A DNA stretch of 64,000 nt from Dehalococcoidia bacterium (GTDB lineage: Bacteria > Chloroflexota > Dehalococcoidia > DSTF01 > JACRBR01), in the NCBI GenBank assembly GCA_021731085.1, contig JAKFYB010000004.1, forward strand, positions 1-64,000, written 5' to 3'. A program made the position numbers and the translations under genes. Positions 1 through 64,000 of this stretch are shown in pieces (positions within the stretch are counted from its first letter, which is position 1; the number at the start of each line of letters is the position of its first letter). The notes under the pieces are model-generated. The model saw only the letters and a list, made by a program, of their open reading frames with translations. It ran no database searches and was not told the origin of the DNA.

Positions 1-538
1 GCGCTGGGGCAGGTGGCGGAGCTGGGGCAGGCGCGCCACCGCCGCCACAATCAGTGCCTCCGTTGAACGGACCGCCCGGCTTCCACATATTCCAGCCGGC
101 GTTGCGCGCCCAGGTCTCGGAGTTCTGCGCCCAGGTCAGGAACTTGGAGTTGTCTCCGTAGTAGGCAGACTTCGCCAAGCCCACGTAGACCATGACGATC
201 GAGATGTTGTAGTCCGTGCCGTCCGTGCCGCGAACGATCGGTGCGGCGAGTGTGCGATCGTAGCGGTCGACAGTCACGGCGTCGTACTCAAGGCGAGCGA
301 CGGTGCCTGGCTTCAAAAAGATGTTGGCGAGAGCCGAGGTGGCCCAAGCTCCACCGCACTCGTTGGATTCCGGCGTGTTGATCTGCAGCATCCGAACGCG
401 GCTGCCGTCAGTGCAGTCGAAGGTGTCGCCGTCGACGACGCGGCTGACGGTGCAGGATGCAGGGCCGGCGTCCGCACTGGACCGTATGAGGACCAAGACC
501 GCGAGCACGAGGAATCCGAAGAGCGCGAATCTAACCAC
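1..538 (-). CDS. Secreted staphylococcal-nuclease-like (thermonuclease) protein, 3' end off the window
   Basis: Probable calcium-dependent SNase-fold nuclease, exported. Starting at GTG 538, which has a GGGGAG Shine-Dalgarno three bases upstream, the frame opens with a short hydrophobic signal segment (VRFALFGFLVLAVLVLI) and then the SNase core: VVDGDTFDC, the RMLQINTPES block (catalytic Arg and Glu; the family Asp of IDTPE is Asn here, a common variant), and DRYDRTLA with the second catalytic Arg. The core ends near TWARNAGWNMW and is followed by a Pro/Ala-rich tail (PAPAPPPAPA) that leaves the window at base 1, so the C-terminus is unknown. The gene is divergent from the NHL-repeat gene. 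Family membership is read directly from motifs; substrate and anchoring are inferred. Confidence 0.85.
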   Translation of the reverse strand, partial: MVRFALFGFLVLAVLVLIRSSADAGPASCTVSRVVDGDTFDCTDGSRVRMLQINTPESNECGGAWATSALANIFLKPGTVARLEYDAVTVDRYDRTLAAPIVRGTDGTDYNISIVMVYVGLAKSAYYGDNSKFLTWAQNSETWARNAGWNMWKPGGPFNGGTDCGGGGAPAPAPPPAPA

Positions 539-598
539 CTGCTCCCCCGTTCGATGTCTGGCGATCCTACGACGACCAGACACCTCGTCAAAGGAATT

Positions 599-621
599 GA
601 GGGCTACATTTTGTAGCCCTC
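599..621. repeat. Perfect hairpin, GAGGGCTACA stem
   Basis: A 10-bp stem GAGGGCTACA / TGTAGCCCTC with a TTT loop lies between the divergent nuclease and NHL genes. A diverged copy occurs at 8021-8044 after the next-but-three gene, so this is a local interspersed palindrome and not a promoter element. Confidence 0.6.
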
Positions 622-787
622 AGCAAAAGGGGATTCCACTGATGTGGCGCCTTACCAAAGCCTCAGGTTCCGGAACCGATACTAAACGTAGCGGCCATCG
701 GATGCGGTCAGAGGTTGGTCAGAGCGGTCCATGTAGCGTGTAGCGTAGCAACGTGGAGGTCGCCCCAGCGTTCTTAGCTGTGGAGGA

Positions 788-3409
788 ATGCGCTCGGTGT
801 CCAGGAAAACTGCACTACTCATCGCTGCGTTGCTTGCAATCCCGCTCTTCGGCGGCGATGCCGTCAAGGCTACTCCACAACCCGGCTTCATCACGACCAT
901 CGCTGGCGGCGGCGTTGGGGACGGAGATCTTGCGACCAACGCACCTGTCTACGAGGTAGATAGCGTTGTGTCGGAACCTGATGGCAGCTTCCTTCTTCTT
1001 GCAACCGGTTCATGCAGGATTCGATCGGTGGAACAGGGAGTCATCAGCACAACGGTCGGAAATGGATTCTGCGACTTTGATGGCGATGGTGGCCCGGCGC
1101 CGCAAGCCATGGTTGCTCCCAGGGACATTGCTCTCGCGCCTGATGGCGCCCTGATCGTAGCCGACACATTCAACTGCAGAATCCGCCGCGTGCAGGCGGG
1201 CGTCATCGCAACGATCGCCGGCAACGGAACGTGCCAGTCAACAGGTAGCAATGTCGCTGCGCTCACTGCCTCGGTATTCCCCGAGGAGATCACGGTGGAT
1301 CAGTTCGGCACAATATTCTTCGTGGATGCAGCTGAGTGCAAGATCCGCAAGTTGGAAGCGGGCGTGATCAGCGACTTCGCGGGTTCCTCGCCATGTGGAG
1401 TCACGACTGGTGATGGTGGACCTGCGTTGAACGCACGGATCAACACTATTGACGGTATGGCGGCCTATGGCGGAGACCTCTATTTGGCTACCGATTGCGC
1501 TGTCCGAGTGATATCCGGCGGCACAATTCACACGGCGATCGGCAATGGCGAGTGCGTATCCACGGGCGACGGTGGACCAGCAGCCGCCGCTGAGACGACA
1601 GCAAGCGCGCTGGCGTTCACTTCGCAGGGCGACATGATCATCGCTGAGTACCAGTCGTGTCGGATCCGACGAGTGTCGAGTGGCATGATTTCGACAATTG
1701 CAGGAACAGGAATCTGCCAGTTCAATGCACCCGACGGGCCTGCGTTGACGACGCCGTTCATGCCTTCAGATATCACAGTGACCGCGGACGACACAGTTCT
1801 CATCGCTGAGTGGGACGGTTGCCGCGTGCGTGAACTTGGCATTGGTGGCAGCCTACAGACACGCGCAGGAAACGGGACCTGCTCCTTCTATGGTGAAGGC
1901 GGTCCAGCGTTGGAAGCGTCCCTGTTTGTACGTGACCTCGACCTCGGCGTTGGCGATGCAGTTGTCTTCACTGACAGTGACTCCTGCTTGATTCGCAAAT
2001 TCGAAGCCGGCGTGGTCACCACAGTTGCAGGAACGGGCAAGTGCCAGCCATCGGCAGACCACGGCGCACCGCTGGCCACGTCGCTGTACTATCCGTCCGC
2101 CATTGCCATCGCCCCGAATGGGGACATGTATGTAGGCGACCAGGACCCTTGTCGCATCAGAAGGATCACTTCAACAACGGTTGAACCGTTTGCGAATAGC
2201 GGTTGTCACCAGATCGACACGGACGCAGCTGGCAACGTCTACTACGACTTCAATTGTCAGTTGAAAAAGCGCTCGCCCTCCGGCACAGAGGAAACAGTTC
2301 CTGGCGTACAAGCGTGCCACAGCGGCATATTCCTCGTAGCGCCTGATGGGAGCGTGTACTTCACGCCACAATTCAAATGCCAGGTCTTCCGAGCGAAGGC
2401 TGGCGTTGTGACACTCGTGGCTGGCCTCGACCAAGGCAACTCGCCCTGCATCAATGATGGCGACGGTGGAGCCGCAACCAGCGCTCGACTTGGGGGTGTG
2501 TGGGATATCGCGATCGACGCGGTTGGGAATATGTATCTCTCGGTTCTTGGAGATGAAGACTGCGCAATCAGGCGAATTCGACAAGGCGTCATTGAGCGCG
2601 TCGCTGGCGATGGGTACTGCTACGCGCCGCAGGGTGACGACGGGCCAGCGCTGGAAGCGTCAATCACCGGTGCTGCGAGAATCCTAGTTACACCCGACTA
2701 TCGCGTACTGGTAGGTGATGTCAACCGTCTTCGCCAGATCGAACCGGACGATAGTGATGGTGACGGTGTCATCGGCGCCACGGACAATTGCATTGCAGTA
2801 GCAAACATCGATCAACTCAACACGGATCGCAACTACGTCGACCAGAGCCCGCCCTTCAGCGCCGCAGTCGATGACAAGAGCGTGGCCAACTCAGATAACG
2901 CTGGGGATGCCTGCGACTCTGACGACGATAACGACGGGCTCTCCGACGCCGATGAAGTAGCCGGAACGGCGTGCACGACCGTTACCACAAACCCGCTGTT
3001 GGGCGACACCGACGGCGATCGCTTTCTTGACGGTGCTGAGTGTTCACTGGGCACCGATCCAACCGCGTCCACAAGCAAGCCGCCCGTGAGCGCGTGCGGC
3101 GCGACGACCGACACAGACGGCGATCGGCTTGTCGCGCGTGTCGAGATATGTTTCTACGGAACTGATCCGACCAAGAGTGACACCGATGGTGATAGGGCCG
3201 TCGACGGCGCGAAGGACGGCTGTGAAGCAGCATCGTTTAACGGAGACCGCATAGTGAACGTCGCCGACATGGGTATGCTCGCTTCGGCGATCGTCGACGT
3301 GACAAAGCACCACGTGAACATCGACGTGAACAAGGACGGCGTCTGGAATCCCGCCGATCAGGGCCTAGTTGCCAGCTTCATTTCGCCGGCAGGTCAGTGT
3401 CCCGGCTAG
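788..3409 (+). CDS. Secreted NHL-repeat beta-propeller protein with Ca-binding and dockerin-like C-terminus
   Basis: An 873-residue exported protein of unknown ligand. A signal peptide (RKTALLIAALLAIPLFG) is followed by about ten NHL-like repeats of the form ISTIAGNG..CR(I/V)R, typical of a six-to-eight-bladed propeller, to about residue 650. The last ~215 residues carry thrombospondin-3-like aspartate repeats (DSDGDG, DDDNDGLSDADE, DTDGDR) and end in a dockerin-like pair (NGDRIVNVADMG and VNKDGVWNPADQG). That C-terminal block is nearly the same as in the following gene. GGAGGA abuts the ATG at 788; a GTG at 797 sits 9 nt from it and could be the true start, still leaving a full signal peptide. 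Role is inferred as an extracellular structural or binding protein. Confidence 0.85.
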   Translation: MRSVSRKTALLIAALLAIPLFGGDAVKATPQPGFITTIAGGGVGDGDLATNAPVYEVDSVVSEPDGSFLLLATGSCRIRSVEQGVISTTVGNGFCDFDGDGGPAPQAMVAPRDIALAPDGALIVADTFNCRIRRVQAGVIATIAGNGTCQSTGSNVAALTASVFPEEITVDQFGTIFFVDAAECKIRKLEAGVISDFAGSSPCGVTTGDGGPALNARINTIDGMAAYGGDLYLATDCAVRVISGGTIHTAIGNGECVSTGDGGPAAAAETTASALAFTSQGDMIIAEYQSCRIRRVSSGMISTIAGTGICQFNAPDGPALTTPFMPSDITVTADDTVLIAEWDGCRVRELGIGGSLQTRAGNGTCSFYGEGGPALEASLFVRDLDLGVGDAVVFTDSDSCLIRKFEAGVVTTVAGTGKCQPSADHGAPLATSLYYPSAIAIAPNGDMYVGDQDPCRIRRITSTTVEPFANSGCHQIDTDAAGNVYYDFNCQLKKRSPSGTEETVPGVQACHSGIFLVAPDGSVYFTPQFKCQVFRAKAGVVTLVAGLDQGNSPCINDGDGGAATSARLGGVWDIAIDAVGNMYLSVLGDEDCAIRRIRQGVIERVAGDGYCYAPQGDDGPALEASITGAARILVTPDYRVLVGDVNRLRQIEPDDSDGDGVIGATDNCIAVANIDQLNTDRNYVDQSPPFSAAVDDKSVANSDNAGDACDSDDDNDGLSDADEVAGTACTTVTTNPLLGDTDGDRFLDGAECSLGTDPTASTSKPPVSACGATTDTDGDRLVARVEICFYGTDPTKSDTDGDRAVDGAKDGCEAASFNGDRIVNVADMGMLASAIVDVTKHHVNIDVNKDGVWNPADQGLVASFISPAGQCPG

Positions 3410-3410
3410 C

Positions 3411-3430
3411 ACACGATGTGAGAATCGTGT
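3411..3430. terminator. ACACGAT hairpin after NHL gene
   Basis: Stem ACACGAT / ATCGTGT with a 6-nt loop two bases after the stop codon. The same hairpin sequence follows the next gene (5544-5563) and appears again at 7638-7659. No T-run follows, so a termination role is inferred only from position. Confidence 0.45.
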
Positions 3431-3519
3431 CAGGGCGCAGGCTTCATGAGTGGTTGCACCCCGGGCTAGGCAACCCGCGAGCCTTTTGACAATTTGTCGA
3501 CCGGTCTCGCGGGATGGCG

Positions 3520-3525
3520 TATGAT
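3520..3525 (+). promoter_or_regulatory. -10 element TATGAT for a leaderless start at 3532
   Basis: TATGAT ends exactly 6 nt before the ATG at 3532, which would place transcription start on the start codon. A TTGACA lies at 3486-3491, but the 28-bp gap is too long for it to pair with this -10. Confidence 0.5.
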
Positions 3526-3531
3526 CCACCG

Positions 3532-5544
3532 ATGCCGCGAACAGCAATACTGTGCTCCCTGATCGCCATTCTCCTTGTCGTGGGTGCTGGCACGACGCTT
3601 GCCGAACAAGGTGGCCCTACAGAGTTGATCACCATTTCTAGCACAGGCGTGCAGGCAAACAGCTTCGGTGACCTGGCCAAGATCAGTGATGATGGAAGGT
3701 ACGTGGTCTTTCAGTCCGAAGCCACCAATCTGGTCGCTGGGGATAACAATGGGCAGCGAGACGTCTTCATACGCGATCGTCAACTTGGCACGACCGAATT
3801 GGTGAGCATCTCGAGTATCGGCACCCAGGGAAATGGCTGGAGCGAGGAAGCCACAATTAGTGGGGATGGCCGCTACATTGCCTTCCAATCCGACGCCACC
3901 AATCTTGTCGCGATGGACACGAACCTCGCCACCGATATCTTCCTGCGAGATCGCGTGGCTGGTACGAGTGCGCGGCTCAGCGTCTCCGTGACCGGCACCC
4001 AAGCCAACAACTGGAGTCGACAACCAAGCATCAGTGCGGATGGCAACATCATTGCCTTCACGTCCTTCGCGTCCAACCTTCACCCTGGCGATACAAGTGT
4101 GGGTGGTGACGTATATGTACGCGATGTCGCCGCGGGATCGACTGAACTCACAAGCGTGTCGAGTGCCGGCGTGAAGGGGAATTTCGAGAGTGGCGGCGCA
4201 GGAAGCGTGAGTGGCGATGGTCGCTTTGTGGCTTTCAGTTCTGGTGCCTCTAACCTTGTCTCCGGCGACACAAACACGGATGAAGACGTCTTCGTCAGAG
4301 ATCGTCTCTCGGGCACGACGGAGCGGCTGAGTATCTCGACGCTTGGTGGCCAAGGGAACGGAAATAGTGGTAGCCCCTCAATCAGTCCTGACGGGAGCCA
4401 TGTCGCGTTTGTGTCAGATGCGGACAACCTTGTTGTTGACGACACAAATGAAGTTATCGACGTATTTGTGAGAGATCGAGTAATTGGAGCGACCGAGCGG
4501 GCGAGCGTGTCAGCAACCGACGTGCAAGGGAACGCTAGCAGTCTTGAAACGAGCATAAGTGAGGGTGGTAGGTACGTGGCGTTTCGTTCGTCTTCGTCCA
4601 ACCTCATCCCGGGCGACACGAATGGGACGCTCGACATCTTCGTCCGTGACCTGACGTCCGACACCGTTTCCAGGATTAGCGTCTCTAGCAGCGGTGTACA
4701 GGCCAATCAGCTCAGCCTATCTCCCGACATTACAGCTGACGGACGATTCGTAGCGTTCACGTCCGGCGCCACGAATTTCACACCAAATGACGTCGGCAAC
4801 TGGGATGTGTTTGTTCATGAAAGATGTCTTGGCCGCCTAGACGACCTTGACGCTGACTGCAACGCGGATGTGGCAGCATCGATTCATCAGGCGCCCGCGA
4901 ACACTAACTTCTCGGTCGACAACTGCCCTTCTATCACCAACGCATTTCAAGCTAATGGAGATGGCAACTATCTGGATCACAGCCCTCCGTACAGTCAGAG
5001 TATCGACGACAAGACGCTGCCGTACTCCGATGCTACTGGCGACGCTTGCGATGAGGATCGAGACAATGACGGGCTCGTAGACGCAGACGAAGCCGATGGT
5101 GGCACAGCCTGTGCGGCGATCACCAACCCGCTCCTACGCGACACCGACGCCGACCGATTCCTTGATGGCGCAGAGTGCGCGCTCGGCTCGGACCCAACAT
5201 CATCCGCGAGCAAGCCGCTGATAACGGCGTGCGGTAGCACGTCGGACGCGGACGGAGACAAACTTACGGAGCGCATCGAAATCTGCTTCTATGGGACCGA
5301 CCCCAATAACAACGACACTGACGGCGACAAGGCGTTCGATGGCGGGAAGGATGGGTGCGAAGCGGTGTCCTTGAACCATGACCGCATCGTGAATGTCGCA
5401 GACATGGGCATGCTGGCCTCGGCGATCTCGAACATCGCTTTCCGAGTCGTGAGCGTGGACGTCAACAAGGATGGAGTCTGGAATCCCGCCGACCAGGGCA
5501 TGGTCGCGAGCTTCATCTCGCCCTCGGGGCAATGCCCTGGGTGA
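3532..5544 (+). CDS. Secreted TolB/PD40-repeat beta-propeller with dockerin-like C-terminus
   Basis: A 670-residue exported protein. The start at 3532 gives a clean signal peptide (MPRTAILCSLIAILLVVGAGTTLA); an in-frame ATG at 3514 lies upstream but has no ribosome site and sits inside the putative promoter. Residues ~30-430 are seven repeats with the signature ISDDGRYVVFQSEATNLV..D.N...DVFIRDR, that is, PD40 blades of a TolB-type propeller. The final ~215 residues match the C-terminus of the preceding NHL protein: aspartate-rich calcium repeats, then DRIVNVADMGMLASAI and VNKDGVWNPADQG. The two genes look like different propellers grafted on a shared surface-targeting or calcium-binding module. 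Ligand unknown. Confidence 0.85.
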   Translation: MPRTAILCSLIAILLVVGAGTTLAEQGGPTELITISSTGVQANSFGDLAKISDDGRYVVFQSEATNLVAGDNNGQRDVFIRDRQLGTTELVSISSIGTQGNGWSEEATISGDGRYIAFQSDATNLVAMDTNLATDIFLRDRVAGTSARLSVSVTGTQANNWSRQPSISADGNIIAFTSFASNLHPGDTSVGGDVYVRDVAAGSTELTSVSSAGVKGNFESGGAGSVSGDGRFVAFSSGASNLVSGDTNTDEDVFVRDRLSGTTERLSISTLGGQGNGNSGSPSISPDGSHVAFVSDADNLVVDDTNEVIDVFVRDRVIGATERASVSATDVQGNASSLETSISEGGRYVAFRSSSSNLIPGDTNGTLDIFVRDLTSDTVSRISVSSSGVQANQLSLSPDITADGRFVAFTSGATNFTPNDVGNWDVFVHERCLGRLDDLDADCNADVAASIHQAPANTNFSVDNCPSITNAFQANGDGNYLDHSPPYSQSIDDKTLPYSDATGDACDEDRDNDGLVDADEADGGTACAAITNPLLRDTDADRFLDGAECALGSDPTSSASKPLITACGSTSDADGDKLTERIEICFYGTDPNNNDTDGDKAFDGGKDGCEAVSLNHDRIVNVADMGMLASAISNIAFRVVSVDVNKDGVWNPADQGMVASFISPSGQCPG

Positions 5545-5658
5545 CACGATCCGGTGATCGTGTGGCATGCGTCAGGCGATTGATCCGTGATCGAGACTGA
5601 TCGTCGTGCGAGTATCAAGACCGGGTGTTCGCCTACGGTTGCCTACAGGCGAACACCC
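5544..5658. terminator. Two hairpins between convergent genes
   Basis: Stem ACACGATC / GATCGTGT (5544-5563) overlaps the stop codon of the PD40 gene. A second, stronger stem GGGTGTTCGCCT / AGGCGAACACCC (5623-5634 with 5647-5658, 12-nt loop) lies just before the convergent DUF3494 gene. Neither has a T-run; bidirectional termination is inferred from placement. Confidence 0.5.
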
Positions 5659-5664
5659 AGGCCT

Positions 5665-6882
5665 CTAGCGTGGTGGACGTCGCGTAGCCATGTCCGAGAG
5701 ACCTTGCACGGGACTCTGCCGGTGGCGGTCCTGTAAAGTCCGCACGCCGAACCCTAAGGTCACAACTCCAACAAGCGAAACGGCGAGCGCCCAGAACCAT
5801 CCGCGAATGCCGTCGTCGGGCATTGTTCCGTTGCCGGCCTCCGGGAGCCGAGGGGTTAGCGGTGGAGCGTCTGACGCGGGCGGCTCCATGGGCGAGGCGG
5901 GTGGCGCCCCCGTCGATGGCGGCACGAGACCAGTGGGACGCGTGGGTGTGGCAGCGGGACCGCCCGGCGTCGCGACGACGGTCGAAGCTGCGGGAGTCGA
6001 ACTTCCAACGGGCGTTGTGCTGCCGACAGGCGTGGTCGTTACCGTCGGCGTTGCGCTGGCAGCACCGACTGGCGTGTTTGTGGCGGTGGCGCCGACCGGA
6101 GTGTTCGTTGCGGTAGCAGCTCCGGCTGGCGTGTTTGTAGGCGTGGCCGCGAGCGCGCAGGCGGAGGTTGTGATGACGTTCGTGTCCATGTTCACCGCGG
6201 CATTTCGAGCGAGAGCCCTGCCTGCGATGCTTGTCCCGGTTTGTAGGTTGATGTTTGTGAGCGCAAGAATACTGCCCACGAACGTCGTATTGGTGAAGAG
6301 ATCGGCTGAGCTACCAATTTGCCAGAAAACGTTGCAGGCTTGTGCGCCACCGATCAGCGACACGGCCGATCCGGACGCCGTCGTCAGAGAACTGCCCGTC
6401 TTGAAGATATAGACACCATCGCCGTTCAGTATGAGCGTGCCTGTCAACTGGGCGGACGAGGAGTAGCAGTAGACGCCGGGAATGAGTGTTTGCCCACCTA
6501 ACTCCACAGCCGTCCCGACGAAGGAGTCTGTGCAGGGTTCGCCAGCCAGTTCGTCATAGGCGATCGTCACATCACTCTGCGCTTGCAGCGCCGCCGCGTC
6601 GCCCGCGTGCGTTGCCCCGGAGAGAGTGATCGTGCCGAGATCGGTTATTGCGGAGCCAGGATAGACGCCAAGATCGCCAATGATCGTTGTCGGTCCCGTG
6701 TTGGTCACCGTGGTGCCGCCGAGGATGCCGTAGCTTTCCGCAGTGCCAAGCGGTGGCGCCGTCGCAGCGCTTGCCGGTGCAGTCATAGCAAACAAAGCCG
6801 AGATTCCGATAAGTCCGCCAAGCGTGATGCCGCGGAACTTCGAGAAGGCGCTCCGATGAGTCGTCAATCTGTGTGTGGACAT
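5665..6882 (-). CDS. DUF3494 (ice-binding-like) surface protein with sorting-signal-like tail
   Basis: A 405-residue exported protein. The start at 6882 gives a Sec signal (FRGITLGGLIGISALFAMTAPASA); longer in-frame starts add about 80 residues without family resemblance. Residues ~45-245 match the DUF3494 beta-helix (GTAESYGILGGTTVTNTGPTTIIGDLGVYPGSAI ... VFWQIGSSADLFTNTTFVGSILA ... GRALARNAAVNMDTN), a family that includes ice-binding proteins but is widespread in non-psychrophiles. A stalk of Thr/Pro repeats (TNTPVGA) follows, then LPEAG near residue 346, a membrane segment and a basic tail, resembling a variant LPXTG anchor, although the tail after the membrane segment is long. A surface adhesin or scaffold is as likely as ice binding. 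Confidence 0.85.
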   Translation of the reverse strand: MSTHRLTTHRSAFSKFRGITLGGLIGISALFAMTAPASAATAPPLGTAESYGILGGTTVTNTGPTTIIGDLGVYPGSAITDLGTITLSGATHAGDAAALQAQSDVTIAYDELAGEPCTDSFVGTAVELGGQTLIPGVYCYSSSAQLTGTLILNGDGVYIFKTGSSLTTASGSAVSLIGGAQACNVFWQIGSSADLFTNTTFVGSILALTNINLQTGTSIAGRALARNAAVNMDTNVITTSACALAATPTNTPAGAATATNTPVGATATNTPVGAASATPTVTTTPVGSTTPVGSSTPAASTVVATPGGPAATPTRPTGLVPPSTGAPPASPMEPPASDAPPLTPRLPEAGNGTMPDDGIRGWFWALAVSLVGVVTLGFGVRTLQDRHRQSPVQGLSDMATRRPPR

Positions 6883-7717
6883 CTCTTGACGTCTTCCTTT
6901 CCGAGCGGTGTTTGGGTCACGCAGAAGGAAGCGCCTTCGCGTGATAACACTGCATGCGTGAAGCCGTCGCCGTAGTTGCCAAATGGTGGTGTGTGCCGCC
7001 GGGCCGCCGCGAAAACGAGGATGAGGAATGTAGTTCTTAGCTTGAAGATCGAGCCGCACTTCGGAGACAGTGCCACCGTCCTCATCCGAGTTCGGGGGAT
7101 TGGCTCCGAAGTAAGAGCCCCGCAAGTTCCGCGTATCGCAAGCGGTGTTTACGGTGCGCTGCCCTCTGGCAGATTGATCTCACGCCAAGGCGACAACAAA
7201 AGCAGTTGCCACCCAAGCCTACTATCGGTGCCTTTGGAGCGATCGGTAGGGACGAACATTGCAAACGAGTCAATTGTCACCGTCTCATCGGCGCAATCCG
7301 TCCGAGTGCACCAGGGAACAGCAATACGGTTGCAAGCGTCTCACCATGGCTAGAGTGGTTTCGGCGCCGACGCTTCTAACGAGAGAGTAGGTGCGGATGA
7401 TCAATCCCGGAGATGTAAATGACCAGACGCTTCGGACGCTGCTCAACGTGCTCAAGAGTGAACGCAATCCTTCGGGGCAGGGTGCTCTGTACGACGCTGC
7501 TCGGTTCTCGAGCCCACACCCGCCAACGGAACGCTTTCGTAGTGCTTCACTGCTTCACAGATCGGTCGGGAAGGCCCACTGCAAGCCACGCAGCCACTCT
7601 TGGCAACGTCTGCGACACTCGACTTAGAGGTTCGGTGCACACGATGGCACAATCGTGTGGATTCGTGTGTGGTAACCTCTGGTTCCTTGCTGGCAGGCTT
7701 GAACCCCGCTCGCCGCT
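6883..7717. other. Intergenic stretch without a convincing gene
   Basis: About 830 bases between the DUF3494 gene and a small plus-strand gene. Short open frames exist on both strands but lack ribosome sites and family features. The only structure noted is the third copy of the ACACGAT palindrome (CACACGAT / ATCGTGTG, 7638-7659). Confidence 0.4.
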
Positions 7718-8017
7718 ATGCCCTCCGAACGCCGTCACACGACCGCGAGTCTCATTCGTGACTACCGTGCGCAAGCGCGCGCAGGTAACTGGAATGCGTG
7801 TCATCTCATCGTGGTCGAGCTGTACTCGTTCCGCCTCGACGACAACACCAGACGTGAGGTCATCTATGCAGACGGCTACTGGCGCGAGCACTCAGGCGAC
7901 ATCGACAACGCGCGCCGGTGCTACGATCTGGCTGCGTCGAAGGGGCACGTGACCGCAGCGCGCCGGTTGGCGGCGCTGGGCGGCCCCGTGCCGCCGGTTG
8001 CCCCGATTCCGCACTAA
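7718..8017 (+). CDS. Small hypothetical protein, single TPR/Sel1-like repeat
   Basis: A 99-residue soluble protein, not assigned to a family. The stretch YADGYWREHSGDIDNARRCYDLAASKGHVTAARRLAALG has the spacing of one Sel1/TPR helical hairpin, suggesting a helical adaptor. There is no clear Shine-Dalgarno sequence before the ATG. A GAGGG...CCCTC hairpin related to that at 599 follows. Whether it is expressed is uncertain. Confidence 0.45.
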   Translation: MPSERRHTTASLIRDYRAQARAGNWNACHLIVVELYSFRLDDNTRREVIYADGYWREHSGDIDNARRCYDLAASKGHVTAARRLAALGGPVPPVAPIPH

Positions 8018-8020
8018 CAC

Positions 8021-8044
8021 GAGGGGCGACAATTTGTAGCCCTC
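8021..8044. repeat. Diverged copy of the GAGGGCTACA hairpin
   Basis: Imperfect palindrome starting GAGGGGCGACAA and ending TTGTAGCCCTC, directly after the stop of the small gene at 7718; related to the perfect hairpin at 599-621. Confidence 0.45.
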
Positions 8045-8171
8045 GGAGCGTTGCTGCAGATGGCCGACGACACGGATAGTTCCCCTAGTTCGAGGTTCGC
8101 GCAGGAAAGCACACCGCGACATGGAGGCGCCCATTGCTCTCAGCCGCGTGGGCGCCTCTCCTCGTCCACTC

Positions 8172-8345
8172 CTAGAGCCCGAGTACCCAGACGACGGCAA
8201 CCAGCACGGCCGACGATGCGGTCGCGATCGCGCTGCCGCATGCGAACATCGCGCTGACATTGTCGACGGCCGTGAAGAGCGAAATGACTGTCAGCGTGAG
8301 GGTTGTGAGTGCGAGGATGAACATGCCGGCGGCGAGGTGGATCAA
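8172..8345 (-). CDS. 57-residue two-helix membrane protein (copy 1 of a two-member family)
   Basis: Starts at TTG 8345, overlapping the TGA of the upstream gene (TTGA), so probably translationally coupled. The protein is almost wholly hydrophobic: IHLAAGMFILALTTLTLTV, then a short DN loop, then MFACGSAIATASSAV and LVAVVWVLGL at the end. It aligns along its whole length with the 58-residue protein at 15048-15224 (IHxAxG, LT, VxS, MF, G, A-LVxVV, LGL), which supports both the unusual start codon and the reading frame. Two membrane spans with both ends on the same side are likely. No function is known to me. Confidence 0.5.
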   Translation of the reverse strand: MIHLAAGMFILALTTLTLTVISLFTAVDNVSAMFACGSAIATASSAVLVAVVWVLGL

Positions 8346-8554
8346 GGGACGAGCTCTAATTCCTCGCGCAGGAAGCGGTGGGTGATACGGCAGTTCGGAA
8401 ACTTCACGCGCACGTACAACTTGTCGACGCTTGCGAAGGGCGTCGCGGACCCGGCCACCTGACCAACATCTCTCGCGCGAGCGTGCTCCATCACGTGCGT
8501 CCGGCCCTTCAGGGATTTACTGTTTGCAATACGGACGTGGCTGCCCTCAGTCAT
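8342..8554 (-). CDS. Small hypothetical protein (70 aa), coupled to downstream membrane peptide
   Basis: ATG at 8554 is preceded by AGGA at a 7-nt spacing. The product is basic and soluble (VRIANSKSLKGRTHVMEHARARD ... DKLYVRVKFPNC), with alternating residues suggestive of a small beta-barrel, possibly KOW/SH3-like; that is only an impression. Its stop codon overlaps the TTG start of the membrane protein, so the two may be co-translated. Confidence 0.45.
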   Translation of the reverse strand: MTEGSHVRIANSKSLKGRTHVMEHARARDVGQVAGSATPFASVDKLYVRVKFPNCRITHRFLREELELVP

Positions 8555-8668
8555 GGCGAGATCCTACAGAAGTCCGGCCACTGGCGGAGCTATGCGCTTG
8601 ACGTGAACTGGGGCCACACCATCACAAGATCGTGCGCAACCGTCGATAAGACGCCCGACGTGTTGGCG

Positions 8669-9358
8669 CTATGGATTGCGATTCTGAATGGCAATCTTGT
8701 CGCTCTTCAGCCACTGGGCTGAAGGACCAACGGCAACCCAGATACTGACGTGCGTTGCCTCCGGGGGGAGCACAGGCCACACGACGGGAACACGCAGGGT
8801 CTGGCCAGGGGCGAGCGAACCCTGAAGCGGGCTCCACTGCATGCGCAGCATCTTTCCTCCAGCGTCATATGCAGCCGAACAATACAGCAACTCGCTGTAC
8901 GTGCTGGCCCCATCATTCCTGACCGAGCCGGCGACGGCGAGCGTTCCCTCGACGCGATATGCCGCAAGATCTTGAAAGGCGAGGTGCGACGCGGGCAACG
9001 ATCCCGCGATCGTGTTTCCGGAAATCGGTCGCACCTCGTACCGGGCCGGCCGTGGCAAGTTCGGTTGTGGAAAGCGAAGGTCAAACGCGTTCTGGCTCTT
9101 GCCCTGCACACTCATCGGGCAGAGCAACGCCGTGGTTTCCGCATAGACGTTTCCGCCCGCATCAAAGAGTTGGCCACGCAGCGTGACGCTGCTCGCCGCG
9201 ATGTCAGTCTCGTTCGTCATGTGTCCGACAATGTGCGTGTAGCCACCTTCGTCCACGTAAATACTGTCGTCTTCAATGCACCTCGCCGCGACCGACGTTA
9301 CGGCCAAGGCGAACAGCAGCGATGCAGCAACGACGGGCTTTCGTATAACGCTCAGCAT
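8669..9358 (-). CDS. Exported protein, FxLYD-like beta domain
   Basis: A 229-residue exported protein. The start at 9358 is chosen because GGAGGT lies 4 nt upstream; an in-frame ATG at 9376 lacks a site. The signal peptide is MLSVIRKPVVAASLLFALAVTSVAA. The mature part has two similar beta units (IVGHMTNETDIAASSVTLRGQLFDAGGNVYAE ... VAGSVRNDGASTYSELLYCSAAYDAGGKML), the pattern of FxLYD domains in bacterial surface proteins. Binding partner unknown. It stands alone, pointing toward the element-side RAMA gene's opposite flank. Confidence 0.7.
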   Translation of the reverse strand: MLSVIRKPVVAASLLFALAVTSVAARCIEDDSIYVDEGGYTHIVGHMTNETDIAASSVTLRGQLFDAGGNVYAETTALLCPMSVQGKSQNAFDLRFPQPNLPRPARYEVRPISGNTIAGSLPASHLAFQDLAAYRVEGTLAVAGSVRNDGASTYSELLYCSAAYDAGGKMLRMQWSPLQGSLAPGQTLRVPVVWPVLPPEATHVSIWVAVGPSAQWLKSDKIAIQNRNP

Positions 9359-9577
9359 GCGTACCTCCAGTCCCATGTTACTCGAAGAGCCCTCGCGGAC
9401 TCAGGCGGGCATGGCGACGGCGACCGGGCGGTTGTGCGGCGTTGGGCGGCCCGGTGCCGTCTGTGGCGCCTGTCCGGCATTAGATTCGAAGATCCATGCA
9501 TTGCGCGGTCTGGCGCATGCACCACAACGAGAGCAGGCCGCCGAAGCGACCCGTCTCGGGCTCAGGTGCGGGAGGTG

Positions 9578-9997
9578 TTACTGAGCGGTGTGCATCAGCG
9601 CGTGCTCGGTCGCCGCCTTCATCGTCGGGAACTCCTGGCCGCAGGCGCCGCAGCCGAACGAACCGCCGCTCTCCGTCTTCGCGGCCTTCTTCTTCGGCGC
9701 GCTCTTCTTCGCCGCCTTCTTGGCGGGCGCCTTCTTCGTCGCTGGCTTCTTCGCGGCCTTCGGCTTCGGCTCGCGCGCGGTCTTGAGGTCGCCGTCCAGG
9801 CTCCAGAACCGCCAGCCGTTCGCCGCGATCCCGCCCATCACCGCCTTCGCCGCGGAACTTGGGCTCTTGTAGTCCGTCCCCGCGACCCGGTAGCGCAGGC
9901 CCTCCTCCGTCTCCATCACCACGCAGGTGTGGTCCTCCTTCTTGTACCGCGCGACCAGCACGGTCCCCGGCGCTAGTTCCCTGTTCTCGAGTGGCAT
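9578..9997 (-). CDS. RAMA/DUF4357-type domain fused to an H1-like lysine tail and a C2H2 finger
   Basis: A 139-residue protein with three parts. Residues ~10-70 (LVARYKKEDHTCVVMETEEGLRYRVAGTDYKSPSSAAKAVMGG..NGWRFWSLDG) match the RAMA/DUF4357 fold found beside restriction enzymes and DNA methylases and proposed to read DNA. Residues ~75-110 are Lys/Ala/Pro repeats (KKAPAKKAAKKSAPKKKAAK) like a histone H1 tail. The end, CGACGQEFPTMKAATEHALMH, is a C2H2 zinc-finger pattern. The start at 9997 has AAGGAG 7 nt upstream. It is transcribed from one arm of the mirrored promoter at 10049-10203, and a DNA methyltransferase lies 1.1 kb away, so a role in sensing methylated DNA is plausible but inferred. 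Confidence 0.75.
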   Translation of the reverse strand: MPLENRELAPGTVLVARYKKEDHTCVVMETEEGLRYRVAGTDYKSPSSAAKAVMGGIAANGWRFWSLDGDLKTAREPKPKAAKKPATKKAPAKKAAKKSAPKKKAAKTESGGSFGCGACGQEFPTMKAATEHALMHTAQ

Positions 9998-10048
9998 GTG
10001 GCATCTCCTTGTGAAAGCCCCGACCAGGGGCGTCTTCGTTGGCGATGC

Positions 10049-10203
10049 CATACATCACTCTGCTCCGCGACGAAGTCAACGGGATGTGGCGAGATTCTTC
10101 GCACCGTCCGGAGAGATTGTTTGGCGGCGTCAACCGTCTGCAGAGATTGTCTCTGCGTGACCGGATTACTCGTTGACTTGGGCGCCGCGCAGAGTGATGT
10201 ATG
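10049..10203. promoter_or_regulatory. Mirrored divergent promoter/operator region
   Basis: A 15-bp perfect inverted repeat (CATACATCACTCTGC at 10049-10063; GCAGAGTGATGTATG at 10189-10203) is followed inward on each side by 9 variable bases and then a 9-bp repeat containing TTGACTT (10073-10081 and 10171-10179). Each arm therefore reads CGTTGACTT-N9-GCAGAGTGATGTATG outward, toward the RAMA gene (left) and the 10222 operon (right). Between the arms lie a CAGAGA-TTG-TCTCTG palindrome (10141-10155) and a second AGAGATTGT near 10111. A shared regulator or identical promoter timing is implied. Confidence 0.7.
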
Positions 10204-10221
10204 TGGGGAAGGGAGAACGAC

Positions 10222-10368
10222 ATGAACAAGAAGCACCTAGCAACGGCGAGCGGCAAACCGAGGACGATGATCTCCACCGCCTGCGGGATCAAGGTTGAGC
10301 GGCGGCTGGCCGTTCTCTTCGCAGAGGACGTGACCTGCCCATACTGCCAAGCGCGAGGACAGCGATGA
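10222..10368 (+). CDS. 48-residue protein with CPYC knuckle
   Basis: First gene of a three-gene cluster behind the mirrored promoter. ATG 10222 has GGGAGA 5 nt upstream. The product is MNKKHLATASGKPRTMIS... ending VTCPYCQARGQR; a lone CxxC plus an upstream Cys could bind metal. Its TGA overlaps the ATG of the next gene (ATGA), indicating coupled translation. Typical of small phage or island genes; function unknown. Confidence 0.6.
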   Translation: MNKKHLATASGKPRTMISTACGIKVERRLAVLFAEDVTCPYCQARGQR

Positions 10369-10586
10369 CGAACACGACGCGCATCGCATTCTCCGAGACG
10401 CACAACGACGCCGGTCTGCTCCGCGAGTACATCGGCCAGCATTTCGCCAACTACTGGCACCAGGGGCTTCCCCTCAACGAGGCGCAGCGCCTTCACCGAT
10501 TGGTCGGACGCTTGGCGCGGCTTGCCCAGCTGCCGGCGGCCGAGGTGTGGCAGGAGCTCGCCGAAGACGCTGAGAACCGGTACTAA
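10365..10586 (+). CDS. Small hypothetical island protein (73 aa)
   Basis: Second gene of the cluster, overlapping its neighbour by 4 nt. Acidic, helical protein (TRIAFSETHNDAGLLREYIGQHFANYWHQGLPLNEAQRLHRLVGRLARLAQLPAAEVWQELAEDAENRY is its character, with a leucine-rich helix in the middle). No family recognised. Tight packing with both neighbours makes it a real gene. Confidence 0.6.
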   Translation: MTNTTRIAFSETHNDAGLLREYIGQHFANYWHQGLPLNEAQRLHRLVGRLARLAQLPAAEVWQELAEDAENRY

Positions 10587-10592
10587 GGAGCG

Positions 10593-10808
10593 ATGACGAT
10601 GATGGCACCGACGATCGAACAGTGGACGACCGACGACGAACGCTGGTGCGAGGTGTGCCAGCAGGACGACAACGATGCGGCGCGGAGCGAGCAGATGCCC
10701 CTCACCGTGCCGACACCCGCCTTCCCCTTCCGTGTTTGCGCCGACTGCGCCGACGAGTGGGACGCGATGGTGACCGATGACGAGCGGCAGTCGCTGGGCC
10801 TTCCCTAG
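10593..10808 (+). CDS. Small zinc-ribbon-like island protein (71 aa)
   Basis: Third gene of the cluster, 6 nt after the previous stop with AGGAG just before its start. Two CxxC pairs, CEVC and CADC, about 40 residues apart form a plausible zinc ribbon; the rest is acidic. Function unknown; possibly a nucleic-acid or protein adaptor of the element. Confidence 0.6.
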   Translation: MTMMAPTIEQWTTDDERWCEVCQQDDNDAARSEQMPLTVPTPAFPFRVCADCADEWDAMVTDDERQSLGLP

Positions 10809-10813
10809 CCGGA

Positions 10814-10987
10814 TCATCGCTTCGCTCCCACGCCGTCGCGCTCGCGGCGGCGTTCCTCGTCCAGCACGAGCGCTTTGACCAACTCGAACAAGCCGGTCTC
10901 CAAGCAGCCTAGGCACTCACCGTCCGACCGTTTGCGGACGTGGACGAGCGATCCACGGGCATCTCTCACGAGTACGAGGTTAGGCAT
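10814..10987 (-). CDS. Small hypothetical protein (57 aa), convergent with the zinc-ribbon gene
   Basis: Open frame from ATG 10987 to TGA 10814-10816, downstream of the methyltransferase on the same strand. Reads MPNLVLVRDARGSLVHVRK..., then ECLGCLETGLFELVKALVLDEERRRERDG. The CLGCL motif plus an amphipathic helix suggests a folded peptide. The upstream AGGGGG is 11 nt from the ATG, so translation signals are weak. Confidence 0.4.
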   Translation of the reverse strand: MPNLVLVRDARGSLVHVRKRSDGECLGCLETGLFELVKALVLDEERRRERDGVGAKR

Positions 10988-11060
10988 GGCGGGTGCTGCC
11001 CCCTATCTTCCGCATCGCCGGTTCACCTTCGGAGTTGGCTGCGCGTTGTACAGACAGAAC

Positions 11061-11119
11061 GAGCGGCGGCGGCTCTTCTCCAAAACCCCAACCACAAAAC
11101 ACCCGGGTTGCCGCCGCTC
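11061..11119 (-). other. Long-loop inverted repeat after the methyltransferase gene
   Basis: GAGCGGCGGC (11061-11070) pairs with GCCGCCGCTC (11110-11119) around a 39-nt loop; the loop is T/G-rich when read on the minus strand. It sits immediately 3' of the methyltransferase stop codon and may act as a transcription terminator. Confidence 0.4.
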
Positions 11120-11122
11120 TCT

Positions 11123-12355
11123 CTACTTCTCAAGGCACACCGCCTCCTTCCCGCTAAAAGCTTCCCACCTGGCCAACACGACGCTCCCATAGTGGGCATC
11201 GAGTTCCATGCCGTAGCAGGCGCGCCCGGTGCGTTCCGCGGCGATCAGCGTGCTGCCTGATCCGAGGAAGAGATCCAGCACCACGTCGCCGGGCCTGGAC
11301 GAGTTCTCGATCGCGCGTTCGACGAGCGGCAACGGCTTCATCGTCGGATGGGCCTCGCTGTCGCCGGGCCGGTCGATCTCCCACACATCGGACTGATTGC
11401 GATCGCCACACCAGTGATGCTTCTGCCCTTCGCGCCAGCCAAACCAGATCGGTTCGTACTGCCGCTGGTAATCGGCTCGCCCCATGACGAAGCGATCCTT
11501 CTTCCAGATGATCGTGTCGGACCAGTGGCCGCCAGCTTCGGCCAATGCCCGCGAGACCGACGGCCATTCTTTCGTGCTCATGCAGATGTAGATCGCACCA
11601 TCGACATTGCTGACGATGTTGTTTGACCAGGCGCGCACGAAGGCTTCCCATTGCTCTGGTGGCATGGCGTCGTTCTGGATGCGCCGCTTGCGTTGGTTCC
11701 TCTGCTGACCGCCGTGATCACCGAGGGCGACGTTGTAAGGAGGATCGGTGAAGCAGAGCGCCGGTCGGATCTCGCCCAACAGCCGCGATATGGCTGCACG
11801 GTCGGTCGCGTCGCCGATGAGGAGGCGGTGGTCGCCCAGCGCCCACAACTCGCCACGTTTGGCGCGTGTGGCGGCACGTGCGGCCTCCAGCGCCTCTTCG
11901 ACGTCGAACGCCTCTGCCTTCTCGCGCTTCTCGCGCAGATTCAGTGACTTCAGCAGCTTGTCGAGTTCGCCAGCCTCGAAGCCAGACAGCGAGAGGTCGA
12001 TCCCATCCACGCCCTGGAGGTCGGCCAGCATATGGGCGAGGAGGTCCTCGTCCCACTCACCGCCGATCCTGTTCAGGGCCATGTTGAGAAGGCGGGACTG
12101 CTCGATCGAGATGTCGAGCCAGATCACGGGCACGGTCTTCATGCCGAGCTTGCGTGCGGCGAGCAGGCGCTGGTGGCCGCCGATGACGGTCCGATCCTCG
12201 CGACGCACGATTACCGGTTGGACGAAGCCCCACTCGCGCAGGCTCCGCGTGAGCGACTCGAGTTCGCGCTCGCCGATGCGGCGCGGGTTGGCCGGGTCGG
12301 GATTGAGATCGTCGATCACGACATGGTCAATGAGCATGCGTGCGTCACCATTCAT
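11123..12355 (-). CDS. ParB/Srx-like domain fused to a beta-type DNA methyltransferase
   Basis: A 410-residue phage-style modification protein. Residues ~8-95 are a ParB-like nuclease domain (DLNPDPANPRRI, VIGGHQRLLAARKLG). Residues ~165-400 are a methyltransferase with the catalytic DPPYN (204-208) before the SAM motif FLGSGST (363-369), the beta-class order seen in N4-cytosine and N6-adenine enzymes. The start at 12355 has GGAGGA 7 nt upstream and overlaps the end of terL by 11 nt. In phages such fusions sit next to terminase genes and are thought to protect the phage genome or mark packaging DNA. No cognate restriction gene is visible, so it is probably an orphan. Confidence 0.9.
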   Translation of the reverse strand: MNGDARMLIDHVVIDDLNPDPANPRRIGERELESLTRSLREWGFVQPVIVRREDRTVIGGHQRLLAARKLGMKTVPVIWLDISIEQSRLLNMALNRIGGEWDEDLLAHMLADLQGVDGIDLSLSGFEAGELDKLLKSLNLREKREKAEAFDVEEALEAARAATRAKRGELWALGDHRLLIGDATDRAAISRLLGEIRPALCFTDPPYNVALGDHGGQQRNQRKRRIQNDAMPPEQWEAFVRAWSNNIVSNVDGAIYICMSTKEWPSVSRALAEAGGHWSDTIIWKKDRFVMGRADYQRQYEPIWFGWREGQKHHWCGDRNQSDVWEIDRPGDSEAHPTMKPLPLVERAIENSSRPGDVVLDLFLGSGSTLIAAERTGRACYGMELDAHYGSVVLARWEAFSGKEAVCLEK

Positions 12356-13901
12356 CTGGGGGTCCTCCCATTCGTACAAAGAACGCGGTTGAGACCGGCT
12401 CTTCCTCGGCGACCATCGCTCGCCCGACCGCCATCGCAAGCGCGACCATGCCGTCCACACGCTCGGTCGACTTTGCCTTGTCGATCTTCAGGTTGCCGGC
12501 GGGGTCCTGGCGGACGGCGACGTTGCTCGCCATCCAGCGCAGGACCGGATGGCCGCCGTGGCGAAGCTTGCGTTCCAGCACGAGCCGTTCGAGTTCCTTG
12601 GTCGGCGCGGTCATCGACGCAAACCCCTGTCCAAACGGCACGACAGTGAGGCCGTCGCCCATCAACTGCGTCTGCAACTGCGTCGAGTTCCAGCGGTCGA
12701 TCGCGATCTCGCGGATGTGGTAGCGGGTCGAGAGCTCAAGGATGTCCTCGCGGATGACGTCGTAGTCCACGACGTTGCCATCGGTCGCCTTAATGCGGCC
12801 GTCCCGCACCCAGACGTCGTAGGGCACACGGTCACGGAAGGCGCGCTTGCGGATGTTCTCCTCCGGTACCCAGAAGAAGGAGAGGACCGAGCCGCCGCCA
12901 TTCTCGTCGGGGAAGTACAGGGTCAGCGCGCTGATGTCGGTCGTCGTCGAGAGGTCGAGCCCGGCGTAGCACTCCTCGCCTTCGAGATCGTCAGGAGATG
13001 TCGCTTCGTCGTTCTCGTCCCAGACGGCCATGTCCAGCCAGCGGTCCGCCTGTTCGGTCCACTGGCAGAGATAGAGGCGACGGAAAGCATTCTGTTGACC
13101 AGGCACTTCCTTTGCCCGCAGGGCCGCGGTGCGCATCTCGTCCAGGCTGCGAAAGTCACCGAGCGCCGGGTTGGCTTCATGCCAGACGGCTTCGTCCAGC
13201 CAGTCCGCGTCGTCGGATGCCGCAAACAGGATGGGCAAGAAACTCGGGTCCTCGATGATGCCGTCGCGCACCTTCACGGCGAAGTCGTGCAGCTCCCAGC
13301 AGATCGAGTTCCGATCCCACCCAGCTGTAGTAATCACGAAGATCAGCGGCTGACGTCGCGCACCGGTCGAGGTGGTCAACACGTCGTAGAGGTCGCGGTT
13401 GGGTGCTGCATGCAGTTCGTCGTAGATCACGCCCGAGGCGTTATAGCCGTGACGGCCCGCCGCTTCGGCGGGGATCGCCCGGTAGACGCTGCCCGACGGC
13501 CGGTGCACGATCGTCTTGCGGCTGTCGACCACCTCGCACACGGAGAGCAATTCGGGATCGTTGCGCACCATCTCGGCGGCGACGCCGAAGACGAGCCCCG
13601 CCTGCTCCCGGTCGACGGCGGCGCTGTAGACCTCGGCGCCGGGCTCGCTGTCGCCCATCAGCATGTAAAGGGCAATGCCGGCGGCCAGTTCGGTCTTGCC
13701 GTTCTTCCTCGGGATCTCCACGTAGCAGGTGCGATAGCGGCGCGTGCCGTTCTCGCGCAGCGTCCCAAAGAGCGGCCGCACGATGTCTTCCTGCCAGGTC
13801 CGCAGTGCGAACGACTGGCCCGCCCACTCGCCCTTGGTGTGGCTCAGGTTGTTGATGAAGCGAACGACGCGTTCGCCGGGGTTCAGAGGAGCCCGGACCA
13901 C
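12345..13901 (-). CDS. terL: Phage terminase large subunit
   Basis: A 518-residue DNA-packaging ATPase/nuclease. Walker A PRKNGKT (64-70), Walker B VIYDE (158-162), coupling-motif region after TTSTGARRQPLIFVITTAG, and a C-terminal RNase H-like nuclease with the acidic CYAGLDLSTT near 320 and DRWNSTQLQ further on. Length and motifs fit the COG4626/YmfN terminase group. It overlaps terS by 19 nt upstream and the methyltransferase downstream, so packaging and modification are expressed together. Intact by inspection. No portal or capsid gene follows, which is unusual for a working prophage. Confidence 0.93.
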   Translation of the reverse strand: MVRAPLNPGERVVRFINNLSHTKGEWAGQSFALRTWQEDIVRPLFGTLRENGTRRYRTCYVEIPRKNGKTELAAGIALYMLMGDSEPGAEVYSAAVDREQAGLVFGVAAEMVRNDPELLSVCEVVDSRKTIVHRPSGSVYRAIPAEAAGRHGYNASGVIYDELHAAPNRDLYDVLTTSTGARRQPLIFVITTAGWDRNSICWELHDFAVKVRDGIIEDPSFLPILFAASDDADWLDEAVWHEANPALGDFRSLDEMRTAALRAKEVPGQQNAFRRLYLCQWTEQADRWLDMAVWDENDEATSPDDLEGEECYAGLDLSTTTDISALTLYFPDENGGGSVLSFFWVPEENIRKRAFRDRVPYDVWVRDGRIKATDGNVVDYDVIREDILELSTRYHIREIAIDRWNSTQLQTQLMGDGLTVVPFGQGFASMTAPTKELERLVLERKLRHGGHPVLRWMASNVAVRQDPAGNLKIDKAKSTERVDGMVALAMAVGRAMVAEEEPVSTAFFVRMGGPPDEW

Positions 13902-14341
13902 TTCGACTCCGCTTCACTGGCGGTTGGGGCGGCGTGGACGCGCGCGCGGCTCGCCGGCGACAGCCCGAATTCCCCCAGGAGCAGCCGGACCTGCTCGGCG
14001 GCCTTGTTGGCGACGGCGAGATATGGAGACTGCACGGGGTAGCCGTTCGGGCTCTTGATGATCGCGCCGTACTTCTTGAGCGACTCCAAGGATTCGATCC
14101 AGCGTCCCCAGGCGTCGCAGTACAACGCGAGCGCGGCGCGGTCGATCGTTGTGAGCAAGCCGAGGACGTGGAGTTCCTTCGTGATCCGCTTCCACTCCTT
14201 CCGCGCCTCGTCGCCAAGTTCTACCGGGCACCGCGGGATGGCAGGTTGGGGCCGTGGCTCGCGGCGATTGATGCGGTCCGCGCGGTCGGTGCCCTTCAGG
14301 AGCTTGAGTCTCGTCGGAACGGGCTTCGCGCCTCGCTGCAT
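13883..14341 (-). CDS. terS: Phage terminase small subunit, P27 family
   Basis: A 152-residue DNA-recognition subunit. N-terminal basic segment TRLKLLKGTDRADRINRREPRP, then the P27-type PAIPRCPVELGDEARKEWKRITKELHVLGLLTTIDRAALALYCDAWGRW, which is the family signature (LL..D..ALA.YC.aW..W). The C-terminus ends in the LL segment that overlaps terL. Located between HNH and terL as in HK97-like packaging modules. Confidence 0.9.
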   Translation of the reverse strand: MQRGAKPVPTRLKLLKGTDRADRINRREPRPQPAIPRCPVELGDEARKEWKRITKELHVLGLLTTIDRAALALYCDAWGRWIESLESLKKYGAIIKSPNGYPVQSPYLAVANKAAEQVRLLLGEFGLSPASRARVHAAPTASEAESKWSGLL

Positions 14342-14359
14342 GCCTACCTCCCCCCTGCC

Positions 14360-14773
14360 CTAATCTGGCAACGCGCGTGTGACGGTAGCCAGCCGCTCCA
14401 CGCCGGCCTGGATGACTGAATTATTGGGCCGCCCCCACCGGCCGTCGATGATCGCCGTCTTGCGCGAGTGATGCCGGTGACACAGGCCGCGCAGGTTGGA
14501 CGCGTCGTCGCTGCCACCGTGCTTGCGCGCAACGATGTGGTCCACGTCGGTTGATCGCTGATTGCAACCGGCTTCGTCCCGACAGATCGGATCGCGCTGC
14601 AGCACAACTGCACGTACGCGTCGCCATGCCGCGCCATAACCCTGCTGTGACGACGAGCCACGCGGGTGTGAGGCGTAGTGCCGGCGTTGCAGGTTGTGCT
14701 TGTCGCAGCGGCCTGACGCCACAAGGCGTGGACAGCCGGGCTCGGGGCAGGGCTTACGCGGCGCGCTAGGCAT
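14360..14773 (-). CDS. HNH endonuclease of the packaging module
   Basis: A 137-residue nuclease. The start at 14773 (MPSAPRKPC) is chosen because GGGAG lies 7 nt upstream; the frame stays open much further without family resemblance. Zinc-like Cys pairs PCPEPGC and CDKH open the protein; the HNH core is DVDHIVARKHGGSDDASNLRGLCHRHHSRKT, preceded by the RDPICR-type Cys segment. HNH proteins beside TerS/TerL stimulate cos cleavage in HK97-like phages; the same role is likely. Its stop is 18 nt before terS. Confidence 0.9.
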   Translation of the reverse strand: MPSAPRKPCPEPGCPRLVASGRCDKHNLQRRHYASHPRGSSSQQGYGAAWRRVRAVVLQRDPICRDEAGCNQRSTDVDHIVARKHGGSDDASNLRGLCHRHHSRKTAIIDGRWGRPNNSVIQAGVERLATVTRALPD

Positions 14774-14999
14774 TGGTCGACTCCCTTCGCGATTCATCAC
14801 CATGCGCAACGGGCGTGCGTCCGTACCGTTGTAGGGAGTGAAGGTTCCCCTTCGTCGAATGCGCCCGGGCTCTCGGCCGAGACGGGCGCATCGTGCTGTC
14901 TCTCTCATTGACAACGGATCGTTGCGTGACCCGGACCGCTTGATACGATCGAAGCAGCTCTCACGTCCAGCCCCCAAGCAAGACGTAGGGAGCCCGTTC

Positions 15000-15034
15000 A
15001 GGGGTCGGCGACTGCGGTTGAGACGCCGACCCCT
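15000..15034 (+). other. Strong hairpin upstream of small membrane gene
   Basis: An 11-bp perfect stem AGGGGTCGGCG / CGCCGACCCCT with a 13-nt loop ends 13 nt before the ATG at 15048. A CCCTTT follows it. Could be a terminator or a leader structure controlling the membrane gene. Confidence 0.5.
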
Positions 15035-15047
15035 CCCTTTGCGAGCC

Positions 15048-15224
15048 ATGATCCACGTAGCAATTGGCTTCTTTGTCGTTTCGCTGACCTTCGCCGCGCT
15101 GTGCGTCGTGTCGTTCGTCGTGCCCGGAGCACCGAGCGTCGACCTGATGTTTGTGTTGGGCACGGGCGTTGATGTGGTCGTCGCCACCGCGCTCGTTCTT
15201 GTGGTCGTGTTGCTGGGGCTGTAG
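15048..15224 (+). CDS. 58-residue two-helix membrane protein (copy 2 of a two-member family)
   Basis: MIHVAIGFFVVSLTFAALCVV, a short GAPSVD loop, then LMFVLGTGVDVVVATAL and VLVVVLLGL. Aligns end to end with the protein at 8172-8345 outside the packaging module. Two membrane helices; no charged residue apart from His3 and two Asp. No clear Shine-Dalgarno sequence; a strong hairpin precedes it. Candidate holin-like or toxin-like peptide by size, but nothing in the sequence proves that. Confidence 0.5.
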   Translation: MIHVAIGFFVVSLTFAALCVVSFVVPGAPSVDLMFVLGTGVDVVVATALVLVVVLLGL

Positions 15225-15253
15225 TCGCACGATTTGGTCGTCGTGTTGCGTTC

Positions 15254-15287
15254 GAGAAAAAGCAAAATGGCCTCCCTATCGGAGGCC
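15254..15287 (-). terminator. Rho-independent terminator reading leftward
   Basis: Stem GGCCTCC / GGAGGCC with a CTATC loop (15269-15287), followed on the minus strand by a T-rich tail (ATTTTGCTTTTT). It would stop minus-strand transcripts arriving from the replication side before they enter the HNH-terS-terL genes. Confidence 0.65.
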
Positions 15288-15667
15288 ACAGTGGGCACAA
15301 CGTCTATGCGGGTCTCGGTCTCTCAGACAAGGATAGCCCACGTACCCGAAAGCTCAATGCTCCGCGGACACGCGAGCGAGGCTTGCCAGGAGTAGTTGCA
15401 TTTCGCTCTCATTCTGTTGGACCTGGTGGGTTCTGATTTGGGCTATCAATCAATCTGGCTACTGCAAAACCTTGACTTCATCCAGCTTCAAAAGTTGCAT
15501 AACAAACGCTCAATTGTTCTAATTAACAGTCGGTACGCGATCCAGGCAGAATTGTCAATGAGGAAGTCCTTGACTTATTGGATCTACTAGTGCTAATTTC
15601 GCGTACGGATTAACGGGTATGTCACACACGCGCCACCCGCTTAGCGCGTCATCCCTTAGCCTTTGAA
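15288..15667. other. AT-rich spacer without convincing gene
   Basis: About 380 bases, visibly richer in A/T than the rest of the element. A 64-codon open frame at 15396-15590 has no ribosome site and atypical codons, so it is not called. The base composition change suggests recently joined DNA. Confidence 0.4.
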
Positions 15668-15739
15668 ATGAAGGTTCTCCTCATGGCAGAACCGAAGATC
15701 GTGGCCGATGCTGATGAGAAAGGCTCGACTAAGGGATGA
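15668..15739 (+). CDS. Tiny ORF (23 aa) overlapping the DUF5678 start
   Basis: MKVLLMAEPKIVADADEKG... ends TGA at 15737-15739, overlapping the ATG of the next gene by 4 nt (ATGA). An internal ATG at 15683 is an equally good start. It may be a leader peptide for coupled translation of the DUF5678/protease pair, or merely an open stretch. Confidence 0.3.
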   Translation: MKVLLMAEPKIVADADEKGSTKG

Positions 15740-16014
15740 CTGCGGCCGTGTGGAACCAAGTGCACTCCGGTAAGGCGAAGGATCTCGACGCCATTTTGCT
15801 GCCTTACCAGCAAGCGACTCGCTACGTGGCCGACAACTACGAGCGGCTTCTTCAAGAGCATCCAGAGCAATGGGTTGCCGTAACCGCCCAAGGTGTCCTA
15901 GCCTCAAGTACGCGACGAGACGCAGTCTCGAGGAAGCTCAAGGCTTCCGGCGCTGAACGGAATAAGGTGTACATTACCTTCTTGACGAAGAAGAAGCAGA
16001 CACTAATACTCTGA
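15736..16014 (+). CDS. DUF5678 domain protein
   Basis: A 92-residue protein. Central segment NYERLLQEHPEQWVAVTAQGVLASSTRRDAVSRKLKASG fits the DUF5678 pattern (a helix, then W-VAV, then a short beta hairpin). The C-terminus NKVYITFLTKKKQTLIL supplies another strand. The stop is 4 nt before the aspartic-protease gene, so the two form a tight pair. Such small DUF5678 proteins commonly precede retropepsin-like proteins; the one may be the substrate, chaperone or inhibitor of the other, which is inference. Confidence 0.75.
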   Translation: MTAAVWNQVHSGKAKDLDAILLPYQQATRYVADNYERLLQEHPEQWVAVTAQGVLASSTRRDAVSRKLKASGAERNKVYITFLTKKKQTLIL

Positions 16015-16018
16015 CCAC

Positions 16019-16576
16019 ATGCTGGTCAGAGGAATCTTCAACGATGGAAGGCCGCATATTAGCGGCCTTCTAGCATTTCCGAGCCTCTGCGGCTTGGAGT
16101 ACATCTCCGTGAACTTTCTGGTTGATAGCGGAGCTGACCGTTCTGTCATCACGGTGAATGAGTACAAGGACTATTTCTCATACCACGACCTGCTGAACTA
16201 TCCGCTGCGCGTGTCAACCGGTTTTGGGGGTGGCATCATTACGCGCCTTGTTCCAGCCCACCTTGCACTCAGGACCGAAGCGGGGAGTTATTTGTTTCAG
16301 CCGCTCATGATAGAAGTGCCCAATCCGAAGAAATTCGACAAGACCCTGCCATCGGTGATGGGTAGGGACATTCTCAATTGCTTCAGCTTGAGAATCGATC
16401 GGACGGACGGCGCCGTGATCTTAGATGAGCCAGCTTACCCACAACTCAGATTCGATTGGATGCTGGAAGGCATGGAAGAAGACGAGTTGTCCGCTGACAT
16501 AGATGGGATGACGATGCAGGAAGCATTGCAGACTGTCAGTACGCCCGAAAATTACCCCCAGCGTGAAAACAAATGA
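16019..16576 (+). CDS. Retropepsin-like aspartic protease
   Basis: A 185-residue single-domain aspartyl protease homologue. Catalytic VDSGA (Asp36) in FLVDSGADRSVIT, flap-like GFGGGIITRLVPA, and the hydrophobic-hydrophobic-Gly motif SVMGRDIL (113-118) near the end of the domain, as in clan AA proteases that act as homodimers. An acidic C-terminal extension (EGMEEDELSADIDG) follows. Starts 4 nt after the DUF5678 gene. Cytoplasmic by sequence. Target unknown; the paired small protein is the natural candidate. Confidence 0.8.
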   Translation: MLVRGIFNDGRPHISGLLAFPSLCGLEYISVNFLVDSGADRSVITVNEYKDYFSYHDLLNYPLRVSTGFGGGIITRLVPAHLALRTEAGSYLFQPLMIEVPNPKKFDKTLPSVMGRDILNCFSLRIDRTDGAVILDEPAYPQLRFDWMLEGMEEDELSADIDGMTMQEALQTVSTPENYPQRENK

Positions 16577-16780
16577 TTTGCGGGCCCGGCTGGTTGGTGG
16601 AGTCTCGTACGGGCTACTACAACCTTCTACGCGCCAACAGGCGGGCTCTGGTTGCTCGTCTTGCACCGGACGCACTGAATGCTCCATGGTCGGGTAACTG
16701 ACTCCGCCAGCTTCTTGTCGCACATGCGACACCTCGGTGCGTGGTCAACCTTCACTCCCTCATCCATTCGTCACCATCCC

Positions 16781-16954
16781 TTCATCCCTTCATCGTGTTC
16801 ATCGTGTTCATCGTGTTCATCGCTTGGCAGCGCCTGCAACCGACCCCTGCCAAGCGTGAAGGCTGCGGCTCGCTTGGCAGCCGCTAGCCTTTAGGCACAC
16901 CGTTGCCAACCGCCAACCGAGATTCGCGCTGTCGCTTGGCAGTCGGTTGGCAAC
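16781..16954. repeat. Iteron-like array beside the primase gene (candidate replication origin)
   Basis: TTCATCGTG occurs three times in tandem (16789-16815) with partial units on either side. It is followed by CGCTTGGCAG at 16821, 16871 and 16933, the same word inverted at 16847-16856, and GGTTGGCAAC at 16945 with its inverse at 16902. The array lies immediately 3' of the primase-helicase gene. Repeated sites next to a replication protein are typical of phage and island origins. Confidence 0.6.
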
Positions 16955-16974
16955 AGGCAGATTGCCTAGCGACG

Positions 16975-18780
16975 TCAGTCCTCCTCGTCCGGAAGCCGAT
17001 AGGACTTCGCCTTGGACTGGCTGTCCTCATCGGCGATGAACTCCAACACCCGGTTGCTCCGAACCAGGTCCCTGATCCGCTCTTTGACCGTGCGTTCTCC
17101 GGCCTGCGTCGCGTTACGCACCACCTCCACGAGCGTCGAACCGCGGACACCATCCGGCCCGGCATGGAAGACAGCCGTCAGCACGTCGTCGTCCGAGACC
17201 TTGCTTGCGGCAGATCGCACCGTGGCGGCAAAGTCGATCCGTTCGCGATCAAAGGAAAGGGTGAGGTCATCGAGGACATCCTCCGCGTCGCGGACCTTCG
17301 TCCACTCGAGAATCAGCATGTCGGGCTTCTTGTCCTTTTCGATGCTGATGCAGAAGCTGAGCCAGCCCGAAAGGACAGTGGAGCCTCGGATACGGTCCGT
17401 CCCGCTGTCGCGTTTGGTCATCGGCGGCTTCTTCCGATCGTGGTGCGCGGCGATGAATGCGCAGCCGTGCTCAGCAATGAGGCGGTCGATGGTCGACGTG
17501 AGGAGGGCCATGTCGCGGGAGTCGTTCTCATCGAGCGTATGAGCGTTGCGCAGGGGATCGAGGATGACCACGTCTGTGCGGGTCTCCACGATCAAGCGTT
17601 CCAGTTCGGCGACTCCGTCGTCTGAGGCAAGATTGAGTTGGGTGAACACCAGGAGGAATCGCGAACGACTCTCCCCCACCGCTCCGTCCCACACCTTCCT
17701 CAGGCGTTTGCGCATCCCTCTTCTTGAACCTTCTAGCGCGACGTAGAGGACCGTGCGTGGTGTGGGAACGGGATACCGCCCGAGAATCGGCGTGCCTTCA
17801 GACAAGCACCGCGTCAGGCGCAACAGGAGGTTCGTCTTACCGATGCCCGTGCTGCCGGCGAGGAAGCCCCTTCCATCGAGCGGCAGAATCGCACCGCCGG
17901 AACCATCGCCGATGACGACGTCGAGGGACTCGTCTTCATCGGCGAGCCATTCGTCGACGGTTCGTGGGGAGTTCGCACCGACGGACGAGGAAGGCGCCCA
18001 CGCAGGCGCACGTCCCGCCAGTTGCTCGAGTTCCGCGGATGTGTTGCCGGCCTCGAACCAATCCTTGATGTCTCCCTTCTCCGGCAGGTTGGGGAGAGTA
18101 AGCACTTTGAGATCCTTTGCTGGGCTGGCCAGGACACGTCCAACCCTGTCCATGAGCGTGCGCCCTGGCTCGTCGTTGTCCGGACATAGGACGACTTCCC
18201 GTCCTGTGAGCGCAGCCAGGGCTTCGCCGAAGTCCTTCTGAGCCGCGCCACCACAAAGGGAGACCGCCAGTAAGCCCTGAGCAACGGCAGCATCCGCGGC
18301 CGGTTCTCCTTCAACGACGTACACGCGCTTCGTGGGGCGCTCGGCTAGCAGGCCGGCGTTGTACAGCGGCAGCTCCGAGAGTTTCAGCCCGGACAGGCCG
18401 TCGTCGAAGGAGCCGTTAGGCAGTCGCCACCGGCAGCGCTTCTGGCCGCGACCGTTCTCCTCGCGCCCGTGGATCGCGACAGGCTCTGCGCCATGTGGGT
18501 AGGCCCACTCCTGCACGACCTGCCAAGAACCGCTTGTCGTGTACGCCATCCCTGATTGCTCCCCCAATCCACGAGTGCGAAGGGCTCCGAGAACCGTCGC
18601 CTGGTCACAGCCGGCATGGCAGTACACGACAATGGCCGTTCGATTGCCTTGCTGGACAGAGAAGGAAGGGTTGCGGTCTTCGTGATCGTCTGCCGGGCAG
18701 TGGACATTCACGCCAGACCGGCAGGGGCACCGATCTCTCCCGCAGCGGAGAGCTGCCCGCACGGCGTCGGCGGTGGTCAT
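16975..18780 (-). CDS. Phage-type primase-helicase (CHC2 zinc, TOPRIM, RepA-like ATPase)
   Basis: A 601-residue replication protein of the element. A CHC2-like zinc module (CPC at 18-20, then HCPADDHEDRNPSFSV, VYCHAGC) is followed by TOPRIM residues VEGEP (156-160) and DNDEPG (201-206), then a RecA-like ATPase with Walker A AGSTGIGKTN (308-317) and the Walker B-like VVILDPLRN. The end (LRDLVRSN..LEFIADED) resembles a winged helix. This DnaG-RepA combination primes and unwinds DNA in phages and islands. Directly downstream of the HTH gene (5 nt) and next to the iteron-like array. Confidence 0.9.
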   Translation of the reverse strand: MTTADAVRAALRCGRDRCPCRSGVNVHCPADDHEDRNPSFSVQQGNRTAIVVYCHAGCDQATVLGALRTRGLGEQSGMAYTTSGSWQVVQEWAYPHGAEPVAIHGREENGRGQKRCRWRLPNGSFDDGLSGLKLSELPLYNAGLLAERPTKRVYVVEGEPAADAAVAQGLLAVSLCGGAAQKDFGEALAALTGREVVLCPDNDEPGRTLMDRVGRVLASPAKDLKVLTLPNLPEKGDIKDWFEAGNTSAELEQLAGRAPAWAPSSSVGANSPRTVDEWLADEDESLDVVIGDGSGGAILPLDGRGFLAGSTGIGKTNLLLRLTRCLSEGTPILGRYPVPTPRTVLYVALEGSRRGMRKRLRKVWDGAVGESRSRFLLVFTQLNLASDDGVAELERLIVETRTDVVILDPLRNAHTLDENDSRDMALLTSTIDRLIAEHGCAFIAAHHDRKKPPMTKRDSGTDRIRGSTVLSGWLSFCISIEKDKKPDMLILEWTKVRDAEDVLDDLTLSFDRERIDFAATVRSAASKVSDDDVLTAVFHAGPDGVRGSTLVEVVRNATQAGERTVKERIRDLVRSNRVLEFIADEDSQSKAKSYRLPDEED

Positions 18781-18785
18781 CGCCT

Positions 18786-18977
18786 TCAGTCGAGGTCCTC
18801 GGCCGACTCCCGCAGGCGAAGGACGAACTCCTCGACGTCCGCCACGGCGACGCGCCTGGACCCGCCGATCTTTACCGAACGGAGCTCACCACGACGAATG
18901 AGTTGGTAGGTGAACGATCTGCCGAGCCCGATTCGTCGAGCAGCTTCGCTCACCTTCAGTAGCAGTACCTCAGACAT
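18786..18977 (-). CDS. Excisionase-like helix-turn-helix protein
   Basis: A 63-residue MerR/HTH_17-type DNA-binding protein: LLLKVSEAARRIGLGRSFTYQLIRRGELRSVKIGGSRRVAVADVEEFV, which covers the HTH plus the wing. The start at 18977 has GGAGGT 3 nt upstream. First gene of the leftward replication operon, ending 5 nt before the primase start. By size and place it could be the excisionase or a regulator of the operator region at 19027-19079. Confidence 0.8.
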   Translation of the reverse strand: MSEVLLLKVSEAARRIGLGRSFTYQLIRRGELRSVKIGGSRRVAVADVEEFVLRLRESAEDLD

Positions 18978-19026
18978 GTCACCTCCGCCGTCCCGAAAGA
19001 ACAAAGGTTCGCTGGTGTCCATTCTG

Positions 19027-19079
19027 GGCCGTTGACGGCCGGGTTGGCTAGGCTTATAGTCCTAGTTACATTCCTAGTT
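19027..19079. promoter_or_regulatory. Control region between the HTH/primase operon and a rightward gene
   Basis: A GGCCGT-TG-ACGGCC palindrome (19027-19040) lies just upstream of the HTH gene. Two direct TCCTAGTT repeats 12 nt apart (19060-19067, 19072-19079) cover the -35 area of a leftward TATAAG element at about 19053-19058. The arrangement is that of an operator for a repressor or excisionase. Confidence 0.5.
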
Positions 19080-19159
19080 CTGGGGAGGCACGCCCGATTG
19101 TCGCAAAGGTTCACATCCACCCAATCAGGGAGCGACTGGCCTACGCCGGGGTCGAAGTC

Positions 19160-20137
19160 ATGAATCCAGGCTTTGCTCCCCGCGTTCGTCACAGGCTTCT
19201 AATTCCAGAGGACGTCCGTTTCGTGCGTGAGGTGAACACCACAGAACGCGAACAAGCAAGGCGTTACGTGCCGCCCGTTTGGGACGCGGCCGGGGAGCCG
19301 GACCACCTCGTCTGGCGGAGTGTTCTTGCCCGTGATGTCGACCCTGATGAGACGCTCCATTGTCTGTGGGAGTACGTACGACTCCCTGAGAACCCCACAG
19401 AGCGAATTCCCAAGTTTGTGCAAACGTGGGGACTCCTGGAATGGGGACCGGGATCGGAGTTGGCCGAGAGCGAGAAGGAGCAGGGCTTTGCAGAATGGAT
19501 CGAAGCGGCTGAAGAGGCCGAGCGGTTACTGAGGGCGTTTGTCATGACGGAGCAAGGCGACCTTGTTCCCGAGGATCTGTTGTGGGACCTCCGCGAGGGC
19601 GATCGCCGGCAGTACTACTCCTACGACGAGGAGTATGGCGTGAGACCCATTTCCCAAGAAGAGATCCAAATCCTCCGGGTCAGTCGCCAACGAGACTACT
19701 TCGACACAGAGCGTCGCGCTGGACGAGGCCTCGCCCTGCAACGCGCGCTGATCGTGAACCTCCTCGGAGAGATAGTCATGCCGCCTGAGAATAGGTCGTG
19801 GGGCGACGAAAGGACCGTCCAAGGCGAACCGGCAGTTCCGCTCCTGTTTGGCTACACATGGGATGATCGCGGTCGACGTGTCGAAGCCCGTGCGTCCGGT
19901 GTGCGCGAGATTGTTGCTTCGCACCTCCTCTCGATTTTCGCCAGTTCGCAGCCCGACGTGTTTATTTGCTCGGTTTGTGGCAGGCCATTTTCGACCGAGT
20001 CCGCGCAGACACTTCGTCGACCGCGCGCGGGCGTGAGGAGGCTCTGCAGCGAAGCCTGCCGAATCGCGGCAAAACGGGAGAGCAATCGTGCTTCGTGGAA
20101 CAAGAACAAGGACCGATGGCGACCATCCCGTGGGTAG
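19160..20137 (+). CDS. Island protein with C-terminal four-cysteine zinc finger
   Basis: A 325-residue protein of unknown function. The N-terminal ~250 residues are acidic and rich in Trp and Tyr with no motif I recognise. The C-terminus FICSVCGRPFSTES...RRLCSEACRIAAKRESNR is a CGNR-like zinc finger with a basic helix. It lies between the element control region and the integrase, 12 nt before the integrase GTG, and is probably co-transcribed with it. Abi- or regulator-type roles are possible but unsupported. Confidence 0.65.
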   Translation: MNPGFAPRVRHRLLIPEDVRFVREVNTTEREQARRYVPPVWDAAGEPDHLVWRSVLARDVDPDETLHCLWEYVRLPENPTERIPKFVQTWGLLEWGPGSELAESEKEQGFAEWIEAAEEAERLLRAFVMTEQGDLVPEDLLWDLREGDRRQYYSYDEEYGVRPISQEEIQILRVSRQRDYFDTERRAGRGLALQRALIVNLLGEIVMPPENRSWGDERTVQGEPAVPLLFGYTWDDRGRRVEARASGVREIVASHLLSIFASSQPDVFICSVCGRPFSTESAQTLRRPRAGVRRLCSEACRIAAKRESNRASWNKNKDRWRPSRG

Positions 20138-20149
20138 AGGAGGCAAAGG

Positions 20150-21271
20150 GTGTCAGGCAAGCGTGCAAACGGTGAAGGCAGCATTCATAAACGAAAGGAC
20201 GGCCGCTGGGCCGCCTCTATCAGCACGGTCGGAGGCAAACGAAAGCACTTCCTGAGCAAGGACCGCGACGTGGTCGCCCGCAAGCTGCGCGCTGCCCTCA
20301 AGTCGCGCGACGACGGTCTACCCTTCATCACGGAGCGCCAAACAGTCTCGCAGTACATGTCCAACTGGCTGAAGACCGTCCGCTCAAGCCTAAAGGAGCG
20401 CACCTGGGATCGATACGAACAATACGTTCGTCTTCACATTGTTCCCACGCTTGGCAAGACATCACTCGACAAGCTGTCACCGCAGCAGTTGCAGCGCCTG
20501 TACGCCGAGCGGTTGGAGAACGGCTCGTCGGCGGCCACGGTTCATCACCTCCACGCGACGATCCACAAGGCCCTCAAACAAGCGGTTCGTTGGAACCTCG
20601 TGGCGCGGAACGTGGCAGAGCTCGTCGACCCACCACGGATCACGCCTCACGAGATGATGACGCTGTCGCCTGACCAAGCACGTGCATTGCTTGCGGCCGC
20701 AGAAGGTGATCGACTGGAGGCGCTCTATGTATTGGCCGTCACCACGGGCATGCGCCAGGGTGAGCTGCTCGGTCTACGCTGGCGCGACGTCGATCTCGAA
20801 GTTGGCTCTGTGCAGATTCGCGGTTCGATGCAGGCGACGAAGTCCGGACTGAAGATCGCGGAGACGAAGACCGCTGGTTCTCGTCGGCAGGTGTTGCTCT
20901 CAACTCAACCGAAGGACGCGCTCAGGCGCCACCGCAGACGTCAGAATGAGGAGCGCCTCCGAGTCGGTGAAGCCTGGGAGGACACCGACCTCGTCTTCGC
21001 CAACCAGGTCGGGAAGCCGATCCCCGCTGGCAACCTCACGACCAGATCCTTTCAGCCCCTCCTCAAGAAGGCGGGCCTGCCGCGCATCCGTTTTCACGAT
21101 CTGCGCCACACGTCCGCGACGCTGTTACTAGGCGAGGGCATTCACCCGAAGATCGTGTCGGAGATGCTCGGGCACAGCAAGATTAGTACGACCCTCGATC
21201 TGTACTCACACGTCACGCCAACAATGCAGCAGCAGGCCGCCGACGCCTTCGACGCGATCCTGTCGCGCTAG
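20150..21271 (+). CDS. int: Tyrosine recombinase / phage integrase
   Basis: A 373-residue integrase from GTG 20150 (AGGAGG 6 nt upstream). N-terminal AP2-like arm-binding segment (GSIHKRKDGRWAASIS), SAM-like core-binding domain (residues ~65-160), and the catalytic domain with Arg202 (TGMRQGELLGLRW), HDLRH (His316, Arg319), His342 (LGHSKIST) and nucleophile Tyr352 (LDLYSHV). All catalytic residues are present. With a tRNA-Tyr 1.1 kb to the right whose 3' end faces the element, the tRNA is the likely attachment site, although no matching direct repeat was found at the left end. Confidence 0.95.
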   Translation: MSGKRANGEGSIHKRKDGRWAASISTVGGKRKHFLSKDRDVVARKLRAALKSRDDGLPFITERQTVSQYMSNWLKTVRSSLKERTWDRYEQYVRLHIVPTLGKTSLDKLSPQQLQRLYAERLENGSSAATVHHLHATIHKALKQAVRWNLVARNVAELVDPPRITPHEMMTLSPDQARALLAAAEGDRLEALYVLAVTTGMRQGELLGLRWRDVDLEVGSVQIRGSMQATKSGLKIAETKTAGSRRQVLLSTQPKDALRRHRRRQNEERLRVGEAWEDTDLVFANQVGKPIPAGNLTTRSFQPLLKKAGLPRIRFHDLRHTSATLLLGEGIHPKIVSEMLGHSKISTTLDLYSHVTPTMQQQAADAFDAILSR

Positions 21272-21413
21272 CCAAAACCTTGCCTAATTGGATCACTTAG
21301 ATCATCATATCTCCATTGCGTATTGCTGACGATAGGCCACACTGGCGACAGGTTCTGACGCCTACGTAGCTCAACCTGAAGCGATTGCGGACGACGCTTA
21401 ACGTGGAGGATGA

Positions 21414-21746
21414 ATGACTACGGCTACCCTCGACACTGCTGCAATAGAACTCCCGGACGCGCAAGCGGCTGCCCTCTTCGACAAGCGAGCGCGAGTCCTC
21501 GTGGGGCTAAGCGGAGCAGAATTCGTCGCGTTGTGGCGAAAGGGAGAATTTGCAGATACCGATGACGAAAACATTGTCCACATGACAATGCTGCTTCCAC
21601 TCGTGCTCGACCTTCCCTCCACGAGCCCGCCGCAGAAGCCGCAGCGTAGCGCTACCAAACTGGGCGTCATCATCGACGACTTTGTGGATAAGCTGCGGCG
21701 GGGAGTATCTCGTCAGTGGCAGGAAAGAATCCACACGAAGCCGTAG
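21414..21746 (+). CDS. Small cargo protein, first gene of a pair
   Basis: A 110-residue protein preceded by GGAGGATGA-like sequence (GTGGAGG 4 nt before the ATG). It begins TTATLDTAAIELPDAQAAALFDKRARVLVGLSGAEFVALWRKGEF, a helix-rich start like an antitoxin or small adaptor. It overlaps the next gene by 31 nt, so the two are probably made together. Sits between integrase and tRNA, the usual place for element cargo. Confidence 0.6.
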   Translation: MTTATLDTAAIELPDAQAAALFDKRARVLVGLSGAEFVALWRKGEFADTDDENIVHMTMLLPLVLDLPSTSPPQKPQRSATKLGVIIDDFVDKLRRGVSRQWQERIHTKP

Positions 21747-22258
21747 CGAACTTCTTGCATCCTATCCAGGCAGCCTTGGCGTGCTTCACGCCAGCGGTGC
21801 TAGTACATCATCGCGGCTATCACGTGGGCAGGCAGAACGTGCTCCTCGTGTCCGATGATCAACCGATCAATCTCCGCGGTGCGCCAGGCCTAGATCTGCA
21901 TTTCTCTCACCGGTACGAGATCGTGCGGACTGACGATCCCGATAGAGGCCCGTGGAAAGTGAAGTCGCTAGGTTACATGTACAAACTCGAGGACGCAGCA
22001 AGCGCCAAGGAATTGTTGTCTTACCACTGGCACCCCGAAGGTAAATGGAAGTTGCCTCATCTTCACGTTAACGCGTTTCTCCCCGATCCGAATCGACATC
22101 TGAAAGATGCGCACCTGCCAACGCAGAGGATCTCAGTGGAGGATGTCCTTGAACTCGCGGTCGGTCTAGGCGCCGAACCTCTTACAGGCCGGGCACATGA
22201 TTGGGAGACGACATTGGCGGCGACAAGGGATCGCTTCATGCGGTACAAGACCTGGTAG
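21716..22258 (+). CDS. Cargo protein with HWHP/PHLHV histidine motifs
   Basis: A 180-residue protein from GTG 21716. Beta-rich core YEIVRTDDPDRGPWKVKSLGYMYKLED, then LLSYHWHPEG and LPHLHVNAFLP, whose clustered His could be catalytic or metal-binding. The layout (small upstream partner, overlapping start, His-rich second protein) recalls TumE/DUF6516-like toxin-antitoxin pairs, but similarity is weak by eye. Defence or addiction cargo is a reasonable guess only. Confidence 0.55.
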   Translation: MAGKNPHEAVANFLHPIQAALACFTPAVLVHHRGYHVGRQNVLLVSDDQPINLRGAPGLDLHFSHRYEIVRTDDPDRGPWKVKSLGYMYKLEDAASAKELLSYHWHPEGKWKLPHLHVNAFLPDPNRHLKDAHLPTQRISVEDVLELAVGLGAEPLTGRAHDWETTLAATRDRFMRYKTW

Positions 22259-22357
22259 GCGGCTGATCGTCCGCATCCGTCCGTAGCGGTTGCTGTCACG
22301 GTAGCTGTCACAACATGAAGAAAGGCGCCCGAGAGGCGCCGTTCCGATTCTACAAAG

Positions 22358-22434
22358 TGGTCCCAGGGGCGGGATTCGAACCTGCGATACACGGTTTTAC
22401 AGACCGTTGCCTTAAACCACTTGGCTACCCTGGG
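22358..22434 (-). tRNA. tRNA-Tyr (GTA) with a short, class I-like variable loop
   Basis: Acceptor stem CCCAGGG / CCCTGGG, encoded CCA (22358-22360), D arm GCC-AAGTGGTTTAA-GGC, anticodon arm ACGGT-CTGTAAA-ACCGT with anticodon GTA, then only 5 nt (GTATC) before the T arm. The T stem GCAGG / CCCGC has one A-C mismatch. Bacterial tRNA-Tyr normally has a long variable arm, so this is atypical. Its 3' end points to the integrase, suggesting use as an attachment site. Confidence 0.85.
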
Positions 22435-22532
22435 ATGCCCGTATTCTAGCAGTCAATATCGCAACTCGTTAGACCGCCGCCGAACCGCGCGACCGCGTGC
22501 AGCACGCACCCTCTTGTAGACTGCGACCGCGT

Positions 22533-23540
22533 ATGAACATCGCGAACCTCCGCAACCGCCTCCTCTTCTCGATGATCTTCGGCATTCTCGTCTTCGCCGG
22601 CCTCCTGGCCTATGGCGACTTCGAGGCCGTCGTTCGCAGCTTCGGCGAGTTCGAGTGGTGGCTCTTCCCCATCATCCTGCTTATCACCTGCGGCAACTAC
22701 GCCCTCCGCTTCGTCAAGTGGGAGTACTACCTGCGCGTCATCGGCGTGACGGGGCTTAAGCGGTGGGACAGCTTCCTCATCTACTTCTCCGGCCTCGGCA
22801 TGACCGTTACGCCCGGGAAGGTCGGCGAATGGCTGAAGAGCTACCTCCTGAAGGAAGTCCACGGCACGCCCGTCACCAAGTCCGCCCCGATCCTCCTCGC
22901 GGAGCGCCTCACGGACAGCGTCGCCCTCCTCATCCTCTGCGCCTTCGGCGTCATCGCCTTCGCCACCGACACCTGGCCCATCATCGTCATCATCGCCGTC
23001 CTCTGCGCCATCGGCGTCGGCGTCTCGCGCCATCGCCCCACCGCCCTCGGCATCCTTCGATTCCTCGCGCGCATCCCACTGCTCAAGCGCTTCACCGGTC
23101 AGTTCGAAGAGTTCTACGAGAGCACCTACACCCTGATGGCGCCACGCGGACTCATCCTCATGACGCTGCTGAGCGTCGTCTCGTGGTCGTTCGAGGTCTT
23201 CGCGTACTTCCTCACGCTCGTCGGCCTCGGCGTCGACCCCACCTTCGACACGCTCCTGAAAGCCGCGTTCATCCTCCCGATCTCAACGCTGGCCGCCGCC
23301 ATCGCCTTCACACCCGGTGGCCTTCTCGTCGCCGAGATCGGCCTCACAGGCCTGTCCCGCCGCCTCCTGGACCTGACGCGCGACACCGCCACCGTAGGCA
23401 CGGTCATCATCCGCATCGCGACGCTGTGGTTCGGCGTCGTAATCGGCCTCATCGCCTTCGCCATCCTCGCCCGCCGCCTGCAAAAGCAAGGCATCTCCCT
23501 CGAAGCCGACATGGCCCTCGAGGGCGACGCCGCGGGATAG
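22533..23540 (+). CDS. Flippase-like integral membrane protein (LPG synthase TM / UPF0104 family)
   Basis: A 335-residue protein with about eight membrane spans. Recognisable family segments are ALRFVKWEYYLRVIG, IYFSGLGMTVTPGKVGEWLKSYLLK and LAAAIAFTPGGLLVAEIGLTGL. The family covers the membrane part of lysyl-phosphatidylglycerol synthase and AglD-type lipid-linked sugar proteins; it is thought to move or modify lipid carriers. The start at 22533 gives MNIANLRNRLLFS; TAGACT lies 10 nt upstream, so the transcript is nearly leaderless. Followed within 3 nt by a GNAT gene. First chromosomal gene right of the tRNA. Confidence 0.85.
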   Translation: MNIANLRNRLLFSMIFGILVFAGLLAYGDFEAVVRSFGEFEWWLFPIILLITCGNYALRFVKWEYYLRVIGVTGLKRWDSFLIYFSGLGMTVTPGKVGEWLKSYLLKEVHGTPVTKSAPILLAERLTDSVALLILCAFGVIAFATDTWPIIVIIAVLCAIGVGVSRHRPTALGILRFLARIPLLKRFTGQFEEFYESTYTLMAPRGLILMTLLSVVSWSFEVFAYFLTLVGLGVDPTFDTLLKAAFILPISTLAAAIAFTPGGLLVAEIGLTGLSRRLLDLTRDTATVGTVIIRIATLWFGVVIGLIAFAILARRLQKQGISLEADMALEGDAAG

Positions 23541-23542
23541 CC

Positions 23543-23986
23543 ATGCCAACCATCCGCCCGGCCACCAGCAACGATAGAGCGGCTGTAGCGAGCCTGATGG
23601 ACGCGTACTCCAGCGAGACCGCCGCAGCCCAAATAGCTGCTCCAAATGAACAGGTGATTCTCGTCGAGAACGCCGCAACCGGGCCGATCGGCTTGGTTAG
23701 CTTCAGCATCGCGGCACAGGGTTCTTCCGGTGTGAATGTCGGCGAAGTCACGGCCTTGTTTGTCGCACCAGCGCATCGCCGAGGGAAAATAGCGATGCTG
23801 CTCCTCGCAGAAGCGGAACGCACATCGCGTGATCAAGGCATCGCTGAGCTCAGGGCGCGCGTGGACAACGCTAACGCGCCGGCCGCGGCGTTCTTCCGCG
23901 CAATGGGCTACACACCGATCGAGAGCGGATTCAGAAAGCAGCTCCCGCCCAAACGCAGCGCCAAGTCACGCCGCGCAGAAGGCTAG
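23543..23986 (+). CDS. GNAT family N-acetyltransferase
   Basis: A 147-residue single-domain acetyltransferase. TIRPATSNDRAAVASLM opens beta-1, VGEVTALFVAPAHRRGKIAMLLLAEAE is the acetyl-CoA pyrophosphate loop (RRGKIA variant of R/Q-x-x-G-x-G/A), and NAPAAAFFRAMGYTPIESGFRKQL closes the fold. Starts 2 nt after the flippase-like gene stop, so co-transcribed. The basic end (KRSAKSRRAEG) is unusual. Substrate unknown. Confidence 0.85.
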   Translation: MPTIRPATSNDRAAVASLMDAYSSETAAAQIAAPNEQVILVENAATGPIGLVSFSIAAQGSSGVNVGEVTALFVAPAHRRGKIAMLLLAEAERTSRDQGIAELRARVDNANAPAAAFFRAMGYTPIESGFRKQLPPKRSAKSRRAEG

Positions 23987-24119
23987 TCGGCGCGCGTAGG
24001 GGCGTGCCGTGGCAGGCCTCTCACCGTTCAACCAACTCGAACATGCGAAAGCGGGCCGGCAGAAGGTCACCGGGTTCCAGTCGATCCTGTGTGTCTTTTC
24101 GCCGAACCACGGCGGACGA

Positions 24120-24659
24120 CTACGGCGTTGCCAGAAACCGTTGTACTGCGGGTGGCATAAGTGGCGACAATCCCGACATCGGCTCCGAAACGTCATTCAC
24201 TTCGAAGCCACGGGGCGTCCACCGGTACGTGCGGTACCCGCCGACCCTGATCTTCATCTTCTTGCAGATCTGCTTCGCCGCGACGCCGTAGCCCACGGGC
24301 ACATACAGATAGAAAATCTGGTTCGGAATCGACGCAATGCGTGCCCACGAGCGCTTCGCTTCGGCCTCCGTGACGGAGTCCTTGTCCTCGACGACGGCCG
24401 TCATTGCCAGGTGTGTCTCACCAGTGCTGATCTTCTCAACGACCACGATGTCCGGCGCAATCTGCTCGTCACCCACCTGAACGGCCATCGTCACACTCGG
24501 CGCGTTCACATGCGCCCGCAGCGCGGGAAGCTCCGCCGTCGGGAATTCGAAGCGTGCTGCCGCAATCTCCTGGATCGCCTTGACCAACCCCTCGCTCTTC
24601 GTCCGCTCAGTGCGATCCAACAGCGAGTCTATGTCTTCCCAGCGCGTGTCCATGGTCAT
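24120..24659 (-). CDS. Hypothetical protein, PD-(D/E)XK-like core possible
   Basis: A 179-residue protein starting at 24659 with GGAGGGG 9 nt upstream. The middle reads APDIVVVEKISTGETHLAMTAVVEDKDSVTEAEAKRSWARIASIPNQIFYLYVPVGY, in which PD...ExDK spacing and the following helix recall the PD-(D/E)XK nuclease fold. The frame stays open upstream for 280 codons as an antisense shadow of the thiolase gene. It stands alone, divergent from thiolase. Nuclease activity is only suggested. Confidence 0.6.
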   Translation of the reverse strand: MTMDTRWEDIDSLLDRTERTKSEGLVKAIQEIAAARFEFPTAELPALRAHVNAPSVTMAVQVGDEQIAPDIVVVEKISTGETHLAMTAVVEDKDSVTEAEAKRSWARIASIPNQIFYLYVPVGYGVAAKQICKKMKIRVGGYRTYRWTPRGFEVNDVSEPMSGLSPLMPPAVQRFLATP

Positions 24660-24881
24660 AGCGGCAATCCCCTCCGGCCCGTAGCTTCGTGTCGCCGTCA
24701 GGTTAGTGCACCCCTTCACAAAGCTCAAACGGGCGGCGCCTCGGTGGATCGAGCCGCTGCCCTTCCCTATCCTTAGCGAGCGTCCTCCGCCATCCGGTGC
24801 GGCGCGCTCCCCAGACACGGCGCCCTCGCACGCGCCCCAACAAGAGACAGCCCGCACGGGCACCAATCGGAGGAAGCACAC

Positions 24882-26189
24882 GTGAAGCAACAGAATGTAG
24901 TCCTCGTCGACGGCGTACGCTCGGCCTTCGGTCGCGGCGGCCGCGGCATGCTCGTCGCCACCCGCCTCGACGAGACCGCCGGCAAGGTCGTCGCCGAACT
25001 CATGGCGCGCAACCCCAAGGTCAGCCCCCACGCCGTTGAGGACATGGGGCTCGGCAACGTCATGGGCGCGGGCGAACTCGTCCTCATCGGCGCCAACAAC
25101 GTCGCCCACCTCGCCGGCCTCCCGAAGGAAGTGTGTTCCTTCGACACGAACCGCCAGTGCGGCTCCAGCATGGAGACCCTCCAGCGCATCGCCGCCGCTA
25201 TTGCCGTCGGTTCGATCGACTGCGGCATCGCCGTTGGCATCGAGCGCATGGGACGATCGCTTGGTGGCGGCGTCGGCGGCCCCAAGACACGCATCACCGA
25301 GTTCAACAAGCGGCTCGCCAAGCTCACGCCCATCCAGCGCGACATGGCGCCCAACCACAACGAGACGTTCTCCGTCCCCTTCCCGGACTACATCCTCGAC
25401 TCCAACCCGATCACTGGCATGACCCAGACGGCGCAGAACGTCGCCGAGGTCTATGGTCTCTCGCGCGAGGAGATGGACCAGTTCTCCGTCGACAGCCACC
25501 GCAAGGTCGCGGAAGCGTACGACAAGGGCATCTACAAGGACGAGATCATCCCGCTCGAGGTCGAGCAGCCCGTGTTCGATGACCAGGGCAACTGGGTCGA
25601 GGCCGAAACGGGTAAGACCGTCGTCTTCGACCAGGACGAATGCCTGCGCCGCGGTACAAACATGGAAGGTCTGGGCGGCCTCAACCCCGTCAAGGGCATC
25701 GTCAGCTACGGCGGCAAGGAGCTGATGATCACGGCGGGCAACTCCTGCCCCACCAATGACGGCGTGTCAGCCGCCCTCCTCATGTCCGAGGACAAGGCGC
25801 GCGAACTCGGCCTTACGCCGCTCGCCCGCATCATCGGCATGGCCGTCGGCGGTGTGAAGCCGCAGGTCATGGGCCTTGGCCCCATCCCCGCAACCCGCAA
25901 GGCCCTCCGCCACGCAGGCATCGAGGCCGGCCAGATCGACCGCGTCGAGTTCAACGAGGCGTTCGCCGCGCAGGTCCTCCCGTCCTGCAAGGAGCTCGGC
26001 ATCTCGATGGACCGCGTAAACGTCAACGGCGGCTCGATCGCGATCGGCCACCCGCTCGGTGCAACGGGCGCGCGTCTCGTCTCCACCGTCGCGCACGAAC
26101 TCCGCCGGAGCGGCAAGAGGTATGGCCTGGCGACACAGTGCATCGGCGTCGGTATGGGCATCAGCACCATCCTCGAGTCCATGAACTAG
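24882..26189 (+). CDS. Thiolase (acetyl-CoA acyltransferase)
   Basis: A 435-residue thiolase. It condenses or cleaves acyl-CoA in beta-oxidation or acetoacetyl-CoA formation. Nucleophile Cys in NRQCGSSMETL near residue 93, NEAFA with catalytic Asn context, His in GGSIAIGHPLGATGAR, and the second catalytic Cys in TQCIGVGMG. Starts at GTG 24882 with GGAGGA upstream. Single gene followed by a strong terminator, so transcribed alone. The DUF-type partners of FadB or HMG-CoA enzymes are not nearby, so the exact pathway is open. Confidence 0.95.
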   Translation: MKQQNVVLVDGVRSAFGRGGRGMLVATRLDETAGKVVAELMARNPKVSPHAVEDMGLGNVMGAGELVLIGANNVAHLAGLPKEVCSFDTNRQCGSSMETLQRIAAAIAVGSIDCGIAVGIERMGRSLGGGVGGPKTRITEFNKRLAKLTPIQRDMAPNHNETFSVPFPDYILDSNPITGMTQTAQNVAEVYGLSREEMDQFSVDSHRKVAEAYDKGIYKDEIIPLEVEQPVFDDQGNWVEAETGKTVVFDQDECLRRGTNMEGLGGLNPVKGIVSYGGKELMITAGNSCPTNDGVSAALLMSEDKARELGLTPLARIIGMAVGGVKPQVMGLGPIPATRKALRHAGIEAGQIDRVEFNEAFAAQVLPSCKELGISMDRVNVNGGSIAIGHPLGATGARLVSTVAHELRRSGKRYGLATQCIGVGMGISTILESMN

Positions 26190-26243
26190 CGTCGGTCGCG
26201 TGTGGATCACGGCCGCCGCCGGCTGTGGAGTCAACAGTACGTC

Positions 26244-26278
26244 AAAGGCCCCTGCTCAAGAAGCAGGGGCCTTTTGTT
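26244..26278. terminator. Strong rho-independent terminator, bidirectional
   Basis: A 13-bp stem AAAGGCCCCTGCT / AGCAGGGGCCTTT with a CAAGA loop and TTTTGTT tail, 54 nt after the thiolase stop and just before the convergent PAP2 gene stop. Confidence 0.9.
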
Positions 26279-26302
26279 CGTCATCCGAACATGTTCCTCA
26301 CA

Positions 26303-27931
26303 TCAAGTCGAACTAGCGTCCACGGTTTCAGCCACCGGTGACGGTGCCTCCATGCGGACTGGTTCGGGGGCGCGCGTTTCCATCCACCACAACAGGGCCG
26401 CAAACACGATCGCGCCCAACGAATCTGACACGATGTCGTTCCCTGTGTCCCACCTGCCGCCAACACGCGTGGTGTTGAACACCTTGTCCCCGATGAGCTC
26501 GTAGCCCTCCCACGCGATGCCAATCGCGACGGCGATGGCGACCGACAGCATCAGGCGGTCATTGGGCTGCCACCGAACCGTGCCGCGCCGGTACAGCGCT
26601 CGCAGGATGTCGTAGAGCCCGGCAGCGATCGCCGCGACCCCGAAGAAGTGGGTGAGCTTGTCATACTCGTCGATCGCCGCGTAGAGGTTCCCGTCCGTGC
26701 CCAGCACATCGGCGTACGCGCAGGCCACCGCGATGACGTGCGTGATCCACGAGAGACCACCCTCCTTAGCGAAGTACACCTCGCATCCGACAAGGAGGAC
26801 AACGAACAGGCCCACCTGGACGACGAGGTAGCCCCAGAAATCCGTGAACCCGGGAGTGAGTGTCTGGGCGACAACCAGGTACGCAAGCAGCCCTCCCAAA
26901 CTCAGAAACGAGAACAACGCCTTTCGGTTTTCGCCGAGCGTTGCCCACGTTAGTTGCGCCGCACCTGCCGTGTTAGCGGCTGCCGTACGAACCCTGGCGC
27001 TCAGACCTGCGAACCCAAACCTCTCATGCCACAACACCAGGGCTGCAGCGCCAAACGCGAACGCGCTTCCGACAACGCCGTCCACCCAGAAGTGGTTTCC
27101 TGTCGCGACAACGTTGATGAGCATCAGCGGCCCACACAAGACTGCGATCAGGAATCCCAGCTTGCCACCGATGCTTCGTCCCAGCGCGAACCCCGCGATC
27201 GCCATCCAGCCGACGTGCAAGCTCGGGATCGCTGCAAACTCATTCACAAAGGCGTGTTCCCTCCCGAACACCGCGATCGTGTCTACCATGCCCGTCTCCG
27301 CCGCCAATCGCGGCGGTGCCACCGGAAACAGTGCCATCGTCGGAATCGCGACCAACGCCGACAACCCCATGCAGTTGCGGACGAGCCGGTAGTTCGCCAC
27401 ATCCGTGACCCAGAGCCACACCAGGATCCCGCCAACGATCGCTAGGAATGCGAACGAGTAGATCCAGTTCATGGTCTGTGTCGCCGTGTCCGACCCAAGA
27501 ATCCACGTTTGCAGATCCGGCTCGAAGAACAGCCCCAGACCGCGCTCGAAGTCAATCACCGCCGCTGTGTTCGCATTGGCGACGTCAGCGCTTCCTTCGG
27601 AGATCGAACGGCCGATGGAGTACAGGAAGAGCCCTGCGAGGATCACGATCGCTTCGATCGCGTATGGGCCTCCGTCTCGACGCATTGGCTTGCCTGTGAT
27701 GGCTGCTCGCACGGCTACGGCTCCAGTTGCGAGAGCGATCGCAGCGGGTATCGCAACGTTGCCGACGACCACGAACGCAAGCAATCCCAGGCCTGCGCTT
27801 ACCGCTGCAAACCCCACGCCAACCACTCGCAAACCGACGACAAACCCAATGGAGACGACGCAGGCAAGCACTAACAACTCTTGCCAGTCGCTCGGGCGAT
27901 GGGCCGTAAGAGCAAGAAACTGAGCGACCAT
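26303..27931 (-). CDS. Membrane protein fusing a PAP2 lipid phosphatase to a DUF2238-like half
   Basis: A 542-residue polytopic protein with about 14 membrane spans. The first half holds the PAP2 catalytic signature: AAIPSLHVGWM with the reactive His, and GNHFWVDGVVG. Such proteins remove phosphate from, or transfer, lipid head groups (Aur1/inositol-P-ceramide-like group). The second half (YDKLTHFFGVAAIAAGLYDIL ... WEGYELIGDKV ... GNDIVSDSLGAIVFA) matches the DUF2238/YjdF pattern with its conserved His, Glu and Asp. The fusion hints that the two membrane domains act on the same lipid. AGAGG lies 8 nt before the start. Confidence 0.8.
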   Translation of the reverse strand: MVAQFLALTAHRPSDWQELLVLACVVSIGFVVGLRVVGVGFAAVSAGLGLLAFVVVGNVAIPAAIALATGAVAVRAAITGKPMRRDGGPYAIEAIVILAGLFLYSIGRSISEGSADVANANTAAVIDFERGLGLFFEPDLQTWILGSDTATQTMNWIYSFAFLAIVGGILVWLWVTDVANYRLVRNCMGLSALVAIPTMALFPVAPPRLAAETGMVDTIAVFGREHAFVNEFAAIPSLHVGWMAIAGFALGRSIGGKLGFLIAVLCGPLMLINVVATGNHFWVDGVVGSAFAFGAAALVLWHERFGFAGLSARVRTAAANTAGAAQLTWATLGENRKALFSFLSLGGLLAYLVVAQTLTPGFTDFWGYLVVQVGLFVVLLVGCEVYFAKEGGLSWITHVIAVACAYADVLGTDGNLYAAIDEYDKLTHFFGVAAIAAGLYDILRALYRRGTVRWQPNDRLMLSVAIAVAIGIAWEGYELIGDKVFNTTRVGGRWDTGNDIVSDSLGAIVFAALLWWMETRAPEPVRMEAPSPVAETVDASST

Positions 27932-28253
27932 GCCTGAGACCTCTCAGCCGCTTCACCCAGCGCGGCGCCTTGAACACCTCATAAGAAAATCGCTGAGGAT
28001 GTGCCCGCGGACATTGGAGCGCAATGCACAGCGAAAAGCAACAGATGTTACGTCGAGCTGGCGGGACGCCAAGTTGGCGCGATGTCAATACCCCTGAATC
28101 ATGCAGGCCGCGCATCGCGCATCTTGTCAATCGCCGTTCCGTCTCCCCACAGCGTCGCGTTATCTGTATGATGCGTAGCATCGCGCCACTGCCACCGCCA
28201 TGAAGCTTCGTCTATCCGTGTAATTCGTATAACCGAATCAAGGCGAACACCTT

Positions 28254-30434
28254 ATGGTTATGGCCGACACCTCACCTGAGGTCGAGCATGTGCCGCCGCG
28301 CACCAGATTCTGGCCCTCGCTCCTAGGGATCCTGCTGCTCGTCGCCATCATCACCACCATGGTTGTGGCTCCCGTTCTTGTCCAGCGGAGGTCCGCTGAC
28401 GCCCGAACTGAGCTCACCGACGAACTTGAGCCCTTTCGCTTCGCACTCGACGCCTACAACCTCGACATCGTGCGCGTGGCCGCCGAAGCGCGAGCCTACG
28501 CCGCCACACGAAGCCCGCGCGCACTTGAGTCATACAACCTCTCAGTGTTTGAACTGCAGCAGGACGGGCAGGAGTTCTTGTCCCTCGCGCCCGCAATCGG
28601 CCTCGAACAGGAAGCCAGCGAATTCGCAGTCGCCGCCAATGACTACCGTTCGATCTCAGCAGCCATCGTTGCTGCCGAGGAGGCCGGAAACGACTTTGAG
28701 TCTTTTCGCCTGATCGAGCAGGAGGGCGAGCCAAAGCTCATCGAAATTCAGGCGGAGGCCGATGCCCTCATCGCCCTCACTGATGAACGAAGCGAGGCGT
28801 TACGCGATGACATATCTGACAACGATGCGCTCACTCTCTTCGTGCTCGTGCTGACAGGCGCGCTCGGCCTCCTCACCGCTGCTGTTCTCGCCTGGCTCGT
28901 TGTTCGTAACATCAGGCTCAGTGGCAACATCGATGAGCAGCGCCGCCGCCTCGACAATGTGATTTCGGATGTCCCCGGCATCGTCTGGGAGGCGTGGGGG
29001 CAGCCGGATGCAGCAAACCAGCGCATCGACTTCGTCAGTCAATACGTTGAAGAGATGCTCGGCTACAGCGTCGAGGAGTGGCTCTCCACACCCAACTTCT
29101 GGCTCACCATCGTCCACCCCGACGATCAGGAAGGCGCGGCAGCGCGGGCAGCCGCCACATTTGCCTCCGGGGTGCCCGGCACAAACCGGTTCCGTTGGCT
29201 AACCAAGGACGGAAGGACGCTGTGGGTCGAGGGCTACTCATCCGTCATCCACAACAGCAGCGGCCAGCCAGTTGGCATGCGCGGCGTGACCCTCGACATC
29301 ACGGCGCAGGTCGCCTCGGCATCCGCACTAGAACGCGAGCGGGCGCGCTTCTCCTCCATAGTCGCTTCAGCCGGCTTCGGCGTATACCAGGCCGACGCGC
29401 AAGGCATCCTCGAATATATGAACCCCGCCGGCGAGCTGCTCCTTGGATACGACATGGCATCTTTGGCGGGGCGCCATACCCATCACTCCTTCCATCACAC
29501 TCGGGACGACGGCAGCGCCTATCCCGTCGAGGAGTGCCCCATCTACCATGCTTCTCTTGAGGATGCCCCGTATAGCGGGGTCGAAACCTTCACAAAAGCA
29601 GACGGCACGCGCATTCCGGTCGATGTCATCTGTTCACCCATCGTCGTCGCCGGGCGATCCACCGGTGCAGTCGTCGCCTTCCAGGACATCAGCGAGCGTC
29701 TCCGCCAGGAAGCCATGCGCGACGACTTCGTCGCATTTGCCTCGCACGAACTGCGCAATCCCCTCACGAGTCTCAAGGGTTTTTCGCGTTGGCTCTCCGA
29801 GCGCGCGCGCACACATCCTGAGCGGTTTGATCCCGACAGCACGGAAGCAATCGAAACACTTGTCGACGAAGCCGACCGCATGGAGAGCATCATCGACCTC
29901 TTCCTCGACCTCGCGCGTCTGGAGACCAACCGCCTCACATTCGATCTCGAGCCCGTAAACCTGCGCCACATCCTCGCCGACGAATGCGAACGACTCCGTA
30001 TCCGCTACCCGCATGCAAATTGCGACGCTGATCTTGACAAGGCAGTCGCCGTCGCGCATTCGGACGAGCACAGGCTTCGGCAGGTCATCGGGAACCTAAT
30101 GGACAATGCCGCCAAGTACTCCGGCGATAAGCCAAGCATACGGTTGGTCGCGTCAGAGGAACCGGGCTTCGTCTCGATCAGCATTCGCGACAACGGCCCC
30201 GGCATTCCGATCGAGGACCAGCCCTACGTGTTCGAACGCTACTATCGGGGACGTGCTGGCGCGTCGCGGCAGCAAGGCCTCGGTGTCGGCTTGTTCATCA
30301 CGAAGCAGATCGTCGGCCGGCTTGGCGGCACGCTGACGTTCACGTCGTCCCCGGCCGGCACCGAATTCATCCTGCGTGTGCCCCTGCTACTCGATGAGCC
30401 CGATGCCGCAGATGCCTCGCCCGCGACCGGATAG
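28254..30434 (+). CDS. Sensor histidine kinase with extracellular helical domain and two PAS domains
   Basis: A 726-residue membrane kinase. Membrane spans near 20-42 and 192-220 bracket a helical periplasmic sensor (4HB/CHASE3-like). Two PAS domains follow (about 240-355, with PGIVWEAWG and FRWLTKDGRTLWVEGYSS; and 370-490). The HisKA motif FASHELRNPLTSLKGF has phospho-acceptor His498. The ATPase shows NLMDNAAKYS, DNGPGIP and GLGVGLFITK. ATG 28254 and 28260 are both possible starts; neither has a strong ribosome site. The OmpR-type regulator 175 nt downstream is the likely partner. Signal unknown. Confidence 0.92.
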   Translation: MVMADTSPEVEHVPPRTRFWPSLLGILLLVAIITTMVVAPVLVQRRSADARTELTDELEPFRFALDAYNLDIVRVAAEARAYAATRSPRALESYNLSVFELQQDGQEFLSLAPAIGLEQEASEFAVAANDYRSISAAIVAAEEAGNDFESFRLIEQEGEPKLIEIQAEADALIALTDERSEALRDDISDNDALTLFVLVLTGALGLLTAAVLAWLVVRNIRLSGNIDEQRRRLDNVISDVPGIVWEAWGQPDAANQRIDFVSQYVEEMLGYSVEEWLSTPNFWLTIVHPDDQEGAAARAAATFASGVPGTNRFRWLTKDGRTLWVEGYSSVIHNSSGQPVGMRGVTLDITAQVASASALERERARFSSIVASAGFGVYQADAQGILEYMNPAGELLLGYDMASLAGRHTHHSFHHTRDDGSAYPVEECPIYHASLEDAPYSGVETFTKADGTRIPVDVICSPIVVAGRSTGAVVAFQDISERLRQEAMRDDFVAFASHELRNPLTSLKGFSRWLSERARTHPERFDPDSTEAIETLVDEADRMESIIDLFLDLARLETNRLTFDLEPVNLRHILADECERLRIRYPHANCDADLDKAVAVAHSDEHRLRQVIGNLMDNAAKYSGDKPSIRLVASEEPGFVSISIRDNGPGIPIEDQPYVFERYYRGRAGASRQQGLGVGLFITKQIVGRLGGTLTFTSSPAGTEFILRVPLLLDEPDAADASPATG

Positions 30435-30608
30435 CAATCGGTGTAACAGCTGCATTGCGGTTGGCGGGGCGAGCTACGCGCTCTCTGAAGCTGAATCCAA
30501 CCTCGAACTGGCTGCTGTTCGAGCACAGCCCATCCTCACCCGCGAGTTGTAATACCTGTGCAATCGACGCCCGCGATAGTGCGCGAAACAACGCCACGGA
30601 GGATACCC

Positions 30609-31349
30609 ATGTCCGAACCACTGATCTTGGCCATCGATGATGAACCAGCGCTGCTGCGACTCATCAAGCTGGAGCTCTCCGCCCACGGCTTCCGCGTACT
30701 AACAGCCCCAAGCGGTGCTGCCGGCGTCCGTATGGAAGAAGAACACCGCCCTGACGTCGTCCTGCTCGACGTCTCCATGCCCGAGATGGACGGCTTTGAG
30801 GTGATGCGCCAGCTTCGCGATCGCACCAACGTCCCCATTGTCCTCCTCACCGCACGAGGCAGCGACTCGGACAAAGTGCGTGGCCTCGAACTGGGCGCCG
30901 ACGATTACCTCGCCAAACCCTTCAGCCCGGCCGAACTCAGCGCGCGCGTACGCGCAGTGCTCCGCCGCTCAATCGGTTCACAGGCACCAACACAACAGGT
31001 CGAGGCCGGCAACATCGTCGTAGATCTGCACAAGCGCCTCGCCTTCCGCAACGGTTCCCAAGTCGACCTCACCCGCACCGAATGGATGCTCCTCCAGCAC
31101 CTCGCCGCCAACCCCGGCCGCGTCATGCTCAGCGCGGAGTTGCTCTCGAAGATCTGGGGCCCTGAGTACCGCGGTGACCTTCAGTACCTGCGCGTCTGGG
31201 TCTCGCGCCTCCGCAAGAAGCTGGAAGAAGACCCTGCCAATCCCACGCTCATCAAGACCTTCCAGGGCATCGGGTACATGTTCGTAATTCCCGGCCAAGA
31301 CGACGCGGCCAGCATTACCGTACAGCCTGAACCGGCCGCCGCACGCTAG
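30609..31349 (+). CDS. OmpR/PhoB-family response regulator
   Basis: A 246-residue regulator. Receiver with Asp10/Asp11 pocket, phospho-acceptor Asp54 (LLDVSMPEMDG), Thr81 and Lys103 (LAKPF), then a winged-helix domain (VDLTRTEWMLLQHLAANPGRVMLSAELL, LRVWVSRLRKKLEEDP). The LRVWVSRLRKK and ADDYLAKPFSP features resemble KdpE-like regulators, though no kdp genes are here. Start at 30609 has GGAGG 6 nt upstream; an upstream ATG at 30558 is less likely. Ends before a perfect terminator. Confidence 0.95.
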   Translation: MSEPLILAIDDEPALLRLIKLELSAHGFRVLTAPSGAAGVRMEEEHRPDVVLLDVSMPEMDGFEVMRQLRDRTNVPIVLLTARGSDSDKVRGLELGADDYLAKPFSPAELSARVRAVLRRSIGSQAPTQQVEAGNIVVDLHKRLAFRNGSQVDLTRTEWMLLQHLAANPGRVMLSAELLSKIWGPEYRGDLQYLRVWVSRLRKKLEEDPANPTLIKTFQGIGYMFVIPGQDDAASITVQPEPAAAR

Positions 31350-31375
31350 TCACTTCAGGCTCGCCCGACGGACGC

Positions 31376-31417
31376 GAAAGAGGGAGCAAGCTGAGCTTGC
31401 TCCCTCTTTCTTTGATC
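31376..31417. terminator. Very stable terminator after the two-component genes
   Basis: A 16-bp perfect stem GAAAGAGGGAGCAAGC / GCTTGCTCCCTCTTTC with a TGA loop, followed by TTTG. It separates the regulator from the convergent CsbD gene and can work in both directions. Confidence 0.9.
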
Positions 31418-31430
31418 GCTGCGCGATGGG

Positions 31431-31625
31431 TTACTTCCCGCGGACCTTGTCCGCGACGTCCTTCGCTGCGTCCTTCACATTGCCGACGGCCTTCTGCACG
31501 CTACCCTCGGCCTGCTTCGCCTTTCCCTCGGCCTCCTGAACCTCATTCCCCGTCACCTTGCCAGCGATCTCCTGGGCCTTGCCGCCAGCCTTCTTGGCAT
31601 CGCCCTTCATCTGATCCTTGTCCAC
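31431..31625 (-). CDS. CsbD-family stress protein
   Basis: A 64-residue hydrophilic helical protein (MDKDQMKGDAKKAGGKAQEIAGKVTGN..., repeated A-EGKAKQAEGSVQKAVGN). CsbD proteins are sigma-B-type general stress proteins with no defined activity. GTG start at 31625 with AAGGAG 7 nt upstream. Monocistronic and ending at the shared terminator. Confidence 0.92.
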   Translation of the reverse strand: MDKDQMKGDAKKAGGKAQEIAGKVTGNEVQEAEGKAKQAEGSVQKAVGNVKDAAKDVADKVRGK

Positions 31626-31894
31626 GGTTCTTCTCCTTTACTTGTGCGTTGTCGATGATCGAACTATCGCCGAGACAGCACACGCCATGCGCGACGAAGA
31701 GCGGTCGCCGCATTGCACAAGCATCACATTCGTCCACATCACGTGCGCTCGCAATCCGTCTGCAATGCTGGGTTGCGACGCCTTAGCGTGATGGCCATGC
31801 GCAGCTATCCATAGTGGATCTATCCACGCGCGTGGACGCATACCTTACGCGACGGGTGTAGGTGCAGCAGCGCGCAAAGAGGAGGGAAAGGCAA

Positions 31895-32224
31895 ATGTTA
31901 CGCAGTCTTGTACTCACGATTCTCGGTCTTGTCTGGGCAGTGGTGCTTGTGCTGGTAGGTGGACGCTTTCTGGCGCTGCTCGTCGGCGCCAACACGGAGA
32001 GTGAACTCGTCGACCGGCTCTATCGGCATTCCGATTTCTGGGTGAAGCCGTTCTTTAACATGTTCGACCTGACCAATAAGACAGTGGAAGAGACGGGTGG
32101 CGTTTTCGAGCCTGCCTCGTTTATCGCCTTCATCACGTACTTCTTGGCCGGATTGCTCGTCGCAGCGATCCTGAACGCTGTATTCACACCGTTCAGCGGC
32201 CAGCGTCACGCACACGAGGCCTAG
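31895..32224 (+). CDS. YggT-like small membrane protein
   Basis: A 109-residue protein with two membrane helices (LVLTILGLVWAVVLVLVGGRFLALL and FITYFLAGLLVAAILNAVF). The segment RFLALLVGA..SELVDRLYRHSDFWVKPFFNMF is YggT/YlmG-like. Start 31895 chosen over an in-frame ATG at 31862 because AGGAGGGAAAGG precedes it. YggT proteins are linked to cell division and osmotic response; role here inferred. Confidence 0.65.
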   Translation: MLRSLVLTILGLVWAVVLVLVGGRFLALLVGANTESELVDRLYRHSDFWVKPFFNMFDLTNKTVEETGGVFEPASFIAFITYFLAGLLVAAILNAVFTPFSGQRHAHEA

Positions 32225-32241
32225 AGCTCAACTGGGTGCAT

Positions 32242-32292
32242 ACAAAGAAGCGGCGCTACTCAACCACTCGCTGGGTAGCGCCGCTGATTTGT
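32242..32292. terminator. Terminator whose arm lies inside the adjacent gene
   Basis: Stem AGCGGCGCTAC (32249-32259) / GTAGCGCCGCT (32275-32285), 15-nt loop. Reading leftward it ends in TTCTTTGT; reading rightward in GATTTGT. The right arm and loop encode the last residues (SGATQRVVE) of the leftward gene, so the coding end and its terminator are superposed. Confidence 0.7.
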
Positions 32293-32576
32293 GCCCGGTG
32301 ACGCCGCAGCCGTTCGTCACCCAACGCCTCGCGCAATTCCTCACCTATCGTCGCATCGTATGGCACGTACGTGAACGGATCGTCCCCACGCCGCACAAGT
32401 CGCGCGGTCACCGTTTCTTCCAGCACCTCGGTCATCGTCTCTTCGCTCACGCGCAACAGGTGCCGCACAACTTCGTAGCGCAACGGCGCTTCCGCGGCAG
32501 CGACCAAGTCTGACAAGCGGCGCGCGGCGCTGGACAGCGCCAACAACTGCTCAGCCCGCGCGCGCGTTTCGTCCAT
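32256..32576 (-). CDS. Hypothetical helical protein (106 aa)
   Basis: A soluble protein: ETRARAEQLLALSSAARRLSDLVAAAEAPLRYEVVRHLLRVSEETMTEVLEETVTARLVRRGDDPFTYVPYDATIGEELREALGDERL is its character, resembling a winged-helix-like stretch from larger AAA/LuxR-type regulators, here standing alone. The start codon at 32576 has TACAAT exactly 6 nt upstream, so a leaderless message is likely. Divergent from ispD over 76 bp. Function unknown. Confidence 0.6.
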   Translation of the reverse strand: MDETRARAEQLLALSSAARRLSDLVAAAEAPLRYEVVRHLLRVSEETMTEVLEETVTARLVRRGDDPFTYVPYDATIGEELREALGDERLRRHRAQISGATQRVVE

Positions 32577-32582
32577 GCGTGG

Positions 32583-32646
32583 ATTGTAACCGCCGCCCGC
32601 CTCGCGACTGGTTCCCGCCCGACCCTAATAGCACGCACGGTAACAT
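32583..32646. promoter_or_regulatory. Back-to-back leaderless promoters between 32576 gene and ispD
   Basis: TACAAT (minus strand, 32583-32588) lies 6 nt before the leftward ATG, and TAACAT (32641-32646) lies 6 nt before the ispD ATG at 32653. No TTGACA-like -35 is evident for either. Confidence 0.55.
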
Positions 32647-32652
32647 TGGCGC

Positions 32653-33354
32653 ATGAGCCAAATCACCGGACCAGCATGCGCCATCATCGTCGCGGCCGGA
32701 CGCAGCGAGCGCATGGGCGGCACGAACAAGGTCTTCGCCCAACTCGTCGGACGCCCCCTCATCGTCTGGACACTCGGTGCGTTCAGTGCCTGCGAAGCCA
32801 TCGACCAGATCGTCGTCGTCGCATCGAACGACGCCGCCGATCGCCTCAGCGACCTCATCGTGGAGTGGCGCTTCGATCGAAAAGTACGAGCCGTCGTCGC
32901 AGGAGGTGCAACGCGACAAGAGAGCGTGCTCGCCGGCCTTCGGGCCGCGCCGGACGCTGCCGTCGTCGCCATCCATGACGGCGCCCGTCCCCTCATCACG
33001 CCCGCGCTCGTCGAACGCGGCGTCTCACTCGCTCGCGAGACTGGGGCGGCCCTTTGCGCAACACCAGCGCGCGACACGATCAAGGAAGTCGCCGGCGATC
33101 CGCCTGCCGTGATCGGAACACCTGACCGCGCGACCATGTGGCTCGCACAAACCCCGCAGTGCTTCGAGCGAGCGCTGCTCCTCCGTGCACACGAACAAGC
33201 GGTCGCCGAAGCCACCGACGACGCTGCACTGGTCGAGGCGCTAGGACACACGGTCAGCGTTTACGAAGGACCTCCGTCGAACATGAAGGTCACGACGCCC
33301 GACGACCTGACCATCGCCGAAGCGCTCCTGCGCAAGCGGTTCGAGGAACTCTAA
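32653..33354 (+). CDS. ispD: 2-C-methyl-D-erythritol 4-phosphate cytidylyltransferase
   Basis: A 233-residue enzyme of the non-mevalonate isoprenoid pathway; joins CTP to MEP giving CDP-ME. Nucleotide-binding AAGRSERMGGTNKVF (residues 14-28), active-site VAIHDGARPLITP, TPARDTIKEV, and the QTPQCFERALL/DDAALVEALG block are all present. Length is standard. The start is set by TAACAT 6 nt upstream. The usual partner ispF is not adjacent. Confidence 0.95.
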   Translation: MSQITGPACAIIVAAGRSERMGGTNKVFAQLVGRPLIVWTLGAFSACEAIDQIVVVASNDAADRLSDLIVEWRFDRKVRAVVAGGATRQESVLAGLRAAPDAAVVAIHDGARPLITPALVERGVSLARETGAALCATPARDTIKEVAGDPPAVIGTPDRATMWLAQTPQCFERALLLRAHEQAVAEATDDAALVEALGHTVSVYEGPPSNMKVTTPDDLTIAEALLRKRFEEL

Positions 33355-33387
33355 TCAGAGGAGTTATGGGGCAGATAGTGCCGCGCG

Positions 33388-34041
33388 TTAGCCGCCCGCG
33401 GGTGGCAGCATCAGCACCTGCCCGATCGACAGGTTGTTGGAGTCCACGCCGGGGTTCGCGGCGGCCAGCGCTTCGATTGTGATCCCGAACTGCGCTGCGA
33501 TGGTCGCGAACGTGTCGCCAGCCTGCACCACGTACGTCGTGCCGAGGGATTGCGCCGTTGGCGTGTCAACAGGCGGTGGTGGCTCCGTCGGTACCGGCAC
33601 GGGCGTATCGGTCGGGATCTCTTCGACAGGAGCTTCGACGGTCGGTTCCTCTTCGACGGGCGCCTCGCCCGGCGTCGCAGTCGCCGCCGGTGGAGCAGCC
33701 GTGACAGCCTCCGGCAGAGTGATCACGTCGCCTGCGACCAGGCTCGTCGGATCGACGTCCGGGTTCGCTGCGATAAGTTCCTCGAGCGTGATGCCGAACT
33801 GGTCCGCGATGCCCGAGAAGGTGTCGCCTGCCTGAATGGTGTACGTGCGGCGTCCGCCCGTCGAGACCGCGCTCTCGCCCAGGATCCGCAACACGGGCAG
33901 TTCCGCCGGTAGTGTCGCCGTCGGAATCTCGTCCAGGTTCGGCTCGCCTCCGCCAGAATCTCCACTGCCGCCAAAGCATCCGGCGCAAACAAGCGCGAAC
34001 GCTGCGAACGCGAGCAACGGCAGCAGGCGGGACGGCCTCAA
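33388..34041 (-). CDS. Lipoprotein with two LysM domains
   Basis: A 217-residue exported lipoprotein: lipobox LVCAGC, then a low-complexity stretch, LysM 1 (TYTIQAGDTFSGIADQFGITLEELIAANPDVDPTSLVAGDVITLP), a Pro/Thr/Glu linker, and LysM 2 at the end (TYVVQAGDTFATIAAQFGITIEALAAANPGVDSNNLSIGQVLMLP). Start is TTG 34041 with GGAGG 6 nt upstream. Should hold to peptidoglycan or similar glycans outside the membrane. No catalytic domain. Confidence 0.88.
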   Translation of the reverse strand: MRPSRLLPLLAFAAFALVCAGCFGGSGDSGGGEPNLDEIPTATLPAELPVLRILGESAVSTGGRRTYTIQAGDTFSGIADQFGITLEELIAANPDVDPTSLVAGDVITLPEAVTAAPPAATATPGEAPVEEEPTVEAPVEEIPTDTPVPVPTEPPPPVDTPTAQSLGTTYVVQAGDTFATIAAQFGITIEALAAANPGVDSNNLSIGQVLMLPPAGG

Positions 34042-34169
34042 CGCAAACCTCCGGAGGTCTCTGTGGAACTGAGAGGATCGTATCGGACGAGGCAGAGGGC
34101 GGCAATTTCGGCTTCGCAGCGCCCGCTCCCTATCCGGGCGCCCGCCCTTAGCGGCCCGCCCCTGGCAGC

Positions 34170-35510
34170 CTACTCGCCTAGCTCAGCCAGCATCTCGGCG
34201 GCGACCGCCACGGTCTGCCCGAGAGAATCCGCCGACATGCGGGTGATGTCGTCCTCGATGGTGTGAATCAGTGGGTCATGCCGGTACAGGAACACCACCG
34301 GAACATTGGCGTTCAGGAAGCTCGCGTGGTCGCTCCCAAGCCCGTTCGGCACGAAGGACTCCCGCCACGGCAGCCCCATCCCATCGGCGATGAGTCCCGC
34401 CTGCCGCACCAGATCCTCACTCCCGATCAGTTCCAGGTCTTGCGGCAGCCCCACAACATCCAGGTTCACCATCCCGCGCAGCGTCGCCAGTTCTTCCACG
34501 CTCAGCTGGCTCACGTAGTATTGGCTCCCGAACAGCCCGAACTCCTCCGCGGCGAACAGCACGAAGCAGTGCGCGCCCGGTGTTTCTCGCGCGGCAATCA
34601 CCCGCGCCGTCTCGAGTACAGCCGCCGTACCCGAAGCGTTGTCGTCGGCGCCACCGGTTGCCGGCACTGTGTCGTAGTGCCCGCCCGTCACCGTCTCACA
34701 CGTTGTCGTGCCGGGCGCCTTCGCGATCACATTGAATGCCGTGCCCAGTTCCTCGATAATGATGCTTACCTCAATCGATTCTGTTGCGAGACGCTCAACC
34801 AGATCTTCGCCTGCGTCCTGCGTGATACCCACAACTGGCACGCCTGCGTTTTCATCGAGATCCCCGATGACGTTGCCCGCCTCGTTGTTGTAGATGAGGA
34901 CGCCGCCAGCTCCGGCGGCCGCGGCATTCTGATACTTCTCCCGAAACGTCAGATCACCACGTTCCAAAAGCGCAATCGCGCCATTCAAACCTGTTGCCGG
35001 AAACTCCTCGGGCTTCCCGATACCCGCAGCGACGAGCGGTCCCGTGACGGTTCCGCCACCGCTACCGTTCAGCGCCACGCCCAGTATGGGCACACCATCG
35101 ATCTCCACACGCACCGGCTTGAACGCGCTCGCATCAAACGCGAACTCCTGGATCGTGACGTCGTACCCGTAGCTCTCCAGCACGTCCTGCAACAGGTCGC
35201 GGGCGACAATTTCCGATTGTGTACCTGAAACGCGCGGCCCGATATCGACCGAAAGCTGCCGCACGTGCTCAAGCACCCGCTCGCCGTCGGGGTCGGGCGA
35301 CGCGAGCAGATCCGGCGTAGCTGTTTCAGCCGGCGCCACGCTTGTGGAGGTCGCCCGTGCGCTCGTCGACTCGACCGTAGGTGACGTGTCGTCGCCGCCG
35401 TCGTCGTCGGAGCAAGCCGAAGCGAAAGCCACGACGATCAGCAGGACGCAAGCGGGGCGGACGAACAACAGGGGTCTCTCGATTCGTGGCAGCGTCGCGG
35501 ACGCGCTCAA
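34170..35510 (-). CDS. Lipoprotein M28 family zinc aminopeptidase with PA domain
   Basis: A 446-residue exported peptidase. Lipobox VVAFASAC, Asp/Thr-rich spacer, a PA insert (VAAGIGKPEEF ... GVLIYNNEAG), then the M28 core with ligands in GGHYDTVPATGGADDNASG (His, Asp), AAEEFGLFGS (catalytic and metal Glu), NLDVVG (Asp) and a late HTIEDD His. All metal ligands appear intact. Start is probably TTG 35510; no clear ribosome site, but the gene lies 9 nt after the upstream stop, so coupled translation is likely. Extracellular peptide scavenging is inferred. Confidence 0.9.
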   Translation of the reverse strand: MSASATLPRIERPLLFVRPACVLLIVVAFASACSDDDGGDDTSPTVESTSARATSTSVAPAETATPDLLASPDPDGERVLEHVRQLSVDIGPRVSGTQSEIVARDLLQDVLESYGYDVTIQEFAFDASAFKPVRVEIDGVPILGVALNGSGGGTVTGPLVAAGIGKPEEFPATGLNGAIALLERGDLTFREKYQNAAAAGAGGVLIYNNEAGNVIGDLDENAGVPVVGITQDAGEDLVERLATESIEVSIIIEELGTAFNVIAKAPGTTTCETVTGGHYDTVPATGGADDNASGTAAVLETARVIAARETPGAHCFVLFAAEEFGLFGSQYYVSQLSVEELATLRGMVNLDVVGLPQDLELIGSEDLVRQAGLIADGMGLPWRESFVPNGLGSDHASFLNANVPVVFLYRHDPLIHTIEDDITRMSADSLGQTVAVAAEMLAELGE

Positions 35511-35519
35511 ACGGGAATG

Positions 35520-35972
35520 CTATTTGCGGCCGCGGTTTCGGAACCAGTTCGTGATCTTGTTTGTGCCCTGTGGGCGCTCGTCGTACGCGATGACCTGCCC
35601 GCGCCAACGCTTCTCGACGCGCCCACCAGCGATCGTGCGGCGCGAGTCCCAGCCGAGAAACGACATCACAAACGCGACCACGATCATCAAGGCGCCGAGT
35701 ATCGAGAACCAGTTTCGGTACTCCCCGAACAGGCTCGGGACGACCATCGTCACGATGACGAGCGCGAGGCCTGCGAGCATCACGTGCCCCAGCTTCACTT
35801 TCGTAAGCGGGCGCGTCAACGTCGTCCATGCGCGCGAGATCAGGCTTGGGCCGGCCTCTTGCCGGCGCTTGTTCTTCACCTTCGCGAGGAAGCGCTCCTC
35901 CGGCACGAAGGTATCGAGCTTGTCAAGAAGCTCTTCGATTTCACGCTGAACGCGGTCGCCTTGTGTGGGCAC
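35520..35972 (-). CDS. Hypothetical membrane protein (150 aa)
   Basis: N-terminal helical, charged segment (REIEELLDKLDTFVPEERFLAKVKNKRR), two membrane spans (GHVMLAGLALVIVTMVVPSLF; NWFSILGALMIVVAFVMSFLGW), and a basic tail (YDERPQGTNKITNWFRNRGRK). GTG start at 35972 with CGGAG 7 nt upstream. Co-transcribed with the downstream peptidase. No family recognised. Confidence 0.65.
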   Translation of the reverse strand: MPTQGDRVQREIEELLDKLDTFVPEERFLAKVKNKRRQEAGPSLISRAWTTLTRPLTKVKLGHVMLAGLALVIVTMVVPSLFGEYRNWFSILGALMIVVAFVMSFLGWDSRRTIAGGRVEKRWRGQVIAYDERPQGTNKITNWFRNRGRK

Positions 35973-36091
35973 GGTGATTCTCCGGCGGGGTGTCCTAGCA
36001 GTCTATCCGATCGCCACAAAAGCAGCCCACATATGAGTCGGCTCCACACGGCGAAAATCGCGTACGTGTTCTCCCGCCATTCGCACCCGAA

Positions 36092-36260
36092 CACGTAGGG
36101 ACAGCCCTATGTGGCCTCACTGCCCGGGCACCGTCGGGGCGGGGCGGAACTTGTAGGGGCGTGCTGCCGCACGCGCGCTGCGGCCTACATCGCCGGGAAC
36201 CGCCGTCAGATCCAGTAGGGGCCGACCTGTGCGTGTCGGCTCTCCCCGACACGCACAGGT
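36092..36260. repeat. Cluster of three GTAGGG-led palindromes
   Basis: Three stem-loops in ~170 bp, each starting GTAGGG: CACGTAGGG/CCCTATGTG (36092-36113), the GCGTGC/GCACGC stem after GTAGGGGC (36153-36175), and a perfect 15-bp stem ACCTGTGCGTGTCGG / CCGACACGCACAGGT (36225-36260). They are relatives of repeat family B seen at 45.9, 53.1, 56.5 and 60.8 kb. Confidence 0.6.
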
Positions 36261-36282
36261 GCCTGTGCGCAGGCGAACGAAA

Positions 36283-37152
36283 CTACGAGGGCACAAGCTC
36301 CCGATTCGGCAACGTCCGCCCGAACTCCAACAACCGCTCGACCGACGAATCGGGCAGCGGGATGTCGCCCGGCAGCCGCTCGTCGTTGCCGAAGATGCCG
36401 TGGTAGTCGCTGCCACCGAGCGGCAGGATGTCGTATTTCACCGTCAGCAGCCGCAGCATCTCGATCGTCGCCGGCTTGTAGTCCTTGTAGAACACTTCCA
36501 TCGCCTGCATCCCGACGCCCACCAGCCGCTTCAGGATCGGCTCCACCTGATCGTCGGTGATGCCCATGTCCGCCGGATGCGCCCAGCACGCAAGCCCGCC
36601 GCGTGCGAGGATGAACTCCACCGCGTCCTCCGGCGTCATGTTGGGCCGCTTGACGTACGCCGTCCCGTTGCGGCCGATCAGCGTGTCGAACGCGTCCGCC
36701 ACCTTCTTCACGTAGCCGGCCTCGACGAGCGCCTCCGCGATATGCGGACGTCCCACCGACGCCTCGCCCGCGATCTCCTGCACCCGCGACCACTCGATCA
36801 TCTTGCCTTGCTCGCGCAGCTTGTTGACGATACCCTCGCCGCGGTTCAGTCGCCCCTCACGCAGCTCCCACAGCTTCGCCTGCAGATCTTCGTCGTGCGG
36901 ACTGAGAAACAGGCCGAGCATATGCACTTCGGCGCCTTCGATGTCCGTGCCAAACTCAACGCCCGGAATCAGGTGGTAGTTCTCGTACTTCTCGCCCGCC
37001 GCGATAGCCTCGGCTACGCCCTGCGTCGAGTCGTGGTCAGTCAGCGCGTGATACTGCACGCCCTGCGACGCCACCAGATCCACCAGCTCCGTCGGCGAGA
37101 GCCGTCCGTCTGACGCTGTGCTGTGTGTGTGAAAGTCACCCTTGCTGACCAT
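36283..37152 (-). CDS. PHP-domain phosphoesterase
   Basis: A 289-residue metal-dependent hydrolase. PHP motifs: DFHTHSTASDG at the N-terminus, HALTDHDST, GVEFGTDIEGAEVHMLGL, GRPHIAEALV, WAHPADMG and the final GGSDYHG. The family includes RNase AM/YciV (3',5'-nucleoside bisphosphatase). Start 37152 with GGATGG upstream; it overlaps the end of ymdB by 17 nt, so both are in one transcript. With YmdB and RNase Y next door, a role in nucleotide or RNA end turnover is reasonable. Confidence 0.9.
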   Translation of the reverse strand: MVSKGDFHTHSTASDGRLSPTELVDLVASQGVQYHALTDHDSTQGVAEAIAAGEKYENYHLIPGVEFGTDIEGAEVHMLGLFLSPHDEDLQAKLWELREGRLNRGEGIVNKLREQGKMIEWSRVQEIAGEASVGRPHIAEALVEAGYVKKVADAFDTLIGRNGTAYVKRPNMTPEDAVEFILARGGLACWAHPADMGITDDQVEPILKRLVGVGMQAMEVFYKDYKPATIEMLRLLTVKYDILPLGGSDYHGIFGNDERLPGDIPLPDSSVERLLEFGRTLPNRELVPS

Positions 37153-37924
37153 CGACCATCCATTCTCTATCGACGCGCTCGATCGAACGCGCGCTACCGG
37201 TGCTTTCGTCGATATCGACCAGCACCGAATTGAACTGCACAACCTTCGCCTGCTCCTCCACCTTGAAGCGCGCCGGCATCCCCGTCAGGAACTTCCGGAT
37301 CACCGGCTCCGGCTCGACACCAATGATGCTGTCGCGTGGCCCGCACATCCCCAGGTCCGATACGAACGCCGTACCCTTCGGCAGCATCCGCTCGTCTGCC
37401 GTCGGCACGTGCGTGTGCGTCCCGACGACGGCCGACACGCGCCCATCGAGATACCACCCCATCGCGATCTTCTCGCTCGTCGCTTCCGCATGCATATCGA
37501 CGATCACCGGCGAACCCTGCGGCACGCCTTCGAGCAGCCGGTCCGCCGTCCGAAACGGGTCGTCGATCTCGTACATGAAGGTTCGGCCCATCAGGTTCAG
37601 CACCGTCAGGCCGCCAAACGAACAGATGCCGCGTCCCGGCACCCCTGGCGGATAGTTCGCCGGCCGCAGGATGGGCAGATCCGAATCCAGGTGCTGGATG
37701 ATCTCCTTATCGTCCCAGATGTGATTCCCCGACGTGATGACATCGACGCCTCCGTCGAAGATCTCCTTCGCCGTCTTGTACGTCAGCCCTCGCCCCGCCG
37801 CAGCATTCTCGCCGTTCGCAACGACGATATCGAGCGACAACTCGGATCGCAGCCCAGGCACCAATCCGGCCACCGCCCGACGGCCCGGCCGCCCAATCAC
37901 ATCCCCAATACAAAGCACCCGCAT
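37136..37924 (-). CDS. ymdB: YmdB-family metallophosphoesterase
   Basis: A 262-residue enzyme resembling B. subtilis YmdB, a 2',3'-cyclic-nucleotide phosphodiesterase that affects RNA decay and biofilm. Family motifs: LCIGDVIGRPGRRAV, VVANGENAAAGRGLTYKTAKEIFDGGVDVITSGNHIWD, VDMHAEATSEK, VGTHTHVPTADERMLP and GTAFVSDLGMCGP. Start 37924 has TACACT exactly 6 nt upstream (37931-37936), implying a leaderless message. RNase Y lies immediately upstream, as in many bacteria, separated by a 4-heptad tract. Confidence 0.95.
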   Translation of the reverse strand: MRVLCIGDVIGRPGRRAVAGLVPGLRSELSLDIVVANGENAAAGRGLTYKTAKEIFDGGVDVITSGNHIWDDKEIIQHLDSDLPILRPANYPPGVPGRGICSFGGLTVLNLMGRTFMYEIDDPFRTADRLLEGVPQGSPVIVDMHAEATSEKIAMGWYLDGRVSAVVGTHTHVPTADERMLPKGTAFVSDLGMCGPRDSIIGVEPEPVIRKFLTGMPARFKVEEQAKVVQFNSVLVDIDESTGSARSIERVDREWMVDGQQG

Positions 37925-38015
37925 GGCCTGAGTGTACTCGTCTCTCTCAAAGGCAGACGCGCGCCCCCTTGGAGCGCGCGTCTTGCGTATTCCGGTGCTC
38001 ACTGCGGCAACTGGG

Positions 38016-38043
38016 TACCAGTCACCAATCACAAATCACCAAC
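38016..38043. repeat. Degenerate tandem of four 7-nt units
   Basis: Units TACCAGT, CACCAAT, CACAAAT, CACCAAC, ending 3 nt before the RNase Y stop codon. One of five loci in the window with four degenerate heptads. Confidence 0.6.
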
Positions 38044-38045
38044 AG

Positions 38046-39578
38046 CTATCGGGCGTATTCGCTCGCCCGCGTCTCCCGCACGACGGTGACCTTGATCTGT
38101 CCCGGGTACTCCATCGACTCTTCGATCTTCTTGCTCACATCCCGCGCCAGCCGCAGCGAGTCGAGGTCGTTGATCTCATCGGGCTTCACGATGATCCGGA
38201 TCTCACGACCAGCCTGGATCGCGAACGACTTGTCCACGCCCTTGAATCCGTTGGCGATGCTCTCAAGCTGCTCCAGCCGCTTGATGTACAGCTCCAGCGT
38301 CTCGCGTCGCGCACCCGGACGGCTGCCGCTGATCGCATCAGCGATCATGACGACGATCGCCTCCGTCGACTCGACCGGGATCTCCTCGTGGTGCGCCTCG
38401 ATGCAGTGCACCACCTGCAGGTTCAGGTTGTATCGCCGCGCCAGCTCGCCGCCCAGCATCGCGTGCGTGCCCTCGACCTCGTGGTCGATCGCCTTCCCCA
38501 GGTCGTGGAGCAGCCCACCGCGACGAGCGATGTTCACGTCCGCGCCGATCTCTTCCGCGATCATGCCGGCGATAAACGACGTCTCGACCGCGTGCCGGAG
38601 CTGGTTCTGGCCGTACGATGTCCGGTAGCGCAGCTTGCCCATCGTCCGCAGGATCTCCGGGTGCAGACCCGGGCAGCCAGCTTCGATCGCCGCCTGCTCG
38701 CCCGACGTCTTGATGCTGGCCGCGACCTCTTCCTTCGCCTTCTCCACCACTTCCTCGATGCGGGTCGGGTGGATACGGCCGTCGAGGACCAGCTTCGTCA
38801 GCGCCACGCGAGCGATCTCGCGCCGCACGGGGTCGAACGCCGACAGCGTCACCGCATCCGGCGTGTCGTCGATGATCAGGTCGACGCCCGTCGCAGACTC
38901 GAGTGCGCGGATATTCCGGCCCTCGCGGCCGATGATCCGGCCCTTCATGTCGTCGCTGGGAATCGGCACGACGGAGACCGTCGTCTCGCTGACCACGTCG
39001 GCCATGAAACGCTGCATCGTCGTCGCGAGGATGTTCCGCGAGCGCCGGTCGGCGTCTTCCTTGACCTCCGCCTCTTTGACGCGCACGAGGCGGTTCGCCT
39101 CCTCCTGGATCTCTTCTTCGAGATCCTTCAGGAGGATGGTCTTCGCTTCCTGGCTCGTCAGGCCGGAGACACGTTCAATCTCGGCGAGCTTCGTCTTCTT
39201 CATCTCGTCGAGTTCGCTGCGGATGTCGTCTTGCTGGCGTTCCTTTTCAGCCAGCGCCGTGTCGCGTTTTTCGAGATTGTCTAGCTTGCGATCGAGATTC
39301 TCTTCGCGCGTTGCAACACGCTGCTCAAGCCGCAGGACCTCGTCCCGCCGCGTCTTGGATTCTGTCTCCGCCTGAGCCCGGATCTGCAGAGCCTCCTCTT
39401 TCGCTGTGAGGAGGACCTCCTTTTCCTTTGCCTGTGCCTCTGCCAGGATCTTCTGCGCCTCTGCCTGAGCCGCCGCTTCCTGGTCCTGTACGCTACTACG
39501 CCGCAGTGCGTAGCCGAGAAGAGCTCCGATCGCCAATCCCACGATGACGCCGATAACGGCGCCCAGGATGGCGGCCAT
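38046..39578 (-). CDS. rny: Ribonuclease Y
   Basis: A 510-residue membrane-anchored endoribonuclease that starts mRNA decay. N-terminal membrane helix (MAAILGAVIGVIVGLAIGALLGYAL), long coiled coil to about 200 (QAEAQKILAEAQAKEKEVLL...), KH domain (GRIIGREGRNIRALE), and HD domain with HAVETS and HDLGKAIDHEVEG metal ligands plus EAHHEEIP and the conserved C-terminus. Full length. AGAGG lies 7 nt before the ATG. Stop is 122 nt before ymdB, which has its own promoter. Confidence 0.97.
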   Translation of the reverse strand: MAAILGAVIGVIVGLAIGALLGYALRRSSVQDQEAAAQAEAQKILAEAQAKEKEVLLTAKEEALQIRAQAETESKTRRDEVLRLEQRVATREENLDRKLDNLEKRDTALAEKERQQDDIRSELDEMKKTKLAEIERVSGLTSQEAKTILLKDLEEEIQEEANRLVRVKEAEVKEDADRRSRNILATTMQRFMADVVSETTVSVVPIPSDDMKGRIIGREGRNIRALESATGVDLIIDDTPDAVTLSAFDPVRREIARVALTKLVLDGRIHPTRIEEVVEKAKEEVAASIKTSGEQAAIEAGCPGLHPEILRTMGKLRYRTSYGQNQLRHAVETSFIAGMIAEEIGADVNIARRGGLLHDLGKAIDHEVEGTHAMLGGELARRYNLNLQVVHCIEAHHEEIPVESTEAIVVMIADAISGSRPGARRETLELYIKRLEQLESIANGFKGVDKSFAIQAGREIRIIVKPDEINDLDSLRLARDVSKKIEESMEYPGQIKVTVVRETRASEYAR

Positions 39579-39748
39579 GAGTGAGCCTCTCTTTCTGAAG
39601 TCGGTTACTGCCCCCCGCGTGCTCGCGGGCCTAACACAGCCACTTTCACGTATACGCTACGTCTATGGCCTGCCGCATCATACGAGTGCCCTCAATGGGC
39701 GGTCAAGCAACCCGGCACGTCGGTCGGCACTCTGCTCCGACCTCAGCT

Positions 39749-40831
39749 TCATTCTCCGACGTCAGGCGCCCACGAGATCTGGGCGTGGAACGCCCCCTCC
39801 CCTATCACGGCGACGGCGCCCGTGGACAGGTTCACCTCGTATAAGCCGTCGACTCCGATCGCGTAAATACGTTCGCCACTGCCATCCCAGGTCAGCGCCG
39901 GCAGGTCTTCCTTCAGGTCTGCCACCCGGACAGCCGTCCCACCTTCCGCCTCGACCGTCCAGATGTCCTGAGGCAGCCCGTCCATCATCACGGCTACAGC
40001 TTCAGGCTCGAATCTGCCTGCGCTGTTTCGCTGCAACGAAACGAACTCGACCGGCGCTACCGCCCCCGTCTGGTCGGCCGACGCGAACGCAACCGTCAGG
40101 CCATCAGGAGAGAACCGCGGATATCCGAACGGCGCGAGAAACTGATCCAGTCCAACTAGTTCATAGTCGCCTTCGCCGATCGTACTGGCACCCGCGAGCA
40201 CCTCTCCCGTTTGTGGCAGCAGCTTCGCGTATACCAGGCGCTCTCCGTCCGGCGAAACGTCGAAAGACAGCACGTCCTCCAGAACACGCCCACGCGCCCC
40301 GGTCGCCACGTCGAAGCGCTGGAGCGTGTAGAGCACGCGTGTAATGCCGTCTTCGGTGCTGATCTCCTGCACGATGGCCATGACGGACGTCGCTGACTCC
40401 CAGCGTGGGAAGCGGATGAGCTGGTTCGCCTGCGCGTGCTCGAACAGCGGCCGCGCGCCCGTCCCGTCGCGATTCACCACCCACAGATCCGAGCCGCCGT
40501 CGAACCGACCGTCGATGATCGTGGGCGGAGGCTGCCGGATGTAGGCGATCTGCGTCCCATCGCGCGATGCCGCAGGGTCGAGAAAGAACGAGTTCGGCTC
40601 CGGCGCGCTGATGATGATCCTGGTCGAGCCGGCTGCGATATCCCGCTCGACGATTTCATTCAGGTTCGAGAGAATGAGCGAACCCTCGCCGGGCTCCGCT
40701 GCCGGGCTCGCGGCCGCTACCGACGCTCCGGCTTCGGGGCTACCCGTCGGGTCAGAATCGCCGCCGCCGCCGCCGCACGCCGCGAGCACGAGCCCACATA
40801 GCACTGTCAGCAGTCCGAGTTTGAGGTTCAC
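39749..40831 (-). CDS. TolB-like PD40 propeller lipoprotein
   Basis: A 360-residue exported lipoprotein. Lipobox GLVLAACGGG, then propeller blades (AASRDGTQIAYIRQPPP, LWVVNRDGTGARPLFEHAQ, VSPDGERLVYAKLLP, FSPDGLTVAFASAD, ALTWDGSGERIYAIG). GTG start at 40831 with TACGCT exactly 6 nt upstream (40838-40843), again a leaderless pattern. Function unknown; a second relative is at 60911. Confidence 0.85.
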   Translation of the reverse strand: MNLKLGLLTVLCGLVLAACGGGGGDSDPTGSPEAGASVAAASPAAEPGEGSLILSNLNEIVERDIAAGSTRIIISAPEPNSFFLDPAASRDGTQIAYIRQPPPTIIDGRFDGGSDLWVVNRDGTGARPLFEHAQANQLIRFPRWESATSVMAIVQEISTEDGITRVLYTLQRFDVATGARGRVLEDVLSFDVSPDGERLVYAKLLPQTGEVLAGASTIGEGDYELVGLDQFLAPFGYPRFSPDGLTVAFASADQTGAVAPVEFVSLQRNSAGRFEPEAVAVMMDGLPQDIWTVEAEGGTAVRVADLKEDLPALTWDGSGERIYAIGVDGLYEVNLSTGAVAVIGEGAFHAQISWAPDVGE

Positions 40832-40897
40832 GAGACCAGCGTATCGAAGCGCCTGCGCGGGGTCACTCGTGGAGTTCGTTTGGCACTTTTGCCTGTT

Positions 40898-41533
40898 TCA
40901 GGCCGACCGGCCCTCACTCGTCTCCAGCCAGCAACGATCAACGATGCCTCGCGTCACATCCCAGCCGAAGCCGCGCCGCTGCAACAGCCCTGAGAGCCGC
41001 TGCCGAAACGCCTGCTCCTCCAGCCTCGATAGCGACCGCAGGCGAGTCTGCGCAAGCTCGTACGCAGCGTCTACGTCCGACACGTCAGCGACGGCCGACG
41101 CCGCCACCGCCGAATCGACCCCCGCTGCGCGCAACTCCTGAACCAGGAGTCGCTTGCTGCGCGGGCTCATCCGTCCACGTGACTCCGTAAACGAGCGCGC
41201 GTACTCCGCATCGTCGAGCAGGCGGACTTCCTTCAGGCGGCCGAGCGTCGCTTCGATGATCGGCTCGTCGAGCTTGCGCTGTGTGAGGCGCCGGCGCACC
41301 TCGCGCTCGCTATGGGGACGGCGGGCCAGCATTGCCGCCGCCGTCTCCATCGCTTCACGCTTCCGGTCCTCCGCGATGAGTCCCGCGAGCTCCGCCTCTG
41401 ACAGCTCACTGCCGATACAGAGATCGCGCTTCTTAGCGGTGACGCGGCTGATATCGCAGGCGACGACGCCGTTGATGTAGAGATCGACACGCGAACGGCG
41501 ACGGTTGTTTCGTTCGATCGCGGTAATGGTCAT
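40898..41533 (-). CDS. recX: Regulatory protein RecX
   Basis: A 211-residue modulator of RecA filaments. Three tandem RecX three-helix repeats: AAAMLARRPHSEREVRRRLTQRKLDEPIIEATLGRLKEVRLLDDAEYARSF, then SPRSKRLLVQELRAAGVD, then RLEEQAFRQRLSGLLQRRGFGWDV. It follows recA by 87 nt on the same strand with no terminator, so both come under the SOS promoter. Confidence 0.93.
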   Translation of the reverse strand: MTITAIERNNRRRSRVDLYINGVVACDISRVTAKKRDLCIGSELSEAELAGLIAEDRKREAMETAAAMLARRPHSEREVRRRLTQRKLDEPIIEATLGRLKEVRLLDDAEYARSFTESRGRMSPRSKRLLVQELRAAGVDSAVAASAVADVSDVDAAYELAQTRLRSLSRLEEQAFRQRLSGLLQRRGFGWDVTRGIVDRCWLETSEGRSA

Positions 41534-41620
41534 TCGTCCGCCAGAAAACGTGTTCAGAAAAAGTTTCCGAATAATAAGTCGTTAAGTGATCAATTAGCCC
41601 ACGACGGCCATTTCACCCGC

Positions 41621-42751
41621 CTACTCGTCGCCTTCCTTTGATTCTTCCTCGAGCACGGCGACGTTGCCGGCGCTGTGGCCGTTGCGGCTGAATTCGGGCT
41701 TCACCGTGACCGTCGCTGACATGATCAGCTCTTCGATCTCGTGCGAGACGTCCGGGTTCTGGCGGAGGAACTCCTTCGCGGCTTCGCGGCCCTGGCCGAG
41801 GCGCAGGTCACCGTAGCTGAAGAAGGCGCCCATCTTCTTGACCACGTTGTTGTCCACACCCAGATCGACGATGTCACCCTCGCGGCTGATACCGCGATGC
41901 TTGCCGCTGAAGAGGATGTCGAACTCGGCCGTGCGGAACGGCGCCGCCACCTTGTTCTTCACTACCTTGGCTCTGACGCGGTTGCCGATGATGTCGGTGC
42001 CCTGCTTCAGCGACTCCGCGCGCCGCAGCTCGATGCGCACCGAGCTGTAGAACTTGAGCGCGCGTCCGCCTGGCGTGACCTCCGGATTGCCGAAGACGAC
42101 GCCGATCTTCTCGCGAAGCTGGTTGATGAAGATGACGCTCGCCCGTGACTTCGCAATCACTGACGTCAGCTTCCGCAGCGCCTGCGACATCAACCGCGCT
42201 TGCAAGCCCGGCAGCGAGTCACCCATCTCTCCTTCGATCTCCGCCCGTGGCACCAGCGCCGCCACGGAGTCGACGACGATGACATCGACGGCGTTGCTGC
42301 GAACGAGCGCATCGCAGATCTCGAGCGCTTGCTCACCGGTGTCCGGCTGTGAAATCAGCAGTTCGGAGACGTTGATCCCGCACGATTCGGCGTGCTCCTT
42401 ATCGAGCGCGTGCTCCACGTCGATGTAAGCGGCGACGCCGCCCGCTTTCTGCGCCTGCGCGACGACGTGGTACGCAAGCGTCGACTTGCCGGCGCCCTCC
42501 GGCCCGTAGATCTCGGTGATGCGCCCGCGCGGCAGGCCGCTGACCCCCAGCGCGACATCGAGCGCTAGGGAACCGGTGGAGATGACCTCGACCTCGAAGT
42601 CCTTGGCATCGCCTAGCTTCATGATCGCGCCGCGACCGTACCGCTTCTCGATGTCGTCGAGGGCTTCCTGAAGAGCCTGGCCCTTCTTCTCCTCGTTCAT
42701 CTGAGACGACGGTATCTGCTGACGCTTCTCGCTCTTATCGTGCTTCGCCAC
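41621..42751 (-). CDS. recA: Recombinase RecA
   Basis: A 376-residue RecA. Walker [10 protein letters not shown], Walker [16 protein letters not shown]-type loop and L2 region ([30 protein letters not shown]), and a C-terminal domain ending acidic ([11 protein letters not shown]). GTG start at 42751 with AGGAGG (42760-42765) at 8 nt. A longer-than-usual N-terminus ([22 protein letters not shown]) precedes the helical start. Controlled by the promoter at 42773-42840. Confidence 0.98.
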
Positions 42752-42772
42752 GTGTCCGGCCTCCTGCCAAAA

Positions 42773-42840
42773 TAGAACAAACGGTCTATTGCCGCGCCAT
42801 CATATGCGGAGAGCGCGTGGCTGTCAAGACATTTGTTCTA
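42773..42840 (-). promoter_or_regulatory. recA promoter with two SOS (LexA-type) boxes
   Basis: On the minus strand TTGACA (42822-42827) and TATGAT (42799-42804) are separated by exactly 17 bp. A GAAC-N4-GTC-type palindrome overlaps the -35 upstream edge (42827-42840, TAGAAC-AAAT-GTCT) and a second lies just past the start point (42773-42788, TAGACC-GTTT-GTTCTA). Both resemble the Gram-positive CGAAC-N4-GTTCG LexA box. Confidence 0.8.
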
Positions 42841-43058
42841 ATACTGTTGCACCGCTCCAGCTTCATTGTACGCCCGGATGTCAAGCGATCCTGACGCCTT
42901 ATGTCTGTGCACTGTTACGGCTTCGACACCGTTTCTGTGCATCGGGCAACCATGATCGAACCGCTGGCGGCCTACGATCGGGGCGTAGTTCGGTGCGGGT
43001 GACATGCTCCCCCGTTACCCGCACCGAGCGAATCCCCAGCAGCGAACGGAGGCTCGCC

Positions 43059-43892
43059 ATGATCGATCGCTCGAACAACACGCAGACCCTCTCTGCCGGC
43101 ACGGCCGTAATGACCAAGGACGGCGCGCGACTGGGCTCAGTCAAGGAAGTGACGGCGAAGTGCTTCAAGGTGGACGCGCCCTTCCACAAGGACTACTGGC
43201 TGTCGATGGACCTCGTCGAGACGACGAACGACACCGGCATCGTTCTCGAACTCACGGCAGCAGGCGTTGCTGAGCACCAGATGGACAAACCGGAACTGAT
43301 GCCGGATGAAGATCCGTTCGACACCATGCCGACAACCCCCATCATCAGCGACGGAGAACTGCTGGAGCAGCGGGCGAAGATGGAGCGCGAACTCGCTGAA
43401 CAGAGCCGCGCACTCCCGCCCCACGAGCCGTCGGTCACGCAAATGCGTGGGCCGCGCGCCTACGAGCGCATCCCGCTCGACCATAGCGGCTTCAACACCC
43501 TCCGGGGCGAGTACGTGCCAAACGCGCCGGTGCAAGATCGCATTGAAGACGCTCTCCGTGGCCCGGATCCTCGCGGGCCGTTGGCTCGCGCAATGATGGT
43601 CGCGACGCCGATTGTAATTGGTGCGGCAGCCGTCTTGAGCGGCGTCATGGTGTTTCGCAAGATGCGCCGATCACGTGCTCAGAAGGCCAATACGCACCTT
43701 CGGCAGACGCGCGAGTTTGCGCACGACCTGGCCATGGAGAGCGCCCACGAGCTTCGGGATGCGGCGAACAAACGCATTTCGCACCGTCCACACATCCGGC
43801 CGCTGCTGCGACGCGGCATGAGGCGCGGCGCAAGCGCTGGCCGGCGCCTCGCACACGACGGCCTAGTCGCCGCCGCTAAGCAGTTCGCCTAG
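43059..43892 (+). CDS. DUF2171-type protein with a membrane anchor
   Basis: A 277-residue protein. N-terminal PRC-barrel-like DUF2171 domain (GTAVMTKDGARLGSVKEVTAKCFKVDAPFHKDYWLSMDLVE), an acidic linker, then one membrane span (ARAMMVATPIVIGAAAVLSGVMVF) and a very basic tail with many Arg and His. Start 43059 has GGAGG 6 nt upstream. Its last 30 nt overlap the convergent HAD gene. The barrel may bind RNA or act as a stress adaptor; unproven. Confidence 0.8.
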   Translation: MIDRSNNTQTLSAGTAVMTKDGARLGSVKEVTAKCFKVDAPFHKDYWLSMDLVETTNDTGIVLELTAAGVAEHQMDKPELMPDEDPFDTMPTTPIISDGELLEQRAKMERELAEQSRALPPHEPSVTQMRGPRAYERIPLDHSGFNTLRGEYVPNAPVQDRIEDALRGPDPRGPLARAMMVATPIVIGAAAVLSGVMVFRKMRRSRAQKANTHLRQTREFAHDLAMESAHELRDAANKRISHRPHIRPLLRRGMRRGASAGRRLAHDGLVAAAKQFA

Positions 43893-44555
43893 CGCGAGCC
43901 GCAACTCAGCAACACCGCGGACCTCCGTGTCGGGCACGTCCTCGTGAGAACGGGGGCGTTGCTCTATGTGGCGCCCGGTGCGAAACAGCACCGTCTTCAT
44001 GCCCAGATGCTTCGCTGGCCAGATGTCGTTGTCGATGCGATCGCCGACCATGATGCACTCGGCGGGCTCGACGCCGAGATCGTCGCAGCAGCGCGCGAAC
44101 AGCCGCAGGTCCGGCTTGCGATACCCATGCGTCCCCGAGACCTCGCGGTGGTGGAACCACGCACCGACGTCATGCTTATCCAGCACTTCGATCGTCGCCT
44201 GAGGCTGATTCGCCGCCAGCCCGAGCTTCAGCCCGCGTCCGTGCAGTTCCTCCAACAGCTCGACCATGCCCTCACGCAGCTCGAACGGTATCTCGCGAGG
44301 AGTGGACCGGAACGCGTCCATACAGCGCGCGGCCAGCGCCAGATCGCCGCCGACGAGATGCCAGATGATGGCGGGATGCGCATCCGGCGCGTACGAATGC
44401 ACAGCGTGATGAACGGCGGCAGCATACGAATCTGGCGTAACCGCCACACCGACGTCCTCAACCACCGCCGTGATCAGCGCGTCGATGCCACGCTCGTGCT
44501 CGATCTCGGTGTTGAGCGGCCCGCCGACATCGAAGAGGATTGCCTTGATGCTCAT
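43863..44555 (-). CDS. HAD-superfamily hydrolase (subfamily IA)
   Basis: A 230-residue phosphatase-like protein: motif I AILFDVGGPLNTE (second Asp replaced by Gly, common in this branch), ANQPQATIEVLDKHDVGAWF region for motif II, KPDLRLFARC for motif III Lys, and MVGDRIDNDIWPAKHLGM for motif IV. ATG 44555 overlaps the stop of the GNAT gene by 4 nt (ATGA), so translation is coupled. Substrate unknown. Confidence 0.88.
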   Translation of the reverse strand: MSIKAILFDVGGPLNTEIEHERGIDALITAVVEDVGVAVTPDSYAAAVHHAVHSYAPDAHPAIIWHLVGGDLALAARCMDAFRSTPREIPFELREGMVELLEELHGRGLKLGLAANQPQATIEVLDKHDVGAWFHHREVSGTHGYRKPDLRLFARCCDDLGVEPAECIMVGDRIDNDIWPAKHLGMKTVLFRTGRHIEQRPRSHEDVPDTEVRGVAELRLALGELLSGGD

Positions 44556-45433
44556 GACCGCTCCCGCAGTTCCTTCACCCACGCATAGTCGTGGCCCACA
44601 ACTTCGAACCCACAGGAGCGATACAGCGCGATCGCCGCACCGTTGCCGATCGTCGTCTGCACAACGGCCGTCGCCGCGCCGAGCGTATGGAGCCGCCGTA
44701 GGCCTTCGCTGATCACTGCCTTGCCGACTCCCTGGCGCAGGTGCGCCTTCGCCGTGCCGACGGCCTCGATCTCGCCGCAGTGCGTGGCGTCGTCATACCA
44801 GAACGTCGCCGCCGAAGCCCCGCCACGATCCGACGCGATCGCCAGCAGATCGAGCTCCGCGCGATAGTTCGGAAGACGTTTTGTGAATGACCGCCACGCC
44901 TCGCCCGAAAGGCCCTCACCCCCGAAGGCGTCGGCTTCGACGAACGCACGCTGGCCAAAGTCTGCTTGCGCCTCTACGAGCTTGTAGCCGCCAGGCATGG
45001 CGGCCTCCGGCGCGGCGGTCATGCGGCGCCACATGCGCGTGTTGCCATCAGCGCTCCGGACGTAGCCGCGAGCACGAAGCGTCTCCTCACGTGCGACATC
45101 GCCATCGATCACGACGACGCCTATCGATGTGCGATGGCCTTCTCGCGTACGCTCTTCGAGAAACGCTAGCGCCTCATTGAGCGGCGGCCCGCCGTCGGGA
45201 TCGATCGCCACATCATCGTGAGACGGCGCGTCGAGCCACGCGAACGCGCTGACACTGCCATCCTCACGCGCCCACACCCAGGCGTCGTCGGTCGGATCGC
45301 GGTCAGAAGACCGCCGCGTCCAGTACATATCGCCGATGTGCATCAATGCTCTTGGATCGAGCGCAGCCCGCCACCGCGTCATCAGCGCGTGGACGGCATC
45401 GACGTCTTCCCAGGTAAGAGGTCGTGGCTGCAT
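44552..45433 (-). CDS. Double-GNAT acetyltransferase
   Basis: A 293-residue protein of two GNAT folds. The second is the catalytic one: EIEAVGTAKAHLRQGVGKAVISEGLRRLHTLGAATAVVQTTIGNGAAIALYRSCGFEVVG, with the acetyl-CoA motif RQGVGKA. The first half (VWVWAREDGSVSAFAWL ... VVIDGDVAREETLRARGYV) is degenerate. Upstream partner of the HAD gene. Substrate unknown. Confidence 0.85.
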   Translation of the reverse strand: MQPRPLTWEDVDAVHALMTRWRAALDPRALMHIGDMYWTRRSSDRDPTDDAWVWAREDGSVSAFAWLDAPSHDDVAIDPDGGPPLNEALAFLEERTREGHRTSIGVVVIDGDVAREETLRARGYVRSADGNTRMWRRMTAAPEAAMPGGYKLVEAQADFGQRAFVEADAFGGEGLSGEAWRSFTKRLPNYRAELDLLAIASDRGGASAATFWYDDATHCGEIEAVGTAKAHLRQGVGKAVISEGLRRLHTLGAATAVVQTTIGNGAAIALYRSCGFEVVGHDYAWVKELRERS

Positions 45434-45542
45434 TCATAAGTCCGTTTCGCTAGCGCATGTGGCCGCGGTTGTGCCCAACGTAGATTCATCGCTGCGCTCT
45501 GAATGACGTTGTCTGGATGGCCCGCTTCTGGACATGACCCAC

Positions 45543-45570
45543 GACAAGCGACCGACGACCGACGACCGAC
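45543..45570. repeat. Degenerate tandem of four 7-nt units
   Basis: Units GACAAGC, GACCGAC, GACCGAC, GACCGAC, ending directly before the stop codon of the glutaredoxin-like gene. Confidence 0.55.
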
Positions 45571-45571
45571 C

Positions 45572-45868
45572 CTACCTGTCTTCCATCGTCGGCCCGTCGA
45601 GGCTCTCTGGCGCGTTGTACGGCTGGAAGCCCAGCGCCTCATCGATCGCCTCTTCGTCGTAGCCGATGATCGGCTCGCCGTCGATGACGACCACGGGCGT
45701 CCCCGAACCGCCGAGCTTCAGCATCTCCTCGCGGGCGGTGGGATCGTAGTCGAGGTCGCGCTCGCGATACTTCTGTCCGCGCGACTCCAGGTGCAGGCGC
45801 ACCATCTCGGAGAACTCGCAGAATCCCGTCGAGAAGAGGATGATGTCGTGGGTTGTGGTTTCAGCCAT
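45572..45868 (-). CDS. Glutaredoxin-like protein with CxxS active site
   Basis: A 98-residue thioredoxin-fold protein: IILFSTGFCEFSEMVRLHLESRGQKYRERDLDYDPTAREEMLKLGGSGTPVVVIDGEPIIGYDEEAIDEAL, with CEFS replacing the usual CxxC and the cis-Pro TPVVV. Monothiol redox or a thiol-transfer role. Start 45868 chosen at MAETTTH; TACAAT lies 9 nt upstream, close to a leaderless arrangement. Confidence 0.85.
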   Translation of the reverse strand: MAETTTHDIILFSTGFCEFSEMVRLHLESRGQKYRERDLDYDPTAREEMLKLGGSGTPVVVIDGEPIIGYDEEAIDEALGFQPYNAPESLDGPTMEDR

Positions 45869-45929
45869 AGCATCGGCATTGTATCGAGCTGCCATACGGC
45901 CGCATCCGGGCTCATGCGTCACACGACGA

Positions 45930-45952
45930 GGGCGCGGCAAGCAGCGCCCCTA
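45930..45952 (-). repeat. Repeat family B copy
   Basis: Reads on the minus strand GTAGGGGCGCTGCTTGCC then GCGCCC, with stem GGGCGC / GCGCCC. Same sequence as the copy at 53078-53102. Confidence 0.6.
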
Positions 45953-46001
45953 CACGCTGACATCTGGCGCTGTCGCATGATCAAACGGTGGCAAGCAAAA
46001 A

Positions 46002-46027
46002 CGCGGGCTGAAAGCCCGCGCTCCGGC
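46002..46027. repeat. Repeat family A copy
   Basis: CGCGGGCT-GAA-AGCCCGCG palindrome followed by CTCCGGC, downstream of rplT. Confidence 0.65.
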
Positions 46028-46046
46028 GTTTGGTCCTGGTTCGTTG

Positions 46047-46412
46047 CTACGCCGTAACCGCCGTCGCGTCGATCGCCTTCTTCGCGATCTCCGCGAACGC
46101 CTCCGGTGACTGCACGGCGAGGTCTGCGAGCATCTTGCGGTCGATCGTGATGCCAGCCTTATTCAGGCCATCGATGAACCTGCTGTACGAGATGCCGTTC
46201 AGGCGCGCCGCAGCGTTGATGCGCGCGATCCACAGCTTGCGGAAGTCGCCTTTGCGCTCGCGACGGTGGCGGTACGTGTAGTCCAGCGAGTGCAGCACCG
46301 ACTCGTTCGCGCGCTTGAAGACGCGATGGCGCTGGCCCTTGTGCCCCTTCGCGAGACCGAGGATTTTCTTGTGGCGCTTGTGGGCGGGGACTCCGCGCTT
46401 GACTCGTGGCAT
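46047..46412 (-). CDS. rplT: Ribosomal protein bL20
   Basis: A 121-residue large-subunit protein. [69 protein letters not shown] is the bL20 signature. GGAG 7 nt before the ATG. Last gene of infC-rpmI-rplT; a family A palindrome stands between it and rpmI. Confidence 0.98.
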
Positions 46413-46426
46413 CTGCGTTCTCCGTA

Positions 46427-46480
46427 GCGCGGGCCTTCAGCCCGCGCGGGTTGGTTCTAGAGTCTAGGTTCTAGATTCTC
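46427..46480. repeat. Family A palindrome plus four-heptad tract between rpmI and rplT
   Basis: GCGCGGGC-CTTCA-GCCCGCGC (46427-46447) is followed by units GGTTCTA, GAGTCTA, GGTTCTA, GATTCTC (46453-46480), ending 3 nt before the rpmI stop. Two repeat classes thus sit side by side inside a ribosomal-protein operon. Confidence 0.65.
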
Positions 46481-46483
46481 GCG

Positions 46484-46693
46484 CTAGCGATTCGCCTTCG
46501 CGTACGGCATAAGGCGCGACAGCCGGACCTGGTTCGGCTTCGCGACGACAAACATCTCATCGCCAGCTGCATTCGCCGCCTTTGACTTGCGCGTCTTGCG
46601 GTGGCTTATGCTGCCCTTGCGGCTGGTGTACTTGCCGCTGCCAGTGATTTTGATGCGCTTGGCGGCGCCGCGGTGGGTCTTCATCTTCGGCAT
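46484..46693 (-). CDS. rpmI: Ribosomal protein bL35
   Basis: A 69-residue protein: MPKMKTHRGAAKRIKITGSGKYTSRKGSISHRKTRKSKA matches bL35, with normal length. AAGGA 9 nt before the ATG. Middle gene of the translation operon. Confidence 0.97.
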   Translation of the reverse strand: MPKMKTHRGAAKRIKITGSGKYTSRKGSISHRKTRKSKAANAAGDEMFVVAKPNQVRLSRLMPYAKANR

Positions 46694-46861
46694 GTCGGTG
46701 CTTCCTTACGCATCTGGACTTCCTCGCCCGAATCTCGGACACGGAACGAGGGCAGCAAGACTGCCCCCGGAGGAGTCAACGTCAAATGTGACGGCCCCAT
46801 ATTGTCGCCGATCAGCCCGCGATCGGCAAGATCGGCGGCTATTCGATGCTCAGTGGTGTGT

Positions 46862-47593
46862 CTATGCAGTCTCGGCAGCGGCAGGCGTTGCTTCGAGCAC
46901 GGGCGCGGCCGCTGCTTCGGACGGCGGTGCCGCTTCCGGCGCTGTTGCGGGCGCTTCGGCAGCCGGCGCATCGACGCCCGCAGCCTTGAGCGCCGACGCC
47001 ATCGCACCTTCGCCTGCATCCCCACTGCCCGTGACGCGGCCGGGCTTCGGTTCGCGCGCGACCTTCGGCTTGGCGACCTGCTTCGGCGGGAGCGGCGCCA
47101 GGTACATGTTCATGAAGCGCCCCTCCATGCTCGGCTGGCGCTCGACGACGACCTGGTCCTTCAATACTTCTTGCACGCGCATCAACAGCGCGCGGCCGAT
47201 CTCCGGGTGCGTGATCTCGCGCCCGCGGAACATCACCGAGACCTTCACCTTGTCGCCCTCGGCGAGAAGCTTCGTGATCACCTTCGTCTTGAAGTCGACG
47301 TCGTGCTGCCCGATCTTCGGCTTGAAGCGCACCTCGCGCAGCTGCTGCTGCTTCTGGTGCTTGCGCGCCTCGCGCTCCTTCTTCGCCTGGTCGAACTTGA
47401 ATTTCCCGTAGTCGAGGATGCGGCAGACAGGCGGGTTGGCGTTCGGCGCTACCTCGACAAGGTCGAGGTTCGCTTCGCGGGCTCGCGTGAGTGCGTCCTG
47501 GATGGGGATGACGCCGAGCTTCTGCCCCTCGTCGTCGATGAGGAGGACTTCGCGCACACGGATGCGCTCGTTAATACGGAGGTCTTTCGCTAT
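46862..47593 (-). CDS. infC: Translation initiation factor IF-3, probable ATA start
   Basis: A 243-residue IF-3. N-domain AKDLRINERIRVREVLLIDDEGQKLGVIPIQDAL, linker KFKFDQAKKEREARKHQ, C-domain VRFKPKIGQHDVDFKTKVITKLLAEGDKVKVSVMFRGREI. No ATG/GTG/TTG precedes the conserved start; the codon where homologues have Met is ATA at 47591-47593. IF-3 genes classically use AUU-type starts that IF-3 itself rejects, giving autoregulation, so ATA fits. A longer frame reaching ATG 47734 would run through the heptad repeats. The Ala/Pro/Glu-rich C-terminal tail of about 60 residues is an extension beyond standard IF-3. Confidence 0.95.
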   Translation of the reverse strand: MAKDLRINERIRVREVLLIDDEGQKLGVIPIQDALTRAREANLDLVEVAPNANPPVCRILDYGKFKFDQAKKEREARKHQKQQQLREVRFKPKIGQHDVDFKTKVITKLLAEGDKVKVSVMFRGREITHPEIGRALLMRVQEVLKDQVVVERQPSMEGRFMNMYLAPLPPKQVAKPKVAREPKPGRVTGSGDAGEGAMASALKAAGVDAPAAEAPATAPEAAPPSEAAAAPVLEATPAAAETA

Positions 47594-47690
47594 GGCGAGC
47601 TCTGCCTTTCTTGGGGCGACCGCAGGACGGACGCTGGTGGACTGATACTGTATCGGCTTCGGATAGCGCCTGCAAAGCGCCAGCCGACGC

Positions 47691-47755
47691 GAAGATGGAG
47701 TATAGAAGGTAGAAGATGGAACTGAAGTCTCCATCCTCCATCGTCCATCTTCTAT
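47691..47755. repeat. Two four-heptad tracts in inverted orientation upstream of infC
   Basis: Left tract GAAGATG, GAGTATA, GAAGGTA, GAAGATG (47691-47718), 9-nt centre, right tract TCTCCAT, CCTCCAT, CGTCCAT, CTTCTAT (47728-47755). The right tract is the approximate reverse complement of the left, so the leader can form a large hairpin. Confidence 0.65.
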
Positions 47756-47814
47756 CTTCGGCTACTTTTCGAGGCCATGCCCCAGAACGGGAACGAGGCT
47801 CCTCGCCAGCGCCC

Positions 47815-48294
47815 TCACTCCGAAGCGCCACCAAGCATGATGTCGCGCGTCAGCTCCAGATGCCCCAAGTGCAGCGACGCGTGTTCGAGGACGTTCAGGA
47901 ACGCCCGCCGCACCGTGATCTCGCGCGCCGGGTTCGGGCCCCAGAGGTCCTGTCGCGGCACGAACCGCCGGTCGAGGTCGGCGGGGTCGACCGAAGCGGC
48001 AGCCTGCTCGAAGTCGCGCTCGAAGGCCGCCAGCGCATTTCGCAGCGCGTCGGCAGTGGCGCCGGACGACGCGAACTCGCCCGGGCGGTCGCGCGAGACA
48101 TCCTGCCCGAAGGCGATCCCCAGCACCCATGCCCGCGCGTTGCCCAGCGTGTGCGCCGCCAGCACGTACGGCGAGTTCGCTCCCTCGATCACAGGCGGCG
48201 CGTTCAGCCCGTCCGCATCCAATCCATCGAGCGCCGCCACTACCGATCGCAGCCGTCCGACGATCGCAGATTGCAGTTCCTGTATCTCGCTCAT
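47815..48294 (-). CDS. DinB-family (DUF664-type) metal-binding protein
   Basis: A 159-residue four-helix protein. Three candidate metal His are visible in LAAHTLGNARAWVLG and NVLEHASLHLGHLELTRD. These proteins are often thiol-dependent S-transferases. Start 48294 has TAGACT exactly 6 nt upstream (48301-48306), a leaderless signature. Confidence 0.85.
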   Translation of the reverse strand: MSEIQELQSAIVGRLRSVVAALDGLDADGLNAPPVIEGANSPYVLAAHTLGNARAWVLGIAFGQDVSRDRPGEFASSGATADALRNALAAFERDFEQAAASVDPADLDRRFVPRQDLWGPNPAREITVRRAFLNVLEHASLHLGHLELTRDIMLGGASE

Positions 48295-48471
48295 GCCGTC
48301 AGTCTACGCCGCCGCGCTGCCGACGCGACATGCGAACTCCAATTCCTGATCCGCGAGCGCAATCTATGCCGAATGCACCATGCAGGCGGTGCATTCGGAC
48401 CATAGCAACGCCTTTGCAACGTGTGCTTGACTGGATCGACAACAGATCCGCAACAAGATCCGGAGTCTCAT

Positions 48472-48777
48472 ATGGATAGCCTGTTCGTAGATAAAACGAC
48501 GACAGATGGGGAGCCCCACAAGAACGGGGCCTCGCAAAACGAGGACACAAAGAAAGAGACGGAGATGACAAGCGCAAAGACAATGATTGTCGGCCAGCGG
48601 TGCCAGCGGTGCGGAAGCACGCTGTTCGTGTCGCAGGATCCGCTGGACGACGTCGGCACGACGTACTGCCTGGCAGGACACACATTCTCGCCGTTCCCGC
48701 CGCTGCCGCTGGACGAAGAGATCGTCACGCGACGGCCGGCCACCCGCAAGAAGCGCAAGGCCGTCGCCGCCGCCTGA
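48472..48777 (+). CDS. Small zinc-finger protein
   Basis: A 101-residue protein. A variable, acidic N-terminus is followed by a treble-clef-like finger QRCQRCGSTLFVSQD...TYCLAGH and a basic tail (RRPATRKKRKA). Start 48472 has CCGGAG 6 nt upstream; a later ATG (MTSAKTM) is possible. Followed by a strong terminator, so transcribed singly. Function unknown. Confidence 0.65.
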   Translation: MDSLFVDKTTTDGEPHKNGASQNEDTKKETEMTSAKTMIVGQRCQRCGSTLFVSQDPLDDVGTTYCLAGHTFSPFPPLPLDEEIVTRRPATRKKRKAVAAA

Positions 48778-48808
48778 AAACGGCCGGCGACCAACACAAA
48801 GCCCGCAC

Positions 48809-48848
48809 AAGCGGCGCCGGACTCCCATCCGGCGCCGCTTTCTTGTTG
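48809..48848 (+). terminator. Rho-independent terminator
   Basis: A 13-bp stem AAGCGGCGCCGGA / TCCGGCGCCGCTT with a CTCCCA loop and TTCTTGTT tail. Confidence 0.88.
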
Positions 48849-48931
48849 CTCAGCGCCTGCCATCAAGCGTCTGACCCATCTATCCTGCCGATATCCGGTC
48901 GGCTCTAGCAGCCGATGCCGAAGGGAAATCA

Positions 48932-49849
48932 ATGACACTTTCACTCTCCACCATGTGGGCGCAGCAGCCGCGGTTCGTCGAGGACATGCACCAGTTCGTG
49001 CATGAGACGCTGGCGCTGGGGTACGACGCCATCGAGATCAGCCACTCGACGCCCACCGTGCCGTTCGACCGGCTGCTGGCGTTTCACGGCGTGCCGATCT
49101 CGTCGATTCACGCGCCCGCGCCGCTGGTGCGGGACGCCACCGAGCGCTCGAACAGCAGTCTCAATCTCGCCGCGCTCGACGACGACGAGCGCAACGCGGC
49201 CATCGCCTACACAATGGGCAGCATCGACTACACGAAGAAGGTCGGCGGCACGCACGTCATCGTGCACCTCGGCGGCGTCGGCAACAAGATGTTCAGCGAG
49301 GAGCACGAACTGCGCCGCCTGCATGAATCTGGCACGACCGACGGCGAGCGCGTCGAGCACCTGCGGGCCGAATGCCACCGCCTGCGCAAAGAGCAGGCCG
49401 ACCCGTGGCTCGAGAAGGCGCGCGTGACGCTGCGCGAGCTCGCCGAGCACGCGTCGGCGCAGGGCATCGCGCTCGGCATCGAGAATCGCCTGCACTACCA
49501 CGAGATCCCGCAACCGGCGGAGGGCGCGATCCTGTTCGCGGACTACACCAATGCAGAGGTTGGGTACTGGCACGACGTCGGCCACGCCGAAGTGCAGTGG
49601 CGGCTCGGCCTCGTCGACAAGAAGCTCTGGCTCGACACGAACGGCGCGCGCTGCATCGGCTCGCACCTGCACGACGTGACGGGGCTCGCCGACCATCGCG
49701 CGCCCGGCAAGGGCGACGTCGACTGGACGTACATCCGCGACGGGATCCCGGCATCAGCGATGCGCGTGTTTGAGATCAATCAGTCGCAATCACCGGAGGA
49801 TGTCGCGAACGCGATCCCATTCCTCCGCGACCGCGGCGTGATCGCGTGA
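48932..49849 (+). CDS. TIM-barrel sugar phosphate isomerase/epimerase-like protein
   Basis: A 305-residue xylose-isomerase-like (AP endonuclease family 2) barrel. Metal or substrate residues appear in YDAIEISHS, SSIHAPAPLV, THVIVHLGG, GIENRLHYHEIPQ, GYWHDVGHAEV, GSHLHDVTGLADHRAPGKGDVDW and MRVFEIN. AAGGGA precedes the ATG. It overlaps the following nucleotidyltransferase by 4 nt, so both belong to one transcript. Substrate unknown. Confidence 0.85.
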   Translation: MTLSLSTMWAQQPRFVEDMHQFVHETLALGYDAIEISHSTPTVPFDRLLAFHGVPISSIHAPAPLVRDATERSNSSLNLAALDDDERNAAIAYTMGSIDYTKKVGGTHVIVHLGGVGNKMFSEEHELRRLHESGTTDGERVEHLRAECHRLRKEQADPWLEKARVTLRELAEHASAQGIALGIENRLHYHEIPQPAEGAILFADYTNAEVGYWHDVGHAEVQWRLGLVDKKLWLDTNGARCIGSHLHDVTGLADHRAPGKGDVDWTYIRDGIPASAMRVFEINQSQSPEDVANAIPFLRDRGVIA

Positions 49850-50628
49850 GTGCCGTCGATCCCGCGGCGATGCGCATCGCGCGGACGGTCGGGCGCGAGC
49901 GCATGGAAGCCGGTGCGCTGGCTGTCGTGCTGACCGGGAGCCACGCCCGCGGCGACGCTGGCGCGCATTCGGACATCGACATCGTTGCGCTGTACGGCAC
50001 GATGCCGGACGACGATAGTTCGATCATGATGCGCGGCGGCAGGATGGTGACGATAGCGCGCACGACGCCTTCGCGGGTGCGTGCGGACTTCCACGACCCA
50101 GCGCGGTTCACGACCTACGTACCCGGCTGGCGGGAGGCCGTCATCCTCGCTGATGCGGACGGTGTGGCGGCGCGGCTCCAGGCGCGGGCGCACCGTTGGA
50201 CGTGGGAGTCGGTCGCGGACGTGGCCGACGAGTGGGTGGCGGAGGGGATCACGGGTTGGGCCGAAGAGGCACTGAAGCTTCGAGCGGCGTTGGATGCTGG
50301 TCGAATGGTGCATGCCGCCACCCAGCGGTCGCTGCTTGCGATATCGCTGGCAGGTCTGATGGCGGTCCGGCATCGCATTCTGTGCGGGACGGAGAATGTG
50401 CTTTGGGACACGGTGTGCGAGCGCATGGGCGAGCCTTGGAGTTCGGCGCAGAAACGCGCGCTCGGGATGCGTGGCGAGTCGGTCGTGACATCGTCTGAAG
50501 CTGCGCTGGAGCTGTATGCGATCGCTGTGCGTGAGGCGTGGCCGCTGCTCGATCGACGGCAGCGCGCGGTCGTTCGGCATGCGTGCGATGTCGCGGGGCA
50601 TTCGCTCGACGACTACCGCGCGGGCTGA
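49846..50628 (+). CDS. Nucleotidyltransferase-domain protein
   Basis: A 260-residue pol-beta-type nucleotidyltransferase homologue. Motif GSHARGDAGAHSDIDIVALYG gives GS...D-x-D; a HEPN-like helical C-terminus follows (RRALDAGRMVHAATQRS region). GTG start overlaps the preceding TGA (GTGA). The last codons CGC-GCG-GGC-TGA come from repeat family A (50618-50639), so a mobile palindrome supplies the stop. Confidence 0.8.
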   Translation: MSAVDPAAMRIARTVGRERMEAGALAVVLTGSHARGDAGAHSDIDIVALYGTMPDDDSSIMMRGGRMVTIARTTPSRVRADFHDPARFTTYVPGWREAVILADADGVAARLQARAHRWTWESVADVADEWVAEGITGWAEEALKLRAALDAGRMVHAATQRSLLAISLAGLMAVRHRILCGTENVLWDTVCERMGEPWSSAQKRALGMRGESVVTSSEAALELYAIAVREAWPLLDRRQRAVVRHACDVAGHSLDDYRAG

Positions 50629-50639
50629 AAAGCCCGCGC
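50618..50639. repeat. Repeat family A copy overlapping a stop codon
   Basis: GCGCGGGCT-GAAA-AGCCCGCGC followed by TACGGGC. The TGA inside it ends the nucleotidyltransferase gene. Confidence 0.7.
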
Positions 50640-50715
50640 TACGGGCCTCTGGACCAAAGGTCTTTTCTCGCATCGTCGACCGACGTGACGGGCGAGGGCG
50701 CCCGTCCTCCTGCGG

Positions 50716-51522
50716 TTACTTGCGGCGGGCTTTGCCCTTCGAGCGGCGGTAGAACTGGCGGCCGGCGATGTCGCGGAGGTAGGGGAAGAAGCCGTGGAGG
50801 CCGTACGCGACACGGAACATGCGGATCATGTTCACCTCGGGCGTGGGATGCGTGACGGAGCGGACGATGGCGCGCGCGACGACATCGGCGTCCTGCTGCG
50901 GGCCGGTGGGTGCGGAGACATGGCCGTCGTTTGTGCGCTGGACGTCGAAGAACTCGGTGCGCGTCGAGCCGGGAAGGACGACGGTGGCCGTGATGCCGCT
51001 GCCATCGAGTTCGCCGCGCAGCGACTCTGTCATGCCGATCATGGCGAACTTCGTCGCTGAGTAGGCGCCGTGGTAGGGGAAGGCGAGCTTCCCGACGACG
51101 GAAGAGACGTTGACGATGTGGCCGCGGCGTTGCTTGCGCATGATGGGGAGGACGGCGCGGGTCGCGTTGAAGGCACCGAAGTAGTTCACGTCCATCAGCT
51201 CGCGCATGTCGGCTTCGGTCGTCTCCTCGACGGTGCCGCTGAACCCGAAGCCGGCGTTGTTGACGAGGATGTCGATGCGGCCGACGGCGTCCATCGCGGC
51301 TTGCACCATCCGCTCGATGTCGTCGGTCTTCGCGACGTCGGTGGGGACGGCGATTGCGCGCGCGCCGAGAGCTTCGCACTGGGATGCGAGTTCGAGGAGG
51401 CGATCCTCGCGGCGGGCGGCGAGGACGACGTGCGCACCCTGGCGGGCGAACTCAAGCGCGGTCTCGCGGCCGATGCCGGCGGAGGCGCCGGTGATGATGG
51501 CGACGGAGTCCTTGATGCGCAT
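50716..51522 (-). CDS. Short-chain dehydrogenase/reductase
   Basis: A 268-residue classical SDR: cofactor motif TGASAGIG, NNAG (LVNNAGFGFSG), catalytic Ser (NVSSVVGK) and YxxxK (YSATK), then PGSTRTEF. The C-terminal ~60 residues add a hydrophobic, basic tail (MFRVAYGLHGFFPYLRDIAGRQFYRRSKGK) that may touch the membrane. Substrate unknown; acts on lipids or alcohols in relatives. Confidence 0.93.
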   Translation of the reverse strand: MRIKDSVAIITGASAGIGRETALEFARQGAHVVLAARREDRLLELASQCEALGARAIAVPTDVAKTDDIERMVQAAMDAVGRIDILVNNAGFGFSGTVEETTEADMRELMDVNYFGAFNATRAVLPIMRKQRRGHIVNVSSVVGKLAFPYHGAYSATKFAMIGMTESLRGELDGSGITATVVLPGSTRTEFFDVQRTNDGHVSAPTGPQQDADVVARAIVRSVTHPTPEVNMIRMFRVAYGLHGFFPYLRDIAGRQFYRRSKGKARRK

Positions 51523-51567
51523 TGCTGGTGCAGGCTACCCGCGCATGCGCCAGCGCGGGAGTGGTGA

Positions 51568-51583
51568 TGTTTCACGTGAAACA
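51568..51583. promoter_or_regulatory. parS: parS centromere site 1
   Basis: TGTTTCACGTGAAACA, a perfect 16-bp palindrome equal to the bacterial ParB-binding consensus. The flanking TGGTGA on its left is shared with site 2. ParB loading sites cluster near replication origins. Confidence 0.92.
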
Positions 51584-51757
51584 CTGGCGAAACACAGAGG
51601 CACCGAGACACAGAGGATCGAAGCGGATCGCACGTGGGGTTCTGTTGGCGCTGTCGCATGTGCGTTTGGTGTCGTTCGGAGCAAGATTCTTCGCTGCGCT
51701 CAGAATGACCGCATGTCGACGGCGTTATGGGCGGCGCGGAGGACCCCGGAATGGTGA

Positions 51758-51773
51758 TGTTTCACGTGAAACA
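51758..51773. promoter_or_regulatory. parS: parS centromere site 2
   Basis: Second perfect TGTTTCACGTGAAACA, 190 bp from site 1 and again preceded by TGGTGA. Confidence 0.92.
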
Positions 51774-51847
51774 TTCATCGGACGCGAGCATGTATTTTCG
51801 CGAGCGTGCCACGCGGACGTTGCAGATCACACCGGATAGATGAGCGG

Positions 51848-52225
51848 TCAGATCCGGAGAACATCGCCCTTGAGGCCGTAGAAGATGTAGAGCACTTCTT
51901 GCTTCTCACGTTCGCCTACACCGTTCTTGTCGAGCACCATCATGAGGTCGTCGACGGCGGCGATGAATTCTTGTTCGGTGGCGTTCATGCCCGAATGGAC
52001 GGTGCGGAGGTCGCGACCGGTGTAGGGTTCGGAGCCGCCGCTGCCCATGCAGAAGAACTCGAACGCGTGCTGTTTCGCTGTTGGCACGTCCATCTTCTGG
52101 AAGCGCTGGCCGATGAGGGGGTTGGCGATGTGCGCGTCGATCAGGTCTGAGGCGATGGCCTTGAGGTTGTCCGCACCGCCGAGCCGGTCGTAGAGGGTTG
52201 CCGTTGCAGTCTGCGTTGCAGTCAT
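51848..52225 (-). CDS. Group 1 truncated hemoglobin
   Basis: A 125-residue heme protein. Elements YDRLGGADNLKAIASDLIDAHIANPLIGQRF, the KQHAFEFFCMGSGG helix, YTGRDLRTVHSGM with proximal His, then FIAAVDDLMMVLDKNGV. GG pairs and lengths fit TrHbN-type proteins involved in NO or oxygen chemistry. Start 52225 with GGAGG 6 nt upstream. Divergent from the HxlR regulator, which may control it. Confidence 0.9.
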   Translation of the reverse strand: MTATQTATATLYDRLGGADNLKAIASDLIDAHIANPLIGQRFQKMDVPTAKQHAFEFFCMGSGGSEPYTGRDLRTVHSGMNATEQEFIAAVDDLMMVLDKNGVGEREKQEVLYIFYGLKGDVLRI

Positions 52226-52287
52226 GTTGTGCCTCCATGGTGGAATTGGTGTCCCGGCTACCATCTCACGCGACAGGTGCGCCTTCA

Positions 52288-52332
52288 AGTACTTAATCTG
52301 TACTAGGCCACGCCGCTTGTCCGCGCTATGCT
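52288..52332 (+). promoter_or_regulatory. HxlR promoter with candidate operator
   Basis: An AGTAC-N7-GTACT inverted repeat (52288-52304) covers the -35 area, and TATGCT (52327-52332) lies exactly 6 nt before the ATG at 52339. The palindrome lies between hemoglobin and regulator genes, fitting HxlR self- and partner-control. Confidence 0.6.
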
Positions 52333-52338
52333 CCACGT

Positions 52339-53046
52339 ATGCCGGGTTACGGACAGTTTTGCCCGATGGCGAAAGCCGCGGAAATACTCTGCGAGCGGTG
52401 GAGCCTCGTCGTTATCCGCGAACTGACGGCAGGCAGCCGACACTTCAACGATCTGCGCCGAGGCGTGCCGCTGATGTCGCCGTCGTTGTTGTCGCGTCGC
52501 CTGAAGCAGCTCGAGGCAGCGGGTGTTGTCCGGCGCATCGAGGACAAGCGAGGAGTCAGCTACGAGCTGACGAGTTCGGGTGAGGAGCTGGAGCCTCTCA
52601 TCAAGATGATGGCTTCGTGGGGATCGAAATGGGTGCGCCGGCGTGTGAGCCACGACGATCTCGACGCGGGTTTGTTGATGTGGGACATCCGGCGGACGAT
52701 GGATGGCTCGCGCTTTCCTGATCGGGTGGTGGTGCACTTTCGGTTCGCGGATGCACCGTCCGGCAAGCGCGCGTGGTGGCTTGTTTCGGAGGATGGCAAT
52801 ATCGATCTCTGCCTGGAGGATCCGGGGTTCAAGGTTGATGTGGAGATTGAGTCGCCCTTGCACATCATGACGGCGGTTTGGATGCACGACATCACGTTCT
52901 CAGCGGCCGTGCGCTCGTACGGTCTCAAGATCACCGGCGACCGAACCCTCTGCCGCGCATTTCCGGAATGGTTGGGGGCGAGCATGCTCGCGGATCCGCC
53001 GACACCCCGTGCCGCGCGGCGCGTTCGGGCGACTGCGCACGCTTAG
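52339..53046 (+). CDS. HxlR-family regulator with C-terminal SCP2-like domain
   Basis: A 235-residue regulator. Winged helix: CPMAKAAEILCERWSLVVIRELTAGSRHFNDLRRGVPLMSPSLLSRRLKQLEAAGVV, typical HxlR, with a Cys near the N-terminus that in relatives senses electrophiles. After residue ~115, WDIRRTMDGSRFPDRVVVHFRFADAPSGKRAWWLVSEDGNIDLC... resembles the SCP2/sterol-carrier fold, so a hydrophobic ligand may be the signal. Leaderless start at 52339. Divergent from truncated hemoglobin. Confidence 0.88.
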   Translation: MPGYGQFCPMAKAAEILCERWSLVVIRELTAGSRHFNDLRRGVPLMSPSLLSRRLKQLEAAGVVRRIEDKRGVSYELTSSGEELEPLIKMMASWGSKWVRRRVSHDDLDAGLLMWDIRRTMDGSRFPDRVVVHFRFADAPSGKRAWWLVSEDGNIDLCLEDPGFKVDVEIESPLHIMTAVWMHDITFSAAVRSYGLKITGDRTLCRAFPEWLGASMLADPPTPRAARRVRATAHA

Positions 53047-53077
53047 CGGCTGAGTCGAGCAATCTCTAATTCAAACA

Positions 53078-53102
53078 GGGCGCGGCAAGCAGCGCCCCTA
53101 CA
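53078..53102 (-). repeat. Repeat family B copy
   Basis: GGGCGCGGCAAGCAGCGCCC followed by CTAC; same as at 45930-45952. Confidence 0.6.
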
Positions 53103-53126
53103 GTCGATTATCTGATCTACCGGCCC

Positions 53127-56100
53127 TTAGTCCTGGAACGCCGTGGGTGGGCCGAGGGGTGGCTGCGCCGGGATCGGCGTCTGACAACTACTGCCCTGGC
53201 GGCCGAAGACTTTCTGGACATCCTTGATGTCGATATCGAGGTCGTGGAACTGCGGCTCGAGGTCGTACCACTTGCTGTAGAGCAGGCCGCCGAAGAAGGC
53301 GCCGTAGCGAGCGGCGATCGCCTGTGCATCCGTCAGATCGACGTCGCAGTCGAGGTCGAGGTCGCCTTCGAGAATGCGGACGGTGACGGCGAGGTCGCGG
53401 CAATACGGCGTCAGTCCGCCGTTGATGCTGCCCGACACCGGGTGGCCGAGGGTGTCGACGAGTTCGCAGCCGTTGTCCTTGAGCACGGTGAGCACACCGT
53501 TGTTGTTGCCGGGGAAGAGGTCGTTGTTGAGATCGGGGTGAGGGATCAGCAGCAGCGACGCGAGGTCGAAGTCGCCCGTCGGGCCTGCGGCCAGGCCGTT
53601 GGTTGCGCAGCCGAAGTGGACGAGGTTCTCGAGGACGAGCGACATCGCGCAGGTGCCGTTGTTCGCGCCGCCGGGATCGGGCGCGCAGTCCGGGTTGACG
53701 GCGGAGGTGTTGAGTTCGTCGACAGGGCCGCGCGCGCTGCCTGCGCCGCCGGGGCCGAAGACGAGGTCGCAGGGGTTCACCGACTGGATGACGAAGTTGT
53801 CGTACTCAACGGTGAACTCGTAGGCACCGAGGCCTTCGACGACGTTGGACGCGCGCTCGACGACACGCAGCGCGCCCTCGCCGGGACCGGCGCACGCGGC
53901 GGGCGCTGCGCAGATCCAGAGGTTAGCTGCGGGGATGGTCAGGTCGGTGTTGTTGGCGTTGCCTTCGGGGACTTTCTCGATGCGCGGGCCGGGGCCGATA
54001 AAGGTGATCGAAGCGTTGACGCACGTTGCGGGCTCAATTATGAGCGGATCGCAGCTTCCGACTTCCTGGATGTCGTCGCCATAGAACGCTGAGAAGTCGA
54101 GATTCAACGGCACGGTTCCTGCAAGCGCTGTGCCGGGCACGTTGTATCGCACGGTGCCCAGCAGGATGGAGCCGCCCGCGGGAATGACAGGGCCCGGATT
54201 GACGACTTCGAAGCAGCCGAGGTACGAGGTCGCGGTGCCGGGTCCGCCGAACCCGTTGTCGTTGTCCGGCGGCGGAAAGGAACAGTCGATGCCCGGAAAC
54301 AGCGCGTCGTTCACATCCGGGTTGGAGTTGAGGAACGGGGCTACGTCAGCTATCGCCGGAGGATCCAGACGTGTGAGATCCGGACTCACTACATGGAAGT
54401 TGAAGCAACAGGACGTCGCCGGCGCGCCGCCCTCGTTGACGAAGACGACACCGACATCAACCACGCCCGCGTCGGTCGTGTATGTGCAGTCGTCCTGGAT
54501 GCCGGCGGTGGCGAGATCGCAGTCGATGGCGAAGTAGCGGCCTGCGGGCGTGGGGTTGAGATTCTGGGATGCGACTGCCGTCGCCAGCGGTTGCGGCGGC
54601 GCCGGTGTGACTGTCGCCGATGGCGTGCTCGGAGTCGCAGTCAACGTCGGAATAACCGTTGGAGTGAATGTGGCAGCGTCGGAAATGGTGATGGAAGCGT
54701 CTTCACACGAACCCGCGAAGTTGATGGTCGGCCTGCAACTCATCACTTCGCCAAATCCCGTGTCGTAGACCGACGCATCTTTCATGGTTAGCGGCACGGT
54801 TCCAGCAGCCGCGGCCACGGGAACGTCGTACGCTATCGTCGCGATCTTGACGCTCGCACCTGCGGCGATGAGAGACGTAGTGTCGTAGATGTTGAAACAC
54901 TCGACGGTAGATTGCTGCCCTGGCGTACCAGGCTGACTGTCGGGGCTTGGTAGTCCAGTACCACATTGCCAGCCGATCCCTGGAAATGCCGCGTCGTTGA
55001 GATCGGGATTGCACGCAAATGTGCCGCACCCGGGTATTGTCGGGGCAAGCAGCCGACTCAGATCGAGATTCTCAACAGTGAAGCCAATGGCCTGCATGTC
55101 AAACGCTGGTCCATCATTTGTGAGGATCACATCTACGCTTGTCGATGTTGCGCCGGGCGGTAGCGTACATGACGATTGGATGCCGGGAGCAGCGGTGTCA
55201 CAGTCGACCGAAAGCGACCGCACAAACGTCGGTGGCGTGGCCGTGGCTGCGGGTGATCCCGTCGCCGTCGGGAAGGGCGTAAGGGGTCCCGAGGGAGTCG
55301 GCGCGCTCGCAGGTGAAGCGACAACCCCAACTGCGGGGAGGTAAAAGATGGGAATCGTAACGGACGTACTATCGTTGTCGAAGATGAAGACGTTGTCCGC
55401 GCCGATTACGTAGCTGCCGAGTGCTCCTGTCACGTAATGGATACGCGCCAGAACCAGCGCCTCATGTGGCGCAAGAACGGGTCCATCAAGATTCGGAGTA
55501 TCGCAGGAGATTTCCGACTGGTGCCGATTTGGAAGCAAGGCTTCCGTATCAGGAATCGTCAGATAGCAGGAGAAGCTCCCTGTCACGCCCGATTGATTGA
55601 AATCGGGATTCTCATCGAGCCCGCTTGAAGCACCCGATACGGGTTCGAAGCCCGCTGCATTCGCCGTCACGTCGAAGGAAAATGCGGACACGCTGAGGGG
55701 TGAATCGCCAGCCACAAGCACGACATCGGCATCGAATGCGGTGCCGGGCGGATACGCACAATTCCGGTTGATGCCGGCTAACGCCACGTCACAGTCGATG
55801 GTGAACGTCGGCCGCGGATCACCAGGCGAAGGCGGCAGCGGCGCGGAAGGGCCTGGGAAGAACGTGACACTTTCGCAGCAGGACGAATCCAAGCGGATAA
55901 CGATGCTTTCACCAAGATCCACGCAGGGTGTAGGCCAGGTCACCAGTGCATCGAACTTCGGAAATGGCAGGATGAGAGTGCCGTGCGGTGTCGAAACGGT
56001 CACGTTCACCAGCTGATAGCTGAGCTCCGTTGTCGGTGCAGCACAACCCGGGGCATTAGTTTCGACGGCAACGCCCGAAACACCGTTTGCCACGCCGAAG

Positions 56101-56246
56101 GAAATCCGAACGGACTGGCCCAGTGGTGTGTTTGCGTTGACCAGCGAGTACGCCACCGTATTCACGTTGGCGGCTGAAGCGAACTGAAAAGCCAACAAGG
56201 TTGCTAGCGCGATGCCTGCGGCAGCTGTCGTGAGTCTGAGGCGCAA
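53127..56246 (-). CDS. Large secreted protein of cohesin-like repeats with a dockerin-like end
   Basis: A 1039-residue exported protein. Signal peptide RLRLTTAAAGIALATLLAFQFASA. Three repeats of ~170 residues share VDCD.A..GIQ.SC..PPG....VDV.L.ND.., reminiscent of cohesin-type beta sandwiches, with Thr/Pro linkers (FTPTVIPTLTATPSTP). The last 60 residues hold dockerin-like Ca loops DLDLDCDVDLTDAQAIAARYG and HDLDIDIKDVQKVFG. With the dockerin-tailed proteins at 0.8-5.5 kb it may belong to a cohesin-dockerin surface network. Ligands unknown. Confidence 0.8.
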   Translation of the reverse strand: MRLRLTTAAAGIALATLLAFQFASAANVNTVAYSLVNANTPLGQSVRISFGVANGVSGVAVETNAPGCAAPTTELSYQLVNVTVSTPHGTLILPFPKFDALVTWPTPCVDLGESIVIRLDSSCCESVTFFPGPSAPLPPSPGDPRPTFTIDCDVALAGINRNCAYPPGTAFDADVVLVAGDSPLSVSAFSFDVTANAAGFEPVSGASSGLDENPDFNQSGVTGSFSCYLTIPDTEALLPNRHQSEISCDTPNLDGPVLAPHEALVLARIHYVTGALGSYVIGADNVFIFDNDSTSVTIPIFYLPAVGVVASPASAPTPSGPLTPFPTATGSPAATATPPTFVRSLSVDCDTAAPGIQSSCTLPPGATSTSVDVILTNDGPAFDMQAIGFTVENLDLSRLLAPTIPGCGTFACNPDLNDAAFPGIGWQCGTGLPSPDSQPGTPGQQSTVECFNIYDTTSLIAAGASVKIATIAYDVPVAAAAGTVPLTMKDASVYDTGFGEVMSCRPTINFAGSCEDASITISDAATFTPTVIPTLTATPSTPSATVTPAPPQPLATAVASQNLNPTPAGRYFAIDCDLATAGIQDDCTYTTDAGVVDVGVVFVNEGGAPATSCCFNFHVVSPDLTRLDPPAIADVAPFLNSNPDVNDALFPGIDCSFPPPDNDNGFGGPGTATSYLGCFEVVNPGPVIPAGGSILLGTVRYNVPGTALAGTVPLNLDFSAFYGDDIQEVGSCDPLIIEPATCVNASITFIGPGPRIEKVPEGNANNTDLTIPAANLWICAAPAACAGPGEGALRVVERASNVVEGLGAYEFTVEYDNFVIQSVNPCDLVFGPGGAGSARGPVDELNTSAVNPDCAPDPGGANNGTCAMSLVLENLVHFGCATNGLAAGPTGDFDLASLLLIPHPDLNNDLFPGNNNGVLTVLKDNGCELVDTLGHPVSGSINGGLTPYCRDLAVTVRILEGDLDLDCDVDLTDAQAIAARYGAFFGGLLYSKWYDLEPQFHDLDIDIKDVQKVFGRQGSSCQTPIPAQPPLGPPTAFQD

Positions 56247-56646
56247 GGGCTGACGACCTTCCTGGCGAGGGGAAGTTCTGTGGCCCTACGTTACTCCCGA
56301 TGGAGCATGAGCGTCAATCCCCCACATTGCGGCGATGTGGCGCGGTGTCGCATCAGTGGACGGCAGGACGGTAAGTTCGCGGCAGAGGCCGCTGGGCTAG
56401 CGGGGGCCCCTGCGTGGCGCCTTGACGCGCTGTCGCGTCAGGATCCTCACGGGTCACGGCGACGCGGGCTGAAAGCCCGCGCTCCGGCGGCTCTTGCGCT
56501 GTCGCATCAGACTTAGGAGCCAGGCGACGAGGGCGCAGCAGAGCGGCGCCCCTACTCAGCGACTCGACGCGCTACCGCATGAGACCATCGCGCAACTCGA
56601 CGACGCGGGCTGAAAGCCCGCGCTCCGGCGGGTATTGGCGGTCGCG
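56247..56646. other. Repeat-rich intergenic region
   Basis: No gene in 400 bases. It carries two family A palindromes (56463-56481, 56604-56622), one family B element (56531-56555), and three copies of the word GCGCTGTCGC(A/G)TC or close variants (56428, 56496, 56565). Confidence 0.7.
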
Positions 56647-59600
56647 CTAGTCTTCGCCGGGGGTGGTGCTGAAGTAGCCGGCGTCGGGGTGGTGGAAGAC
56701 GAGGGAGGAGACGGAGGCTTCGGGCTCCATCATGAAGCCTTCGGTTAGTTCGACGCCGGCTTCCTCCGGACGTAGAAGGCGGAAGAGTTTGGCCTGCTGG
56801 CCGAGGTCGGGGCAGGCGGGGTAGCCGAACGAGTAGCGGCGGCCGCGGTAGTGCGCCGAGAACAGCTCGCGCTTGTCGACATCCGGCGCGTCCGGGAAGC
56901 CCCATGCCGCACGCAAGCGGCTGTGCAGCCACTCGGCGGCAGCTTCCGCTGTTTCGAGCGCGAGCGCCTGGAGCGCGTACGACTTGAGGAACTCGCCGCG
57001 CTGCTTGGCGGCATCGGCCTGCTCGTTGATGCCCTCGCCCGCGGTCGTGACGAACATCGCGAGATGATCGCGCTGGACACCTGCACCATCGCGCGTTGGC
57101 GGCAGGACGAGGTCGGCGATCGAGAGACCGTCGTCCTTGCGCTGGCGCGGGAACAGCAGCGTCTCGACGGGTACGACGCCGCCGGGTTCGAAGACGCCCA
57201 GCGCGTTGCCGTGCGCTTCGGTCTCGAAGAACTGCCAGACTGCGCGCACCTTCATCGAGGTGCGCAGATCAGCCTTCACGGCATCGATCTGGGCGAGGAG
57301 TTCCTTCGCCTTGACGTCGCCGCGTTCGAGCGCCTCCGTGAAACGCCCTTTAAAGCCGAGGTGCTTGCCGAAGAGCATCTGCGGGTTGATGTACGACCAT
57401 ATCGTGTCGATGCTGACGCGTTCGGAGAAGGAGTGAGGGCCCGGCCAGACGATCGTCTTCGGCACGCTCGTGATCTCGAGCACGTGGCGGTCGTTGTCGG
57501 GCGGTAGCGCCTTCTCGTGATCGAGGGAGATGCGCGTACTGCGGATCTCGGTCTCGGGTGGGAGATCGACGGGCGCGCGAGTGTCGCCGGTGCCGCGTTC
57601 GAGGAGTTCAGCTTCGAGTTGGATGCGCTGTTCGGGATCCATGAGCGCGTTCATCGTTGCGAGACCTGTCATTGCGTCGGCGCAGTAGACGACGGTGCCT
57701 TCGTACTCAGGCTGGATGCGGCCGCGCGTGAACTTGTCGGACAGCGCGGCGCCACCGACGAGCAGTGGCATATCGACGCCTGAGTCGCGGAGGTCGGATG
57801 CGGTCACGACCATCTGTTGCGCCGACTTCACGAGCAGGCCGGAGAGGCCGATGGCGTCGGGGTGGTGCTGCTGGACGGCCTCGATGAGCTGCTCCGGCGG
57901 CACCTTGATGCCGAGGTTTACGACGGTGTAGCCGTTGTTCGAGAGGATGATGTCGACGAGATTCTTGCCGATGTCGTGGACATCGCCCTTCACCGTCGCA
58001 AGCACGACCTTGCCACGCGACGACGTCTCGTCCTTCTCCATGAACTGCTCGAGGTGGGAGACAGCGGCCTTCATCGCTTCGGCGCTCTGGAGCACTTCCG
58101 CGACGATGAGTTCGTTGGCGTTGAAGAGGCGGCCGACCTCGTCCATGCCGGCCATCAGTGGGCCGTTGATGATCTCGAGCGGGCCTGCTTCCTTGCGCTT
58201 GGTTTCGAGGTCGGGGATGAGGCCGTCCTTCGTGCCTTCGATGATGTAGTTCGCGAGGCGCTCGTCGAGGGGCAGCGTCGAGACGTCTTTCTTCACGCGC
58301 GACTCGGCGCCACGGAAGTGGGCCGCAAAAGCGGCGATCGGATCTTCGCCGCGGTTCCAGAGGAGGTCCTCGGCGAGCTTGCGCTCTTCTTCGGGAATGG
58401 AGGCGTAGCGTTCGAGCTTCTCCGCCTGGACGATGGCCATGTCGAGACCAGCGCGCGTGCAGTGATAGAGGAAGACGGAGTTCAGGACCTCGCGGCCGGC
58501 GGCGGGGAGGCCGAAGGAGACGTTGCTGATGCCGAGGACGGTCTTCGCATCGGGAAGTGCTTCCTTTATAAGGCGAATGCCTTCGATGGTCTCAACGGCG
58601 CTACCGACGTAGTTCTGATCGCCGGTGGCGCAGGGGAAGACGAGCGGGTCGAAGATGATGTCGCCGGGGTGGATGCCGTAGTCCTCGGTCAGGAGTTTCC
58701 AAGAGCGCTGGGCGATCTCGAGCTTGCGATCGCGCGTGATGGCCTGCGCCTGTTCTTTGTCTTCGTCGATGCAGCCGACGATGACAGCAGCGCCGTAGCT
58801 GCGGACAAGGGGCGTCACGATCTCGAACTTCTCGAGGCCATCCTCAAGGTTGATGGAATTGATGATCGACTTGCCCTGGCAATACTGCAGCGAGCGCTCG
58901 ACGGACTTTGGGTCGGTGGTGTCGACCATAATCGGCACGCGGACCTTCTTGATCAGCAGCTCGTAGAAGCGGTCGATGTCGTAGATCTCGTCGCGGTCGG
59001 CGTTCTGGAGGTTGACGTCGATGATGTGGGCGCCGCCCTTCACCTGCTGGCGCGCGATCTCGGTCGCCTCTTCGTACTTCTCGGCCGTGATGAGGCGCTT
59101 GAACTTGCGCGAACCGACCTCGTTCGTACGCTCGCCGACGATCAGGGGGCGGTTGTCGTCCGTCGCTTCGAGGAAGTCGATGCCGGAGTAGAGCGCGCGG
59201 CGGTGCTGTTGCGGGACGCGCGGCCGCTTGCCGTCGATCATCTGCGCGAGGGCGCGGATGTGGTCGGCCGTCGTGCCGCAGCAGCCGCCGAGGACGTTGA
59301 TCCAGCCCTGGTCGACGAAGCGCTCCATGACGGTTGCGATCTGTTCGGGCGACTCGCTGTAGTTGCCGTCGGGGTCGGGCAGGCCGGCGTTAGGCCAGCA
59401 GGCCATGCCGAACTCGCTGACATCGGCGATGCCGCGCAGGTGGTCGGTCATGAACTCCGGTCCGGTCGAGCAGTTGAGGCCGAGATTCCAGAGGCCGGCG
59501 TACGAGAGCGACGTCGCGAGCGCTTCCGCCGACTGGCCAGCGAGCATCGTGCCCGTCTGCTCGACGGTCCCGGAGACCATGATCGGCAGGCGATAGCCGA

Positions 59601-60165
59601 GGGCGTTGTACGCATTGTTGATCGCGATGAGGCCGGCCTTGATCGTGCGCGTGTCGTTCTGCGTTTCGAGCAGCATGATGTCGACGCCCGCTTCGGCGAG
59701 GGCGAGGGTCAGTTCCTCGTACGTGGCGACGAGCTCGTCGAACGTGATACCGCCCGTGACGGAGATGGCCTTCGTCGTCGGACCCATATCGCCCATTACC
59801 CAGCGTGGCCTGGCGGGCGTGCTGAAGGCATCCGCCTGCTCGCGGGCGATGCCGACCGCGGCTGTCGCGAGTTCGCGCACATGGTCCTGCAGTCCGTACT
59901 CGCCGAGGACGAAGTTCATGCCGCCGAAGGTGTTCGTCATCAGCAGGTCAGCGCCGGCATCGAGGTACTGCCGGTGCATCTCGGCGATGACATCGGGGCG
60001 GGTGCGGTTGAGGTTCTCGGGGCAGCCTTCATACTGGGCGCCGCCGTAGTCATCGGCCGTGAGGTCGATGCCCTGCAAGTAGGTACCGCTCGGGCCCTCC
60101 TTAATGAGGATCCTCTCCGCGGCAGCTTCGTGCAGCAGTTTGATTCTGGATTCGCGGTCAGTCAT
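56647..60165 (-). CDS. metH: Cobalamin-dependent methionine synthase
   Basis: A 1172-residue MetH with all four modules. Homocysteine domain with zinc ligands Cys232 (NCSTGP) and Cys295-Cys296 (GGCCG); pterin domain (NSINLEDGLEKFEIV, VFPCATGDQNYVG); cobalamin domain with VHDIGKNLVDIIL (lower-axial His) and GLSGLLVKSAQQM; and the reactivation domain near the end (RRYSFGYPACPDLGQQAKLF). Transfers methyl from methyl-THF to homocysteine. No B12 or SAM riboswitch is evident in its 90-nt leader. TACCCT lies 9 nt before the ATG. Confidence 0.97.
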   Translation of the reverse strand: MTDRESRIKLLHEAAAERILIKEGPSGTYLQGIDLTADDYGGAQYEGCPENLNRTRPDVIAEMHRQYLDAGADLLMTNTFGGMNFVLGEYGLQDHVRELATAAVGIAREQADAFSTPARPRWVMGDMGPTTKAISVTGGITFDELVATYEELTLALAEAGVDIMLLETQNDTRTIKAGLIAINNAYNALGYRLPIMVSGTVEQTGTMLAGQSAEALATSLSYAGLWNLGLNCSTGPEFMTDHLRGIADVSEFGMACWPNAGLPDPDGNYSESPEQIATVMERFVDQGWINVLGGCCGTTADHIRALAQMIDGKRPRVPQQHRRALYSGIDFLEATDDNRPLIVGERTNEVGSRKFKRLITAEKYEEATEIARQQVKGGAHIIDVNLQNADRDEIYDIDRFYELLIKKVRVPIMVDTTDPKSVERSLQYCQGKSIINSINLEDGLEKFEIVTPLVRSYGAAVIVGCIDEDKEQAQAITRDRKLEIAQRSWKLLTEDYGIHPGDIIFDPLVFPCATGDQNYVGSAVETIEGIRLIKEALPDAKTVLGISNVSFGLPAAGREVLNSVFLYHCTRAGLDMAIVQAEKLERYASIPEEERKLAEDLLWNRGEDPIAAFAAHFRGAESRVKKDVSTLPLDERLANYIIEGTKDGLIPDLETKRKEAGPLEIINGPLMAGMDEVGRLFNANELIVAEVLQSAEAMKAAVSHLEQFMEKDETSSRGKVVLATVKGDVHDIGKNLVDIILSNNGYTVVNLGIKVPPEQLIEAVQQHHPDAIGLSGLLVKSAQQMVVTASDLRDSGVDMPLLVGGAALSDKFTRGRIQPEYEGTVVYCADAMTGLATMNALMDPEQRIQLEAELLERGTGDTRAPVDLPPETEIRSTRISLDHEKALPPDNDRHVLEITSVPKTIVWPGPHSFSERVSIDTIWSYINPQMLFGKHLGFKGRFTEALERGDVKAKELLAQIDAVKADLRTSMKVRAVWQFFETEAHGNALGVFEPGGVVPVETLLFPRQRKDDGLSIADLVLPPTRDGAGVQRDHLAMFVTTAGEGINEQADAAKQRGEFLKSYALQALALETAEAAAEWLHSRLRAAWGFPDAPDVDKRELFSAHYRGRRYSFGYPACPDLGQQAKLFRLLRPEEAGVELTEGFMMEPEASVSSLVFHHPDAGYFSTTPGED

Positions 60166-60220
60166 CGGACTGGCAGGGTAGCAAATGTGGAAGCGGGCAC
60201 GGCTGTAGGGAAGAAGCCGA

Positions 60221-60248
60221 TGTTGGAGGTTGGATGTTTGAGGTTAGA
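60221..60248. repeat. Degenerate tandem of four 7-nt units
   Basis: Units TGTTGGA, GGTTGGA, TGTTTGA, GGTTAGA upstream of metH. Confidence 0.6.
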
Positions 60249-60256
60249 GCCGCGAT

Positions 60257-60421
60257 TCAGGAGTCGAGGGCGGGTTCTTCGAGGGCGCCGAACCAGTCGA
60301 GGTCGCCGGCGAGGCGGATCTTGAGCATGTGGATCTGGATGGCGTGCGCGCGGGCGCAGTTGTCGCAGCGGTGGTGGGGGTTGAGCGCGGCGTGGGCGCC
60401 GCAGTCGTAGCAGGTTTGCAT
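60257..60421 (-). CDS. Mini zinc-ribbon protein (copy 1)
   Basis: A 54-residue protein, MQTCYDCGAHAALNPHHRCDNCARAHAIQIHMLKIRLAGD...; two CxxC pairs (CYDC, CDNC) and the HAIxI helix. Homologous to the protein at 60495 (TC-DCG, RCxxCA-HAI-I-L). TAGAAT lies 8 nt before the ATG. A zinc-ribbon adaptor is likely; role unknown. Confidence 0.65.
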   Translation of the reverse strand: MQTCYDCGAHAALNPHHRCDNCARAHAIQIHMLKIRLAGDLDWFGALEEPALDS

Positions 60422-60494
60422 CGCTGTAGATTCTAACGCGGCCAAGCGGGCTGATATCGCAGTCACTCCATCATCCTTTCAGGCTTGAATCCGT

Positions 60495-60668
60495 CTAGTC
60501 TGAGTCAAAATGTTCCGTGAACTCGAAGAGAGTCGGAACCTCATCGAGGGAGTGTTTCAGGAACATGCGCAGAAGGTAGATGCGAATTGCGTGGTCGTGG
60601 GCACACTCGCGACAGCGGTTGCCTCTCACGATTACGTCATCTATCCCGCAGTCCCAACATGTACCCAT
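60495..60668 (-). CDS. Mini zinc-ribbon protein (copy 2)
   Basis: A 57-residue paralogue of the neighbouring protein: MGTCWDCGIDDVIVRGNRCRECAHDHAIRIYLLRMFLKHS... Start 60668 is set by homology and by TACCGT exactly 6 nt upstream (60675-60680). Longer frames upstream lack resemblance. The C-terminal parts differ, so the two are not redundant copies. Confidence 0.65.
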   Translation of the reverse strand: MGTCWDCGIDDVIVRGNRCRECAHDHAIRIYLLRMFLKHSLDEVPTLFEFTEHFDSD

Positions 60669-60800
60669 GGAAGTACGGTAGATCGCGAGTAATAACATCG
60701 GTGCGCCAGCCGGCTCTGCCCGCATTGCAAACACGTCGTAGTCGGTGCACCAGAACGGGCTGGCTGCGTAACTTCTAACGGACATGACGATGCGCGGGGA

Positions 60801-60883
60801 GGGCGCGGCAAGCGGCGCCCCTACTCGATGATTGCGGCGCTCACGCACTCGACACGCTCATCGACGCGGGCTGAAAGCCCGCG
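60801..60883. repeat. Family B and family A copies
   Basis: Family B element at 60801-60824 (GGGCGCGGCAAGCGGCGCCC) and family A palindrome at 60865-60883, in the gap before the lipoprotein gene. Confidence 0.6.
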
Positions 60884-60910
60884 CTCCGGACGATGGAAGT
60901 CCGTGGGGTG

Positions 60911-61951
60911 CTACCAGTCGGGGACGTTTTCGTTGGCGTCGGGGGTGTTGGTTAGGCGGCGCTGGTCCGTGCCGTCGGCGTTCATGAGATAGAGCTCGGC
61001 GTTGCCATCGCGGCGCGAGAGGAAGACGTGCGTGCGGTCGTCAGGCGAGGGATTGGTGTAGTCGTCGAAACCAGGGTCGGTTGTGAGGCGCACGTCATCG
61101 CCGATGTCGATGTGGCTGTCGAAGGGCAGCGGGCGCGCGAAGAGATCGACGTTGTCGGTTTCGCCAGGCGCGACGGATGCGTAGGTCATGATCGAACCAT
61201 CGCGCGAGAAGTGCGGGCAGACGTCGGACGAGTCGGTCTGGACGATGACGGTGATCTCGAGCGTTTCCATGTCGACGGCGAAGATATCGATGTTGTTGCG
61301 CGGTTCCTCGATGGCGGCGTAGTAGATGGCGCTGCCGTCGCGTGTCCAAGCAGGGAACTCGTTGAAACGATAGCCGGGTGTGACGCGCTGCGGGTTCGTA
61401 CCGTCGGAGTTCATGACGACAAGAAAGCTGCCTTCGTTCTCGGTGACTTCGATGTAGGCGACCTTCGTGCCGTCGGGCGACCACTTCGGCGCCCAATGCT
61501 CGGACGCGAGGTCGGTCGTCAGGCGCTGGATGTCGGTGCCGTCGCGCTTCATCGTAAAGAGATTGCGCTTGGCGAGGCCGCCGCGGTCGGAGGTGTAGAT
61601 GATGCGCTCGTAGTCGGGCGACCATGCGGGGTGCCCGCTACGCGCCCCGTCGGTCGTGAGTTGCGTGGGTACGCCGGTGCCCGCGTCGACGATCCAGACC
61701 TCGGTCGCGCCACTGGCCGTCGCTTCGTAGACGATGGGCTGTTCGGAGAGGTTGGGTTCGCCCTCGGGCTCGGACGTTGGGCTGCCGTCGCCCGCGGGAG
61801 TCGACACCGCGGTTCCATCGGCAGAGCTCGTGGCGTCGGGGTCACTGGTGTTGTCGTCGCTGCATGCTGCGACGAGCGCGACGGCCGCCACGGCGACGAA
61901 GGCGAACAGCGTGTAGCGGGCGATGACGCGGGACAGGCGGGACTGTTGCAC
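60911..61951 (-). CDS. TolB-like PD40 propeller lipoprotein
   Basis: A 346-residue lipoprotein. Lipobox ALVAACSDD, linker, then blades such as TELWIVDAGTG..LTTDGARSGHPAWSPDYERIIYTSDR, IQRLTTDLASEHWAPKWSPDGTKVAYIEVTEN, EFPAWTRDGSAIYYA, CPHFSRDGSIMTY and LYLMNADGTDQRRLTNTPDANENVPDW. GTG 61951 has GAGG 5 nt upstream. Resembles the lipoprotein at 39749. Function unknown; Ton/Tol partners are absent here. Confidence 0.9.
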   Translation of the reverse strand: MQQSRLSRVIARYTLFAFVAVAAVALVAACSDDNTSDPDATSSADGTAVSTPAGDGSPTSEPEGEPNLSEQPIVYEATASGATEVWIVDAGTGVPTQLTTDGARSGHPAWSPDYERIIYTSDRGGLAKRNLFTMKRDGTDIQRLTTDLASEHWAPKWSPDGTKVAYIEVTENEGSFLVVMNSDGTNPQRVTPGYRFNEFPAWTRDGSAIYYAAIEEPRNNIDIFAVDMETLEITVIVQTDSSDVCPHFSRDGSIMTYASVAPGETDNVDLFARPLPFDSHIDIGDDVRLTTDPGFDDYTNPSPDDRTHVFLSRRDGNAELYLMNADGTDQRRLTNTPDANENVPDW

Positions 61952-61992
61952 TTGAACCTCGATCTCACGGCACGGCTCCCGTAGCGGGAACC

Positions 61993-62061
61993 GCGCGGGC
62001 TGAAAAGCCCGCGCTACGGAACTCTGGCGGTGTGAACCCCGCGCGGGCTGAAGGCCCGCGC
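61993..62061. repeat. Two family A palindromes 48 bp apart
   Basis: GCGCGGGCT-GAAA-AGCCCGCGC (61993-62014) and GCGCGGGC-TGAAG-GCCCGCGC (62041-62061), a tandem pair between the lipoprotein and argS. Confidence 0.7.
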
Positions 62062-62076
62062 TACATCGGGCTCTCT

Positions 62077-63765
62077 CTACATCTTAACGGGTGCGCTCAT
62101 TCCCATCAGGCTGAGGGCGCGAGCGAGGGCGACTCTCGCGGCTTCGCAGAGGGCGAGGCGGGCTGCGGAGACGGACTTGTCCTCTTCATCTAGTACGCGG
62201 CACTCGGTGTAAAAGATGTGGAAGGCGTTCGCGAGTTCTTGCGCGTAATGGGGCAGGTGGTGTGGTTCGCTGCGTTCGGCCATGAGCTGGATGAGCTCCG
62301 GGAGCTGGAGCATTTTCCGGATGAGGGCCTGTTCGGCGGGGTGGGCGAGCAGCGACACGTCCGCTCCTTCGGCCGAGAAGCTGCGTTCGGCGGCGTTTGC
62401 GATGATGCCGGCGATGCGGGCGTGGGCGTACTGGACGTAGTACACGGGGTTTTCGGACGACTGCTTCTTCGCGAGTTCGAGGTCGAACTCCATCTGGCTG
62501 TCGGCGGAGCGCGAGAGGAAGAAGAAGCGCGCGGCGTCGCGGCCGACTTCGTCGACAATGTCCCGCATCAGGACGATGTTGCCGGAACGCTTCGAAAGGC
62601 GGACGACTTCCTCACCGCGGCGGAAGCTCACGAGCTGGTAGATCAGGATTTCGAGGCGCGAAGGGTCGACGCCGAGCGCCTGTACGGCGGTCTTGAGGCG
62701 CGAGACGTGGCCCTGGTGGTCGGCGCCCCAGACGTTGATCACGCGATCGAACTTGCGGGCGAGGAACTTCTCGTAATGGTAGGCGATGTCCGAAGCAAAG
62801 TACGTCTGCTTGCCCGTGCTGCGGATGACGACGTTGTCCTTGTCCTCACCCAGCTCGCTGGAGGCGAACCAGAGCGCGCCTTCCTTCTCGACGAGATAGT
62901 GCTGGTCGCGGAGCTTCTGCAGCGCCGTCTCGTACAACGACGTGCCGTCGTTGGTCTCGTACAGTGATCGTTCGCGGAACCAGGCGTCGTACTCAACGCC
63001 GAGCTTACCGATGTCGTCGCGGATCATTTCGACCATGATGTCGACGCCGCGCAGCACCATTTCGCGGGGCGGTTCTTCGATGGTGGCGTTGGCGTATGCG
63101 TCGGCCCGCTCGCGGGTGCTTTCGTCGCGGATGCGCTTCGCGACGTCGATCATGTACTCGCCGGGATAGCCGTCGGCTGGTATCTCTACGCTCTTGCCGG
63201 CGAGCTGGAGGTAGCGGGCGACGAGTGTACGACCGAAGACCTCAGTCTGCGTGCCGGCGTCGTTCACGAGATACTCGCGCTGGACGTCGTAGCCGGCGGC
63301 CTGGAGGACGGACGCGAGCACGCTGCCGATGGCGGCGCCACGACCGTTGCCTGCCGTGAGTGGGCCGGTCGGGTTGGCGCTGACGAACTCCACTTGCACG
63401 CGCTTGCCAGCACCGATCGTCAGGTTGCCGAACGCGTCACCGGACTGCTTGATGGCGGCGACCTGCTCCGCGAGCCACTTCGTGTCGAGGCGGAAGTTCA
63501 CGAAGCCGGGGGGCGCTGGCTCGGACGCGGACAACATGCCCTCGGCCGGAATGCGTTCGGCGATCGCTTTCGCGATGTCGAGCGGGTTGGCGCGTGCGGC
63601 GCGTGCGAGGCGCATCGGGAGGTTGGTGGCGTAGTCGCCGTGCTCGGGGCGCGACGGGTTCTCGACAACGATCTCGGGCACGGGAACCTGTGGAAGCGCG
63701 CCGTCGGCCATCGCGGCCTCGGCGGCATTACGGATGAGGGCTGCGAGATCGTCGCGGATGGTCAT
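62077..63765 (-). CDS. argS: Arginyl-tRNA synthetase with altered HIGH motif
   Basis: A 562-residue class I synthetase joining Arg to tRNA-Arg. N-terminal Add-1 domain (RPEHGDYATNLPMRLARA), FVSANPTGPL then TAGN (137-140) where the HIGH motif should be, DWGADHQGH-type region (NVWGADHQGHVSRLKTAV), the KMSKS-region RLSKRSGNIV and a helical anticodon domain. Everything else looks normal. ATGA overlap with the upstream DUF402 gene (63762-63765) indicates coupling. Intact and plausible as the only ArgRS. Confidence 0.95.
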   Translation of the reverse strand: MTIRDDLAALIRNAAEAAMADGALPQVPVPEIVVENPSRPEHGDYATNLPMRLARAARANPLDIAKAIAERIPAEGMLSASEPAPPGFVNFRLDTKWLAEQVAAIKQSGDAFGNLTIGAGKRVQVEFVSANPTGPLTAGNGRGAAIGSVLASVLQAAGYDVQREYLVNDAGTQTEVFGRTLVARYLQLAGKSVEIPADGYPGEYMIDVAKRIRDESTRERADAYANATIEEPPREMVLRGVDIMVEMIRDDIGKLGVEYDAWFRERSLYETNDGTSLYETALQKLRDQHYLVEKEGALWFASSELGEDKDNVVIRSTGKQTYFASDIAYHYEKFLARKFDRVINVWGADHQGHVSRLKTAVQALGVDPSRLEILIYQLVSFRRGEEVVRLSKRSGNIVLMRDIVDEVGRDAARFFFLSRSADSQMEFDLELAKKQSSENPVYYVQYAHARIAGIIANAAERSFSAEGADVSLLAHPAEQALIRKMLQLPELIQLMAERSEPHHLPHYAQELANAFHIFYTECRVLDEEDKSVSAARLALCEAARVALARALSLMGMSAPVKM

Positions 63766-64000
63766 GTGCGATCAAATGGAAACGCGCGCTGCCGGATCAA
63801 TTCAAGGACCTCATCCACGGCTTCGCGCGCATGCCTGACTACGTCCGCAGGATAGCTCATGGCTTCGCTGTGGGCGAGAAACTCATCTTCGTCGAGGACG
63901 CGCGGGCTGGCATCGGCGTACCAAGAGACATCCAGATCGAGGTCGACGTACGAGAAGGTTTCGCCATCAAACTCGACGGGGCTGGCGATGTTCACGTAGT
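63762..64000 (-). CDS. DUF402 (FAU-1/YtqA-like) protein, 5' part off the window
   Basis: At least 79 residues; the frame continues past 64000. YVNIASPVEFDGETFSYVDLDLDVSWYADASPRVLDEDEFLAH...YPADVVRHAREAVDEVLELI is the C-terminal half of DUF402, whose members include an RNA/nucleotide phosphatase and the RNase E/G-like FAU-1. An apparent GTG at 63995 lies inside the fold, so the true start is upstream. Coupled to argS by ATGA. Confidence 0.8.
   Translation of the reverse strand, partial: YVNIASPVEFDGETFSYVDLDLDVSWYADASPRVLDEDEFLAHSEAMSYPADVVRHAREAVDEVLELIRQRAFPFDRT

Follow-up and report, generated by a model that had tools for sequence, protein, structure and literature searches.

A promoter-like motif, mirrored beside a RAMA-like gene, recurs ahead of accessory genes in a clade of phages

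A mobile element in a Dehalococcoidia genome carries two copies of one sequence that point away from each other, and a preliminary description read them as divergent promoters, suggesting a shared activator or a phage-specific polymerase/sigma site. The question raised by this locus is whether the arms are promoters and, if so, what would recognise them. In the window, meaning the whole stretch of 64,000 nucleotides that was analysed, CGTTGACTT-N9-GCAGAGTGATGTATG was found exactly twice, both times facing outward as had been described, and shuffled sequences gave no match even with three mismatches (chance expectation, 0). The two arms are identical at all 24 fixed bases and form a 33-nt inverted repeat that is 88% complementary, with 89 nt between them (Table 1). 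A ribosome-binding site and a start codon come after each arm, and the gene positions agree with the earlier statement that one arm, here the left, faces the RAMA/zinc-finger gene and the other, on the right, three small ORFs. It was noted that the protein of the former gene matched DUF2924 above the cut-off and RAMA at 31.2 bits, slightly under the cut-off of 35.2, and that its zinc finger was read from the sequence.

Table 1. Mirrored arms, intervening repeats and neighbouring genes of the element, with positions in the window.
Feature	Position	Strand	Remark
Gene with DUF2924/RAMA-like domain and C-terminal C2H2-like zinc finger, 139 aa	9578..9997	-	behind left arm
Left arm, promoter-like motif facing left	10049..10081	-	core TTGACTT-N11-AGAGTGATGTAT at 10050-10079
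Direct repeat 1, ACCGTCCGGAGAGATTGT, operator-like	10103..10120	+	conserved in genome copies; one copy also in L018
Direct repeat 2, ACCGTCTGCAGAGATTGT, operator-like	10133..10150	+	holds most of palindrome 10141-10155
Right arm, promoter-like motif facing right	10171..10203	+	core at 10173-10202
First small ORF, 48 aa, CxxC	10222..10368	+	heads three-ORF operon behind right arm; homologues in L009 and L010
Second small ORF, 73 aa	10365..10586	+	no family match
Third small ORF, 71 aa, two CxxC pairs	10593..10808	+	behind right arm
ParB_N and N6/N4 DNA methyltransferase	11123..12460	-	relatives in 29/30 motif-bearing virus records
Terminase large subunit, phage-clade marker	12345..13901	-	sequence comparison
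Terminase small subunit (Terminase_4)	13883..14341	-	family match
HNH endonuclease ORF	14360..15298	-	window element

We assessed the arms against the features of sigma-70 promoters. The TTGACA-like TTGACT lies 17 bp from GATGTA, which is the canonical sigma-70 geometry, and the spacer is rigid. At the -10 position, GATGTA/ATGTAT is unlike TATAAT, the conserved block is the 12-mer AGAGTGATNWAT, and a standard sigma-70 consensus scan of the divergent region found no promoter. Because the -10 mismatches that of sigma-A, the conserved block reaches 12 bases and the scan finds no promoter, a dedicated factor is the simplest reading. The earlier description had conserved bases extending well past a -35 and -10; across phages the core is TTGACTT-N11-AGAGTGATGTAT, and the GC before AGAG falls outside it.

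Scans of IMG/VR returned 13 stretches with a strict pattern, 42 with a relaxed pattern and 114 with a second relaxed pattern, amounting to well over 100 viral contigs, where chance would give about one to a few (an estimate from 17-18 specified bases and an assumed collection size). The motif sought in related elements is thus not absent from them. Its core was found to be TTGACTT (or TTGCTAT, TTGATAA) - N11 - AGAGTGATNWAT, again with a rigid spacer, and the two bases left free in the pattern were GA in all but one of the tabulated sites. The spacer was 11 bases in 92 of 113 distinct AGAGTGATGTAT sites when 6-16 bases were permitted, a gap-tolerant scan being the fairer test of spacing as this set was gathered mostly with 11-base patterns; most apparent exceptions carried TTGCTAT, TTGATAA or TTGACTA at the normal distance. 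When 80 loci were sampled independently by terminase match, 24 of them held 32 matches in all, compared to about one in reversed or shuffled controls, and this sample broadened the core to AGAGTGAT[GAT][TA]AT. With an iterated weight matrix, the window arms were among the top scorers. The literature covered, which left most subscription journals outside the search, yielded no account of the motif, and an exact-sequence search returned human, animal and fish papers that appeared unrelated. The main text of the paper that defines Ca. Heliusvirales, the phage group considered below, never uses the word "promoter" (PMC9226167).

Three further copies of the divergent region were encountered in the host genome (L008, L009 and L010) and another in a second Chloroflexi MAG (L018). 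Within the host genome, the 15-mer occurs in three places as this outward pair, and in a fourth, on contig C3, one arm has a single mismatch and the other is more altered. L008 (C15) and L009 (C43) share 84-91% identity with the window across the RAMA gene, the divergent region and the methyltransferase, and L010 (C3) shares 79-84% across the RAMA gene and the small ORFs; both arms of L010 have GATGAATG in place of GATGTATG. When the three closest genomic copies were aligned, none of the 48 arm columns varied, compared to 21 of 113 other intergenic columns (Fisher p = 5e-4) and 13 of 18 spacer columns (Fisher p = 4e-10). The genes downstream of the right arm differ between copies, with unrelated ORFs in L008 and L018, and L018 keeps the mirrored arms and one direct repeat with a gap of 53 bp rather than 94 bp. 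The motif is confined to the element copies within the host genome and was not found in 59 related genomes. It was noted that the outward pair is seen in the Chloroflexota copies only, while phage loci are usually co-directional.

Between the arms, ACCGTCYGSAGAGATTGT is repeated directly at 10103 and 10133 with a 30-bp period, and both repeats are kept among the genome copies. Their position, upstream of each of the two arms, suggests an operator that both would share. The palindrome CAGAGA-TTG-TCTCTG (CAGAGATTGTCTCTG) reported in the preliminary description is present at 10141-10155, but it is intact in the window copy only and is not conserved, as all three other genome copies are broken, two at several positions and the third at the last base.

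We further examined where the motif lies relative to genes. Among the distinct sites, 220 of 233 were just upstream of a ribosome-binding site and ORF, compared to 29% at random positions, and the distance from motif to start codon had a median of 33 nt and a minimum of 18 nt. The genes that follow are diverse, including amidoligase, large serine recombinase, Tn916-type integrase, RadC, Nmad4, GGCT, DUF4314, RAMA and others. Loci of at least 10 kb contained 0-6 sites each, often one per gene and usually co-directional. The four sites of PV036453 are ahead of a recombinase, an amidoligase and two hypothetical genes located between those for methyltransferase and terminase, and PV036415 is similar. 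Six loci (L120, L124, L097, L108, L042 and L189) carry series of 4-6 co-directional copies, spaced a few hundred bases to a few kb apart, with many of the copies directly before separate small genes.

From these comparisons, we regard it as probable that the arms are divergent copies of a promoter class that is specific to a phage clade and needs a dedicated factor. The proposal that these are divergent promoters recognised through a phage-specific sequence gains good comparative support from the more than 100 viral contigs, the unrelated genes downstream, the rigid spacer, the 17-bp geometry and the absence of the motif from the rest of the host genome. We infer promoter function, the need for a dedicated factor and the role of the direct repeats from sequence comparison. 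TTGACTT would serve as the -35, and AGAGTGATGTAT, at the canonical 17-bp spacing, would span the -10 position together with the flank upstream of it. At this non-sigma-A -10, RNA polymerase would be helped by a dedicated factor that the phage probably encodes. The left copy would drive the RAMA/zinc-finger gene and the right copy the small accessory operon. The direct repeats, at about -66/-96 from either predicted start, may be a shared operator.

The arms could instead be promoters of the usual host sigma-A type whose -10 is poor. The extra conserved bases would then be an operator at which a phage repressor, or the ParB-methyltransferase, silences these accessory genes in the lysogen. The canonical TTGACT and 17-bp spacer and the methyltransferase relative in 29 of 30 carriers agree with this, and TTGACTT by itself could recruit sigma-A with a weak -10. 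We nevertheless consider it unlikely: GATGTA/ATGTAT is a poor -10 at which the scan finds no promoter, a repressor site would not need a rigid 11-nt distance to the -35, and the conserved 12-mer is non-palindromic.

It is more doubtful still that the motif is a structured leader RNA, in which the variable spacer pairs with the region close to the ribosome-binding site, leaving the conserved 12-mer in the loop. Pairing between spacer and leader was found in 7 of 100 non-redundant sites at p<=0.01 and in 15 of 100 at p<=0.05, but it is missing at most sites, the window arms reach at most 5-6 pairs, there was no Rfam match, and transcription would have to start upstream of TTGACTT. Terminal inverted repeats of a MITE, or an attachment or packaging site, would account for 33-nt inverted repeats 89 nt apart that are present in several copies in one genome. 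However, homology between the copies runs past the arms, the copies being parts of longer elements; the phage motif is usually single or co-directional, with at most six per locus, and faces gene starts; and L018 keeps both arms despite the shortening of the gap from 94 to 53 bp. We therefore give this explanation hardly any credence. As a separate observation, spacers with complementarity to leader sequence close to the ribosome-binding site were encountered at L026 13130, L027 6110, L073 2590, L063 1302 and 2095, and L124 11335. These are a minority of phage sites, their sequences differ by lineage, and the complementarity hints at an added RNA/hairpin or operator layer at those sites.

For the probable promoter class, an intriguing question is which factor would act on it. 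We examined 30 carrier records, picked from motif matches with long contigs mostly favoured. A relative of the ParB-methyltransferase was found in 29, a terminase of the window type in 28 and a phrog_36 match in 28. By their common terminase and ParB-methyltransferase, nearly all of the sampled carriers belong with the phi-m46.1 / Ca. Heliusvirales branch. The large terminase subunit of the window shares 52.8% identity with that of PV036415 and 46-60% with those of motif-bearing records, and the next groups fall below 40%. The leading candidates for the factor, both unproven, are the sigma-region-4-like phrog_36 regulator, whose type would fit the role, and the ParB-methyltransferase. The phrog_36 protein of one phage also matches DUF1492 and Sigma70_r4. 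Of 14 control genomes, 12 also had phrog_36-type matches, probably owing to the sigma factors of the hosts, so the presence of phrog_36 alone is weak evidence. As a universal factor phrog_36 was rejected: it had no match on the window contig and was also missing from a RAMA-type phage record (G061). The ParB-methyltransferase is a more constant companion of the motif than phrog_36 and might, hypothetically, bind it; their association is strong but may be mere linkage. In the terminase-based sample, the motif is correlated with the methyltransferase, with amidoligase and with phrog_36 alike, and gene-content association picks out no single factor because the loci in this sample are incomplete. 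No evidence points to RAMA as the binder: some phages carry the motif in a region where a RAMA gene could not be recognised.

We also characterized the element itself. Of the clade genes, it retains the methyltransferase, both terminase subunits and the HNH gene. Using the defining gene list of Ca. Heliusviridae (PMC9226167) for comparison, tblastn with PV036415 and phi-m46.1 proteins found no DUF2800, DUF2815, DNA polymerase, VRR-NUC, SNF2 helicase, protease or capsid in the window, L008, L009 or L010. One genome holds several related elements (window 9578-21271, L008, L009 and L010) with a packaging module and no portal gene, portal having no family match anywhere in the genome, and these may be either decayed prophages or capsid-less satellites. 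A plasmid search gave no match. A 13-bp direct repeat at 9532/21231 was rejected as attL/attR, as the right copy falls in integrase codons and is probably due to chance. Two small-terminase genes stand in tandem in each of two other copies (L008 11889-12799 and L009 4-948). Elsewhere in the window, adjacent ORFs at 788-3409 (873 aa) and 3514-5544 (676 aa) have similar Asp-rich C-terminal regions, and sequence similar to these is also present on contig C43 (L009 9690-11431). It is tentatively conceivable, though unlikely, that an infecting helper phage switches on these factor-less, capsid-less elements in a satellite-like manner, through the clade's own signal with its non-canonical -10; the hosts of the clade would span several phyla.

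In phage T4, sigma appropriation by MotA/AsiA redirects host RNA polymerase to the middle promoters, a phage promoter class in which the -35 is replaced whereas the -10 remains good. Both systems have an unusual element, whereas the window motif has a canonical -35 and an unusual -10 region. We take phrog_36 to group with the Xpf-type, sigma-region-4-like regulators of Bacillus PBSX (DUF1492, ArpU-like). Regulators of this type are encoded by 28 of the 30 carriers, and the window contig has none; the motif is a candidate DNA target for them in these phages. In Ltr/RinA-type systems each phage has a single regulator, whose gene lies close to the packaging genes and which activates phage genes (PMC13123087). 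In S. aureus phi13, P23 has a canonical sigma-A motif, drives the late operon and is preceded by direct repeats that are proposed regulator sites (PMC13123087). The window likewise has direct repeats upstream of the predicted starts, but unlike P23, sites of its type have a non-canonical -10 region and recur before separate accessory genes. The late regulator on the same element, a trait of Ltr/RinA-type systems, is also missing, as judged by phrog_36 on the contig and DUF1492 in the genome. There is also a likeness to the phi-m46.1 / Ca. Heliusvirales phages (PMC9226167; PV036453, PV036415, FM864213), which share the motif, terminase and ParB-methyltransferase with the window element. Of their genes, however, this element has only the packaging module and methyltransferase, and its two sites are mirrored rather than co-directional.

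The bipartite motif has hardly changed, whereas the proteins that accompany it have diverged to 35-60% identity. Its carriers include viruses of Clostridia-type hosts and of streptococci and elements of a host that is probably of the Chloroflexota, judging by L018. It offers a direct handle on gene control in a widespread group of gut phages, makes the cognate factor searchable, and groups accessory genes about which little is known (amidoligase, RadC, nucleotide-modification domains and RAMA) as one probable regulon. If the reading as a clade-specific promoter class is true, the dedicated factor of this phage clade would control a regulon of separately promoted accessory genes.
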